Source of the DNA: Arthrobacter sp. NicSoilC5
GTDB lineage: Bacteria; Actinomycetota; Actinomycetes; Actinomycetales; Micrococcaceae
DNA: 64,000 bases
Assembly: GCF_019977395.1 (NCBI RefSeq)
Contig: NZ_AP024660.1
Location: forward strand, 1,984,001 to 2,048,000
Direction of reading: 5' to 3'
Below the pieces are notes generated by a model. It worked only from the letters and a program-made list of their open reading frames with translations. It made no database searches and was not told the DNA's origin. A program made the translations under genes and the position numbers. Shown in pieces: positions 1-64,000 of this stretch. The stretch's first letter is position 1. Each line of letters starts with the position of its first letter.

Positions 1-54
1 CTGCTCCGGGGTACGGGTCCGGGATTCAAAATCCGAGATGTACACGGCAGTCAC
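1..54 (-). CDS. start of a probable paaD gene (partial, runs off the left edge)
   Basis: Only the first 18 codons are visible. A GTG codon at 54-52 overlaps the TGA stop of paaC in a GTGA junction, the same coupling used between the other genes of this operon. The frame stays open to the window edge. In paa operons the gene after paaC is usually paaD, which encodes an iron-sulfur cluster assembly-type factor needed for the epoxidase. The visible residues are too few to identify the family, so the call rests on position and coupling. Confidence 0.4.
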   Translation of the reverse strand, partial: MTAVYISDFESRTRTPEQ

Positions 55-959
55 CAGCTGGCCCCGGGATGCTCGCGGGCCAGCACCTGCATCTCCGCGA
101 GGATGTAGCCCAGGTGCTCGGAGTGCTTGCCGTACCGGCCGCCGCCCGGGGCTGCGGGCACGTCCGGAACCTCGATTTCGGCTTCGGCCAGGACCTCGGC
201 GATGAGGCGGTCAAAGTCTTCCCGCAGGCTGGAAGGCGCGACGGCGGCACCCGCCTCAGCGAGCCGCTGCGTCAGGTCATCGTCCTGGAACAGTTCGTTG
301 ACGTACGGCCACATGGTCCGCAGGCCGTGGATCATCCTGGTGCGCGATTCGTCCGTGCCACCGGCGAGGCGCAGGACCCACTGGGTGCTGTGGTCGCGGT
401 GGTAGTCCACTTCCTTGACGGCCTTGGCGGCGATGGCGCCCAGGGTGGCGTCCGTGGATTCGGTGAGGCGGCGGTAGAGCTCGTACTGGTAGTAGCTCAC
501 CACGAACTGGCGGGCGATGGTGGCTGCGAAGTCCCCGTTGGGCTGCTCGAACAGCTGCACGGAGCGGAACTCGTGCTCGCGGCGGAAGTAGGCCAGGTCA
601 TCCTCGGACTTGGCCGTGCCGTCCTCGTTGGGCATGCCGGCGCCGGCGTAGGTGAGGAAGCTGCGGGCGTGGCCCAGCTGGTCCAGGGCGATGTTGCCCA
701 GGGCGATGTCCTCTTCCAGCTCGGGTGCACGGGAGATCCAGTGGCCCAGTCGCTGCGCGAGGATCAGGGCGTCGTCGCCCAGGCGGAGGGCGTACTCGGC
801 GACGTCTTCGGTGGGCTTGGCCAGGCCGGTCTTGACCTCGAGCGCGATGTCCTCCGGGCGGAGGGCGTTGCCGGGGGTGATCCGGGTGGCGGAGGCGTTG
901 CTGTCTCCGCCGGCAACACCGGTGGAGATGTCGCCGTGGCCTGTGGTGGGTGCGTTCAC
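51..959 (-). CDS. paaC: 1,2-phenylacetyl-CoA epoxidase subunit PaaC
   Basis: This is the structural, non-catalytic ferritin-like partner of PaaA in the multicomponent oxygenase that converts phenylacetyl-CoA to its ring 1,2-epoxide in aerobic phenylacetate degradation. The 302-residue product carries recognisable PaaC segments such as LGDDALILAQRLGHWISRAP and DQLGHARSFLTYA, and a KEVDYHRDHSTQWVLRLAGG stretch. A glycine/threonine-rich N-terminus of about 30 residues precedes the conserved part, so the true start could be internal. The GTG start at 959 overlaps the paaB stop (GTGA), which supports it. It is third in a minus-strand operon. Confidence 0.93.
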   Translation of the reverse strand: MNAPTTGHGDISTGVAGGDSNASATRITPGNALRPEDIALEVKTGLAKPTEDVAEYALRLGDDALILAQRLGHWISRAPELEEDIALGNIALDQLGHARSFLTYAGAGMPNEDGTAKSEDDLAYFRREHEFRSVQLFEQPNGDFAATIARQFVVSYYQYELYRRLTESTDATLGAIAAKAVKEVDYHRDHSTQWVLRLAGGTDESRTRMIHGLRTMWPYVNELFQDDDLTQRLAEAGAAVAPSSLREDFDRLIAEVLAEAEIEVPDVPAAPGGGRYGKHSEHLGYILAEMQVLAREHPGASW

Positions 960-1333
960 AGGTGCTTCACTCCTTCGCTCTTGGTGTAGTACGTGGCGTG
1001 CCGGTAGTCCTTGCCCTGCGGGGACTCGAAGAAGGAGCCCTTGGAGTCGGGGTCGCTGGCGGCGATGGCGTCAGCGGGGACCACCCAGATGGAGACGCCC
1101 TCGTTGCGGCGGGTGTAGAGGTCCCGTGCGTTCCGGAGGGCCATGGCGGCGTCCGGGGCGTGCAGGGAGCCGGCGTGGACGTGGCTCAGGCCGCGGCTGG
1201 ACCGGACGAAGACCTCCCAGAGGCCCCAGGTGGAGCGGTCGTGGTGATCCGGTGCCGGGCTGGCTTTAGGGGCTTCGCGGTTGATCTCGACTGCACCGCT
1301 TGCGGGGGTTTCCGGGTTGCCGTGGGGGCTCAT
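956..1333 (-). CDS. paaB: 1,2-phenylacetyl-CoA epoxidase subunit PaaB
   Basis: PaaB is a small subunit of the phenylacetyl-CoA epoxidase complex, thought to bridge the PaaAC heterodimers. The 125-residue product has the typical core: [20 protein letters not shown], then [19 protein letters not shown] and a C-terminal [16 protein letters not shown]. The N-terminal 35 residues are Pro/Ala-rich and variable in the family. The ATG at 1333 overlaps the paaA stop as ATGA, so translation is probably coupled. Confidence 0.95.
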
Positions 1334-2322
1334 GCTGCGTATTCCTTCGTCTTCTTTGACTGTTTTGCTGCGTAGGCGGCTGCTGCCTCGCGGACCCAGG
1401 CGCCGTCGTCGTGCGCTGCCCTCCGGCGCTCAAGGCGCTGGGCGTTGCAGGGGCCGCGGCCGGCCAGGACTTCGTGGAACTCGTCCCAGTCCAGCGGACC
1501 GTGCTCCCACTTCCTGGTGTCCTCGTTGAAGCGGATCTGGTCATCCGGGAGGGTGAGGCCCAGGACCTTGACCTGCTCCACCATCATGCCCACGAACCGG
1601 CTGCGGAGCTCGTCATTGCTGAACCGCTTGATGTTCCAGGCCATGGACTGCTTGGAGTTGGGGGAATCGTCATCCGGCGGCCCGAACATCATCAGGGCCG
1701 GGGCGTACCAGCGGTTCACGGCATCCTGGGCCATCTGCTTCTGCGCGGGGGTGCCGTTGGAGAGTTCGAGGAGGATCTCGAAGCCCTGGCGCTGGTGGAA
1801 GGACTCTTCCTTGCAGACGCGCACCATGGCGCGGCCGTAGGGGCCGTACGAGGCGCGGCACAGCGGGACCTGGTTGCAGATGGCTGCGCCGTCCACCAGC
1901 CAGCCGATGGCGCCCATGTCTGCCCAGGTGCGGGCCGGGTAGTTGAAGATGCTGGAGTAGCGGGCCTTGCCGGCGATGAGGTCGTCCATCATCTTGTCCC
2001 GGGACTGGCCCAGGGTTTCCGCTGCCGAGTAAAGGTAGAGACCGTGGCCGGCTTCGTCCTGGACCTTGGCCATGAGGATGGCCTTGCGCTTCAGGCTGGG
2101 GGCGCGGGAGATCCAGTTGGCCTCCGGCTGCATGCCGATGATCTCGGAGTGCGCATGCTGGGAGACCTGGCGCAGGAGCGTCTTGCGGTACGCCGCCGGC
2201 ATCCAGTCGCGGGGCTCGATGCGCGAGTCCTCGGCGATAATCCGGTCGAAGTGGGCCTGGCCTGCGGCGTCCTCTTCCGGGGTTAGCTCAGCCGGCACTG
2301 ACTGCAAGTTTTGCGCTGCCAT
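1330..2322 (-). CDS. paaA: 1,2-phenylacetyl-CoA epoxidase catalytic subunit PaaA
   Basis: This is the di-iron oxygenase subunit of phenylacetyl-CoA epoxidase. The 330-residue length is usual. Carboxylate and histidine ligand segments are visible, including [19 protein letters not shown] and a [20 protein letters not shown] stretch (E-E-x-x-H), plus the family block [20 protein letters not shown]. It is the first gene of the operon. The ATG at 2322 follows an AGGAG ribosome site (ATAGGAGCAACC). A sigma-70-type promoter and a PaaR-like operator lie just upstream, so induction by phenylacetyl-CoA through a TetR-family repressor is likely, although no repressor gene is in the window. Confidence 0.96.
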
Positions 2323-2362
2323 GGTTGCTCCTATGCAAAGACCTGTCGGGCGTCTCGGAATT

Positions 2363-2384
2363 ATTTACCGACCGTTCGTTCAGG
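2363..2384 (-). promoter_or_regulatory. PaaR-like operator of the paa operon
   Basis: An imperfect inverted repeat (minus strand CCTGAACGAACGGTCGGTAA, extending to 2363) lies between the proposed -10 element and paaA. It resembles, from memory, the palindromic ACTnACCG...CGGTnAGT sites described for actinobacterial PaaR repressors, matching most of the fixed positions. It covers the likely transcription start, as expected for a repressor site. Confidence 0.45.
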
Positions 2385-2411
2385 ATATGCGGGAGCGTGC
2401 GGAGGCGTCAA
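2382..2411 (-). promoter_or_regulatory. paa operon promoter
   Basis: On the minus strand TTGACG (2411-2406) and TATCCT (2387-2382) are separated by 18 bp, a plausible -35/-10 pair. Transcription would begin inside the adjacent operator-like repeat, leaving a leader of about 50 nt before paaA. Confidence 0.45.
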
Positions 2412-2428
2412 GCGTGTCCCCCTCTTTC

Positions 2429-2662
2429 AACGCCCCATCACCTCCGGCCCCCTTTCCACCAACGCCCCATCACGTCCCGCCCGCTTTCCGCCAACGCCCC
2501 ATCACCTCCCTCCCCCTTTCCGCCAACGCCCCATCACCTCCTGCACACCTTCAGCCAACGCCCCATCACTTCCTGCCCACTTCCCGCCAACGCCCCATCA
2601 CTTCCTGTCCACTTCCCGCCAACGCCCCATCACGTTGCGTGCGAAAGGCGCGGCCGCCGTCG
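2429..2662. repeat. 32-bp-period tandem repeat array 1 with conserved tail
   Basis: Seven copies of the core AACGCCCCATCAC start at 2429, 2461, 2493, 2525, 2557, 2589 and 2621, so the period is exactly 32 bp. The 19 bp between cores vary around a C/T-rich consensus. After a 3-nt gap the last copy is followed by a tail GCGTGCGAAAGGCGCGG plus CCGCCGTCG (2637-2662), which recurs behind the third array near 19.06 kb. The array fills most of the 530-bp gene-free stretch between paaA and the small gene at 2853. Nothing else is evident there except the paa promoter and a short palindrome. Confidence 0.9.
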
Positions 2663-2837
2663 TACGTTCCCCCACTTCACCCGCAGCCCCCTGCACTGAC
2701 ACGGATACTCGCCCACGCCGGCAAATATGGGGTGCGCGAATGAGTCTGCGCAGCGGAAAGGTGCGGTGCCTTCGGGGAGTCAGTATCCCAGGAAGGATGA
2801 GCCGGGCCGGGCCCTCAAGCGCCAGACTGCACGGAAG

Positions 2838-2851
2838 CCCGGAGCTCCGGG
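2838..2851 (-). terminator. hairpin after the small gene at 2853
   Basis: CCCGGAGCTCCGGG is a perfect 14-bp palindrome beginning right at the stop of the minus-strand gene. There is no T-tract, so it may be a weak terminator or a 3'-end stabiliser. Confidence 0.3.
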
Positions 2852-2852
2852 A

Positions 2853-3089
2853 TTATTTCTTCCAGGCCCGCCCCGGCGTCTTGGACAACGTGGCGGCCAC
2901 AGCCAGGGCACCGGCCACCTGCGCCACACCAAGCATCCGGGTCAGGCCCGGGCGTTGCTTGAACCAGCCCATCAGCGGAGCCCAGGGACCGAACTCCCAC
3001 CGTGCGCAATGCTCCACCGGGTACAGGGCGGTAAGCACGCCGTCCCCGATCTCCGCCATGACCAGCGACTCCACGACCCGAACGTCCAT
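2853..3089 (-). CDS. small conserved-type hypothetical protein
   Basis: The 78-residue product starts with MDVRVVESLVMAEIGDGVL and continues with VEHCARWEFGPWAPLMGWFKQRPG, then a hydrophobic stretch (GVAQVAGALAVAATL) and a basic end. An upstream extension to 3161 is possible, but the ATG at 3089 has a good GGGAGG ribosome site 8-9 nt before it. Codon use is GC3-rich, as in a real gene. I recognise no domain. The layout of a tryptophan-rich amphipathic half plus one hydrophobic helix suggests a membrane-associated protein. Confidence 0.6.
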   Translation of the reverse strand: MDVRVVESLVMAEIGDGVLTALYPVEHCARWEFGPWAPLMGWFKQRPGLTRMLGVAQVAGALAVAATLSKTPGRAWKK

Positions 3090-3241
3090 CAGAATTCCTC
3101 CCGAGCCTGGTCCGATCCCGACTGATCGGGCCCTTGGAAACAGTGTGCGGCGGGCAGCCACGGCAGCTTAGGGCTGAAAGCCCTGAATGGGGTCGGACCT
3201 CGCCAATTCGAAGCGGACGTTCATTACGGAGGCCCGCACTT

Positions 3242-3258
3242 CTTAAGCCTTTCTTAAA
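3242..3258 (+). promoter_or_regulatory. PmrA-box-like direct repeat upstream of the PAP2-DedA-two-component operon
   Basis: CTTAAG and CTTAAA are separated by 5 bp, giving an 11-bp-spaced direct repeat of the kind bound by OmpR-family regulators. It is close to the PmrA/BasR box of Gram-negative bacteria. It lies 66 bp before the PAP2 start, in an otherwise GC-rich stretch where an AT-rich repeat stands out. Autoregulation by the response regulator at 4796 is the natural inference. Confidence 0.45.
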
Positions 3259-3323
3259 ACCCAAGGGGGAGAGTGGAAGTACGGGCCGGACAGCGCCCCA
3301 CGCCACGCCTCCCCAAGGAAAAA

Positions 3324-4085
3324 ATGCACCGATCAGCCCACGATGACCGCCTGAACCAGCACACCGCGCCCACGGCACCCCCGGCCGTCGGCACCCAGTT
3401 CAGGGCACTCCCCCAGCCCCGGCACTGGCTGCCTGTGGGCGTAGTGCTGTGCGCCGCCGTCGTGGTGCTGGGCCTTGCCGTGCAACTGGTCCCCGGCGAC
3501 ACCACCGCAGAACTGGGCGTTGACCAAAACCTCAGCCTGCACCATGTTGCCGTGCTGACCGCGGTGGCGATGGGGATCAACCTGCTGTTCGGCCCGGTGG
3601 TGGGCCTGCTCCTGATAGCGGTCACAGCCCTGGCCATCTGGCTCTTCCGGCGCGACCTGGTGACTGCCGTTGCGTTCGGGCTCACCGCGTGCTCGGGCTG
3701 GGTGGCGAGCGAGGCCTTCAAGCTCCTGTTCGCCCGGCAGCGGCCCAACCCGGCGCTGCTGTTCGACCCGCTGGCACCGGAAACCGGATCGAACAGCTTC
3801 CCCAGCGGGCACGTCAGCTTCGCGGTGGCACTGGCCTTCGCCCTCTACTTCCTGGCCCGCAGGACCCGGTGGGCCAAGCCCGTTGCCGTGGCCGGGGCCG
3901 CCGCGGCGCTGATCGTCGCCTGGTCCAGGCTGTACGTGGGAGTCCACTACCCCACCGACGTCGCAGCCTCCTTCTTCGCCGCCAGCGCCGCCGCTGTCCT
4001 GCTCGCCGGGCTCTGGAACCGCTTTGCCCCCGCCCTGGTGGAACGCGTTCCCGCCAGGATCCTCCGTCCCTCCCGCCGGGCGTAA
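3324..4085 (+). CDS. PAP2-family membrane phosphatase
   Basis: This is a type 2 phosphatidic-acid phosphatase-like integral membrane enzyme that probably dephosphorylates a lipid phosphate or pyrophosphate such as undecaprenyl pyrophosphate. The three PAP2 signature parts are present: KLLFARQRP, then PSGH in SFPSGHVSFAVALAF, then SRLYVGVHYPTDV. About five or six hydrophobic helices are visible over 253 residues. The ATG at 3324 follows AAGGAA and is preferred to the upstream in-frame ATG at 3273. The DedA start lies 10 nt after the stop, so the two are co-transcribed. Confidence 0.88.
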   Translation: MHRSAHDDRLNQHTAPTAPPAVGTQFRALPQPRHWLPVGVVLCAAVVVLGLAVQLVPGDTTAELGVDQNLSLHHVAVLTAVAMGINLLFGPVVGLLLIAVTALAIWLFRRDLVTAVAFGLTACSGWVASEAFKLLFARQRPNPALLFDPLAPETGSNSFPSGHVSFAVALAFALYFLARRTRWAKPVAVAGAAAALIVAWSRLYVGVHYPTDVAASFFAASAAAVLLAGLWNRFAPALVERVPARILRPSRRA

Positions 4086-4094
4086 GGAGTGACC

Positions 4095-4790
4095 ATGCAC
4101 AGCCTCTTGACCTCCCTGGCAGCAGCCTCCGGCCCGCCGTCGTTGCTTGATCCTGCCGGCCTGCTGGAGGGCTTCGGCCCGGCCGCGCTGGGCGTCATCG
4201 CCGCGATGGTGTTCATCGAATCCGGCGTCCTGTTCCCCTTCCTGCCCGGCGACTCCCTCCTCTTCACCGCCGGCCTCCTGCACCAGCAACTGAACCTGGC
4301 ACTGCCCCTGCTGATCGGCGTGATCACCGCGGCCGCGGTCGGCGGCGACCAGGTGGGGTACCTGCTGGGGCGCAAATTCGGCCGACGCTGGTTCAAGGAC
4401 GATGCCCGCATCCTCAAAACCTCCCACCTGACCGTCACCGAAGAGTTCTTCCGCCGCCATGGAGGCGCCGCCGTCATACTGGCCCGCTTTGTGCCCATGG
4501 TGCGGACCTTCGCGCCGGTCACCGCCGGTATTGCCCGCTACGAATACAAGGCGTTCACGCTCTGGAACATGGTGGGTGCCCTGGCGTGGGCGACGTCCGT
4601 GACCCTCCTGGGCACGTGGCTGGGACACTACGAAATCATCGCCAAGAACATCGACGTCATTGCCGTGGTGATGGTCCTGGTCTCCGTGGTGCCGTGGATC
4701 GTGGAGTATTTGAAGCGCCGCCGGAAGAACAGGCTGGCCGCCGCGGAACAGCCCGTTGACGAAGGTGTTGAGGCGGCTGCGGAAGAATAG
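4095..4790 (+). CDS. DedA-family membrane protein
   Basis: DedA/SNARE-associated proteins flip or recycle polyprenyl-phosphate and phospholipid carriers across the membrane. The 231-residue product shows FIESGVLFPFLPGDSLLFTA, GRKFGRRWFK and the signature ARFVPMVRTFAPVTAGIARY followed by two C-terminal helices. ATG 4095 has AAGGAG about 5 nt upstream. The in-frame GTG at 4089 overlaps that site and is less likely. The family fits the adjacent PAP2 gene: both act on envelope lipid carriers, consistent with control by the downstream envelope-stress-type two-component pair. Confidence 0.88.
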   Translation: MHSLLTSLAAASGPPSLLDPAGLLEGFGPAALGVIAAMVFIESGVLFPFLPGDSLLFTAGLLHQQLNLALPLLIGVITAAAVGGDQVGYLLGRKFGRRWFKDDARILKTSHLTVTEEFFRRHGGAAVILARFVPMVRTFAPVTAGIARYEYKAFTLWNMVGALAWATSVTLLGTWLGHYEIIAKNIDVIAVVMVLVSVVPWIVEYLKRRRKNRLAAAEQPVDEGVEAAAEE

Positions 4791-4795
4791 GCGGC

Positions 4796-5485
4796 ATGAC
4801 AACTGGTGAGGGGCTGGCCCTGCTGCTGGTGGAGGACGATCCCGTCCTGGGTCCGCTGATTGCCGAGCTGCTGGAGCCCGACTTCACGGTCCGGCTCGCG
4901 GCGAACGGGCAGGAGGGCCTGCACCTGGGGCTGACGCAGCCGTGGGACGCGATGGTGATCGACCGCGGCCTGCCTGTCATGGACGGGATCAGCCTCATCA
5001 CCGCCCTGCGGGCCAAGGGCATCGGCACGCCCATCCTGATCCTCACCGCGCTGGGCGACACCAACGAAAAAGTCCGCGGCCTGGACGCCGGCGCCAATGA
5101 CTACCTGACAAAACCGTTCGACGGCGGCGAGCTGGCTGCACGCCTGCGCGCACTGACGCGCAGCTACGGTCCGCCTCCGGGACAGGGTCCGCCCGCCGGG
5201 CAGGTGGGCATCGGCACCTGGGAATTCCACCCGGCGTCGCGCGCTGTCCGTTCCCTGTACGGCGACACCGTCTCGCTGACCGCAAAGGAAGCCGAGGTGC
5301 TGGCCGCGCTGGCGGCGGAGCCGGACCGGGTGTTTACCAGGGACGAACTGCTCGCCGCGCACTTCCAGGGGACGGACCAGCCGGGCGTGATCGATACCTA
5401 TGTCCACCACCTGCGCCGCAAGATCGACAGGACCGTGATCCGCACCGTCCACGGCGTTGGCTACCAGATCGGCAACCCCTCATGA
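4796..5485 (+). CDS. OmpR/PhoB-family response regulator
   Basis: The N-terminal receiver domain has the acidic pair in LLLVEDDPVLGPL, a phospho-acceptor aspartate in MVIDRGLPVMDG, the LTAL switch threonine and the conserved lysine in YLTKPFDGGE. The C-terminal winged helix (about residues 130-229) has LTAKEAEVLAALA, the VFTRDELL helix and VIDTYVHHLRRKID with a terminal VHGVGYQIG. The start lies 6 nt after the dedA stop. The kinase ATG overlaps its TGA (ATGA). It probably controls this operon through the PmrA-box-like repeat at 3242. Confidence 0.93.
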   Translation: MTTGEGLALLLVEDDPVLGPLIAELLEPDFTVRLAANGQEGLHLGLTQPWDAMVIDRGLPVMDGISLITALRAKGIGTPILILTALGDTNEKVRGLDAGANDYLTKPFDGGELAARLRALTRSYGPPPGQGPPAGQVGIGTWEFHPASRAVRSLYGDTVSLTAKEAEVLAALAAEPDRVFTRDELLAAHFQGTDQPGVIDTYVHHLRRKIDRTVIRTVHGVGYQIGNPS

Positions 5486-6492
5486 CTGCTTCCGGACCGG
5501 GCACCCCGCCTCCTGCCGCCGGCGACCCGGACCGGGACATCCTGCGCCGCGCGTCACTGAAGGTGGCACTGCGGATCAGCGCCGGGGTTGCCGCGCTGGT
5601 GCTCATCCTCCTGGCCGCCGCCACCGCGTTCCTGATGTACAAGCTGGCCCATCCGGTCCTTCCCGCTTCTGAACCCGGCAAACCGTACACCTACCTCGAT
5701 TCCAGGGACCTGATCGAGGGGATGATCCTTGCCGGCCTTGGAGGCGTGGTGCTGGCCGGCGTGGTGGGGTGGCTCAGCGCGCGCAGCGCCATCAGGCCCC
5801 TGGGGGAAGCGCTGGCCCGGCAACGGCGGTTCGTCCAGGATGCCAGCCACGAACTGCGGACGCCCCTGGCCATCCTTGACACCCGCATCCAGCTGGCCCA
5901 GCGCAAAGCCGAACCCGGATCCGAACCGGCACAGGCCCTAGTAAAGATCCGGGAGGATGCGTCCACGCTGACCGGGATTGTGAACGAGCTGCTCCTGGCG
6001 GCGACCGCGGCCGAGCCCGGACCGGAGCTTGCGCCAGTGGATGTGGCTTTGGCTGCCGGGTCCGTGGCCGGCAGCCTTCAGGACCTTGCCCGCCAACAGG
6101 GCGTCCAGATAATGTTCGACGGCGGCGGGCCGGCTTTGGTGCGGATCGACCCAAGTTCGTTCCGGCGGGCCGTGCTGGCCCTGGCGGACAACGCGCTGGG
6201 GCACACGCCGGCGGGCGGAAGCATCAGCATCTCCGCCGCGGTTGAGGGTTCCCGTGCGCTGGTCCGGGTTTCCGACACCGGCTCCGGGATCAGCGGCCTG
6301 GACCCGGACCGGATCTTCGACCGGTTTGTCCGTGCCGGCCGGACCGGCGACGCGCAGGGCCGGCGGAGCTTCGGGATCGGCCTGGCCCTGGTCCGCGAAA
6401 TTGCTTCCGCGGCAGGCGGCACCGTGAAGGTGGTCCGCACCGGGCCGGACGGGACCACCATGCAGCTGACGCTTCCCCTGGCCCGGGACTGA
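5482..6492 (+). CDS. sensor histidine kinase
   Basis: This is the membrane sensor partner of the preceding response regulator. It has two transmembrane segments (about residues 33-55 and 76-96) flanking a very short extracytoplasmic loop of about 20-25 residues, so sensing is likely within the membrane or indirect. The phospho-acceptor box FVQDASHELRTPLAIL, N box LADNALGHTP, G1 box VSDTGSGISG and G2 region FGIGLALVREIA are all present in 336 residues. The small loop is a feature of intramembrane-sensing kinases that respond to cell-wall-active compounds. Confidence 0.92.
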   Translation: MTASGPGTPPPAAGDPDRDILRRASLKVALRISAGVAALVLILLAAATAFLMYKLAHPVLPASEPGKPYTYLDSRDLIEGMILAGLGGVVLAGVVGWLSARSAIRPLGEALARQRRFVQDASHELRTPLAILDTRIQLAQRKAEPGSEPAQALVKIREDASTLTGIVNELLLAATAAEPGPELAPVDVALAAGSVAGSLQDLARQQGVQIMFDGGGPALVRIDPSSFRRAVLALADNALGHTPAGGSISISAAVEGSRALVRVSDTGSGISGLDPDRIFDRFVRAGRTGDAQGRRSFGIGLALVREIASAAGGTVKVVRTGPDGTTMQLTLPLARD

Positions 6493-6612
6493 CGCTCTCT
6501 ACGTGCGGACTGACCCGCTTTTCCATCATCCTGGCCCGGAAACCCTTGACTCAGCACGCTTGACCCGAGAAGCTGAGCTGCCCCTTGGCCCGCCACTGAA
6601 TGGAGCACTGCG

Positions 6613-7434
6613 ATGACCAAGACCCAGGAAACAGGCACCGTGTCCACCGTGGTGTCGCCCGACGGCACCTCCCTCAGCGTCGAGCGGATGGGTACCGGAC
6701 CCAGCCTGGTCCTGGTGGACGGGGCCTTCTGCGGCCGGAACTTCGGGCCCTCGCGTGCGCTGGCGAATGCACTGAAGGATTCCTTCACCGTCTACTTTTA
6801 CGACCGGCGGGGACGCGGGGACAGCGGCGAGACCATGCCCTACGCCACGGAACGGGAGATCGAGGACCTCCAGGCGGTACTGAACGAAGCCGGCGGTAAC
6901 CCCTACGTGTACGGGATCTCCTCAGGTGCCGCCCTGGCCCTCGAAGCGGCAGCAGCGGGAGTCCCGATGCGTGCGTTGGCCACCTATGAGGCGCCCTACA
7001 CCGGCGTGCAGGGGCCGGACGGCTCGCCCGGAAGCCATCGCGAGCACCTGGAGGCGTTGCTCAGGGACGGCAAACGCGGCAGCGCCGTGTCCTACTTCCT
7101 GGTCAAAATGGTGGACGCACCGGCTTTCCTCCCCTACCTCCTGCGCATCATGCCCGGAGTATGGAAGAAGCAGACGGCGGCCGCGAACACCCTGCCGTAC
7201 GAAACCCGGGTCACCAACGACTTCACGGCGCCGGTGGAGAGGCTCCGCACCATTACCGTGCCCACCCTGGTCATGGTGGGCGGGAAAGCCGCCGGCCCCA
7301 TGGCCCAGGGGCAAACGACTATCGCGGGCGCCATCCCCGGCAGCGAACACCGCGTCCTCGACGGCCAAACCCACCAGGTTTCCGCTGCTGCCATCGCCAC
7401 CCAGCTCAGGAGTTTCTTCGACGGCGGCAAGTAG
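6613..7434 (+). CDS. alpha/beta-fold hydrolase
   Basis: A 273-residue cytoplasmic alpha/beta hydrolase. The oxyanion and strand region is SLVLVDGAFCGRNFG, followed by FYDRRGRGDSG, the nucleophile elbow YGISSGAALALE (G-x-S-x-G), and a late histidine in LDGQTHQVSAAAI. The substrate is unknown. It stands alone: 120 bp separate it from the kinase and a repeat array follows it. The ATG at 6613 is preceded by a weak GGAG (TGGAGCACTGCG). Confidence 0.85.
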   Translation: MTKTQETGTVSTVVSPDGTSLSVERMGTGPSLVLVDGAFCGRNFGPSRALANALKDSFTVYFYDRRGRGDSGETMPYATEREIEDLQAVLNEAGGNPYVYGISSGAALALEAAAAGVPMRALATYEAPYTGVQGPDGSPGSHREHLEALLRDGKRGSAVSYFLVKMVDAPAFLPYLLRIMPGVWKKQTAAANTLPYETRVTNDFTAPVERLRTITVPTLVMVGGKAAGPMAQGQTTIAGAIPGSEHRVLDGQTHQVSAAAIATQLRSFFDGGK

Positions 7435-7452
7435 CCCGCCCGGGTTACTCCC

Positions 7453-7656
7453 AACGCCCCATCACTTCCTGCCCCCTTCCCACCAACGCCCCACCACCTT
7501 CCGCCCCCTTTCTCCCAACGCCCCATCACCTCCTGCCCCCTCCCGCCCAACGCCCCATCACCTCCTGCCCCCTCCCGCCCAACGCCCCATCACTTCCCGC
7601 CCCCTTCCTCCCAACGCCCCACCACCTCCTGCCCCCTCCCGCCAACGCCCCATCAC
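7453..7656. repeat. 32-bp-period tandem repeat array 2
   Basis: Seven cores related to AACGCCCCATCAC start at 7453, 7485, 7517, 7549, 7581, 7613 and 7644. The period is 32 bp except for the last step of 31. Two copies read CCACCAC instead of CCATCAC. The array occupies the first half of the 415-bp gap between the hydrolase and rpoN. The remaining roughly 190 bp hold no feature I can name beyond the rpoN upstream region. The conserved tail of arrays 1 and 3 is missing here. Confidence 0.9.
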
Positions 7657-7849
7657 TTCCCGGGCCTGATCCCCTAAACCTGTCGGCCGCGCCGGGGAAT
7701 GAACGCAGCGGCGGTGAGGATGCGTGTCGTCAGCATGGCTGGGCAACGCCGGTTCTGCGGTACGGAGCCGGTTGTGTGGGTCAAGGGCCGGTAATGCGGC
7801 CTGCCCGTACTGCCTTCCGCCGCGGGAGGCCACGGGGCTAGCCTGAACC

Positions 7850-9142
7850 ATGGCCACCGAAGGGCCCGGTTCCGGCCTGCAGCTGCAGGCGGGGCTGCAA
7901 CCCGAGCTGCGCGCGCTGCCCGGCCTGCTGAGGGCCCTGGGCATGCTGGCCATGACGCACGCGGAAGTGCAGCTCGCCACCGAACGAGCCCTTGCCGACA
8001 ACCCTGTCCTGGAGCGCGCCGAGGGCCACCCATGTCCGGGGTGCGGCCGGCATGTGGCGTCCGGAACCTGCTTCCGCTGCCGGGGCCAGTCGGGCGTCTC
8101 GCAGTTCCGCGATGGCCCCGAGCCGGCCGTCAATCCGTTTGCATCGCTGGAAGCAGACGCAGGCGTTGAAGTCCGCCCGGACTGCCGGCACGCGCTGGAC
8201 CTCGTGCTGGCTCATCTGACCTCCCGCGGACTCCTGGACTGCGAACCGGAGCAGATCGCCCGGCAGCACGGCCTGCGCCCCGACCAGGTGCACGAGGCCC
8301 TTCGCGCCATCCGGGCCGTGGGCCCGCCAGGCATCGCCTCCACCAGCGTCGTGGAACTGCTCGCCATCCAGGCCGAGGCGCTGGTGGACGCCGGCGACGC
8401 TCCGGACTGGCTCCCCCACCTGGTGCGCGCGCACCTGGCGGACCTCGCCGCGGGAAGCACCGCCGTCGTGGTCCGTGCCATGGGACTTCCCGAGGAACAG
8501 GTCCTTGCCGGCCTGGCCATGGTGAGGGAGCGGCTGCGGCCCTTTGTGGCAGTGGACACCGGCACCGCGGCAGCCGGCGTCCCTCCGGCGGACGTGTTCC
8601 TGTACCGCCGGCCGGACGGGTCCCTGGAGGTGGAGGTTCCCGGGAGCGCCTGGTTCGGTCTCCAGGTGGCTGACCTCTCCGCAGGTCTCACCGCGGCGTC
8701 CGGGGCGAAGCAATGGCTGACGGACCACGAACTGGCTGCCCGGCGGCTCCTGTACCAGATCGACCGCCGCGCCGGCGCCCTCCTCCGCATCACTGAGTGC
8801 GCCGTCGCGTACCAGAAGGACTTCCTGGACCACGGCGACGCCGGACGCCACCAATCCTTGACGCGGACCGCCGTCGCCCAGGAACTCGGGCTGCATCCTT
8901 CCACGGTGAGCAGGGCCGTGAGCAGCAAGCGGCTGCGGCTGCCCTCCGGAACCGTCACCGACCTGGCATGCCTCTTCGGCAAGGGCCTGGCCGCACGGGC
9001 CGCGCTGCAGGAGTACATGACGACGGCGGCGGGCGGCGCTGCCTCCGACGAACAACTCCGCGCCGAACTGGCCCGCAGCGGGTTCGTCATTGCCCGCCGG
9101 ACCGTGAACAAGTACCGGCGCTCGCTCCAGCCGGACGCGTAG
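7850..9142 (+). CDS. rpoN: RNA polymerase sigma-54 factor (RpoN) with an inserted zinc ribbon
   Basis: Sigma-54 directs RNA polymerase to -24/-12 promoters and needs an AAA+ activator to open them. Region I is visible at residues 10-55 (LRALGMLAMTHAEVQ, then ALADNPVLE). The core-binding region occupies the middle. The helix-turn-helix LGLHPSTVSRAVSSKRLRLP lies near 345-365, and the RpoN box ARRTVNKYR is at 415-423, close to the canonical ARRTVAKYR. Between region I and the core-binding domain is a CxxC-x8-CxxC zinc-ribbon-like motif (residues 62-77) instead of the usual acidic region II. The length of 430 is near normal. Sigma-54 is absent from most characterised actinobacteria. Its neighbours supply a matching promoter and activator. 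Confidence 0.95.
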   Translation: MATEGPGSGLQLQAGLQPELRALPGLLRALGMLAMTHAEVQLATERALADNPVLERAEGHPCPGCGRHVASGTCFRCRGQSGVSQFRDGPEPAVNPFASLEADAGVEVRPDCRHALDLVLAHLTSRGLLDCEPEQIARQHGLRPDQVHEALRAIRAVGPPGIASTSVVELLAIQAEALVDAGDAPDWLPHLVRAHLADLAAGSTAVVVRAMGLPEEQVLAGLAMVRERLRPFVAVDTGTAAAGVPPADVFLYRRPDGSLEVEVPGSAWFGLQVADLSAGLTAASGAKQWLTDHELAARRLLYQIDRRAGALLRITECAVAYQKDFLDHGDAGRHQSLTRTAVAQELGLHPSTVSRAVSSKRLRLPSGTVTDLACLFGKGLAARAALQEYMTTAAGGAASDEQLRAELARSGFVIARRTVNKYRRSLQPDA

Positions 9143-9196
9143 GCAGGCACCACCCGTAGGCGGGCCCGCAGGCACCCCAGGCAGCCGCGAATTCCT

Positions 9197-9212
9197 TTTC
9201 GCGCCGGCGAAA
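9197..9212. promoter_or_regulatory. candidate upstream activator site for the sigma-54 activator
   Basis: TTTCGCGCCGGCGAAA has perfect 6-bp inverted arms around a 4-bp centre. It lies about 105 bp upstream of the predicted start of the sigma-54 promoter at 9283, a normal distance for a bacterial enhancer-binding protein. Only position and symmetry support it. Confidence 0.4.
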
Positions 9213-9282
9213 TCCGGTTCGGGCCAGGGCTGCCGGCGCCGCCGTTTCTCCCCCGCTTCCGCCCGTGCTGAGCCCGCCCGAA

Positions 9283-9299
9283 TTGGCACGAATTGTGCA
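9283..9299 (+). promoter_or_regulatory. sigma-54 (-24/-12) promoter
   Basis: TTGGCACGAATTGTGCA matches the sigma-54 consensus YTGGCACGnnnnTTGCW at nearly every position. The invariant GG (9285-9286) and GC (9297-9298) have the required spacing. Transcription would start near 9310, leaving a leader of about 60 nt before the ATG at 9369. The site lies between rpoN and the small-protein gene and points into the 9369-16324 gene row. Confidence 0.85.
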
Positions 9300-9368
9300 G
9301 TAAGAGGGTATGCGGTGTTCCGCGGTGGTGCCTCCCAGGGCACCTGCAACTCCGGAAAGGAAATACTC

Positions 9369-10085
9369 ATGCACGACATCGATAGGGCACTGTTCGAAGG
9401 CCAGGACGAGGGCACCTGGGGCGAGGTGATGGATGAGGGGCCCGGCTACTCCTACGAGGACGAACAGTCACCCTTCCAGGGCGAAGAGGCCAGCGAAGCC
9501 GGGGGGCTCTGGGGCGAGGCCGACAGCCAGGAAACCGACGAGCTTGCCCTCGCCGCCGAACTGCTCGAAGTCACCGACGAGGACGAACTGGACCAGTTCC
9601 TGGGCGACCTGGCCCGGAAGGCAGTCTCGGCCGCCAAGGATTTCGCCGGGAGCGCGGCAGGACAGGCAGTGGGCAAGGTCCTCAAGTCCGCCGCCCGGAA
9701 GGCCCTCCCGCAGCTGGGCCAGGCCGTAGGCAACTACTTCGTTCCCGGCGCGGGCGGGCAGGCCGGACGCCAGGTGGGCAAGTGGCTCGGCAGCAAGTTC
9801 GAATCCGGGCTCCAGCTGGAAGGCCTGTCGCCGGAGGACCGCGACCTTGAAACCGCCCGCGCCTTTGTCCGCTTCGCCACCTCCACCGCCCAGCGCGCCG
9901 CGGCCACGCCCCGGAGCATCCCCGCCGCCCAGGCAGCACAGCAGGCAGCCACCGCCGCAGCCCGGCAGCACCTCCCGGGCCTGCTCGGCCGCCCAGGCCA
10001 GAACGGTCCCGGCCAGTCCGGCCGGCCTGCCAGCGGCCGCTGGATCCGCCGCGGCCGCAACATCGTGATCCTCAACGCACGCTAA
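9369..10085 (+). CDS. glycine-rich small protein, paralogue of the next gene
   Basis: First gene after the sigma-54 promoter; 238 residues; AAGGA ribosome site before the ATG. It has three parts: an acidic N-terminus of about 60 residues; a shared segment DEDELDQFLGDLARKAVSAA leading into a Gly/Ala-rich, glycine-zipper-like middle (QAVGNYFVPGAGGQAGRQVG); and a basic C-terminal end SGRWIRRGRNIVILNAR. A segment LETARAFVRFATSTAQRAA is also shared with the downstream paralogue. No signal peptide and no catalytic motif are visible. I cannot name the family. It may be a structural or membrane-active product of the cluster. Confidence 0.8.
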   Translation: MHDIDRALFEGQDEGTWGEVMDEGPGYSYEDEQSPFQGEEASEAGGLWGEADSQETDELALAAELLEVTDEDELDQFLGDLARKAVSAAKDFAGSAAGQAVGKVLKSAARKALPQLGQAVGNYFVPGAGGQAGRQVGKWLGSKFESGLQLEGLSPEDRDLETARAFVRFATSTAQRAAATPRSIPAAQAAQQAATAAARQHLPGLLGRPGQNGPGQSGRPASGRWIRRGRNIVILNAR

Positions 10086-10119
10086 CCACCCGGCACCACC
10101 CAACCCGAAGGACATTGCC

Positions 10120-10884
10120 ATGAGCACCAACTACTACGAGACCGAGTCCGCACCCTGGGCGCAGGAAGACGAAGGCGAAGGGAACTTCAGCGGCTACGAG
10201 GGCGGATCCGACCGAGAGGAAAACCTCGAGACCGAACTGGCCATGGAACTCCTCAGCATCAACTCCGAGGAAGAACTGGACCAGTTCCTGGGCAGCCTGG
10301 CCCGCAGCGTGGTGAAGAACGCCTCCCGGTTCATCAAGTCGCCCATCGGCAAGGCCCTGGGCGGCGCCCTAAAATCCGTCGCCAAGACGGCGCTGCCCAT
10401 TGTGGGAGGTGCCATCGGCTCCTTCGTGGCTCCCGGCGTCGGGACCGCCATCGGCAGCAAGCTTGGCTCCATGGCCGGCGGCCTGCTCGAGGCCGAGGAA
10501 GCCGAAAACATGGACGAATCAGAGGCTGAGGAAGAAGCCGCCCGCCGCTACATCCGGTTCGCCCGCGCCGCCTACCGCAACGCCGCACGGACCCCCGTAT
10601 CCGTCCCGCCCAACGCGGCCGCCCGCGCCGCTGCAACCGCCGCCGCCCGCCGCTATGCCCCGTCCCTGCTCCGCGCCCGCCAGGCAGCCCGGCGCGGGAC
10701 CCGCAACTACCGCGGCGGCGGCACCCGGATCTACAACACCCAGTACTCCGGTGCCGTGTGGGGCGCCCCGGACGAAGGCTGGGACAGCCAGCAGGACGGC
10801 AACGGCAACGGCAATTCCGGGAGCGGCGCCGATGAAGGCCGCTGGATCCGCCGCGACGGCCGCGTCATCCTCCTGGGGATATAA
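10120..10884 (+). CDS. glycine-rich small protein, paralogue of the preceding gene
   Basis: 254 residues with the same three-part plan as the gene at 9369. The acidic N-terminus ends in LAMELLSINSEEELDQFLGS, followed by a glycine-zipper-like core (LPIVGGAIGSFVAPGVGTAI) with SKLGSMAGG, then YIRFARAAYRNAARTP and a Gly/Asn-rich linker before GRWIRRDGRVILLGI. The shared EELDQFLG block, gly-rich core and C-terminal RWIRR motif show the two genes arose by duplication. The core looks able to insert in or coat a membrane. The function is unknown. The gene begins 34 nt after its paralogue, in the same transcript. Confidence 0.8.
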   Translation: MSTNYYETESAPWAQEDEGEGNFSGYEGGSDREENLETELAMELLSINSEEELDQFLGSLARSVVKNASRFIKSPIGKALGGALKSVAKTALPIVGGAIGSFVAPGVGTAIGSKLGSMAGGLLEAEEAENMDESEAEEEAARRYIRFARAAYRNAARTPVSVPPNAAARAAATAAARRYAPSLLRARQAARRGTRNYRGGGTRIYNTQYSGAVWGAPDEGWDSQQDGNGNGNSGSGADEGRWIRRDGRVILLGI

Positions 10885-10906
10885 CCTGCCGGCGGCTGAC
10901 GGCAGG
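10885..10906 (+). other. intercistronic hairpin
   Basis: CCTGCCG and CGGCAGG form a perfect 7-bp stem with an 8-nt loop directly after the stop of the 10120 gene. No T-tract follows, so it is more likely an mRNA processing or stability element, or a partial attenuator that lowers expression of the enzymes relative to the two small proteins. Confidence 0.4.
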
Positions 10907-10914
10907 CGATCGGG

Positions 10915-12243
10915 ATGGAAACGAACACCATCAGCACCGCGCTCATCGAGAGCGAGGCGGACGGCCTGGTGTCCCGGCTGGACCAGATCAAGCCGTTCGT
11001 CATGCAGGAAACCATGGTCCTGGCCGCCGCACTGCCCCGGGACGCCCAGCTGCTGATTGAACGCTTCCTCCACGCCGGACGCCACGAGCTCCGGGTCCAG
11101 GTTGCCGAGTTCCTGGACTGGCTGCACGGGGACGGCCGGACCGCCAGTCCCGCCGAACAGCAGCGCCGGTTCGTCCTGATCCGCCTCCAATTCAACGTGG
11201 TGCTGGCCCAGTTCGACCTGTTCACCGAGGTGGTCACCCAGCGCAGCGAGCACTCCACCGGCGTCTGGCTTTCCGGGCTGGACATCCTGGCCCAGGACGC
11301 CTTGCGGCTGGACGGAAACCACGACGACGGCGACGCACGGCTTGTGGTCTACCTCGCCAGGGGTGCGGGTGCTGCCATCCGGCGGGCCAAGACCCGCCTG
11401 CCCGGCGGCAAACCGAACCCGGTGGGGATCATCAGGCTGCCCCGGGAGCGGATGGTGGGCAGCGGGATCGCCTCCTCCCTGGCCCACGAGGTGGGACACC
11501 AGGGAGCGGCGAAGCTGGACCTGGTGACGTCCCTCCGCGCGGAACTCGACCGGCGTGCACAGCAGGACCCGGACGGCGGGTGGGACGTGTGGTCCCTGTG
11601 GATCAGCGAGATCATGGCGGACATGTGGTCCGTCGCCACCGTGGGGATCACCTCCACCGTGGGCCTGCTGGCGGTGGTCAGCCTCCCCCGCTACTTCGTC
11701 TTCCGGCCCGGCGGCACCGATCCGCATCCGATGCCCTACCTCCGGGTGCTGATCTCCGCGGCGCTGGGCGACGCCCTCTACCCGCACCCCCAGTGGCGCG
11801 GGCTGGCATCCGTGTGGCGGGCCATGTACCCGCCCGCCGGGCTGCCGGCGGAGCATCTCGCCTGGATCGGCAAGTGCGAGGCCCACATCGGCGACCTGGT
11901 CTCCCTGCTCATGAACCACCCCGTCCCGGCGGCCGGGGGCCGGAAACTCGGCACCCTCTGGCCCACCCGCGAACGGCGGCCCGAGCGGCTGCTCCGCCTG
12001 CACCAGGACTGGGGCGGCGACTTCGGGGTCATGGCCCGGCAACGGCCCGCACTGGTGTTCGCGGTCCTGGGCCAGGCCAAAGCCGCCGGCCGCATCACCG
12101 CCGAGGAGGAAAGCTCGCAGCTGTCCTCGCTGCTCACCGCATGGGCGGTCCGCAGCAGCCTGGACGACATGGGCGCCCCCGCACGCCTGGCCGGCAGCCC
12201 GGCACACTACCTCACCACACCAGCACTAACAACAAGGAGATAG
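10915..12243 (+). CDS. putative zinc metallopeptidase of the sigma-54 cluster
   Basis: A 442-residue protein with a zincin motif HEVGH at residues 191-195 (in SSLAHEVGHQGAAK) and a downstream SEIMADMWSVATVG (about 231-244), where the glutamate could be the third zinc ligand in gluzincin style. The rest matches no family I know. No signal peptide is evident, so it is presumably cytoplasmic or exported by a cluster-specific route. A role in processing the two small glycine-rich proteins encoded just upstream is an attractive inference from position only. Confidence 0.75.
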   Translation: METNTISTALIESEADGLVSRLDQIKPFVMQETMVLAAALPRDAQLLIERFLHAGRHELRVQVAEFLDWLHGDGRTASPAEQQRRFVLIRLQFNVVLAQFDLFTEVVTQRSEHSTGVWLSGLDILAQDALRLDGNHDDGDARLVVYLARGAGAAIRRAKTRLPGGKPNPVGIIRLPRERMVGSGIASSLAHEVGHQGAAKLDLVTSLRAELDRRAQQDPDGGWDVWSLWISEIMADMWSVATVGITSTVGLLAVVSLPRYFVFRPGGTDPHPMPYLRVLISAALGDALYPHPQWRGLASVWRAMYPPAGLPAEHLAWIGKCEAHIGDLVSLLMNHPVPAAGGRKLGTLWPTRERRPERLLRLHQDWGGDFGVMARQRPALVFAVLGQAKAAGRITAEEESSQLSSLLTAWAVRSSLDDMGAPARLAGSPAHYLTTPALTTRR

Positions 12244-12245
12244 CC

Positions 12246-13811
12246 ATGGATTTCAATCGACGGCCGGTTGCACCGGTGTATGCCGGACAGGATGTGGGAA
12301 TCCGTTTCCAGCTGGAAAGCTCGGACCCCCTGGGCGACTACAACTTCCAGGTCCTGGACGAACGGGGCAGGAGCATCCCCATCGGCGGGAACAAGGGCGG
12401 CATTTTCACCAAGACCATGAGCCGGGGCAAAGCGCTGGAGCTGAAGGTACGGCTCCCCGACCCGCTGGAATACCGGGTGCGGTTCCGCCCCAACATGCGC
12501 GGCATCGTGGGGAACTGGACCATCATCGACCGGATCGACGTCCAGGCACCGGACTCCGAACCGGTCATCAAAGTGGCACTGGAGCCCAACGCCGCCCCCA
12601 ACAGCGGACACGCCCAGCTGTGGGAGTTCATCTCCGGGGTGGCCGGGAACCTGACCTACACCAACTTCGCTGCCTTCGCGAAGACCAAGGCCAAGACGTT
12701 CGGCTCGCTCCCGCCCTTCGGCGGCCTCACCTACCAAAACCTGCACGCGCTGTCCGTGGAATTCATCTCCAAGGGCGCCCTGGGGAACAAGTTCGATCCG
12801 CTCCGCAAGAAGGGCTCCGGCTGGGGGCCCGCCAACCACAGCGCCCAGGCCATCCCCCTGTCCTACGTCAGCGACCAGGACAACGACCTCGCCCGGCCCT
12901 TCCCGGACGGCATCCCGAACGGCCAGTACCCGCTGGAACAGGTGCCGTTCGTCGAGCTGATTTACGTGTACTGGCTGGAGGAAGGCATGCTCTTCCAGTC
13001 CCTGAACAGGATCCTGGCCCGCTTCCAGAACCGGCGGTCACAGCCGGACGGGGACCCGCTCTCGCGGCTGGCCGTCAGCCCGCTGCTGCCGCTGCGCGGG
13101 CTCCTGTGGGGACTGGCCGAGGCCGAGAAGGACAGGCTCTCGCTGCGCCGCCGCGCCGCGGAGTACGAGTACCAGTACGGCCTGCAGCTGATCGGCCGCG
13201 CGGTTCCCCCGGCGGAGCTGCTGGTGGAGCGGCGGACCCAGTTCCTGGACGCGTTCCACAGCCTGCTCAATGCCTGCCACCGCTACTACAAAGAGTTCAG
13301 CGACAAGACCGTGGACGCGGATGCGTTCCCGCTCCTTAGCAACCTGCAGGAACTGCACCTGGTCCTGGCCGCCGGCGCGAACAACCAGTTCGCCGACGTC
13401 TCGCTGTCCGCCCGGATTGAGACCCTGGACGTGCAGTGGATGCTGGCCCAGCCCGAGATGCGCGAGTTCCTGGGCGGCCGCACCATGGTCCCCTACCAGG
13501 AAGAGTGGATGGGCCTGGTGGACACCATGAAGCTGATGCAGGATTGGTCCGACGCCAGCGTGACCCACTTCTACGACCTGGCCGTCCACGGGGAGCAGCT
13601 GCTGCTGTCCGTGCGGCATGGCCGGTGGAACGAGTCCGGCATGACCAGCGACGACGCCAAGAACTGGGCCCTCAAATGGAAGCCGTCCGTCCAGCGCTAC
13701 ATCCACGCCTACCGGGCCGTCACCGGGGTGGACCTCAGCGAACGCGTGGACACCACCATGCCGTCCGCGCTGCTGCAGCGTCGGCTGGCCCGGAAGCTGG
13801 TCCGGTACTAG
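12246..13811 (+). CDS. large uncharacterised protein of the sigma-54 cluster
   Basis: 521 residues; ATG 12246 has a strong AAGGAG site and follows the metallopeptidase stop by 2 nt. The N-terminal 110 residues look beta-rich (VGIRFQLESSDPLGDYNFQV, VGNWTIIDRIDVQAPDSE), like an Ig-type or carbohydrate-binding sandwich. The rest looks alpha-helical, with an aromatic-rich FVELIYVYWLEEGMLFQSLN and a long charged helix AEAEKDRLSLRRRAAEYEY. There is no signal peptide or catalytic signature. I do not recognise the family. An in-frame open extension upstream of 12246 is antisense-like and is rejected as the start. Confidence 0.8.
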   Translation: MDFNRRPVAPVYAGQDVGIRFQLESSDPLGDYNFQVLDERGRSIPIGGNKGGIFTKTMSRGKALELKVRLPDPLEYRVRFRPNMRGIVGNWTIIDRIDVQAPDSEPVIKVALEPNAAPNSGHAQLWEFISGVAGNLTYTNFAAFAKTKAKTFGSLPPFGGLTYQNLHALSVEFISKGALGNKFDPLRKKGSGWGPANHSAQAIPLSYVSDQDNDLARPFPDGIPNGQYPLEQVPFVELIYVYWLEEGMLFQSLNRILARFQNRRSQPDGDPLSRLAVSPLLPLRGLLWGLAEAEKDRLSLRRRAAEYEYQYGLQLIGRAVPPAELLVERRTQFLDAFHSLLNACHRYYKEFSDKTVDADAFPLLSNLQELHLVLAAGANNQFADVSLSARIETLDVQWMLAQPEMREFLGGRTMVPYQEEWMGLVDTMKLMQDWSDASVTHFYDLAVHGEQLLLSVRHGRWNESGMTSDDAKNWALKWKPSVQRYIHAYRAVTGVDLSERVDTTMPSALLQRRLARKLVRY

Positions 13812-13847
13812 GGGACGGCCGGGTCAGGAAAGGGCCAGGTACAGGAG

Positions 13848-14921
13848 ATGGCCGGGTCACCGGACGGAACGGATTTCACGTCCGCACTGTTCCTGGGCCA
13901 GCACCACCCCAGCACCGGGCTCACCCCGTGGGCGGAGTTCACTACCGGGGTGCCCGCCGCGTTACGGGAGCTGCCGGCGTCCACGGAGCTGGCCTCCCTG
14001 GTTGCCGCGCAGCAGCATGCCGACGGCGGCCTGGTGGCCAGGTCGGCGCTGCACGGAATGATGGATGTACTGCAGTCACTCCCCCGGCCCGGGGATGTGC
14101 TCCTGGTGGACGAGGGAGCCTACCCGTTGTCCCAGTGGGCGTGCCGGGCCTCGCTCCCCCGGGGCGTGCGGGTGATGACGTACCCGCACTTCCGGCCAGC
14201 CGCCGTCGTGCCTTCCAACGGACCGGCACCTTCCGCCAAAACCTGGGTGGTGACTGATGGCTGGTGCCAGGGGTGCGGGCGCCCCGCACCCCTGGCCCAG
14301 CTGCATTCCATCGCGGCGAGGACCGGCGGCCAGGTGATCGTTGACGACTCCCTGGCGTTTGGCGTCCTGGGCCGGACGTCCGGTCCCGCCGGGTTTGGGG
14401 ACGGTACCGGCACGGCACGGTGGCTGGGCTTGTCCCATGACCGGCTGCTGTGGCTTGGTTCGCTGGCCAAGGCCTACGGCACGCCCGTCACGGTGATCAC
14501 GGGTGACAGCACCACGGTGGGGGTGGTGGCCCGCAACGGCGGGAACCGGATGCACAGCAGCCCGCCGTCGGCGGCCGACCTTGCCGCCGGGATCGGGGCC
14601 CTCCGCAGCGGCGGCCTCCCCCGGCTGCGGCGGCGGCTGTGGCGGCTGACCCTCTGGCTGCGGACAGCATTCGCCGACCTTGGCCTTCCGCCGATGGGGC
14701 TTCCCTTCCCCATTGTCGGAACCCGGCTGGGCTCCCTGCCGCTGGCACGCCGGTGGCGGACCGCACTCGCAGCCCGCGGCGTGCAGGCGCTGGTGCAGCT
14801 GCCCCGCTGCCGGCCCGGCGCCGTGCTGTCCGCCGTGGTGCGCGCCGACCACAGCCAGGCCGACCTGGACCGGCTGGTGCGGGGACTGGCCGCGGTGACG
14901 CGGGACAGGCGGGCGGCCTGA
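13848..14921 (+). CDS. PLP-dependent fold-type I enzyme (aminotransferase / alpha-oxoamine synthase-like)
   Basis: A 357-residue protein resembling class I/II aminotransferases and alpha-oxoamine synthases. The cofactor aspartate region is GGQVIVDDSLAFGVLGR and the probable Schiff-base lysine lies in LLWLGSLAKAYGTPVTV. An upstream cofactor segment is PGDVLLVDEGAYPLSQWA. A pair of cysteines in VTDGWCQGCGRPAP is unusual. The C-terminal small domain is present but short. The stop overlaps the next start (TGATG). A PLP enzyme paired with an amidohydrolase suggests small-molecule synthesis or modification inside this cluster. Confidence 0.75.
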   Translation: MAGSPDGTDFTSALFLGQHHPSTGLTPWAEFTTGVPAALRELPASTELASLVAAQQHADGGLVARSALHGMMDVLQSLPRPGDVLLVDEGAYPLSQWACRASLPRGVRVMTYPHFRPAAVVPSNGPAPSAKTWVVTDGWCQGCGRPAPLAQLHSIAARTGGQVIVDDSLAFGVLGRTSGPAGFGDGTGTARWLGLSHDRLLWLGSLAKAYGTPVTVITGDSTTVGVVARNGGNRMHSSPPSAADLAAGIGALRSGGLPRLRRRLWRLTLWLRTAFADLGLPPMGLPFPIVGTRLGSLPLARRWRTALAARGVQALVQLPRCRPGAVLSAVVRADHSQADLDRLVRGLAAVTRDRRAA

Positions 14922-15703
14922 TGATCGTGGATTCGCACGTCCATGTGGGGACCGCCGGCGTACCGCTGGGCCCGGCCGGCCCCGCCGCTTCCTTTGCACT
15001 GTGGCGGAAGCGGGCTGCCGCCGTCGGAATTTTCCGTGGTGTGCTGATGGCCGCGCCGGGTGGCACCTACGCGGCCGCCAACCGGGCCGTAGCGCAGCTT
15101 GCCCTGAGGGAGCCTGGCGGGTGGCTTTGGTATGTGTTCGTCAATCCCGTGGCCGACCGCGGGCGGGTGGGCGCCATGGTGGCGGCCGCCCACGCGCGCG
15201 GCGCCTGCGGGATCAAGGTGCACTGGTCCGACGGACCCGCAACGGATGAGGTAGCGCTGGCCGCGGAACGCCATCAGATGCCGGTGCTTTTTGACCCGGG
15301 CGGGGACGTGCAGCTGGTCTGCCACCTGGCCGGGCGGCATCCCGGGGTCGCCTGGATAGTTCCGCATTTGTCGTCCTTCAACGACGACTGGCGCGCCCAG
15401 AAACGGCTGACCGATGCGCTGGTCCAGCTGCCCAACATCTTCACGGACAGCTCCGGGGTGCGGTACTTCGACCTGCTGGAGGAGGCCGTGGCCCGGGCAG
15501 GATCGCGGAAGGTGCTGTTCGGCAGCGACGGGCCGTACCTGCACCCCGCGCCAGAGCTCGCCAAAATATTCGCGCTGGACCTGCCGCCGGCTGACCGCGA
15601 CCTCATCCTGGGCGGCAACGTCCTGAGGCTGACGGGACCGGCCCGGAGCGGGCGCTGTTGCACCGATGCGGGACAGGACAGGAGGAAGAAGGCATGGCTG
15701 TAA
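14921..15703 (+). CDS. amidohydrolase-family metal-dependent hydrolase
   Basis: 260 residues with the TIM-barrel amidohydrolase-2 pattern: an N-terminal metal HxH in MIVDSHVHVG, a strand with GIKVHWSDGPA, a later PHLSSFND histidine, and the C-terminal aspartate in VLFGSDGPYLHPAPE. The family covers decarboxylases and lactone or amide hydrolases. The ATG at 14921 shares its A with the TGA of the PLP gene, so translation is coupled and the two enzymes probably act in sequence. The last roughly 25 residues are basic and may be a non-conserved tail. Confidence 0.75.
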   Translation: MIVDSHVHVGTAGVPLGPAGPAASFALWRKRAAAVGIFRGVLMAAPGGTYAAANRAVAQLALREPGGWLWYVFVNPVADRGRVGAMVAAAHARGACGIKVHWSDGPATDEVALAAERHQMPVLFDPGGDVQLVCHLAGRHPGVAWIVPHLSSFNDDWRAQKRLTDALVQLPNIFTDSSGVRYFDLLEEAVARAGSRKVLFGSDGPYLHPAPELAKIFALDLPPADRDLILGGNVLRLTGPARSGRCCTDAGQDRRKKAWL

Positions 15704-15745
15704 AATGTGCCGGCCGCGGGTCCGGAGCCGATCAGGGCGCCGGGA

Positions 15746-16324
15746 ATGGCCGAGATAAAACCGGACAACGGGCCAGCGATCAGGGGCGGCCTCAACCAAC
15801 TGCGCGCCTACCTCCGGCAGAGCGACGCCGCCCGCCGGGCGAGGCCCGGCAGCAGGACGGCCCGGCCCGCATGGATGGCGGGCAACGAGCCCCGGCGGGA
15901 ATCCGTGTGGCTGATTACCTACCGGCCCTGGCCGCCCGGGCCCGCGCCCAGCCAGGTGCGCATCTTCGCCCACGAAATCGCCGCGGACCGGCTGGTGGCC
16001 AGGACCACCAGGGATGACCGGCTACCGGCCACGAAGGACCTGGTGAAGTCCCGCCGCGAACTGCCGCCCGTCCAGCTGGCAAAATTCATTCCCTTTCCGT
16101 CACCGGACAAGCAGCCGGACATGTTCGGGCTCGCCGTGGAGGACCTGGTCCGCCAGCAGTTCGGCAGGATCTATAAACGTGCCAACTACCGGGGCCGGCT
16201 CCCCGGACGGAAGGGGCCGGACGTGCTCTGGCGGGAGCTTGGGGACTTGTTCCGGGAACTCGCCGAGGAGACCGGTGACGGGTACTGGCACGAGGTGGCG
16301 GAGGAGCTGGACCGCGGGGCCTAG
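15746..16324 (+). CDS. hypothetical protein, last gene of the sigma-54 cluster
   Basis: 192 residues from ATG 15746; a GTG at 15707 is an alternative start. The N-terminal 50 residues are basic and proline-rich. The remainder has strands such as ESVWLITYRPWPPG and QVRIFAHEIAADRLVARTTR, and a C-terminal amphipathic helix (LWRELGDLFRELAEETGDG). No domain is recognised. It converges on the activator gene with 6 bp between the stops and no obvious terminator. Confidence 0.65.
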   Translation: MAEIKPDNGPAIRGGLNQLRAYLRQSDAARRARPGSRTARPAWMAGNEPRRESVWLITYRPWPPGPAPSQVRIFAHEIAADRLVARTTRDDRLPATKDLVKSRRELPPVQLAKFIPFPSPDKQPDMFGLAVEDLVRQQFGRIYKRANYRGRLPGRKGPDVLWRELGDLFRELAEETGDGYWHEVAEELDRGA

Positions 16325-16330
16325 CCGGAC

Positions 16331-17719
16331 TTACTCACCGCCGGTGTCCGTCCTGCGGGCCTGCCGCTGCTGGACGGCACGGTCCGTGAGCCCCAGCATG
16401 GTGGCGGCCGAATGGACGTTCCCGCCGCTCCGCTCAACCGCCACAGCCACGGCCGCCTCCGCCGCGCGTTCCTTGATGTCCCGCAGCCCAAGGCCGGCGT
16501 CAACTGCCCAGGCCACCGCCCTGGCGAGCGGATCGACGGCGAGCGGATCGATGGCGCCGGCCGGGCCGCCGTCGTACGCGTTCTGGCCCTGATCCGCTCC
16601 CAGGTGCCCTGCCTGCGGCCTGTCCTCGCGGGGAAGGTCGCCCGGGGTGATGGCCCCCGGGCCGACGTGCCGCGCCGCGATGCGGAAGGCCAGCTGTCGG
16701 AGGTCGCGCAGGTTGCCCGGGTAGCTGCGGCGGAGCAGGACATCCTGGACCGCCGGATCCACGTCCGGGTCGGTCCGGGCGCCGGTGGCCTCGCGGCAAA
16801 AGCGGGCGAAGAGGCACAGGATGTCCTCCAGCCGGTCCCGCAGCGGCGGCATGGTGACCACCGAGGCGGCAATGCGGTGGTAGAGGTCGGTGCGGAAACT
16901 GCCGGCGGTGACTTCACAGGCGAGGTCGCGGTTGGTGGCGCAGATCAGCCGGAATTTGCTGTGCAGCCACCTGTCGCCGCCCACGCGTTTGTAGGTGCCT
17001 TCCTGGACCACGCGGAGCAGCTCGGGCTGGAGTTCCAGGGGGAGTTCGCCTACCTCGTCGAGGAACAGGGAGCCCTGGTCGGCGCCGGAGCAGGCGCCGG
17101 TCCGCACGCTCACCGCGCCCGTGAAGGCGCCACGTTCGTGGCCGAACAACTCGCTGCCCATCAGCGTGGGGACGATGGTGGTGCAGTCCACCACCACCAG
17201 GTTGCCGCGCTGGCTGCTGACCGCGTGGGCCACCCGGGCCGCCAGTTCCTTGCCGGTCCCCGTCTCCCCCTGGATCAGGATGGGTGCGTTCCCGAACTTC
17301 GCGGCCACCACCAGGTCCCGGAGCGCGGACCGCAGCGCCGGGCTCTGCCCCGCCAGCTTGTCGCGGACCAGAACGGAGTCGATGACCGTTTCCACGTCCT
17401 CGATCCGCTGCAGCCACGCCGCCACCGGCTCCACCTGGCCGTGCCAGGCCATGCATTCCGCCGCGCCGGCCTCAAGCACCGGCCAGGGTTTCAGCCTTCC
17501 GTCCGGCGGCCCGAACACCAGCACCCTGCACCTGCCGTATTCCGCCATCCCCAGGGCCGAGACCAGGTCCTGGGACTGCGCCGCGGCAAAGATGATGCCT
17601 GCGGTGGCGGCAGTCTCTGGAGCATCCGCCAGCGTGAGGGGGACGTGTGCGGCACGGAGGGTTTCGATGGCCTCACTGGCCCAGGCCTGCCGGCCACTGA
17701 GGTCCATTACCCACGGCAT
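16331..17719 (-). CDS. sigma-54-dependent transcriptional activator (enhancer-binding protein)
   Basis: This is an AAA+ ATPase that remodels sigma-54 RNA polymerase. Numbered from ATG 17719 (462 residues): Walker A GETGTGKE at 151-158, the sigma-54 contact loop GAFTGA at 197-202, Walker B SLFLDEVGE near 217-225, sensor I ICATNRD, the arginine-finger region FRTDLYHRI, the sensor II segment YPGNLRDLR, and a Fis-type helix-turn-helix GGNVHSAATMLGLTDRAV near 433-450. The N-terminal roughly 120 residues look like a degenerate receiver (RCRVLVFGPPDGRLKPWPVL) without the usual phosphorylation aspartate. An upstream in-frame TTG at 17761 is a weaker start. It probably activates the promoter at 9283. 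Confidence 0.92.
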   Translation of the reverse strand: MPWVMDLSGRQAWASEAIETLRAAHVPLTLADAPETAATAGIIFAAAQSQDLVSALGMAEYGRCRVLVFGPPDGRLKPWPVLEAGAAECMAWHGQVEPVAAWLQRIEDVETVIDSVLVRDKLAGQSPALRSALRDLVVAAKFGNAPILIQGETGTGKELAARVAHAVSSQRGNLVVVDCTTIVPTLMGSELFGHERGAFTGAVSVRTGACSGADQGSLFLDEVGELPLELQPELLRVVQEGTYKRVGGDRWLHSKFRLICATNRDLACEVTAGSFRTDLYHRIAASVVTMPPLRDRLEDILCLFARFCREATGARTDPDVDPAVQDVLLRRSYPGNLRDLRQLAFRIAARHVGPGAITPGDLPREDRPQAGHLGADQGQNAYDGGPAGAIDPLAVDPLARAVAWAVDAGLGLRDIKERAAEAAVAVAVERSGGNVHSAATMLGLTDRAVQQRQARRTDTGGE

Positions 17720-17904
17720 AGAGCCCCTCGCAGTTCCGCTGCCGGCACTTCGCCTGCGCAACGAAGCTGACCATGCCCGGCGTTACAGCCCCGTTACTGC
17801 CGCTGCCACTGCCCCTGCGTCAGAGGATCTTGCGCCAATCTTTCAGGAAAAACCGCGGGTTGCTGATGGTTTTTCACGCATGATCAGGGTCAACGGATGA
17901 GGAG

Positions 17905-18852
17905 TCAGATAACACCATGACCGACCACAGCGTCCCTGACGGGCCCGGGGTCCCCGCCAGCGGCGGCACCTTGGTGATCCACACGTGGACCGAGCCCGAC
18001 GGCGAACACGGCTTCCGCGCGCGGGTCACCTACAGCGAGGGGTCCGGGCAGCACGGCAGCCTCTCCACCGTGGACCGGGAGGAAGTCCTCCACGCCGTGC
18101 GTCAGTGGCTGGCCGCCCAGGACGGGTGAAAACCGCGCGGGTGGATACCCCGCCTGCACGGCGTCGACGAGTTTGGTGAGCGCTTCCGACGGCAGGACGC
18201 CCAGGTCCCTGCGCAGGGCTTTTGTGTAGTTCCCGTAGGCGTGCAGAGCGGAAACAGGGTTCCCCATTTCCAGTTCCGCGGTGACCAGGGCCCGCACGGC
18301 GCTCTCGTAAAGGGGTTCGATTTCCAAAGCAGCGCCCGCCGCTTCCGCAGCGCCGCCGCAGTCCCCCGCCTGCAGCAGTGAACGTGCCAGGAGCGTCAAA
18401 GCGCGCAGCCGGTCCTGCTGCAGCCGACTTTGCTCGAACAGTACCCAGTCCTCGTACCAGCCGGGCAGCAGCTCAGCGTCCCGCAGGTCCAGCAGGGCCT
18501 TGGTGGCTGCCCCGCTTCCTGCCGGACTGTCCTGGAGCAGGGCCCGCACCCGGTAGAGATCCACCTGTACCGACGGGTCCAGGGCCAGCACCGGTCCGTC
18601 CTTCGCCAGTATTCCGGGGATCTGGCGCGTGGCCAGGTGCACGCTGACCCTGAGGCTCTCCAAGGCCCGGGGTTCGGGGCAGTCCGGCCAGAGGAGCCCG
18701 GCGACGTAATTCCGCACCCTGGGACCGCGGATGGCAAGCGCGGCGATCAGGCGCTGCTGGCGGACGGCAACACGGATAATTTCTCCGTCGCGGCGCAGTT
18801 GCCAACACCGGAGCAGGTCCAATTCCACATGTCCACAGCCACCACCGCCCAC
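17905..18852 (-). CDS. BTAD/SARP-type regulator domain protein with an anomalous C-terminal tail
   Basis: 315 residues. An N-terminal winged-helix-like region (RVAVRQQRLIAALAIRGPRV, VAGLLWPDCPEPRALESLR) is followed by a bacterial transcriptional activation domain of helical repeats (EDWVLFEQSRLQQDRLRALT, PLYESAVRALVTAELEMGNP, SALHAYGNYTKALRRDLGV). This is the architecture of SARP-type activators. The BTAD domain ends near residue 240. The last 75 residues lie antisense to the small gene at 17917 and look like non-coding translation, so the natural stop may be lost or a frameshift may exist. GTG 18852 has a GAGG site 6 nt upstream. Another GTG at 18828 is possible. Confidence 0.7.
   Translation of the reverse strand: MGGGGCGHVELDLLRCWQLRRDGEIIRVAVRQQRLIAALAIRGPRVRNYVAGLLWPDCPEPRALESLRVSVHLATRQIPGILAKDGPVLALDPSVQVDLYRVRALLQDSPAGSGAATKALLDLRDAELLPGWYEDWVLFEQSRLQQDRLRALTLLARSLLQAGDCGGAAEAAGAALEIEPLYESAVRALVTAELEMGNPVSALHAYGNYTKALRRDLGVLPSEALTKLVDAVQAGYPPARFSPVLGGQPLTHGVEDFLPVHGGEAAVLPGPLAVGDPRAEAVFAVGLGPRVDHQGAAAGGDPGPVRDAVVGHGVI
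17917..18129 (+). CDS. small hypothetical protein
   Basis: A 70-residue product with a compact alpha/beta look: TLVIHTWTEPDGEHGFRARV, then TYSEGSG and a C-terminal helix REEVLHAVRQWLAAQ. The ATG has GAGGAG about 12 nt upstream. It lies entirely antisense to the tail of the BTAD gene. GC3 bias and a sensible fold pattern favour this strand as the coding one. It is divergent from the sigma-54 activator, with about 200 bp between the starts. Confidence 0.55.
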   Translation: MTDHSVPDGPGVPASGGTLVIHTWTEPDGEHGFRARVTYSEGSGQHGSLSTVDREEVLHAVRQWLAAQDG

Positions 18853-18978
18853 GGGACACCTCAGCCGGGTTGAAGTACCTGAACTACGTAAAAATGAGGA
18901 TCCTCAGCTTGAAAATGAATGTCAATGTAGCGAGGCCCCTAATCGGGTTGGGAGGGCGCGCTCTCGAAAGCTGCCAGC

Positions 18979-19085
18979 GACGCGCCATCACCTCCTGCCC
19001 CTTTCCCTGAGACGCTCCATCACTTCTGGCCCCCACCCCGGCAATCCCCCATCACCCGGCGTGCGAAAGGCGCGGGCCGCCGTCG
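18979..19085. repeat. 32-bp-period repeat array 3 (degenerate) with conserved tail
   Basis: Three diverged cores start at 18979 (GACGCGCCATCAC), 19011 (GACGCTCCATCAC) and 19043 (AATCCCCCATCAC), again 32 bp apart. After a 3-nt gap comes GCGTGCGAAAGGCGCGG (19059-19075) and CCGCCGTCG (19077-19085), the same tail as array 1. It lies between the aquaporin 3' end and the BTAD gene 5' end, both on the minus strand. Confidence 0.85.
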
Positions 19086-19123
19086 CACTTTCCTGCCGGG
19101 GTGCCCGCGCCTGACGCCTGTAC

Positions 19124-20128
19124 CTAAGCCGCCCGCCTCTTCGGCACGATACGCGGCTTCGGCACGGCCACAGCCTCAGAGGCCGGAGGCGTTTCACCGC
19201 CGGCGCGGCCCGGAGGCGTGGATTCCTGCAGCCGGGCCCGGGCGTCGAGGACGTCGCCGATGAACCAGTCGTAGATCAGCACGCCGATCACACCGCCCAC
19301 CACCGGGCCCACGATGGGAACCCAGAAGTACCAGCTGAAGGCCCCGTCCACTGTGCCAGGCAGCGCCGTTTGGCCCCATCCGGCCAGCCATGCGAAGAGC
19401 CGCGGCCCGAAGTCGCGGGCAGGGTTGATGGCGTAGCCGGCGTTGGCGCCGAGGGAGATGCCGATGGCGGCGACCGCGAGCCCGATCATGAACGGGCCCA
19501 GGTTCGCCTGGACGGCGGTGTTGCGCATGTCGATGATGGCCACGACGAAGATGACCAGGAACGCCGTGCCCACAATTTGGTCAATCAGCGGGCCCGTGGG
19601 GTTGCCGTTGAAGTACGGTGCCGGGAACGTGGCGAAGATGGAGTAGCTGGCCAGCCCCTTCGCGTCGGCGCGGCCGGTGCCGACGGCCTTGTTGTAGGCG
19701 TCGATGGCGTTGTAGTAGAGCAGGTAGACCAACGCAGCCCCGGCGAAGGCGCCCACCACCTGGGCCGCGATGTACGGCCCCACCTTCCGCCAGGGGAACT
19801 TCCGGCGGACGGCGAACGCAATGGTCACGGCCGGGTTGATGTGGGCGCCGCTGACGCCGCCGGCCACGTAGACGGCCAGCGCCACGGCCAGGGCCCATCC
19901 CCAGGCAATGAGCAGCCAGTCCCCCGCGGCCATGAAGATGGTGGTTGACGTGGCGGCGCGGCCGGATCCGGGCAGCGCGGCGACCGCCATGGCCACCACG
20001 CCGTCGCCGAACGCAATCAGCACAAAGGTGCCCAGGAACTCGGCAAGGAGCTCGCCCCAGGTTCCACCCAGTTGTTTGAGTCCGCTGCCATTGCGGACGG
20101 CATTTCGTAGCGGACTGATATCACTCAT
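19124..20128 (-). CDS. aquaporin / glycerol facilitator (MIP family)
   Basis: A 334-residue inner-membrane channel with six transmembrane segments and both half-helix NPA motifs: GAHINPAVTIAF near residue 93 and GYAINPARDFGPRLF near 229. The aspartate after the second NPA (NPARD) is typical of glycerol-transporting members. The C-terminal 45 residues are a Pro/Arg-rich cytoplasmic tail. ATG 20128 is preferred (AAGG 8 nt upstream) to an in-frame TTG at 20188. No glycerol kinase is adjacent. Confidence 0.9.
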   Translation of the reverse strand: MSDISPLRNAVRNGSGLKQLGGTWGELLAEFLGTFVLIAFGDGVVAMAVAALPGSGRAATSTTIFMAAGDWLLIAWGWALAVALAVYVAGGVSGAHINPAVTIAFAVRRKFPWRKVGPYIAAQVVGAFAGAALVYLLYYNAIDAYNKAVGTGRADAKGLASYSIFATFPAPYFNGNPTGPLIDQIVGTAFLVIFVVAIIDMRNTAVQANLGPFMIGLAVAAIGISLGANAGYAINPARDFGPRLFAWLAGWGQTALPGTVDGAFSWYFWVPIVGPVVGGVIGVLIYDWFIGDVLDARARLQESTPPGRAGGETPPASEAVAVPKPRIVPKRRAA

Positions 20129-20178
20129 CGCGCGTACCTTCTTTGCGATTTTGGCTTTGTCCTTGGCTTCATCCGGAC

Positions 20179-20191
20179 GGATTGACAATCC
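20179..20191. promoter_or_regulatory. short perfect palindrome upstream of the aquaporin gene
   Basis: GGATTGACAATCC has 6-bp perfect arms around one base, about 50 bp upstream of the aquaporin start and within the AT-richer stretch where its promoter should lie. It could be an operator. No regulator is assigned. Confidence 0.3.
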
Positions 20192-20306
20192 GGGTACTTT
20201 TATGCTACGCCGAAAGTGTCCCTAGGCAACAGTCTGAAGAAACGGCAGCCCCCATAGGCTCAGGACCGCACCCTGGAGACGTGGAGTTCGTTCGAAAGGC
20301 AAGATC

Positions 20307-20687
20307 ATGAACGACAACGGCAGCATCGACAAAACCCCGGTCCCGGATGAGGCACCTGAGGAACGTGACCTGCGCGGACGGTACGTCGAAGGCAACTTTG
20401 GCAAAGCCGGTGCCCAGCGCGGCCGCCATGCTGAAGACGACGAGGGCCAGTACATCGAAGGGGACTACGGTCCCGCGGGCAGCGAAGGCGGACTGCCCGA
20501 ACCCCTGGGCGACAGGACCGTGGGAGCCGGACGCTACGTCAAGGCCGACTACGGCCAGGCCGGCCCGGTGCCCGGCCGGACCGCGGCTTCCGAAACCGGC
20601 CGGTACCCGGAAGGCGATTACGGCAAGGGCGGCGCCGTGGATCCCACGCGCAAGCCGGTCGCCCCGGACGCCCACACGGAGCCTTAG
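20307..20687 (+). CDS. acidic four-repeat hypothetical protein
   Basis: 126 residues built around four copies of a 12-residue motif: GRYVEGNFGKAG, GQYIEGDYGPAG, GRYVKADYGQAG and GRYPEGDYGKGG. They are separated by variable hydrophilic linkers. The protein is very hydrophilic, has no signal peptide or cysteine, and looks intrinsically disordered. The ATG at 20307 has a GAAAGG site. It is monocistronic, followed by a strong hairpin. The name and function are unknown. Repeats of this type may bind a ligand or polymer through the tyrosines. Confidence 0.8.
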   Translation: MNDNGSIDKTPVPDEAPEERDLRGRYVEGNFGKAGAQRGRHAEDDEGQYIEGDYGPAGSEGGLPEPLGDRTVGAGRYVKADYGQAGPVPGRTAASETGRYPEGDYGKGGAVDPTRKPVAPDAHTEP

Positions 20688-20702
20688 CACCTGACGTTGG
20701 AC

Positions 20703-20739
20703 CGCGGCCTGCTTGCCTGCACAAGGCGGGCAGGCCGCG
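20703..20739 (+). terminator. long hairpin terminator
   Basis: CGCGGCCTGC (20703-20712) pairs with GCAGGCCGCG (20730-20739). An inner TTGCCT/AGGCGG extension gives about 16 pairs including two G-T. It lies 15 bp after the stop of the repeat-protein gene. The T-tract is poor (TTGG), as is common in high-GC actinobacteria. Confidence 0.6.
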
Positions 20740-20803
20740 TTGGTGCGCGCCGGCGTCGTACCTTTCGCCTCCTACCTCGTCAGCCGCCTTCCATTACGTC
20801 CAT

Positions 20804-20833
20804 TTGAGTTAGGTTAGCCTCACCTTCTACAGT
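20804..20833 (+). promoter_or_regulatory. promoter giving a probable leaderless mRNA
   Basis: TTGAGT (20804-20809) and TACAGT (20828-20833) are separated by 18 bp. A start 7 nt after the -10 would fall on the GTG codon at 20840, and no ribosome-binding site is visible before that codon. Confidence 0.4.
20809..20827 (+). promoter_or_regulatory. DtxR/IdeR iron box
   Basis: TTAGGTTAGCCTCACCTTC matches the 19-bp DtxR/IdeR consensus TTAGGTTAGSCTAACCTAA at about 16 positions. It sits between the -35 and -10 elements, a classical repressor position, so the gene at 20840 should be switched on when iron is scarce. Confidence 0.75.
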
Positions 20834-20839
20834 GCTCCG

Positions 20840-23464
20840 GTGACGTTAGAGACAAAGCTCGCCGGAGTCCCCTTCGCGGCCAATCTGGCCAGGTTCAGGG
20901 ACCGCATTGCCGTCAGCACCGGCAGCGAGTCGCTGAGCTACCGGGAACTGGGCCGCCGTGTGGAGGAAATGGCCGCATCCTTCGGCCACGGCCGCCGGCT
21001 CATCGCGTTGCAGGCCGACAACACGCTCCCGGCCCTGGTTGCCTACCTGGCCGCGCTGTCCTCCGGAAATCCCCTGCTGGTCCTGCCCACCAACCCCGCA
21101 GCCGCGGAAGCGCTCACGGATGCCTATGATCCGGACGTCGTGGTCCACACGGGGAACGGGCAGGCACTACTGGACGTGCGCCGGGACGAAACGCTCCACG
21201 ATCTGCACCCTGAACTCGCGCTGCTGCTCAGCACCTCCGGGTCCACCGGTTCACCGAAGCTGGTCCGCCTGTCCGCCGACGGCATCCAGGCCAATGCCGC
21301 CGCGATCGCGGAATACCTGCAGTTGCGCCCCACTGACAGGGCCGCCACCACGCTCCCCCTCTCCTACTGCTACGGGATGAGCGTGGTGAACAGCCACCTC
21401 CTGGCGGGAGCATCACTGGCCCTGACCGATCTCTCCGTGGTGGACCCCTGTTTCTGGGACCTGGTCCGGGCGGAGAGCGTCACATCCTTCGCCGCGGTGC
21501 CTTACACTTTCGACCTCCTGGACCGCGTGGGCTTCGCGGACATGGACGTGCCCAGCCTGCGCTACATCACCCAGGCCGGCGGACGGCTGGACCCGGAGCG
21601 GGTGCGTTCCTACGCGGAGCTGGGCCGGCAGCAGGGGTGGGACCTGTACGTGATGTACGGGCAGACGGAGGCTACCGCGCGCATGGCCTACCTGCCGCCG
21701 GACCAGGCCTTGGAGCATCCGAACGCCATCGGGGTGCCGGTGCCGGGCGGCTCCTTCAGGCTGGAGCCTGTTCCCGGGTTGAATGCCTGCGAACTCGTCT
21801 ACAGCGGCCCGAACGTGATGCTGGGGTACGCCGGACGGCCGGCGGACCTCAGCCTGGGCCGCGTTGTTGACAAGCTCCACACGGGCGACCTTGCCCGGCG
21901 CGGCGCGGACGGCCTCTACGAGATCGTGGGCCGGCGGAGCCGCTTCGTGAAGATCGTGGGACTCCGGGTGGACCTGGGGCAGGTGGAGCGGATGCTGGCG
22001 GACCTCGGCGTGACTGCAGCTGCGGCAGGGTCCGACGATGCGGTGGTGGCCGCCGTCGAAGGCGACCACGACCTCGGCCTCCTTGCCAAAACCCTGGCGC
22101 AGGACCTCGGCCTGCCGCGCGCCGCCGTCGAACTTCACCGCGTGGAGGCCATTCCCCGCCTGGGCAACGGCAAACCGGACTACCCTGCGATCGCCGCACT
22201 CGCCGGTGCAGGGGCAGCGGCGAGTGAAGGCGGAGGGGACGACGGCGGCCCGACGGCCCCGGACGCGGGCTCCATGGACGTGGGGCGGATCTTCTCCGAG
22301 GTGCTTGACGTGGGCAGCGTGTCCGCCACGGACACGTTTGTGTCCCTGGGCGGCGATTCCCTGTCCTACGTGGCGGCGTCCATCCGGCTGGAGGATGCCC
22401 TCGGGTACCTCCCCGAAGGCTGGCACCTGATGCCGGTCTGCGAACTGTCGTCCACGCGGCACCGGGTCCGTCAGGCCGTTGCGCCTCCCGAGGGCCGCGC
22501 CGGAACCAAGAGAACGCGGCGGCTGTTCGCGCCCATGGAAACCGGGATCGTGCTGCGGGCGGTGGCGATCGTTGCCATCGTCTCAACGCACATCGGGTTC
22601 TTCCACTGGCAAGGCACCGCGCACGTGCTCATGGCCGTAGCCGGCTACAACTTTGCGCGCTTCCAGCTGTCCGGCAGCCGCACGGAACGGTTCCGGCGGC
22701 ACCTGCGGAGCATCGCGCGGATTGTGGTGCCCAGCGTGGCGGTGATCGGGCTCGCGTTCGCCGTGACGGACAAGTACGCGTGGCACAACGTATTCCTGCT
22801 CAATACGCTTCTGGGGCCTCCGGGGTGGAGCGACTACTCCCGCTTCTGGTTTGTGGAAATCCTGGTCCACATCCTGACCGGGCTGGCTTTCCTGCTCGCG
22901 GTCCCGGCGGTTGACCGCGTGGTGCGGCGATGGCCGTGGGCGTGTGGCGTGGCCCTGGTGGTTGTGGACATGCCGCTGCTCTTCGGCCTGGTGGACAGCC
23001 GGTACCCGGGCCAGGGGCCGGTCCTGTGGCTGTTTGGCCTTGGCTGGGCAGCCGCCGCCTCCCGCACGGTGTGGCAGAGGTCGGCCGTGACGGCGCTCGC
23101 CTTCCTGACCGTTCCGGCCTCGTTCGACAATCCGTACCGGAGCGCCACCATCCTGGCGGGCTGCCTGCTTCTGCTCTGGCTGCCGGCCCTCCGGGTGCCC
23201 CGCGGGCTGCACCGGACCACGGCTCTGTTGGCCAGCGCGTCGCTGTACATTTACGTCACCCACTGGCTGGTGTACCCGCTGTTCGAGTCCCTGGACGTTG
23301 CGGAGCCGCTTGCCAAGGGGATTGCCGTGCTGGCGTCGGTGGTGTGCGGGATCCTCTACTGGGCGGTGGCCACGCGGGCAATGGCTGCGGTGGAGCGGCA
23401 CCTGAAGGGCCGGCGTGCGTTGCCGCCCCGTATTGCCGTGGGCCGTGAAGCACCAGCAAAGTAG
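20840..23464 (+). CDS. adenylation - carrier - acyltransferase-3 fusion protein, iron-regulated
   Basis: 874 residues with three parts. Residues 1-455 are an adenylate-forming domain: LLLSTSGSTGSPKLVRL, VMYGQTEATARM, HTGDLARR, RSRFVKIVGLRVDLGQVE, and the final lysine in RLGNGKPDY. Residues 475-545 are a carrier domain with the phosphopantetheine serine in VSLGGDSLSYVAA. Residues 560-850 are an integral membrane acyltransferase-3-like domain with about ten helices, starting VLRAVAIVAIVSTHIGFF. There is no condensation or thioesterase domain. It would activate an acid, load it on its own carrier and transfer it at the membrane. The iron box suggests a siderophore or iron-starvation role. Confidence 0.85.
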   Translation: MTLETKLAGVPFAANLARFRDRIAVSTGSESLSYRELGRRVEEMAASFGHGRRLIALQADNTLPALVAYLAALSSGNPLLVLPTNPAAAEALTDAYDPDVVVHTGNGQALLDVRRDETLHDLHPELALLLSTSGSTGSPKLVRLSADGIQANAAAIAEYLQLRPTDRAATTLPLSYCYGMSVVNSHLLAGASLALTDLSVVDPCFWDLVRAESVTSFAAVPYTFDLLDRVGFADMDVPSLRYITQAGGRLDPERVRSYAELGRQQGWDLYVMYGQTEATARMAYLPPDQALEHPNAIGVPVPGGSFRLEPVPGLNACELVYSGPNVMLGYAGRPADLSLGRVVDKLHTGDLARRGADGLYEIVGRRSRFVKIVGLRVDLGQVERMLADLGVTAAAAGSDDAVVAAVEGDHDLGLLAKTLAQDLGLPRAAVELHRVEAIPRLGNGKPDYPAIAALAGAGAAASEGGGDDGGPTAPDAGSMDVGRIFSEVLDVGSVSATDTFVSLGGDSLSYVAASIRLEDALGYLPEGWHLMPVCELSSTRHRVRQAVAPPEGRAGTKRTRRLFAPMETGIVLRAVAIVAIVSTHIGFFHWQGTAHVLMAVAGYNFARFQLSGSRTERFRRHLRSIARIVVPSVAVIGLAFAVTDKYAWHNVFLLNTLLGPPGWSDYSRFWFVEILVHILTGLAFLLAVPAVDRVVRRWPWACGVALVVVDMPLLFGLVDSRYPGQGPVLWLFGLGWAAAASRTVWQRSAVTALAFLTVPASFDNPYRSATILAGCLLLLWLPALRVPRGLHRTTALLASASLYIYVTHWLVYPLFESLDVAEPLAKGIAVLASVVCGILYWAVATRAMAAVERHLKGRRALPPRIAVGREAPAK

Positions 23465-23469
23465 AAGGC

Positions 23470-23832
23470 ATGGATGACGTCACCGGCACCATCGAGCTCT
23501 CCGGGAAACTGCTGCACCTCAAGTGGGGGCACGGGGACGTGGTCACCGAGCGCGACGCGGAGGCGCTGATGAAGCGCGCCAAAGTCCTCAGCGCAGGCCG
23601 CACCCTGCCGCTGCTGGTCGAGATGACGGGCGTGGAGTGGATTGACCAGGGCGCCCTGAAAGCTTTCGCCGGCACCTGGCCCCTGACACGCGCCGCCGTG
23701 GTGGGCACCTCCCCCGTGGACCAGACCATTGCCGATTTCTACACCGGGCGGCACAAACCGGTGCACCCCACCCGGTTCTTCACGTCCATGGACGAGGCAA
23801 TGGCGTGGCTGGAGGAAGAACACCAGCCGTAG
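23470..23832 (+). CDS. STAS-like (DUF7793-type) protein
   Basis: 120 residues with a STAS/SpoIIAA-like pattern: GKLLHLKWGHGDVVTERDAE, LLVEMTGVEWIDQGALKAFA and RAAVVGTSPVDQTIADFYTG, ending in ARG/aromatic FFTSMDEAMAWLEE. Proteins of this kind carry no enzyme motif and probably act by binding partner proteins. It begins 5 bp after the fusion gene and is likely co-transcribed with it, so it may be iron-regulated too. The specific role is unknown. Confidence 0.65.
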   Translation: MDDVTGTIELSGKLLHLKWGHGDVVTERDAEALMKRAKVLSAGRTLPLLVEMTGVEWIDQGALKAFAGTWPLTRAAVVGTSPVDQTIADFYTGRHKPVHPTRFFTSMDEAMAWLEEEHQP

Positions 23833-23847
23833 GCCCTGCAGCAGCGT

Positions 23848-24768
23848 TCAGCTGTCGCCGCGCGTTGCCTGCGTCCCGGGCACCCCGGCCGCCGCCTGCG
23901 CCCCTCCGCCCTGCGCGGCTGCCTGCTGCGTCGCGGCCCAGCTAGCCAGGACCTTCAGTGAGTCCTCGGAGGGCGTGCCGGGCTCGGCCGTGTAGATGTT
24001 GATCCGCAGGCCCGGGTCCGCGGGAAGCTCCATCGCCTCATAGGTCAGGTCCAGGTCCCCCACCACCGGGTGGTGCAGCCGTTTCCGGCCCGTGCGGTGG
24101 TACTTCACATCGTGCCGCGCCCAACGGACACGGAACTCCTCGCTGCGGGTGGACAGCTCGCCGATCAAGTCCGAAAGGTCTTTGTCGTACGGGTTCTTCC
24201 CGGCCGTGGAGCGCAGGACGGCTACGATGTCGTCCGCGCTGCGCTCCCAGTCGCGGAAGAACTCGCGCGCCTTCGGGTTCAGGAAGGTGAACCGTGCACT
24301 GTTGGGCGGGGTGACCGGGTCCGCCATCATGTCCAGGTACAGGGCCCGGCCCAGCTCATTGGAGGCCAGCACATCGCCGCGGTCATTGCGGACCCAGGCG
24401 GGGGCCGCGGTGATCGCGTCGATGACCCGCTGGACGCTGGGGCGCACGGTCAGGGGGCTCCGCTTCCGCCGCACCCGCGGGGCTGCGGTGGCCGCGCGGG
24501 CCAGGTCGAAAAGGTGGGCCGTCTCGGCGTCGTCCAACTGCAGCGCCCGCCCCAAGGCCTCCAGGACGCTGTCCGACGCGCCCGAAAGGTTCCCCCGCTC
24601 CAGCCGGATGTAGTAGTCGATGCTGAGGCCCGCAAGCATGGCCACTTCCTCCCGCCGGAGCCCCGCCACGCGCCGGTTGCCGCCGTACGCCGGCAGGCCC
24701 GCCTCCTCCGGGGTGAGCCGGGCGCGGCGGGAGGTCAGGAATTTCCGCACGTCCTCGCTGTTGGTCAT
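23848..24768 (-). CDS. MmyB-family helix-turn-helix regulator
   Basis: 306 residues. The N-terminal XRE-type helix-turn-helix is clear: GLRREEVAMLAGLSIDYYIR followed by LERGNLSGASDSVLEALGRA. The C-terminal MmyB ligand-binding domain includes WVRNDRGDVLASNELGRALY, ADDIVAVLRSTAGKNPYDKD and HHPVVGDLDLTYEAMELPAD. These proteins usually sit divergent from an oxidoreductase they control, as here with the aldo/keto reductase at 24855. ATG 24768 is chosen over an upstream extension. The C-terminal tail is Ala/Gly-rich. Confidence 0.9.
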   Translation of the reverse strand: MTNSEDVRKFLTSRRARLTPEEAGLPAYGGNRRVAGLRREEVAMLAGLSIDYYIRLERGNLSGASDSVLEALGRALQLDDAETAHLFDLARAATAAPRVRRKRSPLTVRPSVQRVIDAITAAPAWVRNDRGDVLASNELGRALYLDMMADPVTPPNSARFTFLNPKAREFFRDWERSADDIVAVLRSTAGKNPYDKDLSDLIGELSTRSEEFRVRWARHDVKYHRTGRKRLHHPVVGDLDLTYEAMELPADPGLRINIYTAEPGTPSEDSLKVLASWAATQQAAAQGGGAQAAAGVPGTQATRGDS

Positions 24769-24854
24769 GCCCCCCACGCTACGCCCCGGGCAGGCAGCGA
24801 AGGAGGGACTGGCAAGCCCTCCCACAAACCCGCGCGCCGAAATAGCGTGGAGGC

Positions 24855-25736
24855 ATGGAACTGAAACTCAACAACGGCGTCACCATGCCAGCCCTTGGCC
24901 TGGGCGTTTTCCAAAGTCCCCCGGAAGAGACGACGGCGGCCGTCCAGACAGCGCTCGAGGTGGGCTACCGGCACATCGACACCGCCGCCGCGTACGGCAA
25001 CGAGCGCGAGGTGGGCGAAGGGATCCGCCGGTCCGGGCTGCCGCGCGAAGAGGTCTTCATCGAGACGAAGGTCTGGGTCAGCGACTACGGCTACGACCAG
25101 GCCCTGCACGCCTGGGACAAGGCGGTGGGCAAGCTGGGCGTGGAACAGCTGGACCTGCTCATCCTGCACCAGCCCGCGCCGGACCGGATGGAAAAGACCA
25201 TCGCCGCGTACAAGGCCCTGGAAACCCTGTTCAAGGACGGGCGGGTGCGGGCCATCGGCGTCAGCAACTTCATGCCGCACCACCTTCAGCAGCTGCTCGC
25301 CGAGACGGACACCGTTCCCGCCGTCAACCAGATCGAGCTGCACCCCTACTTCCAGCAGCGGGAGGTCCAGTCAGCGGACGCGGAGCACGGCATCCTGACC
25401 CAGGCGTGGTCGCCCATCGGCGGCATCACCTTTTATCCGGGGTGGGGCGAGAACCGGAAAAACGTCATGCGGGACCCGGCGATTGCCGCCGTCGCGCAGG
25501 CCCACGGCAAGACCCCCGCGCAGGTGATGCTCCGCTGGCACCTGCAGCAGGGCCGCTCCGCCATTCCCAAGTCCACCAACCCGGTGCGCATCGCGGAGAA
25601 TTTCGACGTGTTCGGCTTTGAGCTGTCCCCGGCGGAGCTCCAGACCATCGACGCCCTGGACACCGGCGTCCGCAGCGGACCGGACCCTGACGTGGCCCGC
25701 CCGGAGCGGTTCGCCATGGTCATCCCGGAAGCCTAA
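24855..25736 (+). CDS. aldo/keto reductase
   Basis: A 293-residue NADPH-dependent aldo/keto reductase of the 2,5-diketo-gluconate reductase type. It shows RHIDTAAAYGNEREVGEGI (catalytic Asp and Tyr), the catalytic lysine in VFIETKVWVSDYG, LILHQPAP with the active-site histidine, and the cofactor region AIPKSTNPVRIAENFDVFGF. It is the first gene of an operon with another reductase, an NTF2-like protein and an SDR, and it is divergent from the MmyB regulator that probably controls it. It acts on small carbonyl compounds; the substrate cannot be read. Confidence 0.92.
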   Translation: MELKLNNGVTMPALGLGVFQSPPEETTAAVQTALEVGYRHIDTAAAYGNEREVGEGIRRSGLPREEVFIETKVWVSDYGYDQALHAWDKAVGKLGVEQLDLLILHQPAPDRMEKTIAAYKALETLFKDGRVRAIGVSNFMPHHLQQLLAETDTVPAVNQIELHPYFQQREVQSADAEHGILTQAWSPIGGITFYPGWGENRKNVMRDPAIAAVAQAHGKTPAQVMLRWHLQQGRSAIPKSTNPVRIAENFDVFGFELSPAELQTIDALDTGVRSGPDPDVARPERFAMVIPEA

Positions 25737-25749
25737 AGGAGAAGCAACA

Positions 25750-26778
25750 ATGGAATACCGCCCGCTCGGCCGCACCGGTGTGCAGGTCAGCCCCCTGTGC
25801 CTCGGCGCCATGATGTTCGGCCCCTGGGGCAACGACGACCGCGCCGACGCCACCCGCATCATCCACCGCGCCCTGGACGCCGGCATCAACTTCATCGACA
25901 CCGCAGACGTCTACTCCGGTGGCGGTTCGGAGGAAATCGTCGGCGAAGCAATTGCAGGGCGCCGCGACGACGTTTTCCTGGCCACCAAGTTCTTCATGCC
26001 CATGGACGAAAAAGACCCCAACCAGCGCGGCGGCTCGCGGCGCTGGATCATGCGGGAGGTGGAGAACTCGCTGCGCCGGCTGAACACCGACCACATCGAC
26101 CTCTACCAGGTGCACCGCCCCAGCCCGGACACTGACGTGGAGGAGACCCTGGGCGCCCTCACCGACCTGGTCCGGCAGGGCAAGGTCCGCTACATCGGCT
26201 CCTCGTCCTACTCCGGCTCCCAGATCGTGGAGGCGCAGTGGGCGTCCCGCGAGCGCAACCTGGAGCGGTTCGTCACGGAACAGCCGCCCTACTCCATCCT
26301 GGCCCGCGGCATCGAAGAGGACGTCCTCCCCACAGTCCAGCGCCACGGGATGGGAACCCTCACCTACAGCCCGCTGGCCGGCGGCTGGCTCTCCGGCCGG
26401 TGGCGGAAGGACTCCCCGTCCCGGCCCACCTCGTCCCGCCGGCCCAGTGCCCGGTTCGACATGAGCCAGCCCGCCAACCAGCGCAAGCTGGACATCGTGG
26501 AGGAACTCGCGCAGGTGGCCGAATGGGCAGGCGTGACGATGATCGAGCTGGCCATCGCGTTCGTGATCAACCACCCGGGCGTCACGTCCGCGATCGTGGG
26601 TCCGCGCACCATGGAGCAGCTGGAGTCCTACCTCCCGGCCGCGGACACCGTCCTGGCACCTGCGGTGCTGGACCGCATCGACCAGCTGGTGGCCCCCGGC
26701 GTCACGGTCAACCCGGACGACAACAGTTACGGCACCCACGAACTGACAGCACACGCACGACGGCGGCACCGGGCGTGA
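25750..26778 (+). CDS. aldo/keto reductase (YajO/Tas-like)
   Basis: 342 residues. Typical start MEYRPLGRTGVQVSPLCLG; catalytic DTADVYSGGGSEEIVG, lysine in VFLATKF, histidine in LYQVHRPSPDTDVEETL, and cofactor segment TSAIVGPRTMEQLESYLP. ATG 25750 follows AAAGGAG. It lies 13 nt after the first reductase, so this is an operon pair of different subfamilies rather than a recent duplication. The stop overlaps the next gene (GTGA). Confidence 0.92.
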   Translation: MEYRPLGRTGVQVSPLCLGAMMFGPWGNDDRADATRIIHRALDAGINFIDTADVYSGGGSEEIVGEAIAGRRDDVFLATKFFMPMDEKDPNQRGGSRRWIMREVENSLRRLNTDHIDLYQVHRPSPDTDVEETLGALTDLVRQGKVRYIGSSSYSGSQIVEAQWASRERNLERFVTEQPPYSILARGIEEDVLPTVQRHGMGTLTYSPLAGGWLSGRWRKDSPSRPTSSRRPSARFDMSQPANQRKLDIVEELAQVAEWAGVTMIELAIAFVINHPGVTSAIVGPRTMEQLESYLPAADTVLAPAVLDRIDQLVAPGVTVNPDDNSYGTHELTAHARRRHRA

Positions 26779-27152
26779 GCGGGGACGCCGCCACCGCAGG
26801 GGAGGTGCGAGAGCTCCACGACGTCCTCTGCGCAGCGATGGTCTCAGGGGACGTGGCCGGGCTGGACGGCATCCTCGCCGAGGACTACACGCTGACCCAC
26901 ATGACCGGCTACGTGCAGCCCAAGGCCGAGTGGCTGGCCGCCATCCAATCGGGCGAGATGCAATACCACCGGATTGAAACCGTGGAGGCCCGCTTCGGTG
27001 CCGAAGGCAAGGCTCCCCAGCTCAATGCCCGCACCCTCACCAACGCTACGATCTGGGGGTCCAGGGGCGACTGGCGCCTGAGGCTGCGCTCCTGGTTCGA
27101 GCTGCGCGGCAACGGCTGGGTCATCTCCCATACCGTCGCCTCCACCTGGTAA
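26775..27152 (+). CDS. NTF2-like / SnoaL-type small protein (DUF4440-like)
   Basis: 125 residues starting at a GTG coupled to the previous stop. The fold pattern is that of ketosteroid-isomerase-like proteins: helix EVRELHDVLCAAMVSGDVAG, then LDGILAEDYTLTHMTGYVQ, PKAEWLAAIQSGEMQYHRIE and the paired strands WRLRLRSWFELRGNGWVISH. Such proteins bind or isomerise small hydrophobic molecules. Position within a reductase operon suggests a shared substrate. Confidence 0.8.
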   Translation: MSGDAATAGEVRELHDVLCAAMVSGDVAGLDGILAEDYTLTHMTGYVQPKAEWLAAIQSGEMQYHRIETVEARFGAEGKAPQLNARTLTNATIWGSRGDWRLRLRSWFELRGNGWVISHTVASTW

Positions 27153-27189
27153 CCCCCACCTGTTTTCAAACCCTATGAAAGGAAAACCC

Positions 27190-28017
27190 ATGGCAACGTG
27201 GCTCATCACAGGCTGCTCCACCGGACTTGGCCGGGCACTCGCGGAAACCGTGCTCGCGTCCGGGCACAACGCCGTCGTCACCGCCCGGAAGGTGGAAACG
27301 CTGCAGGACATCACGGCCGGCTTCCCGGACACCGCGTTGGCCCTCCCCCTGGACGTCACCGACAAGGCGCAGATTACGGCGGCTGTGCAGGCAGCCGAGG
27401 AGAAGTTCGGCAGCATCGACGTGCTGGTGAACAACGCCGGCTACGGCTACCGCGCCGCCGTGGAGGAAGCGGACGACGCCGACATCCGCCGCCTGTTCGA
27501 CACCAACTTCTTCGGCGCCGTGGACATGATCAAAGCCGTGGTCCCGGGCATGCGGGCCAACAAGTCCGGGACCATCCTGAACATCTCCTCCATCGGGGCG
27601 CGCATCACCCCGGCCGGCTCGGGCTACTACGCGGCCACCAAGGCAGCGCTGGAGGGCATGTCCGGATCACTGCGCAACGAGCTGAAGCCGCTGGGCATCA
27701 ACGTCACCGCCATCGAGCCGGGCGGCTTCCGCACCGACTTCGCCGGCCGCTCGCTCACACAGTCGGCGACGGCGATCGGTGACTACGCGGACACGGCCGG
27801 CAAGCGCCGCAAGGAAGTCGACACCGCCCACGGCAACCAGCCCGGGGACCCGGACAAGGCAGCCAAGGCGATCCTCGCCGTCGTCGATTCCCCCAACCCG
27901 CCGGGCCTGCTGGTCCTGGGCACGGACGCGTTCGGTGCATTCGGCAAGGTGGCCGAGGTCCAGCGCGCCGAGCTGGACCAATGGCAGGAGCTGAGCACCA
28001 GCACCGACATCGATTAG
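27190..28017 (+). CDS. short-chain dehydrogenase/reductase
   Basis: 275 residues. Cofactor-binding TGCSTGLGRALAE (TGxxxGxG), NNAGYGYRAAVEE, the serine in ILNISSIGARITPAGSGYYA with the catalytic YxxxK (YAATK), and GGFRTDFAGRS. The family is NADP-dependent oxidoreductase of the classical type. ATG 27190 has AAAGGA upstream and is preferred to ATG 27175. It is the last gene of the MmyB-linked redox operon. Confidence 0.92.
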   Translation: MATWLITGCSTGLGRALAETVLASGHNAVVTARKVETLQDITAGFPDTALALPLDVTDKAQITAAVQAAEEKFGSIDVLVNNAGYGYRAAVEEADDADIRRLFDTNFFGAVDMIKAVVPGMRANKSGTILNISSIGARITPAGSGYYAATKAALEGMSGSLRNELKPLGINVTAIEPGGFRTDFAGRSLTQSATAIGDYADTAGKRRKEVDTAHGNQPGDPDKAAKAILAVVDSPNPPGLLVLGTDAFGAFGKVAEVQRAELDQWQELSTSTDID

Positions 28018-28106
28018 GCGCAAGGTCGGGTGGGGACCTCGGACTCTACCCCTGTCCCCGCAGGCTAACGAGAATCGGAGCACACCTGAGGGAAAGGGCT
28101 CCCGTG

Positions 28107-28388
28107 ATGATGTGGGGTTATGGGCAGGGTCCGGGATGGTGGATCTGGGCGGTTCTCCTGCTCCTGGGCATCGGACTGCTCGTCTGGCTGGCTGTGCGGG
28201 CGTTTGGCGGCGGAATCGGTGGCAGCGGCACCGGCGGCAGCGGCACTGGCGCACGCCGGAGCCAGGCCGGGCCACCCGGCACACTGCCCGCCACTGCGCG
28301 CCAAATCCTGGATGAACGCTTTGCGCGGGGCGAACTCACCGCCGACCAGTACCGCGAACAGCTCAAGGTGCTTGGCGAGGGCAGGTAG
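28107..28388 (+). CDS. SHOCT-domain small membrane protein
   Basis: 93 residues: an N-terminal Trp/Gly-rich segment and one transmembrane helix (IWAVLLLLGIGLLVWLAVRA), a Gly/Ser linker, and a C-terminal SHOCT domain ARQILDERFARGELTADQYR. SHOCT modules often act as small oligomerisation or membrane-tether units. The multicopper oxidase GTG overlaps its last base, so the two are co-expressed. Confidence 0.85.
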   Translation: MMWGYGQGPGWWIWAVLLLLGIGLLVWLAVRAFGGGIGGSGTGGSGTGARRSQAGPPGTLPATARQILDERFARGELTADQYREQLKVLGEGR

Positions 28389-29851
28389 TGCGACCCATCA
28401 GCCGGCGGCAGGCGCTGCTCCTGGGTGGTCTGGGAACTGCGGCGGCCGCGGCCGGCGGCACGGGCCTGGTTTGGTCACTGTCCTCCCGGCCCGGCCCAAC
28501 CACTGGAAGCAGCCTGGGCCAGCCGCAGGAACTGCGCAGCGACGCCGGTAAGCTCCAGGTCCGGCTCGAAGCCGCAGCCGCCCAGGTCCAGCTGGGCGGC
28601 CGGCAGGCCACGGCGCTCGGCTACAACGGCAGCGTCCCCGGGCCAACGTTGCGGGTCCGCGCCGGGGACGTCCTGAAGATCACGCTCGCCAACAGCCTCT
28701 CCCAGCCCACCAACCTGCACGTGCACGGCCTCCACGTCTCCCCGGAAAACAACGGGGACAACGTGTTCATCGCCGTCGGTCCGGGCAGTTCCTTTGACTA
28801 CGAATACCAGCTGCCGGGAAACCACCCGCCCGGCGTGTACTGGTACCACCCGCACCACCACGGCATGGTGGCGGACCAAATTTTCGCCGGGCTGTTCGGC
28901 GCGATCATCGTGGAGGACCCGGACCCCATCCAGGCCAGCGCGGAGCGTTTACTCGTGGTCTCAGACACCACGCTGGACCCGGCGGGGAAGATTAGCGCCG
29001 TCTCCTTGATGGACCGGATGACGGGCAGGGAAGGGGACCTGCTCCTGGTCAACGGCCAGGGCAACCCCCTGATCAGCGCGGTCCCGGCGCAGCGGGAAAG
29101 GTGGAGGATCGTCAACGCCTGCGTGGCCCGCTACCTGCGGCTGCGGCTGGACGGGCAGAAACTGGAACTGCTGGGCCGGGATTCGGGCCGCTTCGAGAAA
29201 CCGCAGGAGGTGGAGGAGCTGCTGCTCACCCCCGGGAACCGGGCGGACCTCCTGGTCACCACGGCCGCGGGCGAATCAGTGCTGCGCACGTTCCGGTACA
29301 ACCGAGGAAGCATGGCCGGAATGATGGGGGCCGGCCCTGCCCCGGGCGGTGCCACCGATGGAACCGAGGGCGCCGTGCTGGCCACCTTCCGGGTCACAGG
29401 GGAATCCGCCGCTCCCCCGCCCGCCGTCCCCGCGCAGCCTGCCCACGCCGACCTCCGGCAGTCCACCGTGGCGGCCCACCGGCAGATCATCCTGTTCACC
29501 GGCATGGGCATGGGCGGAGGTGGCATGATGCGTTTCACCATCAACGGCAGGGAATTCGACGCGGGCAGGACGGACACGACGGCGGCGGCGGGCACCGTCG
29601 AGGAATGGACCCTGGTCAACACCAGCCCCATGGACCACCCGTTCCACCTGCATGTCTGGCCGATGCAGGTGCTGGGGGACAACGCCCCGGCAGGCTCCTC
29701 CCCGGACTGGCGCGACGTGGTGAACATCCCGGCGAACGGACAGGTCAAGGTCCGGATCGCTTTTGCCGACTTCCGCGGGCGCTCGGCGTACCACTGCCAC
29801 ATCCTGGACCACGAGGACCTGGGCATGATGGGCGCCATCGAAGTGCGCTGA
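28388..29851 (+). CDS. Tat-exported multicopper oxidase
   Basis: 487 residues of the CueO/SufI-like family. The N-terminus is a twin-arginine signal (SRRQALLLGGLGTAAAAAGG). The copper ligand motifs are complete: LHVHGLH near residue 110, YWYHPHHHG near 151, HPFHLHVWPM near 416, and YHCHILDHEDLGMMG near 467 with the type 1 cysteine and axial methionine. It would oxidise metal ions (Cu(I) or Fe(II)) or phenols outside the membrane. A Met-rich GMGMGGGGMMRF loop could bind copper. It starts at a GTG overlapping the SHOCT gene stop. Confidence 0.92.
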   Translation: MRPISRRQALLLGGLGTAAAAAGGTGLVWSLSSRPGPTTGSSLGQPQELRSDAGKLQVRLEAAAAQVQLGGRQATALGYNGSVPGPTLRVRAGDVLKITLANSLSQPTNLHVHGLHVSPENNGDNVFIAVGPGSSFDYEYQLPGNHPPGVYWYHPHHHGMVADQIFAGLFGAIIVEDPDPIQASAERLLVVSDTTLDPAGKISAVSLMDRMTGREGDLLLVNGQGNPLISAVPAQRERWRIVNACVARYLRLRLDGQKLELLGRDSGRFEKPQEVEELLLTPGNRADLLVTTAAGESVLRTFRYNRGSMAGMMGAGPAPGGATDGTEGAVLATFRVTGESAAPPPAVPAQPAHADLRQSTVAAHRQIILFTGMGMGGGGMMRFTINGREFDAGRTDTTAAAGTVEEWTLVNTSPMDHPFHLHVWPMQVLGDNAPAGSSPDWRDVVNIPANGQVKVRIAFADFRGRSAYHCHILDHEDLGMMGAIEVR

Positions 29852-29975
29852 GGACGCCCCGCCGGCCAGGGTACGGCGAAGGCGCCAAAATCGAGTAGCC
29901 ACTACTCATGACAGGGCTCCCGCCCGGTGCGAGAGTGGATTCCTAACGTTCCACCACTGCGCAAGAGGAACCAGC

Positions 29976-30410
29976 ATGGCAGCCAAACGACGCCGCCCAG
30001 CCGGCAAGGGCGCCGGCGCTATCGGGTGCGCCCCCTTCTTCGTCCTCATCGTTGTAGCGCTGATCATCCAGTACTGGTGGGTCCTGCTGATTGCTGCAGG
30101 TGTGGTTGGGCTGACTGTGGCGCTGGTCCGCTCGACAAGTGGACCGGCCCGGCCGGCCAAGATGCCCCCACCCAGGCCGCAACCCGTGGTTGCCCCGCCC
30201 CGAGTGGTCCCCAGCGGCGAGGATCTCACCGCCCAACTGCGGGCCCACAGACGGATAAGCCGCGTGCGGGACATGCAGGAGTGGGACTACGAGTGGATCC
30301 GGTTGGCCCACCCGGGGAAGAGCCTCCGCGACGTCAACGACATCGCGAACGCCCATTTCGCCCGCGGCCGATCCATCGGCGTCAATTGGGGTGACCCGTC
30401 CTCTTCCTAA
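29976..30410 (+). CDS. small membrane protein of unknown function
   Basis: 144 residues: a basic N-terminus (MAAKRRRPAGKGAG), two adjacent hydrophobic helices (CAPFFVLIVVALIIQYWWVL, LIAAGVVGLTVALV), a proline-rich linker, and a soluble C-terminal region containing WDYEWIRLAHPGKSLRDVND. The ATG follows AAGAGGAACCAGC. No domain name is assigned. It is convergent with the DinB-like gene, the stops overlapping by 4 bp. Confidence 0.7.
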   Translation: MAAKRRRPAGKGAGAIGCAPFFVLIVVALIIQYWWVLLIAAGVVGLTVALVRSTSGPARPAKMPPPRPQPVVAPPRVVPSGEDLTAQLRAHRRISRVRDMQEWDYEWIRLAHPGKSLRDVNDIANAHFARGRSIGVNWGDPSSS

Positions 30411-30970
30411 GGTCCAGGTCGCTGGTCCGCGCCGCCGTCGAGCGTTCCTGGAAGCGTGGTCAGGCTCAACTGGGCACGGTGGTGGCGGTAGTGCTTGGGC
30501 GCCCACTCCAGGATGTCCCGGCGGCTCATCCACGGAAGGAAGTAGGGATCCCAGCGCACGGGCATGGTCATGCCGCGGTCCAGGGCCTTGCTGCCCGCGC
30601 GGCTGTACCAGTGGACGATGATCCCGGTGGTCCGGTGCATCATCCGGGCCATGGCCTGCGGCGCCAGGACCTGCCCTGCTGCTGCGCTTCCGGCCCAGTT
30701 CACCCAGTTGTATGGACCTGAACAGGAGTCCAGTAGCCGGCTCCAGCGGCGGGAGGCCCCGGGAGGCAGGTGCGAGAACAGCCCCAGGAGGGGGATCCCT
30801 GCAAGGGCGATATTCTGTCCCAGAGCCATGTGGAACAGCAGTTGCCGGTTGGTCCATCGCGTTCCGTGGGAGGACAGGTCCAGCTCATCCGCCGAGGCGC
30901 CCAGGACGATGCTCCGGAAGTCGGCCGCGATCCACAGCAGTTCCTGCCGCACCGGATCCTCGTCAGGCAT
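30407..30970 (-). CDS. DinB-like four-helix protein
   Basis: 187 residues with the DinB/YfiT pattern: an N-terminal helix EDPVRQELLWIAADFRSIVL, the first metal histidine in RQLLFHMALGQNI, and a C-terminal cluster of histidines KHYRHHRAQL. DinB-like metal-binding proteins include thiol-dependent S-transferases; in actinobacteria some use mycothiol. It starts 13 bp after the flavoprotein of the ars operon, on the same strand, so it may be an arsenic-response component. Confidence 0.7.
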   Translation of the reverse strand: MPDEDPVRQELLWIAADFRSIVLGASADELDLSSHGTRWTNRQLLFHMALGQNIALAGIPLLGLFSHLPPGASRRWSRLLDSCSGPYNWVNWAGSAAAGQVLAPQAMARMMHRTTGIIVHWYSRAGSKALDRGMTMPVRWDPYFLPWMSRRDILEWAPKHYRHHRAQLSLTTLPGTLDGGADQRPGP

Positions 30971-30983
30971 GATGGCGCTCCCG

Positions 30984-32339
30984 CTAGACAGCCGCTCCGG
31001 ACCTGCCGTGCTGCAGCCCGGTAGCGAACCCGATCGTCACCGGCACCGGGGCGGAGCAGCAGGTGTCCGCGGCAGCATCCCCGGCATCGTCCGGGATGCT
31101 GGTGGAGCACACGCCGGTTTCCGGCAGTTCAAGTTCGACGGCGTCCGCGGCTGCGGTGTCCCCGGCCAGGGCGGCGGCGATGGAGCGGACCTGCTCGTAC
31201 CCGGTGGCCATGAGGAACGTGGGCGCGCGGCCGTAGGACTTCATGCCCGCCAGGTAGAAGTCCTTTTCCGGCTGCTCAAGGATCCGGGCGCCGTGGGCAG
31301 GAACGGTGCCGCAGCTGTGGAAATCCGGGTCGATCAGCGGGCCCAGGGCCTTGGGTGCCTCGACGGCGGGGTCCAGGTCCAGCCGCAGCTCGGACAGCAT
31401 GGCCAAATCCGGGCGGAACCCCGTGGCGGGAATGACCCGGTCCACCGACACGGACCGGCCGTCCGCCGCGTGCACGGTCAGGGCGTCGCCTTGAACGTCG
31501 ATGGACGCCGTGTGGAAGCTGGTCAGGAGCCGGACAGCGCCGCTCTCGACGGCGGTGCGGAGCCGGGCCCCGAGCTGGCCGCGGGCGGGCAGCTGGTCGG
31601 CGTCGCCGCCGCCGTAGGCCCGGGCCGGGGTGGCGGCGCGGATGGCCCACAGGACTTCGGTGCCGGGGTTGGCGCGGGCCACGCGGGCCAGGTCCAGCAC
31701 CATGTTGGCAGCGGAATGCCCGGAGCCGATGACCAGCGTGCGGCGGCCGGCAAAACCACCAGCGGAAACGTCCGGCAGGGGGCCTGTGACCAGCCCGGCT
31801 GCACGCGCCTCGGCCTCACCCGGAACGGCCAGGCCGGACGATCCCAGCGGCGCCGGGCTGCTCCAGGTACCGGACGTATCAATCACGGCGCGGGCCAGCA
31901 CCTCGGTGACCTGGCCGCCGTCGTGCCCTATGCGCAGGAGGAACGGGGCACTGTCCCGGCCCTGGCTGCGGCCCTTGTCCATGCCCTGCCGGGTGACGGC
32001 AACAACCCGGGACCCGGTCCGGATCCGGTCCTTGAGCTCCGGCGTCGCGGCCAGCGGCTCCAGGTACTCGGAGACAATCTGGGCGCCGTACGGCAGCGCG
32101 GTGGGCCGTGGAGCTTCCCAGCCATGGCGCTCCAGCAGCCGCACCGAGGCGGGGTCCAGGTTGTACTTCCAGGTGGAGAACACGCGGACGTGCCCCCATT
32201 GACGGATGGTGGCCCCGACGGCGGGACCGGCCTCGAAGACGAGCGGTTCCAGCCCGCGTTCCAGCAGGTTCGCGGCGGCGGCCAGGCCTACGGGTCCGGC
32301 GCCGATTACGGCTACGGGCAGTGACTCCTGTGATGTCAT
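30984..32339 (-). CDS. FAD/NAD(P)-dependent flavoprotein of the ars operon (ArsO-like)
   Basis: 451 residues. N-terminal FAD-binding GAGPVGLAAAANLLERGLEP, a second dinucleotide fold TLVIGSGHSAANMVLDLAR, and a late VIPATGFRPDLAM (ATG motif). This is the layout of flavin monooxygenase-type enzymes, as found in arsenic operons as ArsO. The C-terminus contains a CC pair (ADTCCSAPVP) that might bind arsenite. Lying 12 bp after arsC and in line with arsR-aqpS-arsC, it probably works on arsenicals. The exact reaction is not established. Confidence 0.8.
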   Translation of the reverse strand: MTSQESLPVAVIGAGPVGLAAAANLLERGLEPLVFEAGPAVGATIRQWGHVRVFSTWKYNLDPASVRLLERHGWEAPRPTALPYGAQIVSEYLEPLAATPELKDRIRTGSRVVAVTRQGMDKGRSQGRDSAPFLLRIGHDGGQVTEVLARAVIDTSGTWSSPAPLGSSGLAVPGEAEARAAGLVTGPLPDVSAGGFAGRRTLVIGSGHSAANMVLDLARVARANPGTEVLWAIRAATPARAYGGGDADQLPARGQLGARLRTAVESGAVRLLTSFHTASIDVQGDALTVHAADGRSVSVDRVIPATGFRPDLAMLSELRLDLDPAVEAPKALGPLIDPDFHSCGTVPAHGARILEQPEKDFYLAGMKSYGRAPTFLMATGYEQVRSIAAALAGDTAAADAVELELPETGVCSTSIPDDAGDAAADTCCSAPVPVTIGFATGLQHGRSGAAV

Positions 32340-32351
32340 GGCGTCAACCTT

Positions 32352-32762
32352 TCAGGCCGAAGCGGGGATAAGGGAGGCGATCAGGGCTTCGACGCGGCCC
32401 TTGATCTCGTCGCGGATGGGCCGCACGGAGTCGACGCCCTTGCCGGCGGGGTCCTCCAGGACCCAGTCCTCGTAGCGCTTGCCCGGGAAGTAGGGGCACT
32501 CGTCGCCGCAGCCCATGGTGATCACCACGTCGGAATCCTTCACGGCCTCAGTGGTGAGGACCTTGGGGATCTCGGCAGACATGTCGATGCCCACCTCGGC
32601 CATCGCCTCGACGGCGGCCGGGTTGACCTTCTCGGCCGGCTGCGATCCGGCGGAGCGGACCTCGATGGCGCCCTTGGACAGCGTGGTGAGGAAGGCGGCC
32701 GCCATTTGGGACCGGCCCGCGTTGTGGACGCAGACGAACAGGACGGAGGGCTTCTGGCTCAT
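32352..32762 (-). CDS. arsC: arsenate reductase (low-molecular-weight phosphatase type)
   Basis: 136 residues of the LMW protein-tyrosine-phosphatase fold. The catalytic loop is FVCVHNAGRSQMAAAF (C-x5-R-S), with the acid loop DWVLEDPAGKG. Additional cysteines occur in ITMGCGDECPYFPGK. In actinobacteria such enzymes use mycothiol or thioredoxin to reduce arsenate to arsenite. The ATG overlaps the aqpS stop as ATGA. It works with the channel upstream, which would let arsenite leave the cell. Confidence 0.92.
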   Translation of the reverse strand: MSQKPSVLFVCVHNAGRSQMAAAFLTTLSKGAIEVRSAGSQPAEKVNPAAVEAMAEVGIDMSAEIPKVLTTEAVKDSDVVITMGCGDECPYFPGKRYEDWVLEDPAGKGVDSVRPIRDEIKGRVEALIASLIPASA

Positions 32763-33460
32763 GAGAGCACCTTTCGGTCAGCCGTGGCGACGGCGGGAGT
32801 TGCGAGGGGTGGGTAAAGGAACCGGACCAGGACGTACCCGGCGGCGCCGCCCAACAGTTGGGCGAGGATGAAGGCAGGGGCCGACGACGGCGCGATGCCG
32901 GCGAAGGTGTCCGTGACCGTCCGGGCGATGGTCACGGCGGGGTTGGCGAAGCTGGTGGAGCTGGTGAACCAGTACGCTGCGGTGATGTAGCCGCCGACGG
33001 CGAAGGCGACCCGGTCTGCCCGGCCGGAGCGCACGGTGCCGAAGATGACCACCAGCAGCCCTACGGTGGCGATGACCTCGCCCAGCCAGAGCGCGGGACC
33101 GGTGCGGACGTGCGTTGAAACCGTGACCGCGTCCAGCCCGAACATCAGGTTCGCCGCCACGGTGCCGGCCAGGCCGCCCAGAACCTGGGCGGCCACTAAC
33201 GCCGCGGTGGTCCCTGTATCGATCAGGCCCAGGGCCCGTTCCACCAGGGTCACCACGGGGTTGAACGACGCCGAGACCGGCTGGAGTGCCACGATCAGGG
33301 CCACCAGCGCGGCACCCGTGGCGAGGCTGTTCTGCAGAAGCTGCAGCCCGGCGTCGTCCGGTGAAAGCCGCGAGGCCATGACGCCCGAGCCCACCACCGC
33401 CATGACCAGGAACGCGGTGCCCACGAACTCCGCAGCAGCTTTGCGGCCCAGCACACTCAC
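32759..33460 (-). CDS. aquaglyceroporin-type arsenite channel (AqpS-like)
   Basis: 233 residues, six transmembrane helices, MIP-like half-helix motifs SFNPVVTLVERA and FANPAVTIARTVTD. Translation starts at GTG 33460, which overlaps the arsR TGA (GTGA). A longer open extension upstream reads through arsR and is rejected. In arsR-aqpS-arsC operons such a channel replaces the ArsB/Acr3 pump, letting arsenite made inside flow out. No arsB or acr3 is present in this operon, which fits that role. Confidence 0.87.
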   Translation of the reverse strand: MSVLGRKAAAEFVGTAFLVMAVVGSGVMASRLSPDDAGLQLLQNSLATGAALVALIVALQPVSASFNPVVTLVERALGLIDTGTTAALVAAQVLGGLAGTVAANLMFGLDAVTVSTHVRTGPALWLGEVIATVGLLVVIFGTVRSGRADRVAFAVGGYITAAYWFTSSTSFANPAVTIARTVTDTFAGIAPSSAPAFILAQLLGGAAGYVLVRFLYPPLATPAVATADRKVLS

Positions 33461-33807
33461 GCTGCCTGCCCGCCGATCAGGGCCGCCAGGTTCTGCAGCG
33501 CCTCGGTCCGGGCGCGGTAGTAGACCCACACGCCGCGCTTCTCCCGGTCCAGCAGCCCCGCCTCGTGCAGGATCTTCAGGTGGTGGCTGATGGTGGGCTG
33601 GGACAGTTCGAAGGCATCGTTGAGGTCGCAGACGCAGGCCTCGCCGCCCTCATGCGAGGCAACCAGGGACATCAGCCGCAGCCGGACAGGATCGGCCAGC
33701 GCCTTCAGCAGCGGGACAACTCCTTCCGCTTCCGGCTCGGTCAACGGTTCCCGGGCCAGCGGCGGGCAGCACGCCGCGGCTTCCACAGGGGTCAGCTTCA
33801 GGGACAT
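33457..33807 (-). CDS. arsR: ArsR-family arsenic-responsive repressor
   Basis: 116 residues from ATG 33807. The winged helix is ELSQPTISHHLKILHEAGLL with wing REKRGVWVYY. Metalloid-binding cysteines appear as CVCDL in the DNA-recognition region and as an N-terminal CC pair (AAACCPPL), the arrangement of Corynebacterium-type ArsR. An extended start at 33855 would read through the proposed operator and is less likely. It is the first gene of the ars operon, coupled to aqpS. Confidence 0.9.
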   Translation of the reverse strand: MSLKLTPVEAAACCPPLAREPLTEPEAEGVVPLLKALADPVRLRLMSLVASHEGGEACVCDLNDAFELSQPTISHHLKILHEAGLLDREKRGVWVYYRARTEALQNLAALIGGQAA

Positions 33808-33840
33808 AGACACACATAAATATTTACATTCATCTATGTC
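33803..33840 (-). promoter_or_regulatory. ArsR operator/promoter
   Basis: A 38-bp hyphenated palindrome with perfect 8-bp outer arms (GACATAGA and TCTATGTC) and AT-rich inner TAAATATTTA covers the arsR start. On the minus strand TTGCCA (33848-33843) and TAAATA (33826-33821) form a plausible promoter with 16-bp spacing. The mRNA would be nearly leaderless. Confidence 0.6.
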
Positions 33841-33951
33841 CTTGGCAATCCCCATATTTTCCCGCTAATTACGCTCTTCCCTTGCGGCGCGCGGAGAAAG
33901 GACAAATAGGATGGCCCGTAGATTTACCGGCCGGAGATGAAGGGCGCCACC

Positions 33952-34725
33952 ATGATCGAGATCCTGAACCCCGCTGAAGTAGCCCGCGCCCGGGAGACCG
34001 GCGCCCTGGTGGCGGACATCCTGCAGGCCATGAAGAGCCGCGCCACGGTGGGCACCAATCTCCTGGACATCGACCAGTGGACCAAGGAGATGATCACCGA
34101 GGCCGGGGCCGAATCCTGCTACGTGGACTATGCCCCGTCGTTTGGCCGGGGCCCGTTCGGGCACTACATCTGCACGGGCGTCAACGATGCCGTGCTGCAC
34201 GGACTCCCCCACAACTACGATCTGGCCGACGGCGACCTGCTGACCCTGGACCTCGCCGTCGTCAAGAACGGGATGGCCGCCGACGCCGCCATCAGCTTCA
34301 TCGTGGGCGAATCACGCCGGGCGGAGAGCGTGGCCATGATCGAGGCCACCGAGCGGGCGCTGGCCGCCGGAATCGCCGCCGCCGGGCCGGCCGCGAAGAT
34401 CGGCGACATCTCCTACGCCATCGGCCGGGTCCTTAGCGATGCGGGATATCCGGTCAATACCCAGTTCGGCGGCCACGGGATCGGCTCCACCATGCACCAG
34501 GACCCGCACGTCCCCAACACGGGGCGGCCCGGCCGCGGCTTCAAGCTGCGGCCCGGGCTGCTGCTGGCCCTGGAGCCGTGGATCATGGCGGACACGGCGG
34601 AGCTGGTAACGGACGACGACGGCTGGACCCTCAGGAGCGCCACCGGCTGCCGGACGGCGCACACCGAGCACACCATCGCCATCACCGAGGACGGGGCCGA
34701 GATCCTGACCCTGCCCTCGCGGTAG
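33952..34725 (+). CDS. map: type I methionine aminopeptidase
   Basis: 257 residues; removes the initiator methionine from new proteins. The five metal ligands are readable: HGLPHNYDLADGDLLTLDLA (first Asp region), AADAAISF (second Asp), GGHGIGSTMHQDPHVPN (His), LALEPWI (Glu) and AHTEHTIAITEDG (Glu). ATG 33952 with an AAGGG site 7-8 nt upstream is preferred to ATG 33937. The 3' end forms the left copy of a 49-bp direct repeat whose right copy lies beyond the next gene. Confidence 0.93.
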   Translation: MIEILNPAEVARARETGALVADILQAMKSRATVGTNLLDIDQWTKEMITEAGAESCYVDYAPSFGRGPFGHYICTGVNDAVLHGLPHNYDLADGDLLTLDLAVVKNGMAADAAISFIVGESRRAESVAMIEATERALAAGIAAAGPAAKIGDISYAIGRVLSDAGYPVNTQFGGHGIGSTMHQDPHVPNTGRPGRGFKLRPGLLLALEPWIMADTAELVTDDDGWTLRSATGCRTAHTEHTIAITEDGAEILTLPSR

Positions 34726-34747
34726 GAGCTATTCCGTCCCCACCACG
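34699..34747 (+). repeat. 49-bp direct repeat, left copy
   Basis: Starts GAGATCCTGACCCTGCCCTC and is identical over 49 bp to 35813-35861. It contains the last codons and stop of map plus the antisense of the last codons of the GNAT gene. Confidence 0.95.
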
Positions 34748-34791
34748 TTCACCTCGGGCGTCGACCAACCGCCGCCTCCTAAAATGGGGAG

Positions 34792-35712
34792 GTGAACCTT
34801 TCGCATCTCGGTGTGCCCGTCGGGCCGATGATTCGCGTCCATGGCGGGTTCGCCAACCGGATGTACCGGCTCGACACTGACGATGGGTCGTTCGCGGTGA
34901 AGGAGTTGAACCTGGTCGATCGCCGCTGGCCCTATCGCATCAAGGACGTGCTCCGGTTTGAGCGGGCCGCCTTCGCTGCCGGCATTCCGATGCCAGAGCC
35001 GATTTCGGCCGACCACAACACACTCGTTCACCGATGGGTCGATGGCGGGAAGGCCGAAGCGCCGGTGTCGGCGAGCTACGCGTTTGAGATCGGTGAGATT
35101 CTCGCGCGTATCCATTCGCTCGACGTCGCGTGGAGCGACGCGTTGATCGAGGAGCAGGCGTCAAGGGACTGGGCTGAGCTCGCCGTCCAGGCGGCGGCGA
35201 CCGGACAACCGTGGGCTGCAGAGCTCGCCTCCCAGGTCGAAACGTTCCTCGCGATTGCCCGCTTCGTTGACACCTGCAATCGGCCAGGCCCAGTCGTTCT
35301 GACGCACAGAGACATCCAACCGTGGAACCTGCTCGCTCGAGAGGGCCGGCCGGTGGTGCTCGACTGGGAACTCTCGGGGATGCTCGACCTGTCCGGCGAG
35401 CTCGGATCGACCGCGCTGAGCCTTGCGAAGGGGCCCGGCGTCGATGACATCAGGCCCGCCATTTTCCGCTCGGTTCTCGACGGCTATGTGGCAGGGGGCG
35501 GAACGCTGCCGCCGCCGGGTCCAAGCTGGTTTGCGTTCATAATCGGCGGCTGGCTGGGGCACACGAGGTGGAACATCCTCCGGTGCCTCGCCGGTGTTGA
35601 GGCAAGCACCGGGCCAGACCTCGCGCTGTCGCATGAGTCCGTGCGCGACGGGGTGCGCGGCCTCCCCGACTTGTTCTGCCGGCTTCCGGATCTCGAGGCG
35701 TTGCTGGGGTGA
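34792..35712 (+). CDS. phosphotransferase-family (APH-like) protein in an inserted cassette
   Basis: 306 residues of the aminoglycoside-phosphotransferase/homoserine-kinase-like fold: N-lobe FAVKELNLVDRRWPY with the ATP lysine, catalytic loop VVLTHRDIQPWNLL (HxDxxxxN), and the metal aspartate in VVLDWELSGMLDLS. The substrate could be an antibiotic or a small metabolite. GTG 34792 directly follows a GGGGAG, an odd spacing, so the start is uncertain. Codon use is less GC3-rich than its neighbours (GCT, GAT, ATT and TCG are frequent). It sits between two copies of a 49-bp repeat, indicating later insertion. Confidence 0.82.
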   Translation: MNLSHLGVPVGPMIRVHGGFANRMYRLDTDDGSFAVKELNLVDRRWPYRIKDVLRFERAAFAAGIPMPEPISADHNTLVHRWVDGGKAEAPVSASYAFEIGEILARIHSLDVAWSDALIEEQASRDWAELAVQAAATGQPWAAELASQVETFLAIARFVDTCNRPGPVVLTHRDIQPWNLLAREGRPVVLDWELSGMLDLSGELGSTALSLAKGPGVDDIRPAIFRSVLDGYVAGGGTLPPPGPSWFAFIIGGWLGHTRWNILRCLAGVEASTGPDLALSHESVRDGVRGLPDLFCRLPDLEALLG

Positions 35713-35812
35713 CAGTGAACTGCGTTGCCGGCAATTCCGCATGCTTCGATCACCCCTGCGCCGCAGCAGGTGAGTCGGCTATCGCGTACTGAACCTGGGC
35801 GGACGCGGCGCA

Positions 35813-35861
35813 GAGATCCTGACCCTGCCCTCGCGGTAGGAGCTATTCCGTCCCCACCACG
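35813..35861 (+). repeat. 49-bp direct repeat, right copy
   Basis: Identical to 34699-34747. This copy is continuous with the intact 3' end of the GNAT gene, while the left copy is continuous with intact map. The 100 bp between the APH stop and this copy hold no feature I can name. Confidence 0.95.
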
Positions 35862-36358
35862 CCGCTGCGGCGTTCCAGCAGCAGCGTGTCCTGCCAGTGC
35901 CCGGCCTTGGGGCCATGGCTGATCTGCGCAATCCGCTCCCGGGTCCCCACCACCCGGAAGCCCAGCTTTTGGTGCAGCGCCAGGCTGGCGGCGTTCTCGG
36001 GAAAGATGCTGGACTGGATGGTCCAGATGCCCGCCGCCTCCGTGGATTCGATCAGGGCGGCCAGCAGGAGCCGGCCCACGCCCCGGCCCTGGGCCTGCGG
36101 GTCAACATAAATGGAGTGCTCCACCAGGCCCCGGTACACCTCGCGGGAGGAAACCCGGGACACGGCGGCCCAGCCCAGGACCCGCCCCGCATCCCCGGCG
36201 ACGATCCGGTGCTCAGGCAACCGCACGGCGTCGAACGCTTCCCAGGTGGGCGGCTCGCTCTCGAACGTCGCCTCCCCCGTGGCGATGCCGGCGGCGTAAA
36301 TTGCGTGGACGGCGTCCCAGTCATCGGGGCACATGGGGCGGATCACGGGGCTGTCCAT
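35843..36358 (-). CDS. GNAT acetyltransferase, phosphinothricin/methionine-sulfone type
   Basis: 171 residues. The acetyl-CoA loop is VDPQAQGRGVGRLLLAALI. The rest matches the phosphinothricin acetyltransferase/MddA group: IRPMCPDDWDAVHAIYAAGI, ATFESEPPTWEAFD, SIFPENAASLALHQKLGFRV and GHWQDTLLLERR. These enzymes acetylate phosphinothricin, methionine sulfoximine or sulfone. ATG 36358 is chosen (36367 is also possible). A long upstream extension is rejected. It originally converged on map before the cassette insertion. Confidence 0.88.
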   Translation of the reverse strand: MDSPVIRPMCPDDWDAVHAIYAAGIATGEATFESEPPTWEAFDAVRLPEHRIVAGDAGRVLGWAAVSRVSSREVYRGLVEHSIYVDPQAQGRGVGRLLLAALIESTEAAGIWTIQSSIFPENAASLALHQKLGFRVVGTRERIAQISHGPKAGHWQDTLLLERRSGVVGTE

Positions 36359-36497
36359 GGATCCCATTATGGTGTGGCGCCCGCGGGCCACCGCCCAGGC
36401 AGGCGGCGGCGTAAAAAATTCGTCAATAAAACAGCCCGCCCGCCCCGATTCCACCCGTGCGGCCCTTTGATGGAGGCATAGGAGCCAGGGAGGGCAG

Positions 36498-36893
36498 ATG
36501 CGGTGGGATGAGGAGCCAGCGGACCGCGGCAGGGTCAAGTTCGCCGCATCCGCCGACGCCGTGGAGGGCTACGGCGGACGCGGGCTGAACGGCCGCGCCC
36601 TTCATCCTGTGGCCGGCTACACCTTCCCGGACCAGGACGGGGACCCGTGGTGGGTCATCTTCCAGCCCTGGCCCTCAGCCGGCCCGCATCCGCACCGGGT
36701 TCCCGGCGACATCCTTGCCTGCAACGATTCCTACGGCGACATGGTGCACGTTGTGGTGCTCGCGGCAGGCGTATGGGAGGACGACGCCGAGGCAGCCTTC
36801 AGCGCGAACGCCCCTTCCAGCCTGGCGGACGCCGCCCGGGTTGCGGCCGCGGTGGAGCCCATCAGCCGACGTGGACCCAGGGCCGCTGGGTAA
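36498..36893 (+). CDS. hypothetical protein
   Basis: 131 residues with good ribosome site GGGAGG 5 nt before the ATG. Contents include [20 protein letters not shown] and [20 protein letters not shown]. No known domain, no signal peptide. The last 32 bp overlap the 3' end of the convergent permease gene. GC3 bias supports coding. Confidence 0.55.
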
Positions 36894-38838
36894 CGTCCGG
36901 TACGGCCTCGCGCAGCACCTCGCGGGTCACCGGCGCGATCTCGCCCTCGCCCAGGAACAGGAACCGGACCAGGTTGGTGATGGGGTTCCCCTCGGTCCAG
37001 CGGAAGTAGATGTGCGGCATCAGGCCCGTGACGTCCCGGATGTGCAGCAGCACAGAGGCGATGGTGTTGGGCACCACCGGGCCGTGGACTTCCAGGATGT
37101 GGTACCCGTGCCGGTTCACGCCGCGGACGTGCAGTTCGGTTTCGAAATCCGAGGAGTCGTCCACGACGACCTCCAGGAACAGGGCGTCACCTGCCAGCGG
37201 GAGGTGGCTGACCTCGATGGCTGACTCGAGCTTGTCCCGGTAGGCCTCCGCGGACATCCGCAGCGGCTCGTGGGCGATGATGGCGATGGGCCCGTCCAGG
37301 GCGCTGGACATGAACTCCAGGGCCTGCTGGTCCAGATGAACCCGGGTCGCATGCAGCTCGAAGGAACGGCGGACCCGGGACAGCAGCGAGATGACGATGA
37401 TGCCGAGGATGAAGATGGCGGCGATCCGGATGCCCTCGGGCCGTTCGAAGATGTTGGCCACCGTGGTGTACGCGAACACGACCGAAATGACACCGAAGCC
37501 CACCGTGAGGTTCCGCTGCCTCCGCCGGCGCGCCGAGAGCGTGACGGCCACCGCGGCGGAAGTCATCAGCACCAGGACGCCGGTGGCGTACGCGCCGCCC
37601 TGGGCGTCGACGTCGGCGTTGAAGATGAAGGTGATCAGGAAGCCGATCAGGGTGAAGACGAGGACCAGGGGCCGCACAGCCTTGGCCCAGGCCGGAGCCA
37701 TGCCGTAGCGCGGGAGGTACCGCGGCACCAGGTTCAGCAGCCCTGCCATGGCCGAAGCGCCGGCGAACCAGAGGATGCCGATGGTGCTGATGTCATAGAC
37801 GCTGCCGAAGCCCACACCCAGGTATTCGTGCGCCAGGAAGGCCAGGGCACGGCCGTTGGCCTGGCCGCCGGGCTGGAATTCCTGTTCCGGGATCAGGACC
37901 ACGGTGATGAAGCTGGTGGTCAGCAGGAAAACGCTCATGATCACAGCGGCGGTGGTGAGCATGCGCCGGGCGCCCCGGATGCGGCCTGCGGGGTTCTCCT
38001 CCGTGTCGTCCTCAGCGCCCCGCACCTGCGGCATCACGGCCACGCCGGTTTCGAAGCCGGAGAGGCCCAGGGCCAGCTTGGGGAACACCAGCAGCGCGAT
38101 GGCCACGGCCATGACCGGGTTTCCGTGCGACACCCACAGGTTGGTCCACCAGTCCCCCATGGCCGCGGGATGCGTGAGCACCTGCGCCAGGGTGGCGACC
38201 ACCACCACGGCGTTCAAGCCCAGGTAGAGAACCACCAGGACCACCGCGACGCCGATGGCTTCCTTGAATCCCCGCAGGAACACTGCCGCGAGCAGGGCCA
38301 GGAGGAAGAGCGTCACGGGGACGTTCTGGGTCTGGAGCCAGCCCGGCGCCACGGGATTGCCCAGCAGGTGCGCGGTGGCGTCGGCGGCCGAGAGGGTCAT
38401 GGTGATCATGAAGTCAGTGGCGGCGAACCCCAGGAGGACGAGGACCAGGAGCTTGCCGCCCCACCGGGGCAGCAGCCGCTCGAGCATGGCGATGGAGCCT
38501 TCACCGCGGGGGCTTTCCCCGGCGACCCTGCGGTACACCGGCAGGGCGCCGAGCAGGGTCACCGCCACCAGCACCAGGGTGGCCAGCGGGGAGATGACCC
38601 CTGCGGCCAGCGCGGCGATGGCCGGCTGGTAGCCCAGGGTGGAGAAGTAGTCCACGCCCGTCAGGCACATGACCTGCCACCACGAATGCTTCTTCTCGTG
38701 CTGCGTCGGCACGCCGCCGGGACCCGGGTGGGCGCCCTTGCTGTCCTGCAGCCCAAACAGCAGCCAGTCCTGGAGCGCCTTCCTGCCGTGGGCGTGGGGC
38801 GCGGACGGATCCGCCGGGGGCCTGCTCAACGTGGTCAT
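36862..38838 (-). CDS. APC-superfamily permease with a C-terminal soluble domain
   Basis: 658 residues. The first roughly 480 hold 12 predicted membrane helices, starting with [20 protein letters not shown] and including [18 protein letters not shown] and [20 protein letters not shown]. The remaining roughly 170 residues are soluble with an alpha/beta pattern ([34 protein letters not shown]). The family transports amino acids or possibly cations; the substrate is unknown. ATG 38838 is chosen over a 220-residue upstream extension that is antisense to the FetB-like gene. Confidence 0.82.
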
Positions 38839-38979
38839 GTCTGCCTTTCCGCGCTGCCCTTTGCATCGCGACCCTTGCGAAGCTAGCACCGGCCAAAAGG
38901 GCGGGAGCGCCGAAAAGGCATTTCTTAATGATTCCTTGACGCGTGATTTGCGACGCAGTGCGGTCAGTAAGCTGGCGGG

Positions 38980-39726
38980 GTGTCCGTGATTGCCGCCCTG
39001 CTGCCCACCCTCGTGGCCATTGCCATCCTGGCGGCACTCACGGTGGGCATCCTGTGGGGCGCGCGGACGCCGTCGTACCTCTCCCCCGCCCTGGCCATCC
39101 TCCGCGGCGCCGCCCAACTGGCGGTCATCAGCCTGGTGCTGGGCGGCATCATCACCAATCCCCTGTGGGTGGGCGCCGCCCTGCTGGTCATGTTCACAGT
39201 GGCGTCCGTGACGGCGGCGCGGCGGCTCACTTGGTCCTGGCGGCGCTTTGCCGTGGTGGCGGCAACCATGGCCGCCGGGATCCTGGTGACGCTGGGGGTC
39301 GTGTTCGGAACGGGCGCCATCGAGTTCTCCCCCCGGTACGCGCTGGCGGTGGGCGGAATCGTGATCGGCAACTCCATGACCATTGCCACCCTGGCCGGCC
39401 GCCGCTTCTTCGAGGCGGTGGTGGAGCAGTGGGACCAGGTGGAGGGCTGGCTGGCGCTGGGCGCCACGCCCCGGCAGGCCACCCTCTTCCAAGCCCGGCA
39501 GGCGGTGCATTCAGCGTTGATCCCGTCCACGGACCAGACCAAGACCACCGGCCTGGTCACGCTGCCGGGAGCGTTCGTGGGCGCCATCTTCGGCGGCGCC
39601 TCACCCCTGGAGGCGGGCCGGTTCCAGGTGGTGGTGCTCGCCTCAATCATGGCCGCCGGGTCCATCACCGCGGTGGCACTGATCCGTTCGCTGGGCAACG
39701 TGAAGGTACGGCCCGCGGCGCCCTAA
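38980..39726 (+). CDS. FetB/UPF0014-family ABC permease
   Basis: 248 residues with about seven transmembrane helices and the family blocks [46 protein letters not shown] and [20 protein letters not shown]. FetB with the ATPase FetA exports iron and protects against oxidative stress in E. coli. Here no ATPase gene is adjacent. It starts at GTG 38980, divergent from the APC permease. Confidence 0.85.
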
Positions 39727-39752
39727 CAGACGGGCGCCGCGGAACTGCTGCG

Positions 39753-40298
39753 TCAGCCCTGCTTGACCAGGGCCGCTTCCAAGCTGATTTTTACTTTGTC
39801 GCTGACCAGCAGGCCGCCGGCCTCCAGCGCAGCGTTCCAGGTGAGCCCGAATTCCTTGCGGCTGATTTCGGTCTCGGCGGAGAAGCCGGCCCGCGTGGCG
39901 CCGAACGGGTCAACGGCAACGCCGGTGAACTCGACTTCCAGCTCGATGGGCCGGGTGACGCCCTTGATGGTGAGGTCCCCGGTCAGGGTGTATTCCTCGC
40001 CGTCCCCTTCGATGGAGGTGCCGCGGAAGGTCATCTCGGGGTACTTCTCGACGTCGAAGAAGTCTTCGCCGCGTACGTGGGCGTCGCGGTTGGCGTCGCC
40101 GGAGTTGAAGCTGGCGGTGGATACCGTGGCGTGCACCGACGAGTCCGCCAGGGACTGGCCCACGCGTGCCTCGGCCTGGGCTTCGGTGAAACGGCCCCGG
40201 ACCTTGCTGATCCCCGCATGGCGGACGCTGAAGCCGATCTCGCTGTGGGACATGTCCAGGGTCCAGGTTCCAGGCGTGAGTTCCTTGGGAAGGGTCAT
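39753..40298 (-). CDS. YceI-family lipid-binding protein
   Basis: 181 residues of the YceI lipocalin-like fold: GTWTLDMSHSEIGFSVRHAG, SKVRGRFTEAQAEARVG, DFFDVEKYPEMTFRGTSIEG and TGDLTIKGVTRPIELEVEF. It binds amphipathic or polyisoprenoid molecules. It has no signal peptide, so it is the cytoplasmic actinobacterial form. An AGGAG site precedes the ATG. It is a single-gene unit convergent with the FetB-like gene. Confidence 0.93.
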   Translation of the reverse strand: MTLPKELTPGTWTLDMSHSEIGFSVRHAGISKVRGRFTEAQAEARVGQSLADSSVHATVSTASFNSGDANRDAHVRGEDFFDVEKYPEMTFRGTSIEGDGEEYTLTGDLTIKGVTRPIELEVEFTGVAVDPFGATRAGFSAETEISRKEFGLTWNAALEAGGLLVSDKVKISLEAALVKQG

Positions 40299-40407
40299 GG
40301 CAGTTCTCCTTACTCGTAGGGCCGCAGGCTCAGCCGCCCGCTACAGGCGCAAGACTGCGGATGCCCCTAAATATTCCCCCCGAAACCCACATGGAAAACA
40401 GGGCCGT

Positions 40408-40872
40408 ATGAACCGGAAGGGAACTTCCGGCGTATACATAAGCGTGGCTCTACGATTACTGACCGCCCTGGCGCTGTTCATTGATGCCGGCGTCCACCTC
40501 TTCCTGGCCCCGGGCTACCAGAACGCGCAGCCGGGCACTGTCAGCCAGGGCACCCTGTTCCTGCTCGAAGCCGCCGCGGCGCTGGTGGCCGGCGTCTATG
40601 TCCTGGTCCGCGGCAGCAGGGCTTCCTATGCCGTGGCCCTGGTGGTTGCCCTCAGCGCGTTCGCCGCCGTCGTGCTGTACAGGTACGTGGACATCCCGGC
40701 CATCGGACCGATCCCGGCCATGTACGACCCCGTCTGGTTCTTCTCGAAGACCCTCAGCGCTGTTGCCGAGGGAGCCGGCGCGGTGCTGGCCTTCGCCGGC
40801 CTGGTCCGTGGCGGCCGCAGGAGAACGTCCGACGACGGCGCCAGGCTTCGGGCCCGGCGCCGCCGCCCGTGA
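40408..40872 (+). CDS. four-helix integral membrane protein
   Basis: 154 residues with four transmembrane segments (VALRLLTALALFIDAGVHLF, LFLLEAAAALVAGVYVLV, YAVALVVALSAFAAVVLYRY, TLSAVAEGAGAVLAFAGLV) and a very basic C-terminus. An HLFLAPGYQ loop follows helix 1. DoxX-like small membrane proteins have this shape, but no family signature is certain. The CDP-alcohol transferase follows 42 bp later. Confidence 0.65.
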   Translation: MNRKGTSGVYISVALRLLTALALFIDAGVHLFLAPGYQNAQPGTVSQGTLFLLEAAAALVAGVYVLVRGSRASYAVALVVALSAFAAVVLYRYVDIPAIGPIPAMYDPVWFFSKTLSAVAEGAGAVLAFAGLVRGGRRRTSDDGARLRARRRRP

Positions 40873-40914
40873 CCATCACCCCCGCCGTTGTTAGCATGCA
40901 AGGGGAGGTGGCAC

Positions 40915-41649
40915 ATGGGCGCGGCTGAACGGGCAGTGCCGGATGCGTTCGGCGCCGTTTCCATCTATGTGTTGTCGGCCCTCTGGCTGACGTCCCTGTC
41001 CCCCTCCGTGCCGGTCCTCCAGCTGGCCGGGCTGTGCGCGGGCGCCCTGGTGGCCGTGGCCGCCGCCGGCTCTGTCCTGCGACGGATCCCCCGGTTCTCA
41101 ACGCCGGCCGACCGGGTCACCCTGCTGCGCGCCGTCCTCGTGGCCCTGTGCGCGGTGCTGGCCGTTCCGCAATTGTTCACGGGCCGCCGCGCAGACCTGC
41201 TCCTCCCCGTCCTGGGCGGCGCCGCGTTCCTGCTGGACGGGCTGGACGGTGTGGTGGCCCGGCGCACCGGAACCTCGTCGCCTGCCGGGGCGCGGTTCGA
41301 TTCCGCCACCGACGCCGCCCTGGTGCTGGTACTGTCCGTTGCCGCCGCTCCCGTGGCGGGCCCCTGGACGCTGGGCATCGGGGCCATGTACTACGCGTTC
41401 GTCGCCGCGGGGCTCGTCCGGCCGCACCTTCGGGTGGCGCTGCCGCCCAGCGCATCCCGCAAAGCCATTGGCGCGTTCCAGCCCTTCGCGCTGCTGTTCG
41501 CGCTCCTCCCCGGGGTCCCTGCGGTTGCCGCGGCGTCGGTACCGGCACTCGCCCTGGCCCTGCTCGCGTTGTCCTTTACCCGCGACGTGGTCCAACTGGA
41601 ACACCTGCACCGCGCCGGACTCCAGGGTGTGCCGGCCGCGGTTGCCTAG
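40915..41649 (+). CDS. CDP-alcohol phosphatidyltransferase
   Basis: 244 residues, about seven membrane helices. The catalytic motif D-G-x2-A-R-x8-G-x3-D-x3-D is complete: LDGLDGVVARRTGTS followed by SPAGARFDSATDAA. It transfers a phosphatidyl group from CDP-diacylglycerol to an alcohol, as in phosphatidylinositol-phosphate or phosphatidylglycerol-phosphate synthesis. The acceptor cannot be told. ATG 40915 has a GGGGAGG site. Confidence 0.87.
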   Translation: MGAAERAVPDAFGAVSIYVLSALWLTSLSPSVPVLQLAGLCAGALVAVAAAGSVLRRIPRFSTPADRVTLLRAVLVALCAVLAVPQLFTGRRADLLLPVLGGAAFLLDGLDGVVARRTGTSSPAGARFDSATDAALVLVLSVAAAPVAGPWTLGIGAMYYAFVAAGLVRPHLRVALPPSASRKAIGAFQPFALLFALLPGVPAVAAASVPALALALLALSFTRDVVQLEHLHRAGLQGVPAAVA

Positions 41650-41697
41650 TTGGTGTGGGTACGCTGCCGCCCGGTCGCGTCACAGCAGCCCGTCCCG

Positions 41698-42075
41698 TTA
41701 CAGCAGCCCCGCGACGGCGAAGCCTCCGGCGGCGGCGGCCACGGCGGCCGCTGCCGTGCCCAAGGCGTTGAGGAGGGCCAGGCCCGTGCGGCCGGACTGG
41801 ACCAGGCGGACGGTTTCGAAGCTTGCCGTGCTGAAGGTGGTGTAGCCGCCCAGGAATCCGGTACCGGCGATGGCCTGCAGCTCGGGCGGCGCCGCATGCA
41901 TAATCACGGCGCCTGCCACCAGGCCCAGCAGGAACGATCCCGTGACGTTGATGGCAATGGTCCCTACCGGCAGGGCGGTCCTGATGTTGGCGCGCACCAG
42001 GCCGTCAACCACGAAGCGGGCGGCGGCTCCCAGCCCGCCGGCGAGTCCCAGCAGGATGATGGTCAGGGGACTCAC
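41698..42075 (-). CDS. crcB: fluoride channel subunit FluC/CrcB (second copy)
   Basis: 125 residues, four transmembrane helices. Conserved blocks: GLAGGLGAAARFVVDG, GTIAINVTGSFLLGL and the GTGFLGGYTTFSTASFETVR filter region. FluC forms antiparallel dimers that expel fluoride. Two adjacent genes suggest a heterodimer. GTG 42075 overlaps the stop of the first copy (GTGA). It is the last gene of the fluoride-riboswitch operon. Confidence 0.93.
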   Translation of the reverse strand: MSPLTIILLGLAGGLGAAARFVVDGLVRANIRTALPVGTIAINVTGSFLLGLVAGAVIMHAAPPELQAIAGTGFLGGYTTFSTASFETVRLVQSGRTGLALLNALGTAAAAVAAAAGGFAVAGLL

Positions 42076-42599
42076 CGGTTTCCCTCCTTCGGGGAGCCGG
42101 CTGCGTCCGGCCGGGAGCTGGTCCGGGCATGCTGGGCTGCTGCCAGCCGGATGCCGGCCACGGTGGCCACGGCTCCAACCAGCACGGAGGCTGCCACGTA
42201 AATGAAGGCGTCGGCGCTGCGGCCGGCACTGAACAGGGTGGTGGCTTCCACGGCCAGGCTGCTGTAGGTGGTGAAGGCGCCCAGGAACCCGGTGCCCACC
42301 AGCAGCCGGACCAGCCGGAGCCGTCCGGCGTCAGGGCCCCGGCGGACCAGGGCCTCAAGCAGGGCACCCAGCAGGAACGCCCCCGCCAGGTTGATGACCA
42401 GGGTGGGTACCGGCCAGCCGCCCGGCGCGGGCAGGATGCTGCCCAGCCCGTAACGGGCCAGGGCGCCGAAGGTGCCGCCAACGATGACCACCAGGACGAA
42501 TCCGGGATGCAGGTGGACCGGCCGGTGGATGCGTGCCTCGCCCAGCGTGCCTTGGTCTGCGCCGGCGGCTGCTGTGGTCCTGGGGACGGGCTGCTCCAT
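42072..42599 (-). CDS. crcB: fluoride channel subunit FluC/CrcB (first copy)
   Basis: 175 residues, with a roughly 30-residue soluble N-terminal extension before four transmembrane helices. Blocks: VGGTFGALARYGLGS, LVINLAGAFLLGALLEAL and VGTGFLGAFTTYSSLAVEAT. Its ATG overlaps the usp stop (ATGA) and its stop overlaps the second fluC start. It expels fluoride together with the downstream partner. Confidence 0.93.
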   Translation of the reverse strand: MEQPVPRTTAAAGADQGTLGEARIHRPVHLHPGFVLVVIVGGTFGALARYGLGSILPAPGGWPVPTLVINLAGAFLLGALLEALVRRGPDAGRLRLVRLLVGTGFLGAFTTYSSLAVEATTLFSAGRSADAFIYVAASVLVGAVATVAGIRLAAAQHARTSSRPDAAGSPKEGNR

Positions 42600-43147
42600 C
42601 AGTGGTCCGTTTTCGGCTGGTGCCTGGGGTGCGGGGCCAGCGGGACCACCAGGACGGGCCGGTGCTGGCGGTGGGTGAGATGGACTGCCACGGATCCCAC
42701 GAGCAGTTCCTCCAGCCGCGCCCCGAGTCCGCGTTCCCGGGTGCCCACCACAATGACGGACGCGTCGGCGGTTTCCGCCAGCCGTCCCAGCGCCCTGGCA
42801 GGGTCCCCGGCCAGCGTCACGAAGGACCAGTCGATCCCGGTCCCGTCCAGGGCTTCGCGGAGGTGGCCGGCGATGGAGGCGCTGATGCCTTCGATGTCGT
42901 CATCAATCCCGTCGGGGTCGATGGGGCGGGCTTCCACCCTGCCGTCGGGCTCTTCAGCCAGGTAGGTGGTGACGTCCACGTAGGCGCAGACCAGCTTCAC
43001 GCCCAGGCTGTAGGCCAGCTCGGCGGCGCGGTGGGCCACGGCCAGCGGCTGGCCCGGCACCACCCCCATGAGCACCGGCCCGCTGATTTTCCGGGGTGCA
43101 TAGGGAACGCCGCCGGTGGAGGGGGCTGGTTTCTCGGGCTCAGTCAT
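42599..43147 (-). CDS. universal stress protein, first gene of the fluoride operon
   Basis: 182 residues of the UspA fold: VLMGVVPGQPLAVAHRAAEL, KLVCAYVDV, and the nucleotide-binding end VVGTRERGLGARLEELLVGS with SVAVHLTHRQHRPVLVVP. It probably binds ATP. Placed between the fluoride riboswitch and fluC1 with an ATGA overlap, it should be induced by fluoride. ATG 43147 is preferred to an upstream in-frame extension. Confidence 0.88.
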   Translation of the reverse strand: MTEPEKPAPSTGGVPYAPRKISGPVLMGVVPGQPLAVAHRAAELAYSLGVKLVCAYVDVTTYLAEEPDGRVEARPIDPDGIDDDIEGISASIAGHLREALDGTGIDWSFVTLAGDPARALGRLAETADASVIVVGTRERGLGARLEELLVGSVAVHLTHRQHRPVLVVPLAPHPRHQPKTDH

Positions 43148-43201
43148 GTGCTCTCCTGTTCGGCGGGGCAGGAAGACTGAACCGGGCGCGGGCACGGGTC
43201 A

Positions 43202-43224
43202 CCTGCCTTCGTGTCAAAGGCAGG
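43202..43224 (-). other. hairpin of the riboswitch expression platform
   Basis: Minus strand CCTGCCTT-TGACACG-AAGGCAGG is a perfect 8-bp stem with a 7-nt loop. Its 5' half overlaps the last bases of the fluoride aptamer, so aptamer folding and this hairpin could exclude each other. No T-tract follows. Confidence 0.5.
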
Positions 43225-43292
43225 AACCATCAGCCATGTGGCGGTTCGAAGACCGCGCACCTGCGCAGGCCTTCCGGCGGGATCCATCACCG
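43219..43292 (-). promoter_or_regulatory. fluoride riboswitch (crcB motif)
   Basis: The minus strand reads CACGGTGATGGATCCCGCC, then a variable stretch, then GAACCGCCACATGGC and TGATGGTTCCTGCC. These are the conserved parts of the crcB aptamer: GGnGATGG, the AACCGCC..GGC hairpin, and the TGATGGCTCCTAC-like end. GGATCC can pair with GGTTCC. It lies about 70 bp upstream of the usp gene and controls usp-fluC-fluC. Confidence 0.85.
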
Positions 43293-43355
43293 TGAACAGA
43301 GACTACAGGTATTCCCGCGGCGTCCGCCACCACGGCTGCGGCCCCGGCCACCAGC

Positions 43356-44027
43356 TTAGGCGGCGAGGGCCGGGGGCAGCTCGGTCAGTGCCGCGACGGT
43401 GATGTCGGGGGCCCGGAAATACGAGGGGTAGCGGGCGCCGGTCCGGTTGATCCAGGCGGTCCGCAGCCCGGCCCTGGCTGCCCCGTGGATGTCCCAGGGG
43501 TGCACGGCGACCAGCAACATGCCGGACGGATCCACTCCGGCCGAGGCGCCCGCATACAGGTACGCGGCTTTGGCCGGTTTCCAGGCAGGGGCATCCTCCA
43601 CCGAGAGGAGCAGCTCGAATTTGTCCCGGATGCCGCCGGCAACCAGCAGCCTGTCCGTATTGGCGGCCGCGCCGTTGGTCAGAGTGGTCAGCCGGTGCCC
43701 GGCGGATGCCAGGGCGCGGACCCCGGCAGGGACATCCGGGTGAAGGGAGAGGTTCTGCAGGGCGGCCATGACGCGTTCGACGGCGGTGTCCAGGTTCCCG
43801 GAGATCCCTTCGGCTTCCAGCAGGGTGCGGAGGGCATCGCCGCCAATGGTGGCGAAGGCCTGGTTGTCGCCGCTGGCAGTGAGGGCGAAGCCGTCCCGCA
43901 GGAGCGTGGCGAACCAAAGATTGGCCAGCCCGCGGGGCGCGCCGGTCTGCGCAAAGACCTCGCCGAGCGGGGCCATGTCCGAGAGCGTTTCGTTGACGTC
44001 AAAGACGATGACCAGTGGTTCCGCCAT
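43356..44027 (-). CDS. haloacid dehalogenase, type II
   Basis: 223 residues of the HAD superfamily. Motif I nucleophile FDVNETLSDM, motif II TTLTNGAAANTDRLL (Thr/Ser), the lysine in APAWKPAKAAYLYAG, and a late LLVAVHPWDIHGAARAG. L-2-haloacid dehalogenases hydrolyse 2-haloalkanoates to hydroxy acids. ATG 44027 with GAAGGGAA upstream. It lies just upstream of the fluoride riboswitch unit on the same strand. Confidence 0.87.
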   Translation of the reverse strand: MAEPLVIVFDVNETLSDMAPLGEVFAQTGAPRGLANLWFATLLRDGFALTASGDNQAFATIGGDALRTLLEAEGISGNLDTAVERVMAALQNLSLHPDVPAGVRALASAGHRLTTLTNGAAANTDRLLVAGGIRDKFELLLSVEDAPAWKPAKAAYLYAGASAGVDPSGMLLVAVHPWDIHGAARAGLRTAWINRTGARYPSYFRAPDITVAALTELPPALAA

Positions 44028-44123
44028 GATCTTCCCTTCTGGTTCCAGCCGACGGGCAGGCCCTGCCGGCGGCTGCCGGCCGGCCAAGCCTGTCAGCAGT
44101 AGACCACACGGGAGCTGCGGGGA

Positions 44124-44540
44124 CTAGCCTTCCGTCTGGCCCAGGCTGGCGAGGGCCTTGCGCAGGCGAGTGCCGGCGTCGTCCGCCACTTCCTTCACGG
44201 AAGGGGCGCTGCTGAGCTGCACCATGGTCTGCGGATCGATGGCTTCCACCGTGGTGGAGTCCGCGGAGCTGTTCCGGCGCACCACCACGTTGCAGGGCAG
44301 CAAGGCACCCATCTCGGGTTCGGCAGCCAGGGCGCGGCTGGCAAGGGCCGGGTTGCAGGCACCAAGGATGACGTAATCCCCGACGGCGTCCGCGGCCTCG
44401 GCGCCCAGCTTGGCTTCGAAGGTGGACCGGACGTTGATTTCGGTCAGGATCCCGAACCCCTGCGCGGCGAGGGCTTCGCGGGTGCGCTCCAGCGCCTCCG
44501 CCCACGGAAGGGAAACAGTGGTGGCCAGGGTGTAGGTCAT
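44124..44540 (-). CDS. DUF302-family protein
   Basis: 138 residues: MTYTLATTVSLPWAEALERT, AAQGFGILTEINVRSTFEAK, YVILGACNPALASRALAAEP, GALLPCNVVVRR. These are the DUF302 landmarks, including the conserved GACNP and LPCNV cysteines. Members often occur next to sulfur or metal stress genes. It lies downstream of cstR on the same strand, with 73 bp between. Confidence 0.88.
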   Translation of the reverse strand: MTYTLATTVSLPWAEALERTREALAAQGFGILTEINVRSTFEAKLGAEAADAVGDYVILGACNPALASRALAAEPEMGALLPCNVVVRRNSSADSTTVEAIDPQTMVQLSSAPSVKEVADDAGTRLRKALASLGQTEG

Positions 44541-44613
44541 GATGCTCCTTGAAGTTGCCGGGCGGTGCGGGTCTAGAGGGTGCTGGGGCTCAGGGCGCGC
44601 AGCGTGCCGCCGG

Positions 44614-44968
<355 letters not shown>

Positions 44969-44996
44969 CCACCCGACCCCTTCCGAGAGGCCACCC

Positions 44997-45614
44997 ATGA
45001 CATCCCCTTCCAAAGCAACAGCCGTTACTGCACTCGCCCCTGAGGCCCTCCAGTCCTGGATCAAAGAGCACCAGGATCTTGTGGTGATCGACGTTCGCTC
45101 CGCCGCTGAATTCGAAACCATGCACATCCGCGGCTCCTACAACGTGCCGCTTCCGCTGCTCTCCGAGCACACCGATGAGCTCGCTGCCCGCCTGGGCTCC
45201 CGCGTTGTCCTGGTCTGCCAGTCCGGCGTCCGCGCCGAACAGGCCCGCCAGCGCATGGCCGCTGTTGGCCTCAACACCGCCTACGTGCTCACCGGCGGGG
45301 TTCCCGGCTTCGCCGCCGCCGGCGGCGACGTGGTCAAGGGCAAGGACCGCTGGGACCTGGAACGCCAGGTCCGCCTGGCCGCAGGCTCCCTGGTGATGCT
45401 GGGCCTGGCCGGGGGCAAGTTCGTCTCCCCCAAGGTCCGCATGCTGGCCGGCGCCATCGGCACCGGGCTGACGTTCTCGGCCGCGACCAACACCTGCGCC
45501 ATGGGCAAGGCCCTGTCTGCCATGCCGTGGAACAAGGCCGCCAAGGAACCCACCCGCGAAAGTGCCATCCTGCAGCTCCCCGTGCAGCCGGCTGAAGAGG
45601 GCGCGGCAGCATGA
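44997..45614 (+). CDS. rhodanese domain fused to a two-helix membrane anchor
   Basis: 205 residues. An N-terminal rhodanese domain ([20 protein letters not shown], active-site loop [14 protein letters not shown] with Cys) is followed by two hydrophobic segments ([40 protein letters not shown]) of the DUF2892 type. It moves sulfane sulfur near the membrane. ATG 44997 is chosen; an upstream extension would run through the operators. The stop overlaps the TauE gene (ATGA). Confidence 0.9.
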
Positions 45615-46369
45615 TCCCGGCCCTGGGTCTGGGGCTCGTCGTCGGCGTCGTACTGGGCGTAGTGGGCGGCGGCGGGTCCATCATCGCTGTTCCCGCCCTG
45701 GTGTACGGCGTGGGCATGAGCCCCGCCCAGGCCATTCCCACCTCGCTGCTGGTGGTGGGAATCTCCTCGCTGGCAGCACTGCTCCCCAGGTTGCGGGAAG
45801 GCCTGAACTGGCCCGTGATCGCCCTGGTGGGGGGTGCCGGCATCCCGGCAGCCTGGGCCGGTGCGGCCGTGGGCAAGCTGCTGGACCCGAACATCCTGAT
45901 GCTGGCCTTCGCCGGGATCATGGTGGCCGCGGGCATCCGGATGCTCAGCAAGCCCCGCGAAAGCGAGGGGTCCTGCAGCACCGGGCCGAACCGGGCATTC
46001 CGGTCCTGCGCCCCGAAAGCCGTGGGAGTGGGCCTGCTGGTCGGGTTCCTCACCGGATTGCTGGGCGTGGGCGGCGGCTTCCTCATCACCCCCGCGCTGA
46101 CCATCTTCCTGGGCCTGCGCATGAAGCAGGCCGTGGGAACGTCGCTGGCCATCATCGTCGTCAACTCGGCCGCCGGGTTCAGCGCCCACGCCGCCGGCTA
46201 CACCATCGACTGGGCCACCACCCTGGCGTTCGCCATCCCGGCGATCGTGGGATCTGTGGTTGCCGCCCGGTTTGCGCGCCGGCTGCACGACAAACACATC
46301 CGCATCTCGTTCGCGGTACTCATCTTCGCCGTCGCGGCGTGGGTCACCGCCGGCACGGTCACCGCCTGA
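45611..46369 (+). CDS. TauE/SafE-family sulfite/organosulfur exporter
   Basis: 252 residues, seven to eight membrane helices, with the two internal family repeats: [20 protein letters not shown] with [17 protein letters not shown], and [20 protein letters not shown] with [17 protein letters not shown]. In cst-type operons this protein exports sulfite or thiosulfate made by persulfide oxidation. It is translationally coupled to the preceding rhodanese. Confidence 0.92.
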
Positions 46370-46391
46370 CCCATCCATAGAGGAGAACACC

Positions 46392-46733
46392 ATGGGACTG
46401 ATTGATTCCCTCAAGAAGGCCTTCAGCAAGCCCTACAAGACGATTTCGGTGGCCCAGGCCAAGGAACTCCTGGGTTCCGGGGCCACGCTCATCGACGTCA
46501 GGTCGGCCCAGGAATGGCGGACCGGCCGGGCGCCGCAGGCCAAGCACGTTCCCCTGGACCGGCTGCAGACCAGCACCGCAGGCATCCAGAAAACCCGTCC
46601 GGTGATTGCCGTCTGCGCCTCCGGCGTCCGCTCCGCTTCGGCAGCCAGGCTGCTGGCCGCCAAGGGGTACGACGCGTACTCGGTGCGCGGCGGCATGGCC
46701 GCCTGGCGCCAGGCCGGCGAACCCGTCCGCTAG
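46392..46733 (+). CDS. single-domain rhodanese with an N-terminal helix
   Basis: 113 residues: an N-terminal MGLIDSLKKAFSKPYKTISV, strand LIDVRSAQEWRTGRAPQAKH and the active-site loop AVCASGVRSASAARLL with the catalytic Cys, ending RGGMAAWRQAGEPV. It transfers persulfide sulfur. AGGAG precedes the ATG by 7 nt. Second rhodanese of the operon. Confidence 0.92.
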   Translation: MGLIDSLKKAFSKPYKTISVAQAKELLGSGATLIDVRSAQEWRTGRAPQAKHVPLDRLQTSTAGIQKTRPVIAVCASGVRSASAARLLAAKGYDAYSVRGGMAAWRQAGEPVR

Positions 46734-46782
46734 CAACACCACCACCAACTCCAGCCACACACCACTTCGAAGGAGAACCACC

Positions 46783-47079
46783 ATGGCTGAAATCACCATC
46801 ACCGAAGCCGAACAGCGCCGCTCCACCGCCCGGATCCTCGACGTCCGCGAGGACTTCGAAGTCGCCGAGGGCATGATTCCCGGCGCACTGCATATCCCGA
46901 TGGGCCAGTTGCAGGCCCGCCTGGGCGAGCTTGACCCGGCCGTGCCCGTGATCGCCGTCTGCCGCAGCGGCAACCGCAGCGCCGCCGTCGCCGATGCCCT
47001 CAACGGCGCTGGCTACAAGGCGGACACCATGGCCGGCGGCATGACCGCCTGGACCCGCGCCGGGCTCCCCACCACCTAG
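46783..47079 (+). CDS. single-domain rhodanese
   Basis: 98 residues: ARILDVREDFEVAEGMIPGA, then active-site loop AVCRSGNRSAAVADAL and MAGGMTAWTRAGLP. An AAGGAG site precedes the ATG. It differs from its neighbours in the CRSGNR loop, so it may use another acceptor, such as the downstream thioredoxin. Confidence 0.92.
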   Translation: MAEITITEAEQRRSTARILDVREDFEVAEGMIPGALHIPMGQLQARLGELDPAVPVIAVCRSGNRSAAVADALNGAGYKADTMAGGMTAWTRAGLPTT

Positions 47080-47095
47080 GCCCTGTCCCGCGGCC

Positions 47096-47147
47096 CAGCG
47101 CAACCAACAAACACAGCGCAACCAACAAACACAGCGCAACCACAAAC
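47096..47147 (+). repeat. 18-bp tandem repeat before the thioredoxin gene
   Basis: CAGCGCAACCAACAAACA occurs at 47096 and 47114, and a third copy starts at 47132 but is shortened (CAGCGCAACCACAAAC). It fills the spacer between the rhodanese and thioredoxin genes and is unusually C/A-rich, so unstructured in the mRNA. Confidence 0.85.
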
Positions 47148-47172
47148 TTCGCCCGAAAGGACACGACAGATC

Positions 47173-47538
47173 ATGGCAGCAACCATCGACATCACCCAGC
47201 AATCCTTCGCCCAGACCCTGGAGGACAACGGCATCGTCTTCGTTGACTTCTGGGCAGCCTGGTGCGGCCCCTGCCGCATGTTCGCCCCCACCTACGGCGC
47301 CGCCGCCGAACGCCACCCGGACATCACCTTCGCCAAGGTGGACACCGAGGCCGAACAGGCTCTCGCCGCCACAGCGAACATCACGTCCATCCCCACCCTG
47401 ATGGCGTTCAAGGACAAGACCCTGGTCTTCTCCCAGCCCGGCGCCCTCAACGCCACGGGCCTGGAGGAAGTCATCCAGGCCGTGAAGAACCTGGACATGG
47501 ACACGCTCCGCGACGAAGCCGGACACCAGCACGTCTGA
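47173..47538 (+). CDS. thioredoxin
   Basis: 121 residues with the thioredoxin fold and active site FVDFWAAWCGPCRMFAP. The cis-proline region is NITSIPTLMAFKDKTLV. The C-terminus is longer than usual (DMDTLRDEAGHQHV). In this operon it probably reduces rhodanese- or CstR-bound persulfides. The ATG follows GAAAGG at a long spacing. The next gene starts 3 nt after the stop. Confidence 0.93.
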   Translation: MAATIDITQQSFAQTLEDNGIVFVDFWAAWCGPCRMFAPTYGAAAERHPDITFAKVDTEAEQALAATANITSIPTLMAFKDKTLVFSQPGALNATGLEEVIQAVKNLDMDTLRDEAGHQHV

Positions 47539-47540
47539 GC

Positions 47541-47951
47541 ATGACGGACCAGCGGGCGTTCCGTACGGGCACGGCGGGCGAACTCGCCCTGGCGTGGCCC
47601 CGCGTCACGCTGGTGGACGTCCGCAGCCGGGAGGAGCACGCCACCGCGCACGTCCCGGGGAGCCTGAACATTCCCCTGGATGAATTGGCCTCCCGGCTCA
47701 CGGACCTGCCCAATACGACCATCTACCTGATGTGCGGCTCGGGCAAGCGCAGCAGCCAGGCCGCGCGGATCCTCACCGACCGCGGACACACCGCGGTCAA
47801 CGTGGCCGGCGGGATCACCGAGTGGTACCGGGCAGGGCACCCCGTCAGCTACAGCCACACTCCGGCAGACCAGCCGGCACCATCAAAAAACCCCGCAGCA
47901 CCAGGCCTCCGGCGCCTGCTGCGACGGCTCTTCCGCAGGACATCCGCATAG
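47541..47951 (+). CDS. rhodanese-like protein with a basic C-terminal tail
   Basis: 136 residues. Rhodanese core: VTLVDVRSREEHATAHVPGS, active-site loop LMCGSGKRSSQAARIL with Cys, and NVAGGITEWYRAGHPV. The C-terminal 35 residues are Pro-rich then Arg-rich (GLRRLLRRLFRRTSA), possibly a membrane- or RNA-binding end. ATG 47541 follows the thioredoxin stop closely. Confidence 0.88.
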   Translation: MTDQRAFRTGTAGELALAWPRVTLVDVRSREEHATAHVPGSLNIPLDELASRLTDLPNTTIYLMCGSGKRSSQAARILTDRGHTAVNVAGGITEWYRAGHPVSYSHTPADQPAPSKNPAAPGLRRLLRRLFRRTSA

Positions 47952-47963
47952 GCCGCAGCGCAC

Positions 47964-47993
47964 TTGCGGGATACCCCCGGGGGTATCTATACT
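47964..47993 (+). promoter_or_regulatory. CstR-repressed promoter of the persulfide dioxygenase gene
   Basis: TTGCGG (47964-47969) and TATACT (47988-47993) are 18 bp apart. Between them lies ATACCCCCGGGGGTAT (47971-47986), a perfect 16-bp palindrome of the CstR operator type. The operator fills the spacer, so binding must block the polymerase. Confidence 0.8.
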
Positions 47994-48042
47994 GAATGCA
48001 GAACAACCTCCCAATCCCCTTTCAACTGAAGGAGAGCACCAG

Positions 48043-49443
48043 ATGCTTATCGAGCGCATTTACGACGAAGACCTCGCACAAGCCAGCTACGTCATCGGCT
48101 GCCAGGCCAAGGGCGAAGCCATCGTGGTGGACGGACGCCGCGACATCGCCGTGTACCAGGAGCTCGCCGCCAAGAACGGCATGAAGATCGTGGCCGTCAC
48201 CGAGACCCACATCCACGCCGACTACCTCTCCGGCACCCGCGAACTGGCCGCCGCCACCGGCGCCAAGATCTACGTTTCCGGCGAGGGCGGACCCGACTGG
48301 CAGTACCAGTTCGAGGGCGAGCGGCTCTACGACGGCGACACCATCACCCTGGGCAACATCAACATCAAGGCAGTCCACACCCCCGGGCACACCCCGGAGC
48401 ACCTGTCCTTCCTGGTGACCGACGGCGCGTTCAGCGACAAGCCCGGCTACCTGCTCTCTGGAGACTTCGTGTTCTCCGGCGACCTGGGCCGGCCGGACCT
48501 GCTGGACGAGGCAGCCGGCGGCGTGGACACCCGCTTCGAGGGCGCCAAGCAGCTCTTCGCCAGCCTCCGCGACAAGTTCCTCACTCTCCCGGACTACGTC
48601 CAGGTCCACCCCGCCCACGGCGCCGGCAGCGCCTGCGGCAAGGCCCTGGGTGCCATCCCGTCCTCCACGGTGGGCTACGAACGCCTCTACGCCTGGTGGG
48701 GCCCCTACCTGGCCGCCAACGACGAGCAGGGCTTCATCGACGAGCTCCTCGACGGCCAGCCGGACGCCCACGCCTACTTCGGCCGCATGAAGCGCGAGAA
48801 CCGTGAAGGCCCGGCCGTCATGGGCGAGCGTGCCCCGCTGCAGGAGCTGGACACCGCCGTCGTGGCCCAGGGCCTGGCAGATGACACCCTGACGTTCATC
48901 GACACCCGCTCCAACGGCGAAGTCCACCAGGGCACCGTGGCCCGGTCCCTGAACGTGCCGGCCGGCAAGTCAGTGGCCAGCTACGGCGCCTGGGTGGTCA
49001 ACCCGGAAACGGACACGAACCCGCTGGTGCTCCTGGCCAAGGACCAGGAGCAGGCCCAGGACATGTGGGACCACCTGGTCCGCGTGGGCATCGACAACGT
49101 GGCCGGCTACCTGACCGGCATCGAGGGGCTGCCCACCTTCACCCCCAAGCTGATCCAGCCTGAGGAACTCGACGGTTTCGACGCCGCCATGGTCCTGGAC
49201 GTCCGCAACAAGACCGAGCACAAGGCCGGGCACATCCCGGGCTCGTACCAGCTCAGCGGCGGCCGCGTCATGTGGCACCTCGACGAGCTGCCCATCGGTG
49301 GAACCATCGTGTCCTACTGCCAGTCCGGCGTCCGGAACTCCGTAGCCGCCAGCGCCCTGCGCCGTGCCGGGTACGACGTCGTCGAACTCGACGGCAGCTA
49401 CGCCGCCTGGAGCGCCTGGCAGAACAGCGTCCCCGCGGTCTAA
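48043..49443 (+). CDS. CstB-like persulfide dioxygenase-rhodanese fusion
   Basis: 466 residues. The N-terminal metallo-beta-lactamase domain (about 1-240) has the ETHE1-type iron ligands THIHADYLSGTRELA, HTPGHTPEHLSF and VFSGDLGRPDLLD, then VHPAHGAGSACGK. A first rhodanese domain (about 260-355) lacks the cysteine (PLVLLAKDQEQ). A second (about 365-466) has it in VSYCQSGVRNSVAASALR. This is the CstB layout: it oxidises low-molecular-weight persulfides to sulfite or thiosulfate. It has its own CstR-type promoter and is followed by two strong hairpins. Confidence 0.93.
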   Translation: MLIERIYDEDLAQASYVIGCQAKGEAIVVDGRRDIAVYQELAAKNGMKIVAVTETHIHADYLSGTRELAAATGAKIYVSGEGGPDWQYQFEGERLYDGDTITLGNINIKAVHTPGHTPEHLSFLVTDGAFSDKPGYLLSGDFVFSGDLGRPDLLDEAAGGVDTRFEGAKQLFASLRDKFLTLPDYVQVHPAHGAGSACGKALGAIPSSTVGYERLYAWWGPYLAANDEQGFIDELLDGQPDAHAYFGRMKRENREGPAVMGERAPLQELDTAVVAQGLADDTLTFIDTRSNGEVHQGTVARSLNVPAGKSVASYGAWVVNPETDTNPLVLLAKDQEQAQDMWDHLVRVGIDNVAGYLTGIEGLPTFTPKLIQPEELDGFDAAMVLDVRNKTEHKAGHIPGSYQLSGGRVMWHLDELPIGGTIVSYCQSGVRNSVAASALRRAGYDVVELDGSYAAWSAWQNSVPAV

Positions 49444-49465
49444 CCGGACCTGCCACCCCAAGACC

Positions 49466-49529
49466 GCCCGGGCAGGACCCCCCTCCTGCCCGGGCTCCGG
49501 GCCCGGGCGTGCCCCCACACGCCCGGGCC
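49466..49529 (+). terminator. two tandem strong hairpins after the CstB gene
   Basis: Hairpin 1 (49466-49495) is GCCCGGGCAGGA pairing over 12 bp with a C6 loop. Hairpin 2 (49500-49529) is GGCCCGGGCGTG, also 12 bp with a C-rich loop. They lie in the 126-bp gap before the MFS gene and should end the cst transcript. Confidence 0.75.
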
Positions 49530-49569
49530 GCCTTTATGTCCCCCTTCCACCGCCAGGAACGGAGCACCA

Positions 49570-50844
49570 ATGCCGGACAGAACGCTTCCCCACGCCCCCG
49601 GGCCAGCCGGTCCCATGCTGGGCCTGCGGCAGAACCTTGCGCAGTTCATGCTGCTGGTTGCCGTCAATGCACTGGTGGGCGGCACCCTGGGCCAGGAACG
49701 CACCGTCCTGCCCCTGCTGGCCTCCCAGGAATTCCACCTGGACCTGTACACCGGCGCGCTGACGTACATCCTGGCCTTTGGCCTGTCCAAGGCCGCAATG
49801 AACTACTTCGCCGGCACACTCTCAGACCGGTATGGCCGGAAACCGGTCCTCATTGCCGGCTGGCTGGCCGCGGTTCCCGTGCCGCTCATGCTCATCTTCG
49901 GCCCGTCCTGGGGCTGGATCGTGGCCGCCAACGTCCTGCTGGGCATCAGCCAGGGGCTCACCTGGTCCACCGCCGTCATCATGAAAATGGACCTGGTGGG
50001 CCCCAGGCAGCGTGGGCTGGCCATGGGCTTCAACGAGGCCGCGGGCTACCTTGGCGTGGCCGCCACCGCGCTGGCCACCGGCTACCTGGCCACCTCCTTC
50101 GGACTCCGCCCCGCCCCGTTCCTGCTCGGAGCCGCCTACATCGCCCTGGGCCTGGGCCTGACGGTCCTCGCCGTCCGGGAAACCCACCAGCACGCCAAAA
50201 CCGAGGCCATCCAGCATGCCGGCACCTCCAGCCGCGCCCATGCCGGCCTCACCACCGGCCAGGTGTTCACCCTCACCAGTTTCAAGGACCGCTCCCTCTC
50301 GGCAGCCAGCCAGGCGGGGCTGGTGAACAACCTCAACGACGGCCTGGCCTGGGGCCTCTTTCCCGTCCTGTTCGCCGGCGCCGGGCTGGACCTTGGCCAG
50401 ATCGGCATCCTGGCCGCCGCCTACCCCGCTGCCTGGGGTGCCGCCCAGCTGGTCACCGGTGCCGCCTCCGACCGGTGGGGCCGCAAATGGTTCATCACGG
50501 CCGGCATGCTGGTCCAGGCCGTGGCGCTGGGCATCACCGGAACCGCCCACAGCTTCGGGCCCTGGCTCGCCGCCGCCGTCGTGCTGGGCCTCGGCACCGC
50601 CCTGGTCTATCCCACCCTGCTGGCCGCCATCGGCGACGTCGCGCACCCGGCCTGGCGGGCGCGCTCCGTGGGGGTGTACCGGTTGTGGCGCGACGGCGGA
50701 TTCGCCGTGGGTGCCCTGCTCTCCGGTGTCCTCGCCGACCTTTACGGCATCCCCGCCGCCGTTGCCGCCGTCGCGGTCCTCACCGCAGCTTCCGGCGCCG
50801 TGGTGGCCATCCGGATGCGCGGCAACGACCACGCGGCGGGATAG
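49570..50844 (+). CDS. MFS transporter
   Basis: 424 residues with 12 predicted membrane helices. Major-facilitator motif A occurs twice: LSDRYGRKPVLIAGW after helix 2 and SDRWGRKWFITAGM after helix 8. It has a His-rich central loop (ETHQHAKTEAIQHAG). The substrate is unknown. Although it follows the cst genes, two strong hairpins separate it, so it may be an independent unit. Confidence 0.9.
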   Translation: MPDRTLPHAPGPAGPMLGLRQNLAQFMLLVAVNALVGGTLGQERTVLPLLASQEFHLDLYTGALTYILAFGLSKAAMNYFAGTLSDRYGRKPVLIAGWLAAVPVPLMLIFGPSWGWIVAANVLLGISQGLTWSTAVIMKMDLVGPRQRGLAMGFNEAAGYLGVAATALATGYLATSFGLRPAPFLLGAAYIALGLGLTVLAVRETHQHAKTEAIQHAGTSSRAHAGLTTGQVFTLTSFKDRSLSAASQAGLVNNLNDGLAWGLFPVLFAGAGLDLGQIGILAAAYPAAWGAAQLVTGAASDRWGRKWFITAGMLVQAVALGITGTAHSFGPWLAAAVVLGLGTALVYPTLLAAIGDVAHPAWRARSVGVYRLWRDGGFAVGALLSGVLADLYGIPAAVAAVAVLTAASGAVVAIRMRGNDHAAG

Positions 50845-50850
50845 CGCACG

Positions 50851-51816
50851 TCAGCCGGCCGGGGCAATGAACTGCCGGATCTCCGCCGCCATCCGGGTGG
50901 ACTGCGTCCAGTGCAGGTAGTGGCCGCCTTCAAGGGTTAGGACCCGGTGCCGGGTGACGTTCCTGAGGAGGTCCTCCGCGGCGGCGGCCTTCGTGGCTGC
51001 CCGGCCGTCCTTTTCGTCCGCGATGAACGCCAGGACGGGCAGGTCGGCGGGATAGGTGACTCCGCGGAGGGCTGCCGCGTTGTTGCCGATGCGGGCTGTT
51101 TCATCGGCCACCGCGGCATTGCCCACGTTCCACAGCATCATGGTGCGCATCCGCTTCAGCTCTTCCTCCGAATAGGCGTTGCCGTCCGGATCGAACAGAC
51201 CCGGTGCCACCGCGGCTACGTCGCGGACCAGCCCGGTGGCAGCCACCACCTTGACCCAGTTGATGCCGGGCTGCGCCTCCTCCACCGGGTGGTCGCCCGG
51301 CTTGGGAATGGTGGCGTCGATGCCCACCACCGCTGAAACTTCCGGGCGGTACCGGTTGGCGTAGTCCAGCAGGTAGAACCCGGCGATGGAGTGGCCGGCC
51401 AGGATGTAGGGCTGCCGGACCTGGAGCTTTGACAGGACCTCATGGAGCTCGTTGCTGATGTGCTCGTTGGTGCGGGCGCTGGATTCCATGTCGCTGTAGC
51501 CATAGCCGAACCCTTCCACCACCATCACGTCGAAGCCGCTGAGTTCGCGGATCAGCGGCGCGAAGTCAAGGCCGGGTGCGGCGGTTCCCAGTCCGCTGAG
51601 CAGGATGATCGGCGGACCCTGCTGCGCGTTTCCGTTGCGGACCACGTTCAGCGAGCCCCCGGCCACCGCGATCCGCTCCCCGTAGGCGGGGGTGGTGGCC
51701 TTCTCCTGCGCCTCCAGGGCTGCGTTGGCCACCGCCGAGGCCAGGACCAGCCCCAGGACAACCAGCGCCGCGATCCCCAGCCGGCGGAGCCAGCGCCGCT
51801 TCCGCCGCGGTGTCAT
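50851..51816 (-). CDS. membrane-anchored alpha/beta hydrolase
   Basis: 321 residues. An N-terminal basic stretch MTPRRKRRWLRRLG precedes one hydrophobic helix (IAALVVLGLVLASAVANAAL), so the enzyme is exported or anchored. Then IILLSGLGTAAPGLDFAPLI (oxyanion region), the nucleophile elbow ILAGHSIAGFYLLDY, and the late histidine in EGGHYLHWTQ. The substrate is unknown. Its ATG overlaps the ACP stop, which ties it to the E1/E2-ACP operon. Confidence 0.87.
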   Translation of the reverse strand: MTPRRKRRWLRRLGIAALVVLGLVLASAVANAALEAQEKATTPAYGERIAVAGGSLNVVRNGNAQQGPPIILLSGLGTAAPGLDFAPLIRELSGFDVMVVEGFGYGYSDMESSARTNEHISNELHEVLSKLQVRQPYILAGHSIAGFYLLDYANRYRPEVSAVVGIDATIPKPGDHPVEEAQPGINWVKVVAATGLVRDVAAVAPGLFDPDGNAYSEEELKRMRTMMLWNVGNAAVADETARIGNNAAALRGVTYPADLPVLAFIADEKDGRAATKAAAAEDLLRNVTRHRVLTLEGGHYLHWTQSTRMAAEIRQFIAPAG

Positions 51817-52055
51817 CCGTGCCGGGCGACGTAGGTGGCCAGCCCGTCCACGGTGGCCACGGCCGGGTAGTCCGCCTCAGGGATGTCCACCCCCGTGGAT
51901 TCCGCGATGACTTCCACCAGGCGGAGGAAGTCCAGGGAGTCCAGTTCCAGGTCCTGGCGCAGGCGGGCGCCGCCGTCCAGGTCGCCAGGCTCGACGTCGG
52001 GCGCTACTTTGCCGAGCGCTGCCTCCACTGCGTGGCGCGCGTCCTGTTCGTTCAC
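51813..52055 (-). CDS. acyl carrier protein
   Basis: 80 residues from GTG 52055, which has an excellent AAGGAGG site. Helical ACP fold with the phosphopantetheine serine in LRQDLELDSLDFLRLVEVI (DSLD) and a C-terminal VATVDGLATYVARH. It is not the fatty-acid-synthase ACP by context: it follows pyruvate-dehydrogenase-like E2 and precedes a hydrolase. It may carry an acyl group supplied by the dehydrogenase or the acyl-CoA synthetase of this operon. Confidence 0.9.
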   Translation of the reverse strand: MNEQDARHAVEAALGKVAPDVEPGDLDGGARLRQDLELDSLDFLRLVEVIAESTGVDIPEADYPAVATVDGLATYVARHG

Positions 52056-52072
52056 GGCTCCTCCTTGAGTAC

Positions 52073-52100
52073 GGGTCCAACAGTCAGGGTCCAACAGTCA
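52073..52100. repeat. 14-bp tandem duplication at the 3' end of the E2 gene
   Basis: GGGTCCAACAGTCA occurs twice in direct succession (52073-52086, 52087-52100). The second copy contains the E2 stop codon. Confidence 0.9.
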
Positions 52101-53582
52101 CAGGTCGCCGGGCTTCTGCAGCAGTTCGTCGATGCGGGCCAGGAACCGGCCGCCGCGCAGCCCGTCGCTCACCCGGTGGTCCGCGGACAGCGTGGCGATG
52201 GCCGCGTGCCGGATGCCCAGCATCCCGTTGTGTGCAAAGGGCTGCTCCAAAACCTTGCCGAAGCCCACCATGGCCACCTGCGGCGGGTAGATCACCCCGT
52301 ACACGCTTTCGACGCCGAGATCGCCCAGGTTGGTCACCGTGAGGGTGGGGTCGGCCATCTCCGCGCGCTGCAGCCGGCCCGCCCGGGCCCGGCCCACCAG
52401 GTCGCGCAGCTGGTCCATGAGTTCGTCGAGCGTCAGGGTGTCGGCGTCGTGCAGGGCCGGGGCCACCAGTCCGCCGTGCCGCAACGCCACCGCCACGCCC
52501 AGGTGCACCGCGCCGCTGGGCTGGAAAGCGCCCCTGGTGAAGAACCCGTTCATGTCCGGCACCTCCTTGGCCGCGAGCGCGGTGGCCTTCAGCAGCAGGG
52601 CGGACGGCACCAGCCGGGAGGAGACCGGCCGCTGCTGGTTGGCGCTCTGCATCCACGCCATCGCGGCCGCCAGATCCAGGGTGGTGGACAGGTAGTAGTG
52701 CGGGATCTCCTTCTTGGACCGGGACATCAGCGCGCCGATTGCCTGCCGCAGGGTTTCCGCCTTGCTGCCGGTGTCCTTCCTGCCGCGCCGTGGCGCTTCC
52801 TCCGCGGCTTTGTGCGGCGGTTCGGCAACTGGAGCGTCCGACGGCGGTGCTTCCGCCGGTTCCTCCGCCGCACGTTCGCTGGGTGGCCGCCCGCCGGGAA
52901 TTTCCTCCTTGGGCGCCCGCTCCCGGGGAGGCACCGCGGCAAGCACGTCCTCCTCCGTCACGGCACCACCGGGACCGGTGCCCGCGATGGCCTGCAGGTC
53001 GACGCCCAGCTCCGCGGCCAGGCGGCGGGCCAGCGGCGAGGACCGCACCCGGTGGGCTGCGCCTTCTGCCGGCATGTGCGCAGCCTCCGCCGGAGCAGCC
53101 CCAGCGGCGGCGCCGGGCGCAGCGGAGGTGCCGGGCGCAGCGGAGGTGCCGGGCGCAGCGGAGGTGCCGGGCGCAGCGGCGGCGCGTTCGACGTCGGCCC
53201 GGGTCACCTCGCCGCCGGGGCCGCTCCCGCTGATGCGTCCGACGTCGACCCCCAGCGTGTGCGCCAGGTGCCGCACCGGGGGCGGGGCCTTGGTGCCCGG
53301 CTCCGGTTCCGGTGGCGGGACTTTCGCCGCCGGCGGGACCTCTGCCGGGGTGGCGGTGATCCTGGCGATGGGGGTGCCCACGTCCACGGTGTCGCCGATG
53401 TCCACCAGGAACTCGGCCACCACGCCTTCCTGGAACGACTCGATGTCCATGACGGTCTTGTCCGTGTCCACGGCCGCCACGAGGTCGCCCTTGTGGACGT
53501 AGTCCCCGGGTTTAACCAGCCACTCCACCACCTTGCCGTGCTCCATGTCCGCGCCCAGGGACGGCATCCGGAACTCATCCAC
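52098..53582 (-). CDS. dihydrolipoamide acyltransferase (E2) of a 2-oxoacid dehydrogenase
   Basis: 494 residues from GTG 53582. One lipoyl domain (lysine in [12 protein letters not shown]), then two peripheral-subunit-binding domains ([20 protein letters not shown], then [20 protein letters not shown]), separated by an Ala/Pro linker with an 18-bp DNA repeat. The catalytic domain ends in the active-site [19 protein letters not shown] (HxxxDG). It moves the acyl group made by E1 to CoA. Two E1-binding domains is unusual. A separate E3 is not in the operon. Confidence 0.88.
53112..53179 (-). repeat. 18-bp tandem repeat in the E2 linker
   Basis: GCCGGGCGCAGCGGAGGT is repeated in three full copies (from 53112, 53130 and 53148) plus most of a fourth, encoding repeated AAPGTS. 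The linker length may vary between strains. Confidence 0.92.
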
Positions 53583-54554
53583 CGGCGCCCACGGCCCTTC
53601 GTGCGGCGGCCACGACCCGTTCCACCGACGGCAGCGCCGCCTGCTCCAGGTGCTTCGCGTAGGGGACAGGGACCTCCAGGCTGCACACCCGCTCCACGGG
53701 GGCGTCCAGGTCGAAAAAGGCCTGTTCACAGATCCGGGCCGCGATCTCGGCGGAGATGCTGCCGCTGCGCCAGCCCTCGTCCACCACCACGGCCCGGTGC
53801 GTCCTGGCCACGCTGTCCATGATGGTGTGGGCGTCCAGGGGGCGCAGGGTGCGCAGGTCGATGACATCGGCGTCGATGCCCTCCCCGTCCAGCTGTTGCG
53901 CGGCCTCCAGCACCAGGGGCAGTGTTCCGCCGTAGGTGATGAGCGTGATGGCGTCCCCTTCGCGCAGGACCGCTGCCTTGTCGATGCCCACGGCGCCGGC
54001 ATCGTCGTCGAGCTCCCCCGCGACGTTGTACAGCGAGCCGTGCTCGAAGATCAGCACCGGGTCCGGATCCTGCAGCGCGGTCCACAGCATCCCGCGGCGT
54101 CCGCCAGCGTGGCCGGGGCCAGGATGCGCAGCCCCGGGATGTGCGCGTACCAGCCTTCCAGGCTGTGGGAGTGCTGCGCCCCCAGCTGGCGGCCGGCGCC
54201 GGTGGTCATCCGGATGACGATGGGCACGTTGAACTGGCCGCCGGACATGTGCAGCAGGGTGGCGGCGTTGTTGATGATCTGGTCCAGCGCCAGCAGGCTG
54301 AAGTTGACGGTCATGATTTCGACGACGGGCCGCATCCCGCCCAGCGCCGCGCCGATCCCCGCGCCCACGAAACCGGACTCGGAAAGGGGTGTGTCGCGGA
54401 TCCGGTCAGGTCCGAATTCCTCCAGCAGGCCCAGGCTCACGGCGAAGCTGCCGCCGTACCGGCCCACGTCCTCGCCCATGAGGAACACCCGTTCGTCGCG
54501 CGTCATGGCATCGCGGAGGGCCGCGCGCATGGCTTCCCGGTACGTGGTTTTCAT
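53575..54554 (-). pseudogene. 2-oxoacid dehydrogenase E1 beta subunit, interrupted by a frameshift
   Basis: Two overlapping reading frames make one E1-beta. The first half, from ATG 54554, holds [40 protein letters not shown] and [20 protein letters not shown], then goes astray after ATLADAAG. The second half resumes in another frame with [34 protein letters not shown] and [16 protein letters not shown]. One missing base near 54091-54100 (GCCGCGGG where GCCCGCGGG would restore the frame) explains the break. It may be a real mutation or a base-calling error. The start overlaps the E1-alpha stop (ATGA). Confidence 0.85.
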
Positions 54555-55612
54555 CGTGCAGCCCCGCCTTTCCCTGCTGTAGTGCCCTGCTCCTCCGGGC
54601 CCCCGCCGCCTGCGCTGCCGTCGTCCGGCCGGTCGCTGTAGACGAACCGGCTGAGCTCGGACACCGGCTCCGGCGTTCCGTTCTCGGCAAATCCGACGGC
54701 GGTGCTGATCTCCGCGTCCACGTCCGCCTGCAGCGCGGCCCAGTCTTTGTCCGGGAGCTGGCCCGCCGCCTGCATTGCGGACTGCAGCAGGCTGATGGGG
54801 TCCCGTTCCATCCACCGGGCCACCTCGGATTTTTCCCGGTACAGCTCGGGATCGAACATGGAGTGGGCGCGGAACCGGTACGTGCGCAGCTCCAGGAAAT
54901 GCGGGCCACCGCCGGACCGCACGGCGTCCACGGCGCGCCGGGCGGCCTCCTCGACGGCGAGCACGTCCATGCCGTCCACCGCCCACGCCGAGATCTCATA
55001 GCCGGCGGCTTTGAGGGCGATGTCCGTCTGGGATTCGGAGCGGCCCAGCGCGGTGCCCATGGCGTAGAGGTTGTTTTCGCAGCAGAACAGCACCGGCAGC
55101 TGCCACAGGGCGGCCAGGTTCATGCTTTCGTGGAATTCGCCTTCGGCCACGGCGCCTTCGCCGAAGAAGCAGACGGTCACCCGTTGGCGCCCGGCCATCC
55201 GGTCCGCGAGGGCCAGGCCGACGGCGAGTGGCAGCCCGCCGGCCACGATCGCGTTTCCGCCGTAGAAGCGGGTGGCGGCATCAAAGAGGTGCATGGAGCC
55301 GCCCCGGCCCCGGCAGCAGCCCTCCGCGTGGCCGTACATCTCGGCGAGGATGGCCCCGGCGGAGACGCCGCGCAGCAGGGCGTGCCCGTGTTCGCGGTAG
55401 GTGGCCACCACGGCGTCCTCCGGTTCCAGGGCTTCCATCACCCCTGCCGCCACGGCCTCCTCGCCGATATAGACGTGCAGGAAGCCGCGGATCTTGGCGG
55501 CACTGTAGAGCTCGATGCATTTTTCCTCGAGCCTGCGTACCCGCAGCATTTGCCGCAGCAGGTGCACGGCGTGCTCCGCGTCCGGGATGCCCCGGCTCCT
55601 CAGCGTGGTCAT
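54551..55612 (-). CDS. pyruvate dehydrogenase-type E1 alpha subunit
   Basis: 353 residues. The thiamine diphosphate fold is readable: [60 protein letters not shown], and the GDG-like cofactor motif [20 protein letters not shown] with ENNLYAMGT. It decarboxylates a 2-oxoacid, probably pyruvate or acetoin-like substrates, with E1-beta and E2. The ATG overlaps the synthetase stop. The C-terminal tail is Gly/Asp-rich. Confidence 0.9.
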
Positions 55613-57444
55613 GGCTGGTCCTTCAGAGGTACGGCAGCCCCTGCCGGGGATTCAAGCGTTGAGGTGTCGCCTTCCGGCAGACCGAGCTCGCGGGATTTCA
55701 GGAGCCGGCGCAGGATCTTGCCGCTGCGCGTCTTGGGCAGGGTGGTGGTGAAGTCCAGCAGCCTGGGTGCCACGGCGGCGCCCAGCCGTTTCCGCGCGAA
55801 GCCGATGATCTCCAGCTGGAGCTCCTCCGTGGGCTCGTTGCCGGGTTTGAGTTCCACGAAGGCCTTGACCACCTCGCCGGCCACGGGGTCCGGCACGCCG
55901 ATCACGCCGGCTTCGGCCACGGCCGGGTGTTCCATGAGGCAGCTTTCCACCTCGAAGGGGCCGATCAGGTGGCCGGAGGACTTGATGACGTCGTCGCCGC
56001 GGCCCACGAACCAGAAGTAGCCGTCGCCGTCGCGCTTTGCCAGGTCGCCGGTGAGGTACCAGCCGCCGGCAAAGCAGCGCCGGTAGCGCTCCTCCTCGTT
56101 GAGGTAGCCGCGGAACATGGACGGCCACCCGGGGCGCAGCGCCAGCTCGCCCATGGTGTCCGGCCCGGTGACCAGGACTGCCTGGCCGTCTTTGACGATG
56201 GGTTTGCCGTCGGCGTCGCGGGCCACCAGGGCCGCCTCGATGCCGGGCAGCGGCCGGCCCATGGAGCCGGGCCGGATGTTCATGGCCGGGTAGTTGGCGA
56301 TCATGATCCCGCCGGTTTCGGTCTGCCACCAGTTGTCGTGCACGGGCAGGCCCAGGACGTCCTGGCCCCACACCACGGCCTCCGGGTTCAGCGGCTCCCC
56401 CACGCTGGCGATGAAGCGCAGCGCTGACAGGTCATGGCCCGCGGCCCGCCCGGCGCCGGCCTTCATGAGCATCCGCAGCGCCGTGGGCGCGGTGTACCAG
56501 ACGGTGACGTGCTGCTCGGCGAGGATCCGGTACCAGCGGTCGGCGTCCAGTTCCTCCTCGTCCACGATGGCGGTGACGCCGTGCACCAGCGGGGCGATAA
56601 TGCCGTAGGACGTGCCGGTCACCCAGCCCGGATCGGCGGTGCACCAGTAGATGTCGTCCGGGTGCAGGTCCAGCGCGAAGCGGCCGGTGGCGTAGTGGGC
56701 GGCGACGGCGTCGTGGACGTGGATGGCGCCCTTGGGCGTGCCGGTGGTGCCGCTGGTGAAGTGCAGCAGGGCCATGTCCTCGGGCTGGGTGTCTGCGATC
56801 TCCCCGATGGGGTCAGCCTGGGCCAGGAGTTCGGCCAGGTCCAGGGTTTCCGGTTCGGGGCTGCCGTCGGCGTCCACCAGCAGGACGTGGCGGAGGTCGG
56901 GCAGGGAGTCCCGGACCGGCGCCACCTTCCTGCGGTACAGCGCCCGGGTGGTCAGCAGTACCCGGCCGGCCCCGAGGTGCAGCCGCTGCCGGACCGGCTC
57001 GGGGCCGAAGGCTGAAAAGAGCGGGCAGAAGACGCTGCCGTTTTTGAAGGTGCCCAGCACGGCGGTGTACAGCGCGGGGCTGCGGCCCAGGAGCGAAAAG
57101 ACCCGGTCGCCGCGCCCCACCCCCAGGCCCTGCAGCACCGCCGCGAACCTGCCGGACCCGTCCGCAAGGCCGCCGTAGGTCAGGGAGCGGGTGCTGCCGT
57201 CGGCCATTACGAACCGCAGGGCCTCCTTGGCGCCGCGGCCTTCCGCCACGTGCCGGTCCACGGCCTCGTAGGCGATGTTCAGGCCCCGGCCTCCGGGCAG
57301 CCCGGCCAGCGCCTGCCGTGCCTGGTCCCAGCTGAAGTCCCGCCGGGCGGCATCGTAATCCAACAGGTTGGGCCGGACCGGGAAGGCGGCCACGTCCTTG
57401 GTGATGGCAGGCCAGCGCGTGGCACCCTCAACTCCGGCGGTCAT
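55609..57444 (-). CDS. acetyl/acyl-CoA synthetase
   Basis: 611 residues of the AcsA-type adenylate-forming family: [20 protein letters not shown] (P-loop), [40 protein letters not shown], and the adenylation lysine in [18 protein letters not shown]. It would convert acetate or a short acid to its CoA ester. ATG 57444 has GAGGAG 5 nt upstream; ATG 57465 is an alternative. It feeds the same acyl-CoA pool as the neighbouring dehydrogenase. Confidence 0.9.
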
Positions 57445-57481
57445 GGTGCTCCTCTGGTCCATCATGTTCCTTTGGTTGGGG

Positions 57482-57724
57482 CTAGAACCACGTGGGCTCG
57501 GTCTCGAACTCGGGTTCCCCGGCTGGTATTCGTGGTGCAGCGGCCGCAGCGCCTCGGTCCGCGGATGCCAGAAGAGGGCGTCGTAGCGGTCCCCCATCCG
57601 GGTGGGCACGTCGTCGGGCGTGGCCAGGGGTGGGCCAGGCCGCGGATCTGGGCGGCTTCCGCCGCGCGTTCCGCCCCCGTTCCTCCCAGCGGCCGGTGCC
57701 GGTGTTGCCGGTGGAAGCGTTCAT
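57482..57724 (-). pseudogene. small protein gene with apparent multiple frameshifts
   Basis: The ATG at 57724 overlaps the stop of the upstream fusion gene (ATGA), and an 80-codon frame runs to TAG at 57482. Only its two ends are GC3-rich. In the middle, GC3-rich coding moves to the other two frames: [21 protein letters not shown], then [20 protein letters not shown] with [11 protein letters not shown], and back to [12 protein letters not shown]. Three single-base losses would explain this. The intended product would be about 81 residues; no family is recognised. Confidence 0.5.
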
Positions 57725-59061
57725 TCCCTGGCCTCCGGCGCGTGCCGCCCCACCGGGGAGGGCAGGAGGTAGTGCCGGAACCAGTCCGCGGCGAGGGTGG
57801 CCGCCATGGCAAGGGTGCCGGGTTCCTCGAAGAGGTGTGTGGCGCCCGGGACGATCTCCAGCCGGGTGGGTGCCTGCAGGAGCGCCATGGCCTGCCGGTT
57901 GAGGGCCAGCACCTGGGTGTCGGCGCCGCCAACAATCAGGAGGGTGGGGGCTTTTACGGCGGCGAGGCGGGGTCCGGCCAAGTCCGGCCTGCCGCCGCGG
58001 GAGACGACGGCGGCAACCTGGGCGCCGGGTTCGGCCGCGGCCCACAGTGCAGCCGCCGCGCCGGTGCTGGCGCCGAAGTAGCCGATCCTGCCCGCGGAGC
58101 CATCGTGCCGCGCCTCCAGCCAGTGGGTGGCGGAGGACAGGCGGCGGGCCAGCAGGGCGATATCGAACACGTTGGCCCGGTTGACCTCCTCCTCGGGCGT
58201 CAGGAGGTCAAGGAGCAGCGTGCCCAGGCCGGCGCCGTGCAGCACCGAGGCGACGAAGCGGTTGCGGGGGCTGTGCCTGCTGCTGCCGCTGCCGTGGGCA
58301 AAGAGGACCGTGCCGTCGCACCGGGCCGGCAGGTAGAGGCTGCCGCGCAGGACCGCCCTTCCGTCAGGGATTTCGACGTCGTCCTCCAGGCTGCCGTCTC
58401 CCCGGTAGCCGTCGCCGTGGTGTGCCGGGGCGGCAGCGGCGTCCAGCAGCTGCACCACCTCGCTGTCCTCGGTGGGTGAGAAGTCCCGGTAGTAGTAGCC
58501 CACGGCCTGGAAGTCCTGGGGCGAAAGGAGGCAGACGACGTCGTCCGGTTCCTTGAGCTCCACAATGGCGCGGGCGGGGGCAACGGGAACGGCAAGGATG
58601 ACCCTGGCAGCGCCGAGATGCCGGGCCACCTGGCAGGCCGCGCGGGCGGTGGAACCGGTGGCGATGCCGTCGTCGACAATGACCACCGTGCGCCCGGCAA
58701 GGTCGATCCGCCGGCGCCCCTGCCGAAACCTGGCCACCCTGCTTTCCAGCAGGGCGCGTTCCTGGCGCTCCACCTGCTGCAGGTCTTCCTGGGAGACGCG
58801 GGCCATGGAGATGGTGCGCGGATCAAGGACGCGGACGTTGCCCTCCCCGATGGCCCCCATGGCCACCTCGGGCTGGAACGGAACCCCCAGTTTCCGCACC
58901 ACGATCACGTCCAGCGGCGCTTCGAGGGCTTTGGCTACTTCGAACGCCACGGGGACGCCGCCCCTGGGCAGGCCCAGCACCACGACGTCCCGGCCGCGCA
59001 GGGAGGCCAGCCGCTTGCCCAGCCGCCGCCCGGCGTCGGACCTGTCATGAAACGAAGCCAT
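57721..59061 (-). CDS. phosphoribosyltransferase - dienelactone-hydrolase-like fusion
   Basis: 446 residues. The N-terminal phosphoribosyltransferase domain (about 1-215) has the PRPP loop VVIVDDGIATGSTARAACQV and LGLPRGGVPVAFEVAKAL. The C-terminal alpha/beta hydrolase (about 225-446) has VLFAHGSGSSRHSPRNRFVA, the nucleophile region GYFGASTGAAAALWAAA (FGASTG) and the histidine in PGATHLFEEPG. The same fusion is known in mycobacterial dormancy regulons (Rv0571c type). Function is undefined. ATG 59061 is chosen over a 20-residue extension. Confidence 0.88.
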   Translation of the reverse strand: MASFHDRSDAGRRLGKRLASLRGRDVVVLGLPRGGVPVAFEVAKALEAPLDVIVVRKLGVPFQPEVAMGAIGEGNVRVLDPRTISMARVSQEDLQQVERQERALLESRVARFRQGRRRIDLAGRTVVIVDDGIATGSTARAACQVARHLGAARVILAVPVAPARAIVELKEPDDVVCLLSPQDFQAVGYYYRDFSPTEDSEVVQLLDAAAAPAHHGDGYRGDGSLEDDVEIPDGRAVLRGSLYLPARCDGTVLFAHGSGSSRHSPRNRFVASVLHGAGLGTLLLDLLTPEEEVNRANVFDIALLARRLSSATHWLEARHDGSAGRIGYFGASTGAAAALWAAAEPGAQVAAVVSRGGRPDLAGPRLAAVKAPTLLIVGGADTQVLALNRQAMALLQAPTRLEIVPGATHLFEEPGTLAMAATLAADWFRHYLLPSPVGRHAPEARE

Positions 59062-59066
59062 CGCCG

Positions 59067-59414
59067 TCACCCGTTGTGTGTGATTTCTTCCCCGGGCAGC
59101 GCGGCCACCACGGGGTTCCATGTCATCCGGAGGACGAAATGGGCGTCGGAACTGCTCTTGGCAATCACCGCCCCTGCGTCCCCCGCGAGCTTCACGCCGA
59201 ACTCGATCTGGATCTGTTCGGGGGTGAGTTCCGCCATGGCCTCCAGTGCTGCGCGGGCAGCGGGGCGGACGCTGGCAAGTGCATCTTCCAGGCGCCTGCC
59301 CGTGTCCAGGATCCCCTGTTCGTTGCGCGCGGGATGATCCACGCCGTAGCTGTTGTCCGCAGCCTCAACGAGCACGGTTCCGGATCCCACTTCGTAGCGC
59401 AGCACTTCGGTCAT
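59067..59414 (-). CDS. Trypco1-domain protein (CU044_2847 family)
   Basis: 115 residues. Pattern: VGSGTVLVEAADNSYGVDHP, a helix RRLEDALASVRPAARAALEA, then EQIQIEFGVKLAGDAGAVIA and FVLRMTWNPVV. This is the trypsin-co-occurring domain 1 family, usually found with a trypsin-like protease or a conflict-system effector; none is visible nearby. It ends 5 bp before the fusion gene and probably shares its transcript. Confidence 0.75.
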   Translation of the reverse strand: MTEVLRYEVGSGTVLVEAADNSYGVDHPARNEQGILDTGRRLEDALASVRPAARAALEAMAELTPEQIQIEFGVKLAGDAGAVIAKSSSDAHFVLRMTWNPVVAALPGEEITHNG

Positions 59415-59429
59415 GGCGGATTCCTCCTG

Positions 59430-59786
59430 CTAATGCGAGACGCGGTAGGTGTGGCGGAGGTCGGTGCTGGGCTTAATGGCCACTGCTGTTACCACCAGTG
59501 CCACCGCCCCTGCGATCCATGACGTCCAGGCTGCGCCCGTTGCGCCCGTGTATGTCCCGAGCCATGGCGAGAGGACCAGTCCTGCGGCGAGGATGGCCTG
59601 CACGTATTCCATGGCCGGAGTTCCCGGCATGGCCAGGTTGATAATGCCGCTGACCACCAGGAGCCCGCCGAAGACGAGCATCAGGGTGGTGGACATGTTT
59701 AGCTGCCGCGTGAACAGGACCGCCACCGCGGTGAAGAGTCCGGCGGCGACCGCTACATAGTCCTGCCACCGATACCACTTTTTCAC
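59430..59786 (-). CDS. SPW-repeat membrane protein
   Basis: 118 residues with four transmembrane segments in two similar halves: YRWQDYVAVAAGLFTAVAVL with GGLLVVSGIINLAM, and a second half whose LSPWLGTYTGATGAAWTSWI carries the SPW motif. SPW proteins are small membrane proteins of unknown role, common in actinobacteria. Starts at GTG 59786 after AAAGGAAAG. First gene of the long minus-strand run. Confidence 0.85.
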   Translation of the reverse strand: MKKWYRWQDYVAVAAGLFTAVAVLFTRQLNMSTTLMLVFGGLLVVSGIINLAMPGTPAMEYVQAILAAGLVLSPWLGTYTGATGAAWTSWIAGAVALVVTAVAIKPSTDLRHTYRVSH

Positions 59787-60051
59787 TGAACTTTCCTTTC
59801 TGATGTGGGCGGGACGCGTTGTGCGTTTCCAGCCCGCGGGCCTCAGCTTCCCGCGATTTAAGTCAACGCCTGCCGGTCATCCGCTTGTAGGGCAGAAAGA
59901 CCTAGGGCGGCCCGGCACCTGCCGGTGCACCTGCGCGCACACCAATTCCCTGCCAACTCACAGCAATTGCCCGTGCAAAACGCGGTTACGGTGTGCAAGA
60001 GTGGCGGCAGCGCTGGGGCGCAAGGTGAAGAACAGACCGCGGAGGCCGCCC

Positions 60052-61278
60052 GTGAACCGAAGATCAGCCCATCCCTCCGCTCCCCTGCGGCCTCCTTCGC
60101 CCGCGCTGCTGCCCGTGCTGGCGCTGGTCCTGTCCGCGCTGGTGGCATGCCAGGCGCCCACTCCGGCACCGGCTCCGCAGACTGCCACTCCATCCGGCGG
60201 CGCCACCCCGTCATCCAGTACGTCGGCACCACCGAGTGCGTCGGCAGCACCCACGGCAGGCGCAGACTCCACGGCACAGCCGGGGGACGCGGCAAAGCCC
60301 GCCGGAACGCCCCGGCACATCTTCGTGATCAACCTGGAAAACAAGGGGTACGGCACTACCTGGGGCGACAATTCCCCCGCGCCGTACCTGTCCGGAACGC
60401 TCCGGAAGAAGGGCGTGCTGCTGAAGAACTACTACGGGATCGCCCACAACTCGCTGCCCAACTACCTGGCCCAGATCTCCGGACAACGGCCCAACGACAG
60501 CACGGAACTGGACTGCCACACGTACACCGAGTTCAACGCCACCGGCACTGATCCGGACGGGACGCTGCAGGGCGACGGCTGCGTCTACCCGGAGGACACC
60601 CAAACCGTGGCCGGGCAGCTGGCCGCGCAGGGCAAAACGTGGAAGGGCTACATGGAGGACATGCAGCAGCCGTGCGAGCACCCGGTCCTGGGCGAGGCGG
60701 ACAACCACATCAAGGCCACGCCGGAGGAGCAGTACTCCACCCACCACAACCCCTTCATGTACTTCCGCTCCATCACGTCGTCCCCGGACTGCGCCAAAAA
60801 CGTGGTCAACTTTTCCGCGCTCAAGGACGACCTGAAATCCGTGGACACCACCCCCAACCTGGCCTACATCACGCCCAACCTGTGCCACGACGGGCATGAC
60901 GGCACCTGCGCCGACGGCTCTGACGGCGGCCTGGGGACAGCGGACGACTGGCTCAAGAAGCAGGTCCCGGCCATCCTGGCGTCACCGGCGTACAAGCAGG
61001 ACGGCATGCTGGTGATCACCTTCGACGAGGCCGAGGGCGACACCACCGGCCCCTCCGAAGGCGACCCGGGAGTCCCCGCCGGGGGGACGGCCGGAGGACG
61101 GGTGGGGGCCCTGGTCCTCTCCCCGTTCGCGGCTGCGGGCACCTCCTCGGACCGGCCCTACAACCACTACAGCCTGCTGGCCACCATCGAGGACCTCTTC
61201 CACCTCCCGCGCCTGGGGCTGGCCGGTGATCCCGGCGTCAGGACGTTCGGGGACGACGTCTACCGGAAGGAATCCTAA
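60052..61278 (+). CDS. lipoprotein phosphoesterase (PF04185-like)
   Basis: 408 residues from GTG 60052 (GGAGG upstream). The N-terminus is a lipoprotein signal with lipobox LVAC (VLALVLSALVACQAPTP), followed by a Ser/Thr/Pro/Ala-rich linker. The catalytic fold is of the phosphoesterase / alkaline-phosphatase-like group: HIFVINLENKGYGTTWGDNS (metal Glu/Asn), NYYGIAHNSLPNYLAQISG, MLVITFDEAEGDTTGP and YNHYSLLATIEDLF. It is anchored outside the membrane. The gap before it (59787-60051) shows no identified motif. Confidence 0.88.
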   Translation: MNRRSAHPSAPLRPPSPALLPVLALVLSALVACQAPTPAPAPQTATPSGGATPSSSTSAPPSASAAPTAGADSTAQPGDAAKPAGTPRHIFVINLENKGYGTTWGDNSPAPYLSGTLRKKGVLLKNYYGIAHNSLPNYLAQISGQRPNDSTELDCHTYTEFNATGTDPDGTLQGDGCVYPEDTQTVAGQLAAQGKTWKGYMEDMQQPCEHPVLGEADNHIKATPEEQYSTHHNPFMYFRSITSSPDCAKNVVNFSALKDDLKSVDTTPNLAYITPNLCHDGHDGTCADGSDGGLGTADDWLKKQVPAILASPAYKQDGMLVITFDEAEGDTTGPSEGDPGVPAGGTAGGRVGALVLSPFAAAGTSSDRPYNHYSLLATIEDLFHLPRLGLAGDPGVRTFGDDVYRKES

Positions 61279-61279
61279 G

Positions 61280-63004
61280 GTGGCGCTTTCAGGAAGCGGA
61301 CGACGCCGGGCCGTGCTGGCAGGTGCCGCGGCGGTGGCTTTGGTGATCGTCGCCGTCGTCCTTTCCCTGGCGTTGCGCGGCGGCCCACCGGCCGCAGACC
61401 CGCCGGCGTCGGACACGCCCGCAACAGCCGCGCCCACCGCCGGCGCCCCGGCCACCGCGGCTGCGGCACCGGGAACTGCTGCCGCCGACCCCAACGGGAT
61501 CGGCAAGATCAAGCACGTAGTGATCATCACCCAGGAGAACAGATCCTTCGACAGCTACTTCGGGACGTACCCCGGGGCCGACGGGATTCCCATGAAGGAC
61601 GGCAAGCCCGCGGTGTGCGTTCCGGATCCCGCCGAGGGTGGCTGCGTAAGGCCCTTCTACAACTCGGCGGACAGCAACGCCGGCGGCCCGCACAGCCACG
61701 CCGATGCCACCGCCGACATCAACGGCGGGGCGATGGACGGATTCGTGGCGCAGGCGGAGAAGGGCCTGTCCGGCTGCGGCGCCGCCAGCACCAAGTGCCA
61801 GTACAGCACCACCATGCCCACCGATGTGATGGGCTACCACGACGGACGGGACCTGCCCAACTACTGGGCCTATGCGCAGAACTTCACGCTGGAGGACCAC
61901 CTGTTCGCCTCCGCCGCCTCCTGGAGCCTGCCGGCGCACCTGTACCTGGTCTCGGAATGGTCGGCCAAATGCACCAAGGCCGGGGACCCGTCGTCGTGCG
62001 TGAACGCCCTGCAGGACCCGGACCCCGAACCGGAGCCGCAGATCATCAAGGACACGCTGATCGGCAAGTGCCAGGCCGGGATGGACCTGGATCCTTGCCG
62101 GGAGGCGCTGGAAGCTGCCGGCATCGACCCGGGCCTCGCCGCACAGATTGACCAGCTCATCGGCACCAGCTGCAAGCCCACCGATTCCTACGCCATCTGC
62201 CAGGCGGCGGTGGATGCCGCCCCCATGTCCGATGACCTGAAGAAGAAGCTCACCGAGGCGGCCAAGAAACTGGAACTGCCGGACTACGCCTGGACCGACC
62301 TGACGTTCCTGCTGCACAAGCACAACGTCCCGTGGGCCTACTACGTGTTCAACGGCACCGAACCGGACTGCCGCAATGACGCCGCCACCTGCGATCCGGT
62401 GAAGCAGGACGCCAAGACCCCCGGCCTGTGGAATCCGCTGCTGTACTTCGACACGGTCAAGGAGGACGGCGAGCAGGGCAACATCAAGCCGCTCAGCGGT
62501 TTCTACGATGCCGCCAGAAAGGGGACGCTGCCGGCAGTCACCTGGGTGGCGCCCACGGACAAAGTCAGCGAACACGCGCCTGCGAAGATCAGCACCGGGC
62601 AGGCCTACGTTGCCGGGCTCATCAACGCCGTGATGAGCGGCCCTGACTGGGACAGCACCGCCATCTTCCTCAACTGGGACGACTGGGGCGGCTTCTATGA
62701 CCACGAAAACCCGCCGGTGGTGGACAACAACGGCTATGGGCTGCGCGTCCCGGGCCTGGTGATCAGCCCCTATGCGAAGAAGGGGTTCATCGACCACCAG
62801 GTCCTCAGCCAGGACGCCTACTTCAAGTTCATCGAGGACGATTTCCTGGGCGGCGAGCGCATCGATCCCGCCACGGACGGCAGGCCGGACGCCCGCCCTG
62901 ATGTCCGCGAGAACAACCCCCAGCTGGGCGACCTGGCACAGTCCTTCGACTTCACCCAGGCGCCGCTGCCGCCGCTCATCCTGCCCAACGCCACCACCTA
63001 CTGA
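61280..63004 (+). CDS. phospholipase C-type phosphoesterase, exported
   Basis: 574 residues from GTG 61280, which directly follows the previous stop. One N-terminal hydrophobic helix (AVLAGAAAVALVIVAVVLSL) is a signal or anchor. Catalytic blocks: HVVIITQENRSFDSYFGTYP (ENRSFD), DLPNYWAYAQNFTLEDHLFA, TWVAPTDKVSEHAPAKI and FLNWDDWGGFYDHENPP. These are the acidic phosphatase/phospholipase C signatures. Several cysteines suggest disulfides outside the cell. It is paired with the preceding phosphoesterase. Confidence 0.9.
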   Translation: MALSGSGRRRAVLAGAAAVALVIVAVVLSLALRGGPPAADPPASDTPATAAPTAGAPATAAAAPGTAAADPNGIGKIKHVVIITQENRSFDSYFGTYPGADGIPMKDGKPAVCVPDPAEGGCVRPFYNSADSNAGGPHSHADATADINGGAMDGFVAQAEKGLSGCGAASTKCQYSTTMPTDVMGYHDGRDLPNYWAYAQNFTLEDHLFASAASWSLPAHLYLVSEWSAKCTKAGDPSSCVNALQDPDPEPEPQIIKDTLIGKCQAGMDLDPCREALEAAGIDPGLAAQIDQLIGTSCKPTDSYAICQAAVDAAPMSDDLKKKLTEAAKKLELPDYAWTDLTFLLHKHNVPWAYYVFNGTEPDCRNDAATCDPVKQDAKTPGLWNPLLYFDTVKEDGEQGNIKPLSGFYDAARKGTLPAVTWVAPTDKVSEHAPAKISTGQAYVAGLINAVMSGPDWDSTAIFLNWDDWGGFYDHENPPVVDNNGYGLRVPGLVISPYAKKGFIDHQVLSQDAYFKFIEDDFLGGERIDPATDGRPDARPDVRENNPQLGDLAQSFDFTQAPLPPLILPNATTY

Positions 63005-63034
63005 CGCCGGGCCTTCCGTCCTGACGCGGCCGGG

Positions 63035-64000
63035 TTACGTGGCAGCCCCCTCTGCGGGATTTGCTGTGCGCGGCGCGGTGTCAGGTTGCCGCGCTTCCTC
63101 CGGTACTGCCTCAGCCTGGAGCACGGCCGGGCGCTCTGCCGGAACGGCGGCGGCCGCGGTGCCGGCGGGGGCGGGCTTGATGTTCTGGTTGACATGGAAG
63201 AAGTTGTCGGGGTCGTACTTTGCCTTGAGTACGGCAAGCCGCGCGTAGTTCGAGCCGAGCGTGTCCTCGATCCTGGCCTGGTCATCTGCGTCCTGGAAGT
63301 TAAGGTAGCCGCCGGGCTCCGAGAATTCGTGGAGCGCGGTCCAGTACTCCCGGACCCAGGCGACGTTCCTGTCGTTCTCGGACGGATCGGGCCACTGCGC
63401 CGCAATAACAGGCGCGAAGTCCACGTCACGGTAGGCGAAGGCGGTGGCCTCGGGAGCTACGCGCCTCACGGCGCCGTCGATCGGATAGAAATGGTTGGCG
63501 GAGTGGACGCTGGGAATGCCAGGAGCATATGCGACGGCGGTGCGGAGCGCGTCATCGCTGAGGGTGCGGAGGAAATCGGCCTTCCAGTAGCCCTGCAGCC
63601 CGGGGACGCCGCTGAGGCCGTCGAACATGATGTTCAGTGCCGGGTACGGCATCGGGGCGAAGAAGCTTCCCAGCACCTGCCCGGCGTCAAGCATTGCCTG
63701 CCAGTGCGCGGGGCCGGCGTCAAGGTCGCCGGTCCACATTCCTGCGATCACCGCAACGGGCTTCCCATGCCATTCCTCGGGAAGGAACGGCACCGGAGGA
63801 CCTTGGTGGAATCCCAGGAAGGCGCCCATTTCGTCCGGTTCGGCAGCAATCCACTCGCGGTAGGCCGCCCCAACTTCGGCTCCGGTCGCTGCATCGAAGA
63901 ACATGATTCCCACATGGACCATGTCCACGGGGTGCAGGCGGAACTCCATCGACGTGACCACGCCGAAGTTGCCGCTGCCGCCGCGGAGCGCCCAGAACAG
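63035..64000 (-). CDS. FAD-linked oxidoreductase (berberine-bridge type), partial at the right edge
   Basis: 322 residues are visible; the N-terminal FAD-binding part lies beyond the window. The frame stays open to the edge, where LFWALRGGSGNFGVVTSMEF gives the FAD-domain signature. The C-terminal BBE motif NYARLAVLKAKYDPDNFFHV with NQNIKPAP is complete. Such enzymes oxidise sugars, alkaloids or phenols with covalent FAD. It ends in an Ala/Pro-rich tail of about 40 residues. It converges on the phospholipase gene. Confidence 0.88.
   Translation of the reverse strand: MFWALRGGSGNFGVVTSMEFRLHPVDMVHVGIMFFDAATGAEVGAAYREWIAAEPDEMGAFLGFHQGPPVPFLPEEWHGKPVAVIAGMWTGDLDAGPAHWQAMLDAGQVLGSFFAPMPYPALNIMFDGLSGVPGLQGYWKADFLRTLSDDALRTAVAYAPGIPSVHSANHFYPIDGAVRRVAPEATAFAYRDVDFAPVIAAQWPDPSENDRNVAWVREYWTALHEFSEPGGYLNFQDADDQARIEDTLGSNYARLAVLKAKYDPDNFFHVNQNIKPAPAGTAAAAVPAERPAVLQAEAVPEEARQPDTAPRTANPAEGAAT

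Follow-up and report, generated by a model that had tools for sequence, protein, structure and literature searches.

A horizontally moving operon in Arthrobacter sp. NicSoilC5 very probably brings its own transcription switch, made up of an activator, upstream palindromes, a private sigma-54 and a -24/-12 promoter. The parts lie at positions 7850-17719 of the window (the whole stretch of 64,000 nucleotides that was analysed) and were called from ORFs and from Pfam/NCBIfam family scans of the window proteins: a sigma-54 gene, the promoter, seven genes reading in the same direction, and a GAFTGA activator gene that converges on them (Table 1). This layout had been predicted from the DNA before, and ORFs, scans and promoter scoring bear it out. 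The gene products named in that prediction (two paralogous small proteins, an HEVGH metallopeptidase, a 521-residue protein, a PLP enzyme and an amidohydrolase) were likewise recovered by ORFs, scans and alignments.

Table 1. Features of the cluster and its surroundings (window coordinates)
Feature	Position	Strand	Evidence or remark
Inserted segment, about 11.6 kb	7439..19058	.	missing at empty site of two relatives
Array of 32-bp repeats, left end of insert	7450..7660	.	
Sigma-54, RpoN-like, 430 aa	7850..9142	+	PF04963, PF04552, alignment
Putative enhancer palindrome 1, GCGAATTCCTTTTCGC	9187..9202	.	10/10 fixed positions; upstream of promoter across loci
Putative enhancer palindrome 2, GCGAAATCCGGTTCGG	9207..9222	.	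9/10 fixed positions
-24/-12 promoter, TTGGCACGAATTGTGCA	9283..9299	+	score at least 28 in 13/15 sigma-54-bearing actinobacterial clusters
Small glycine-zipper protein 1, 238 aa	9369..10085	+	C-terminal tag GRWIRRGRNIVILNAR
Small glycine-zipper protein 2, 254 aa, paralogue of protein 1	10120..10884	+	tag GRWIRRDGRVILLGI; alignment
Putative zinc metallopeptidase, 442 aa, HEVGH	10915..12243	+	alignment of 20
521-aa core protein	12246..13811	+	673 homologues; structure models
PLP-dependent alpha-oxoamine-synthase-like enzyme (BioF/Kbl-like)	13848..14921	+	
Amidohydro_2 metal hydrolase	14918..15703	+	PF04909 3.9e-17
Protein of 205 aa	15707..16324	+	9/36 loci
Sigma-54 activator, AAA+, receiver-like N-terminal region	16334..17719	-	PF00158 1.3e-52
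SARP/BTAD-type regulator	17905..18852	-	PF03704 1.3e-14; within inserted segment
Two copies of the left-array 32-bp repeat, same orientation, right end of insert	18980..19033	.	

A divergent sigma-54 and its activator

The core-binding domain (PF04963, 1e-14, 55.1 bits against a cut-off of 22.9) and the DNA-binding domain (PF04552, 1.2e-22, 80.8 bits against 22.8) of the sigma-54 both pass, and the alignment shows that the RpoN box ARRTVNKYR is kept. The activator-interacting domain (PF00309) is visible by alignment and reaches 14.7 bits, below its cut-off of 23.8, with residues 23-55 aligned. In the alignment, an extra zinc-ribbon-like CxxC-x8-CxxC segment separates region I from the core-binding domain. 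None of the rpoN models listed passes its NCBIfam cut-off, the best of them being TIGR02395 (rpoN_sigma) with 144.9 bits against an equivalog cut-off of 277.35; the protein is therefore a divergent sigma-54, not a certified RpoN equivalog. It is the one sigma-54 copy in the source genome. Its dN/dS is 0.21–0.22, with 0.12–0.31 for the cluster genes overall (15 pairs computed). A matching site and an activator are present, and this sigma-54 would be expected to recognise -24/-12 promoters and to depend on an activator.

The activator carries both GAFTGA and Walker A and matches PF00158 with 178.3 bits. A profile search of the genome gave one strong PF00158 match (181 bits) and four others of 23–35 bits, which a blastp search of the same genome with the activator at 1e-8 does not recover. 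A C-terminal Fis-type HTH (PF02954) has an E-value of 0.096, below the cut-off. The best equivalog model, RtcR, scores 246.9 bits against a cut-off of 650, and identification of the activator as an RtcR, NorR, NifA or PspF equivalog was rejected on the NCBIfam cut-offs.

Promoter and palindromes across loci

The promoter differs by one base from the -24/-12 consensus YTGGCACGrNNNTTGCW. With 29.5 in our own scoring it is the top site of the 64-kb window (runner-up 29.0). The two palindromes, which the earlier prediction did not include, have their starts 96 and 76 bp upstream of the promoter. As background we used random 320-bp windows of the same loci, where a promoter score of 28 is reached in 0.87% and a palindrome at 9–10 of the 10 positions in 2.9%. 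Such palindromes occur in 14 of the 15 sigma-54-bearing actinobacterial clusters; L036 and L037 yielded no promoter when these clusters were scored, and L039 and L040 have a single palindrome only.

The palindrome motif GCGAA-N6-TTCGC precedes the operon in several phyla. Among the 19 non-actinobacterial loci tested, 13 have it at 9–10 of 10 positions, including Myxococcus, Corallococcus, a deltaproteobacterium, Rhizobium, Paraburkholderia, Ensifer and Bacteroidota (five with clear palindrome pairing, one without). It is weak in L045, L058, L060 and L061 and was not found in L046 and L063. Outside Actinomycetota, the promoter score reaches at least 28 in 5/16 loci tested (Bacteroidota 0/9).

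Sigma-54 accompanies the cluster in Actinomycetes

Actinobacteria have been described as having no or nearly no sigma-54 (PMC3162934, PMC3372290, PMC12316311), and PMC12316311 (2025) states in its conclusion that Actinomycetota lack a functional RpoN. Our findings on the cluster contradict the latter. Within the genus, 7 of 198 genomes carry a sigma-54 over the cut-off, and the same 7 carry the 521-aa protein. In a sample of 394 genomes of the class Actinomycetes the two again share the same 3, so that class-level co-occurrence means three genomes; this sample held one further marginal sigma-54 match (23.4 bits). Each of the 15 actinobacterial genomes with both cluster and sigma-54 has a single sigma-54. 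The co-occurrence check proposed with the original prediction thus came out in its favour, and the private transcription machinery it suggested is supported by the one sigma-54, the one strong activator and the seven shared genus genomes.

Gene context was read at loci recovered by exact peptide patterns. Sigma-54 lies inside the examined stretch in 14/19 actinobacterial loci, compared with 0/17 others. Of the remaining five, L031 has its cluster divided between contigs, L052 is a contig of 6.7 kb, L038 and L043 each hold a lone 521-aa-like gene, and L062 is a degraded cluster whose whole genome is without sigma-54. The same gene set is conserved across phyla. Outside the phylum it has no linked rpoN, is mostly accompanied by the activator, and resides in hosts that own a sigma-54 (16/16 searched), none of the 16 sigma-54 loci overlapping the host's own cluster locus. 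The refuting case, with the central genes routinely found apart from rpoN and the activator, did not turn up in the 19 actinobacterial loci; outside the phylum the cluster has no linked rpoN, but its hosts own a sigma-54. On the explanation that we favour, non-Actinomycetota hosts have a general sigma-54, so that activator, palindromes and operon would suffice there; Actinomycetes are without one, so that the sigma gene would travel with the cluster.

Shared history and insertion

The cluster sigma-54s form a single clade (SH-aLRT 97), and their distances track those of the other cluster genes: across five genes of the cluster, Mantel r is 0.72–0.91, a level reached by 0 of 2000 permutations. 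Host groups are intermixed in the trees: two Micromonosporaceae stand apart, and Rhodococcus falls among Kibdelosporangium. When two relatives, L130 (G026) and L131 (G003), were compared with the window by blastn, homology stopped on the left at 7438 and 7419 and restarted on the right at 19128 and 19059, respectively. The flank matches are only 76 and 97 bp apart in these genomes, i.e. an empty site. In other Arthrobacter, the cluster sits at a different chromosomal site near paaA. The SARP/BTAD-type regulator, present in L028 and L029 and absent from L030, is outside the conserved core. Judged from these sequence comparisons, the block seems to pass from genome to genome in one piece; congruent trees and the empty site strengthen the earlier suggestion of such a transfer.

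It could be argued that the genes are merely adjacent, functionally unrelated and vertically inherited, since the G+C content of the insert (0.698) resembles that of its flanks (0.678, 0.690). However, the empty sites, the second chromosomal location, the mixed hosts in the trees and the retention of the same set across phyla leave this reading next to no probability. A non-functional relic is also highly improbable as an account of the actinobacterial rpoN-like gene. The activator-interacting domain is under the Pfam cut-off, and a passage of PMC12316311 dismisses the Modestobacter, Citricoccus and Alloactinosynnema matches on similarity and domain scores; yet the RpoN box is intact, dN/dS is comparable to that of other cluster genes, promoter and palindromes are kept over large distances, the sigma-54 clade tracks the cluster, and the genome with the degraded cluster has no sigma-54 at all. 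Finally, the sigma-54 might act more generally, on a regulon that extends beyond the operon and has it as one target among several. Our genome-wide search used one strict pattern with no mismatches allowed, which leaves room for weaker sites, but it returned 3 matches where the reversed control pattern gave 2, neither of the two matches elsewhere is preceded by a palindrome within 250 bp, and the genome has a single strong activator. We consider a wider regulon very unlikely.

The proposed switch

Sigma-54 depends on an ATP-using activator and is normally a general host factor. The self-contained switch that we favour joins the observed parts, their co-conservation, sampled co-occurrence, shared history and insertion site with known sigma-54 biochemistry, from which we infer activator binding, activation and silence without the activator. 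The activator (16334-17719) would bind the palindrome pair GCGAA-N6-TTCGC at 9187-9222 and contact RNA polymerase with the cluster sigma-54 (7850-9142) at the -24/-12 promoter (9283). ATP hydrolysis by the activator would then switch on the seven-gene operon at 9369-16324.

Operon proteins and possible functions

The small-protein paralogues are paired, sometimes fused, and acidic, and most have a conserved C-terminal tag (G-x-W-x-R...); protein 2 has 789 homologues. L035, L039 and L040 lack the tag on their second small protein, and in several Bacteroidota it takes a looser form. These glycine-zipper proteins weakly resemble membrane-active peptides. In the putative peptidase, H191-E192-x-x-H195, E232, D236 and H271-P-x-P are invariant in the alignment of 20. 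The sequence thus has the gluzincin-type HExxH with a downstream Glu, and we read E232 as the probable third zinc ligand. Searches gave no convincing Pfam or PDB match and no NCBIfam match. Membership in the FxSxx-COOH systems was rejected: neither their peptidase model (TIGR04267 in NCBIfam) nor the FxSxx tail nor a radical SAM partner was found. The ten window proteins scanned (Pfam, NCBIfam) include no radical SAM match, and the window genes no AP-ATPase.

Predicted models give the 521-aa protein an N-terminal beta-sandwich and a conserved all-helical C-terminal domain, for which fold comparison gave no clear match. The small proteins, peptidase and 521-aa protein make up at least three families without a Pfam match over the cut-off, and these recur from Bacteroidota to Proteobacteria. 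The PLP enzyme matches TIGR01825 (8.2e-16, below cut-off) and BioF/Kbl in the PDB (5e-9). K208 (27/27 aligned rows) and D166 are both kept and are read as the Schiff-base lysine and pyridine aspartate. A BioF/Kbl equivalog was rejected (57.6 versus 535.4 bits for the best NCBIfam model). In the amidohydrolase, H7, H9, H150 and D204 are each conserved in 95% or more of the 26 rows, and the 205-aa protein is confined to actinobacterial loci among the 36 compared.

Several functions suit the operon enzymes equally well. We speculate, with little confidence, that the tagged acidic glycine-zipper pair is cleaved or processed to a membrane-active or signalling product. The HExxH peptidase, aided by the 521-aa protein, would cut or process the small proteins at the tag; the PLP enzyme and amidohydrolase would alter the part set free or clear it away; and stress sensed by the receiver-like domain of the activator would trigger production.

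The same portable sigma-54 module could instead drive a system of self-assembling or storage proteins (shell, filament, reserve), which we rate as possible but unlikely: paired and fused paralogues, a tag that is not on every small protein, and a peptidase, M20 dipeptidase and amidohydrolase that could recycle protein would all fit, yet it is hard to see why a single operon should hold enzymes for both making and breaking, and the conserved tag suggests recognition. An anti-phage or toxin conflict system under this module is doubtful to a greater degree. It would agree with the patchy distribution, the mobility and the weak resemblance to membrane-active peptides. However, PADLOC 2.0.0, run on nine proteins, matched the activator alone, by three RtcR models that span its AAA part, one of them extending almost to the C-terminus, and IMG/VR holds no relative of the 521-aa protein. 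Taken as a whole, a new cross-phylum system is plausible, at somewhat below even chances: a tagged processing or membrane-active pair with new peptidase and helical families, governed by a single activator of its own through one conserved enhancer palindrome, and with a captured portable sigma-54 that would let it work in bacteria otherwise without sigma-54. In Actinomycetes, sigma-54 would then exist only as cargo of this system.

Significance and comparison with known systems

In the samples searched, actinobacterial sigma-54 travels as cargo of a single mobile operon whose promoter and putative enhancers are retained. With the cluster one can test whether the RNA polymerase of actinobacteria accepts sigma-54, by what route an entire mode of transcription passes between phyla, and what form a minimal sigma-54 circuit of one activator and one promoter takes. 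It could also supply an orthogonal promoter system for actinobacterial engineering.

In pairing an HExxH peptidase with a variable small protein whose C-terminus is conserved, the cluster recalls FxSxx-COOH/zincin peptide processing, as outlined in PMC7159879. Unlike the systems outlined there, the tail is GxWxR... and the peptidase has no NCBIfam match. The PLP enzyme is of fold-type I and, with K208 and D166 kept, resembles BioF, Kbl and serine palmitoyltransferase, but lies far under the NCBIfam cut-offs for alpha-oxoamine synthases and is linked to peptidases, not to biotin or lipid genes. With sigma-54/bEBP systems of the NtrC, PspF and RtcR kind, the cluster shares the core-binding and DNA-binding domains, the RpoN box, the AAA+ GAFTGA activator, the paired upstream palindromes and the -24/-12 promoter. 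It differs in belonging to a class said to lack sigma-54, in its single linked operon and one activator, and in a sigma-54 with an extra CxxC...CxxC segment and a weak activator-interacting domain. Mobile clusters can encode their own sigma factor, for example an ECF sigma factor with its target operon. The cluster resembles these in that the sigma gene adjoins its target operon, but here the sigma-54 travels only in hosts that are without one.

A sigma-54 cluster with its own activator and promoter

The original prediction described a self-contained sigma-54 module, and all the parts that it listed were found in their places by ORF calls and family scans. The host genome (4.69 Mb, one contig) has one sigma-54, and the closest named relatives of the cluster are in Arthrobacter and Pseudarthrobacter. 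In the sigma-54 protein (430 aa) the core-binding domain, the DNA-binding domain and the RpoN box are all present. The activator-interacting region scores under the Pfam cut-off, and the whole protein stays under the NCBIfam rpoN cut-off (144.9 vs 277.35 bits). A zinc-ribbon-like segment with two CxxC motifs (CxxC-x8-CxxC) sits between region I and the core-binding domain in 15 of 17 aligned cluster sigma-54s. Loci L036 and L037 have a variant of it, and it is missing from the three ordinary sigma-54s aligned alongside.

The activator contains Walker A and GAFTGA motifs. Its N-terminal ~115 residues look like a degenerate receiver, judging by 'W.LL..GA.DV' in the alignment and not by a family match. 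PF00158 has five matches over cut-off in the host genome, of which the cluster activator is the one strong match (181 bits, against 23–35 for the others), and blastp at 1e-8 did not link these other proteins to the cluster activator. The same domain matched in 14 of 14 control genomes, some of them without PF04552, so it also recognizes other AAA+ proteins.

The strict promoter pattern TGGCACG-N5-TGCA occurs three times in the genome vs two for the reversed control, and is thus by itself not enriched. Among the three sites, that of the cluster is the only one with palindromes within 250 bp upstream: two GCGAA-N6-TTCGC copies begin 96 and 76 bp upstream of its -24 box. We searched the 320 bp preceding the first small gene in 15 sigma-54-bearing actinobacterial clusters (the window, L028–L030, L032–L037, L039, L040, L047, L048 and L050). 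With consensus weights and some approximate first-gene starts, a -24/-12 site scored at least 28 in 13 (exceptions L036, L037). A palindrome matching 9 or 10 of the 10 positions was present in 14 (L035 reaches 8), and at least two copies matched at 8 or more positions in 13 (exceptions L039, L040). Among 20,000 stretches of 320 bp drawn at random from these loci, possibly including true sites, the promoter reached 28 in 0.87%, the palindrome 9 positions in 2.9% and two copies 8 positions in 2.9%; promoter and palindrome coincided in 0.48%.

Outside Actinomycetota, a palindrome that matches 9 or 10 positions precedes the small genes in 13 of 19 loci, one search having covered 500 bp: Myxococcus L049, Corallococcus L051, deltaproteobacterium L054, Thermoanaerobaculia L055, Rhizobium L103, Paraburkholderia L104, Ensifer L105 and the Bacteroidota loci L041, L042, L044, L053, L056 and L059. 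L045, L058, L060 and L061 have a weak palindrome, and L046 and L063 have none. A promoter score of at least 28 was reached in 5 of 16 non-actinobacterial loci tested, and in none of nine Bacteroidota.

Distribution of the cluster and of sigma-54

A genome scan yielded 36 loci with the 521-aa family, in which tblastn showed the small proteins, peptidase, 521-aa protein, PLP enzyme, amidohydrolase and activator recurring jointly, with gaps in single loci. Sigma-54 is present in 14 of the 19 actinobacterial loci and, by tblastn, in none of the 17 from other phyla. Two of the loci without it lie on incomplete sequence: the L031 contig breaks inside a small gene, and the single sigma-54 of that genome adjoins small1 and small2 on a separate contig (L005/L092); L052 is a 6.7-kb contig. 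L038 (Microbacterium) and L043 (Nocardioides) have a 521-aa-like gene alone, without cluster, in genomes without sigma-54; a NarL-type response regulator lies near it in L038. L062 (Umezawaea endophytica) is degraded, with matches to the activator, PLP enzyme, amidohydrolase and part of the 521-aa gene, none to the small genes, peptidase or sigma-54, and no sigma-54 in the whole genome. Gene order also varies: the activator is immediately upstream of sigma-54, in tandem, in L036, L037, L047, L048 and L050, and sigma-54 and operon are on opposite strands in L034.

By PF04552 search, 31 of 34 host genomes have sigma-54 (hosts of L052 and L057 left out), including 16 of 16 non-actinobacterial hosts with at least one. 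The genomes of the 14 sigma-54-bearing clusters and of L031 have exactly one each. None of 16 fetched sigma-54 loci of non-actinobacterial hosts, a set without five second copies and one fragment, overlaps its own cluster locus. The second sigma-54 of genome G616 has coordinates compatible with the L053 stretch, where tblastn gave no sigma-54.

In the genus sample (198 genomes), seven genomes exceed the PF04552 cut-off and eight have a match at E <= 0.001; the 521-aa profile matches exactly the seven over cut-off. In the class sample (394 genomes), four exceed the cut-off and seven match at E <= 0.001, with the 521-aa protein in three; the fourth sigma-54 match over cut-off is partial (23.4 bits). 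In the phylum sample (396 genomes), 18 exceed the cut-off and 21 match at E <= 0.001. Here the window genome was the single one over cut-off from its class, the rest being 15 ordinary, higher-scoring sigma-54s (127–197 bits) and two marginal matches from other classes. Four of these ordinary high-scoring sigma-54s (L009–L023) have an activator-like match nearby (L020–L023).

According to earlier surveys, the sigma-54 system is missing from Actinobacteria (PMC3162934), and rpoN occurs in 2 of 182 actinobacterial genomes (PMC3372290) or in 4 of 173, one of them reassigned, with functional RpoN concluded to be effectively missing from the phylum (PMC12316311). Contrary to these accounts, our data say that class Actinomycetes possesses a sigma-54 under constraint, which in the sampled genomes occurs nowhere but with this operon, and that ordinary sigma-54s exist elsewhere in the GTDB phylum, in other classes.

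Shared history and insertion

In a tree of 44 sigma-54s, made by a quick method and flagged by the program for long branches, a branch with SH-aLRT 97 divides the 17 cluster proteins from the rest, both those of other actinobacterial classes and those of non-actinobacterial hosts. Tree distances of sigma-54, activator, 521-aa protein, peptidase and PLP enzyme correlate at 0.72–0.91 in 15 clusters, and none of 2000 permutations was as high as any of these values. Since the permutation test takes no account of shared ancestry, the correlation indicates common history, not selection. Deep branches disagree among the gene trees and host families are intermixed (two Micromonosporaceae are separated; Rhodococcus stands beside Kibdelosporangium). 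The dN/dS of window genes against L029 and L030 was 0.12–0.31 (15 comparisons, leaving out the L029 amidohydrolase).

Among 59 genomes searched, the relatives G026 and G003 have an empty site. Their flanks lie 76 and 97 bp apart, and neither genome has a match to sigma-54 or the 521-aa protein. The nearly adjoining flanks define an insert of ~11.6 kb, which also contains a SARP-type regulator. Copies of a 32-bp repeat stand at both insert ends in direct orientation, and with the further array at 2430–2611 they make recombination between repeats a possible but unproven route of insertion. Other Arthrobacter loci (L029, L030, L123, L126) also contain repeat copies with up to 4 mismatches. The clusters of L028–L030 are elsewhere, adjoining a common neighbour set identified as paaA in L028 and L029.

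Features of the window with coordinates
Feature	Window position	Remark
32-bp GC-rich repeat array	2430-2611	core ACGCCCCATCACTTCCTGCCCC
32-bp GC-rich repeat array	7450-7660	core ACGCCCCATCACTTCCTGCCCC
32-bp GC-rich repeat array	18980-19033	core ACGCCCCATCACTTCCTGCCCC
End of left flank homology	7438 or 7419	G026, G003
Start of right flank homology	19128 or 19059	G026, G003
CxxC-x8-CxxC segment of sigma-54	8033-8080	residues 62-77
Small protein	20307-20687	repeats like GRYxEGDYGxAG, read from ORF translation
Large ORF	20840-23464	by-eye reading: AMP-binding + carrier + membrane acyltransferase-like fusion

Operon proteins and possible function

The small proteins have an acidic N-terminus, a glycine-zipper core and, in most of them, a C-terminal GRWxR tag whose G, R, W and R are invariant in a 20-row alignment. 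The strict tag ends 29 ORFs in 22 of 31 loci with a small-protein match. Among the other loci, L031 is truncated, the L042 tag has diverged, and a looser G-[TS]-W tag is seen in L041, L044, L045, L046, L053, L058 and L060. In L035, L039 and L040 the second small protein ends without a tag, and some homologues are two fused copies (e.g. P0136, P0137, P0154).

The peptidase combines HEVGH with an invariant E232. The 521-aa protein consists of a variable beta-sandwich and a helical domain. The helical domain of the window protein shares 47–55% identity with its counterparts in other phyla (37% with that of L063) and has no clear match in structure searches. The PLP enzyme and amidohydrolase retain residues that are likely catalytic. 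A further family, whose member in L046 was recognised as a dipeptidase of the M20 type, is present in 11 loci.

The likeliest single function, held tentatively and at less than even odds, is that the small proteins are processed at their tag. PMC7159879 describes peptide-processing systems in which a peptidase likewise neighbours a small protein whose tail is conserved; their motifs and partners differ from those of the window cluster.
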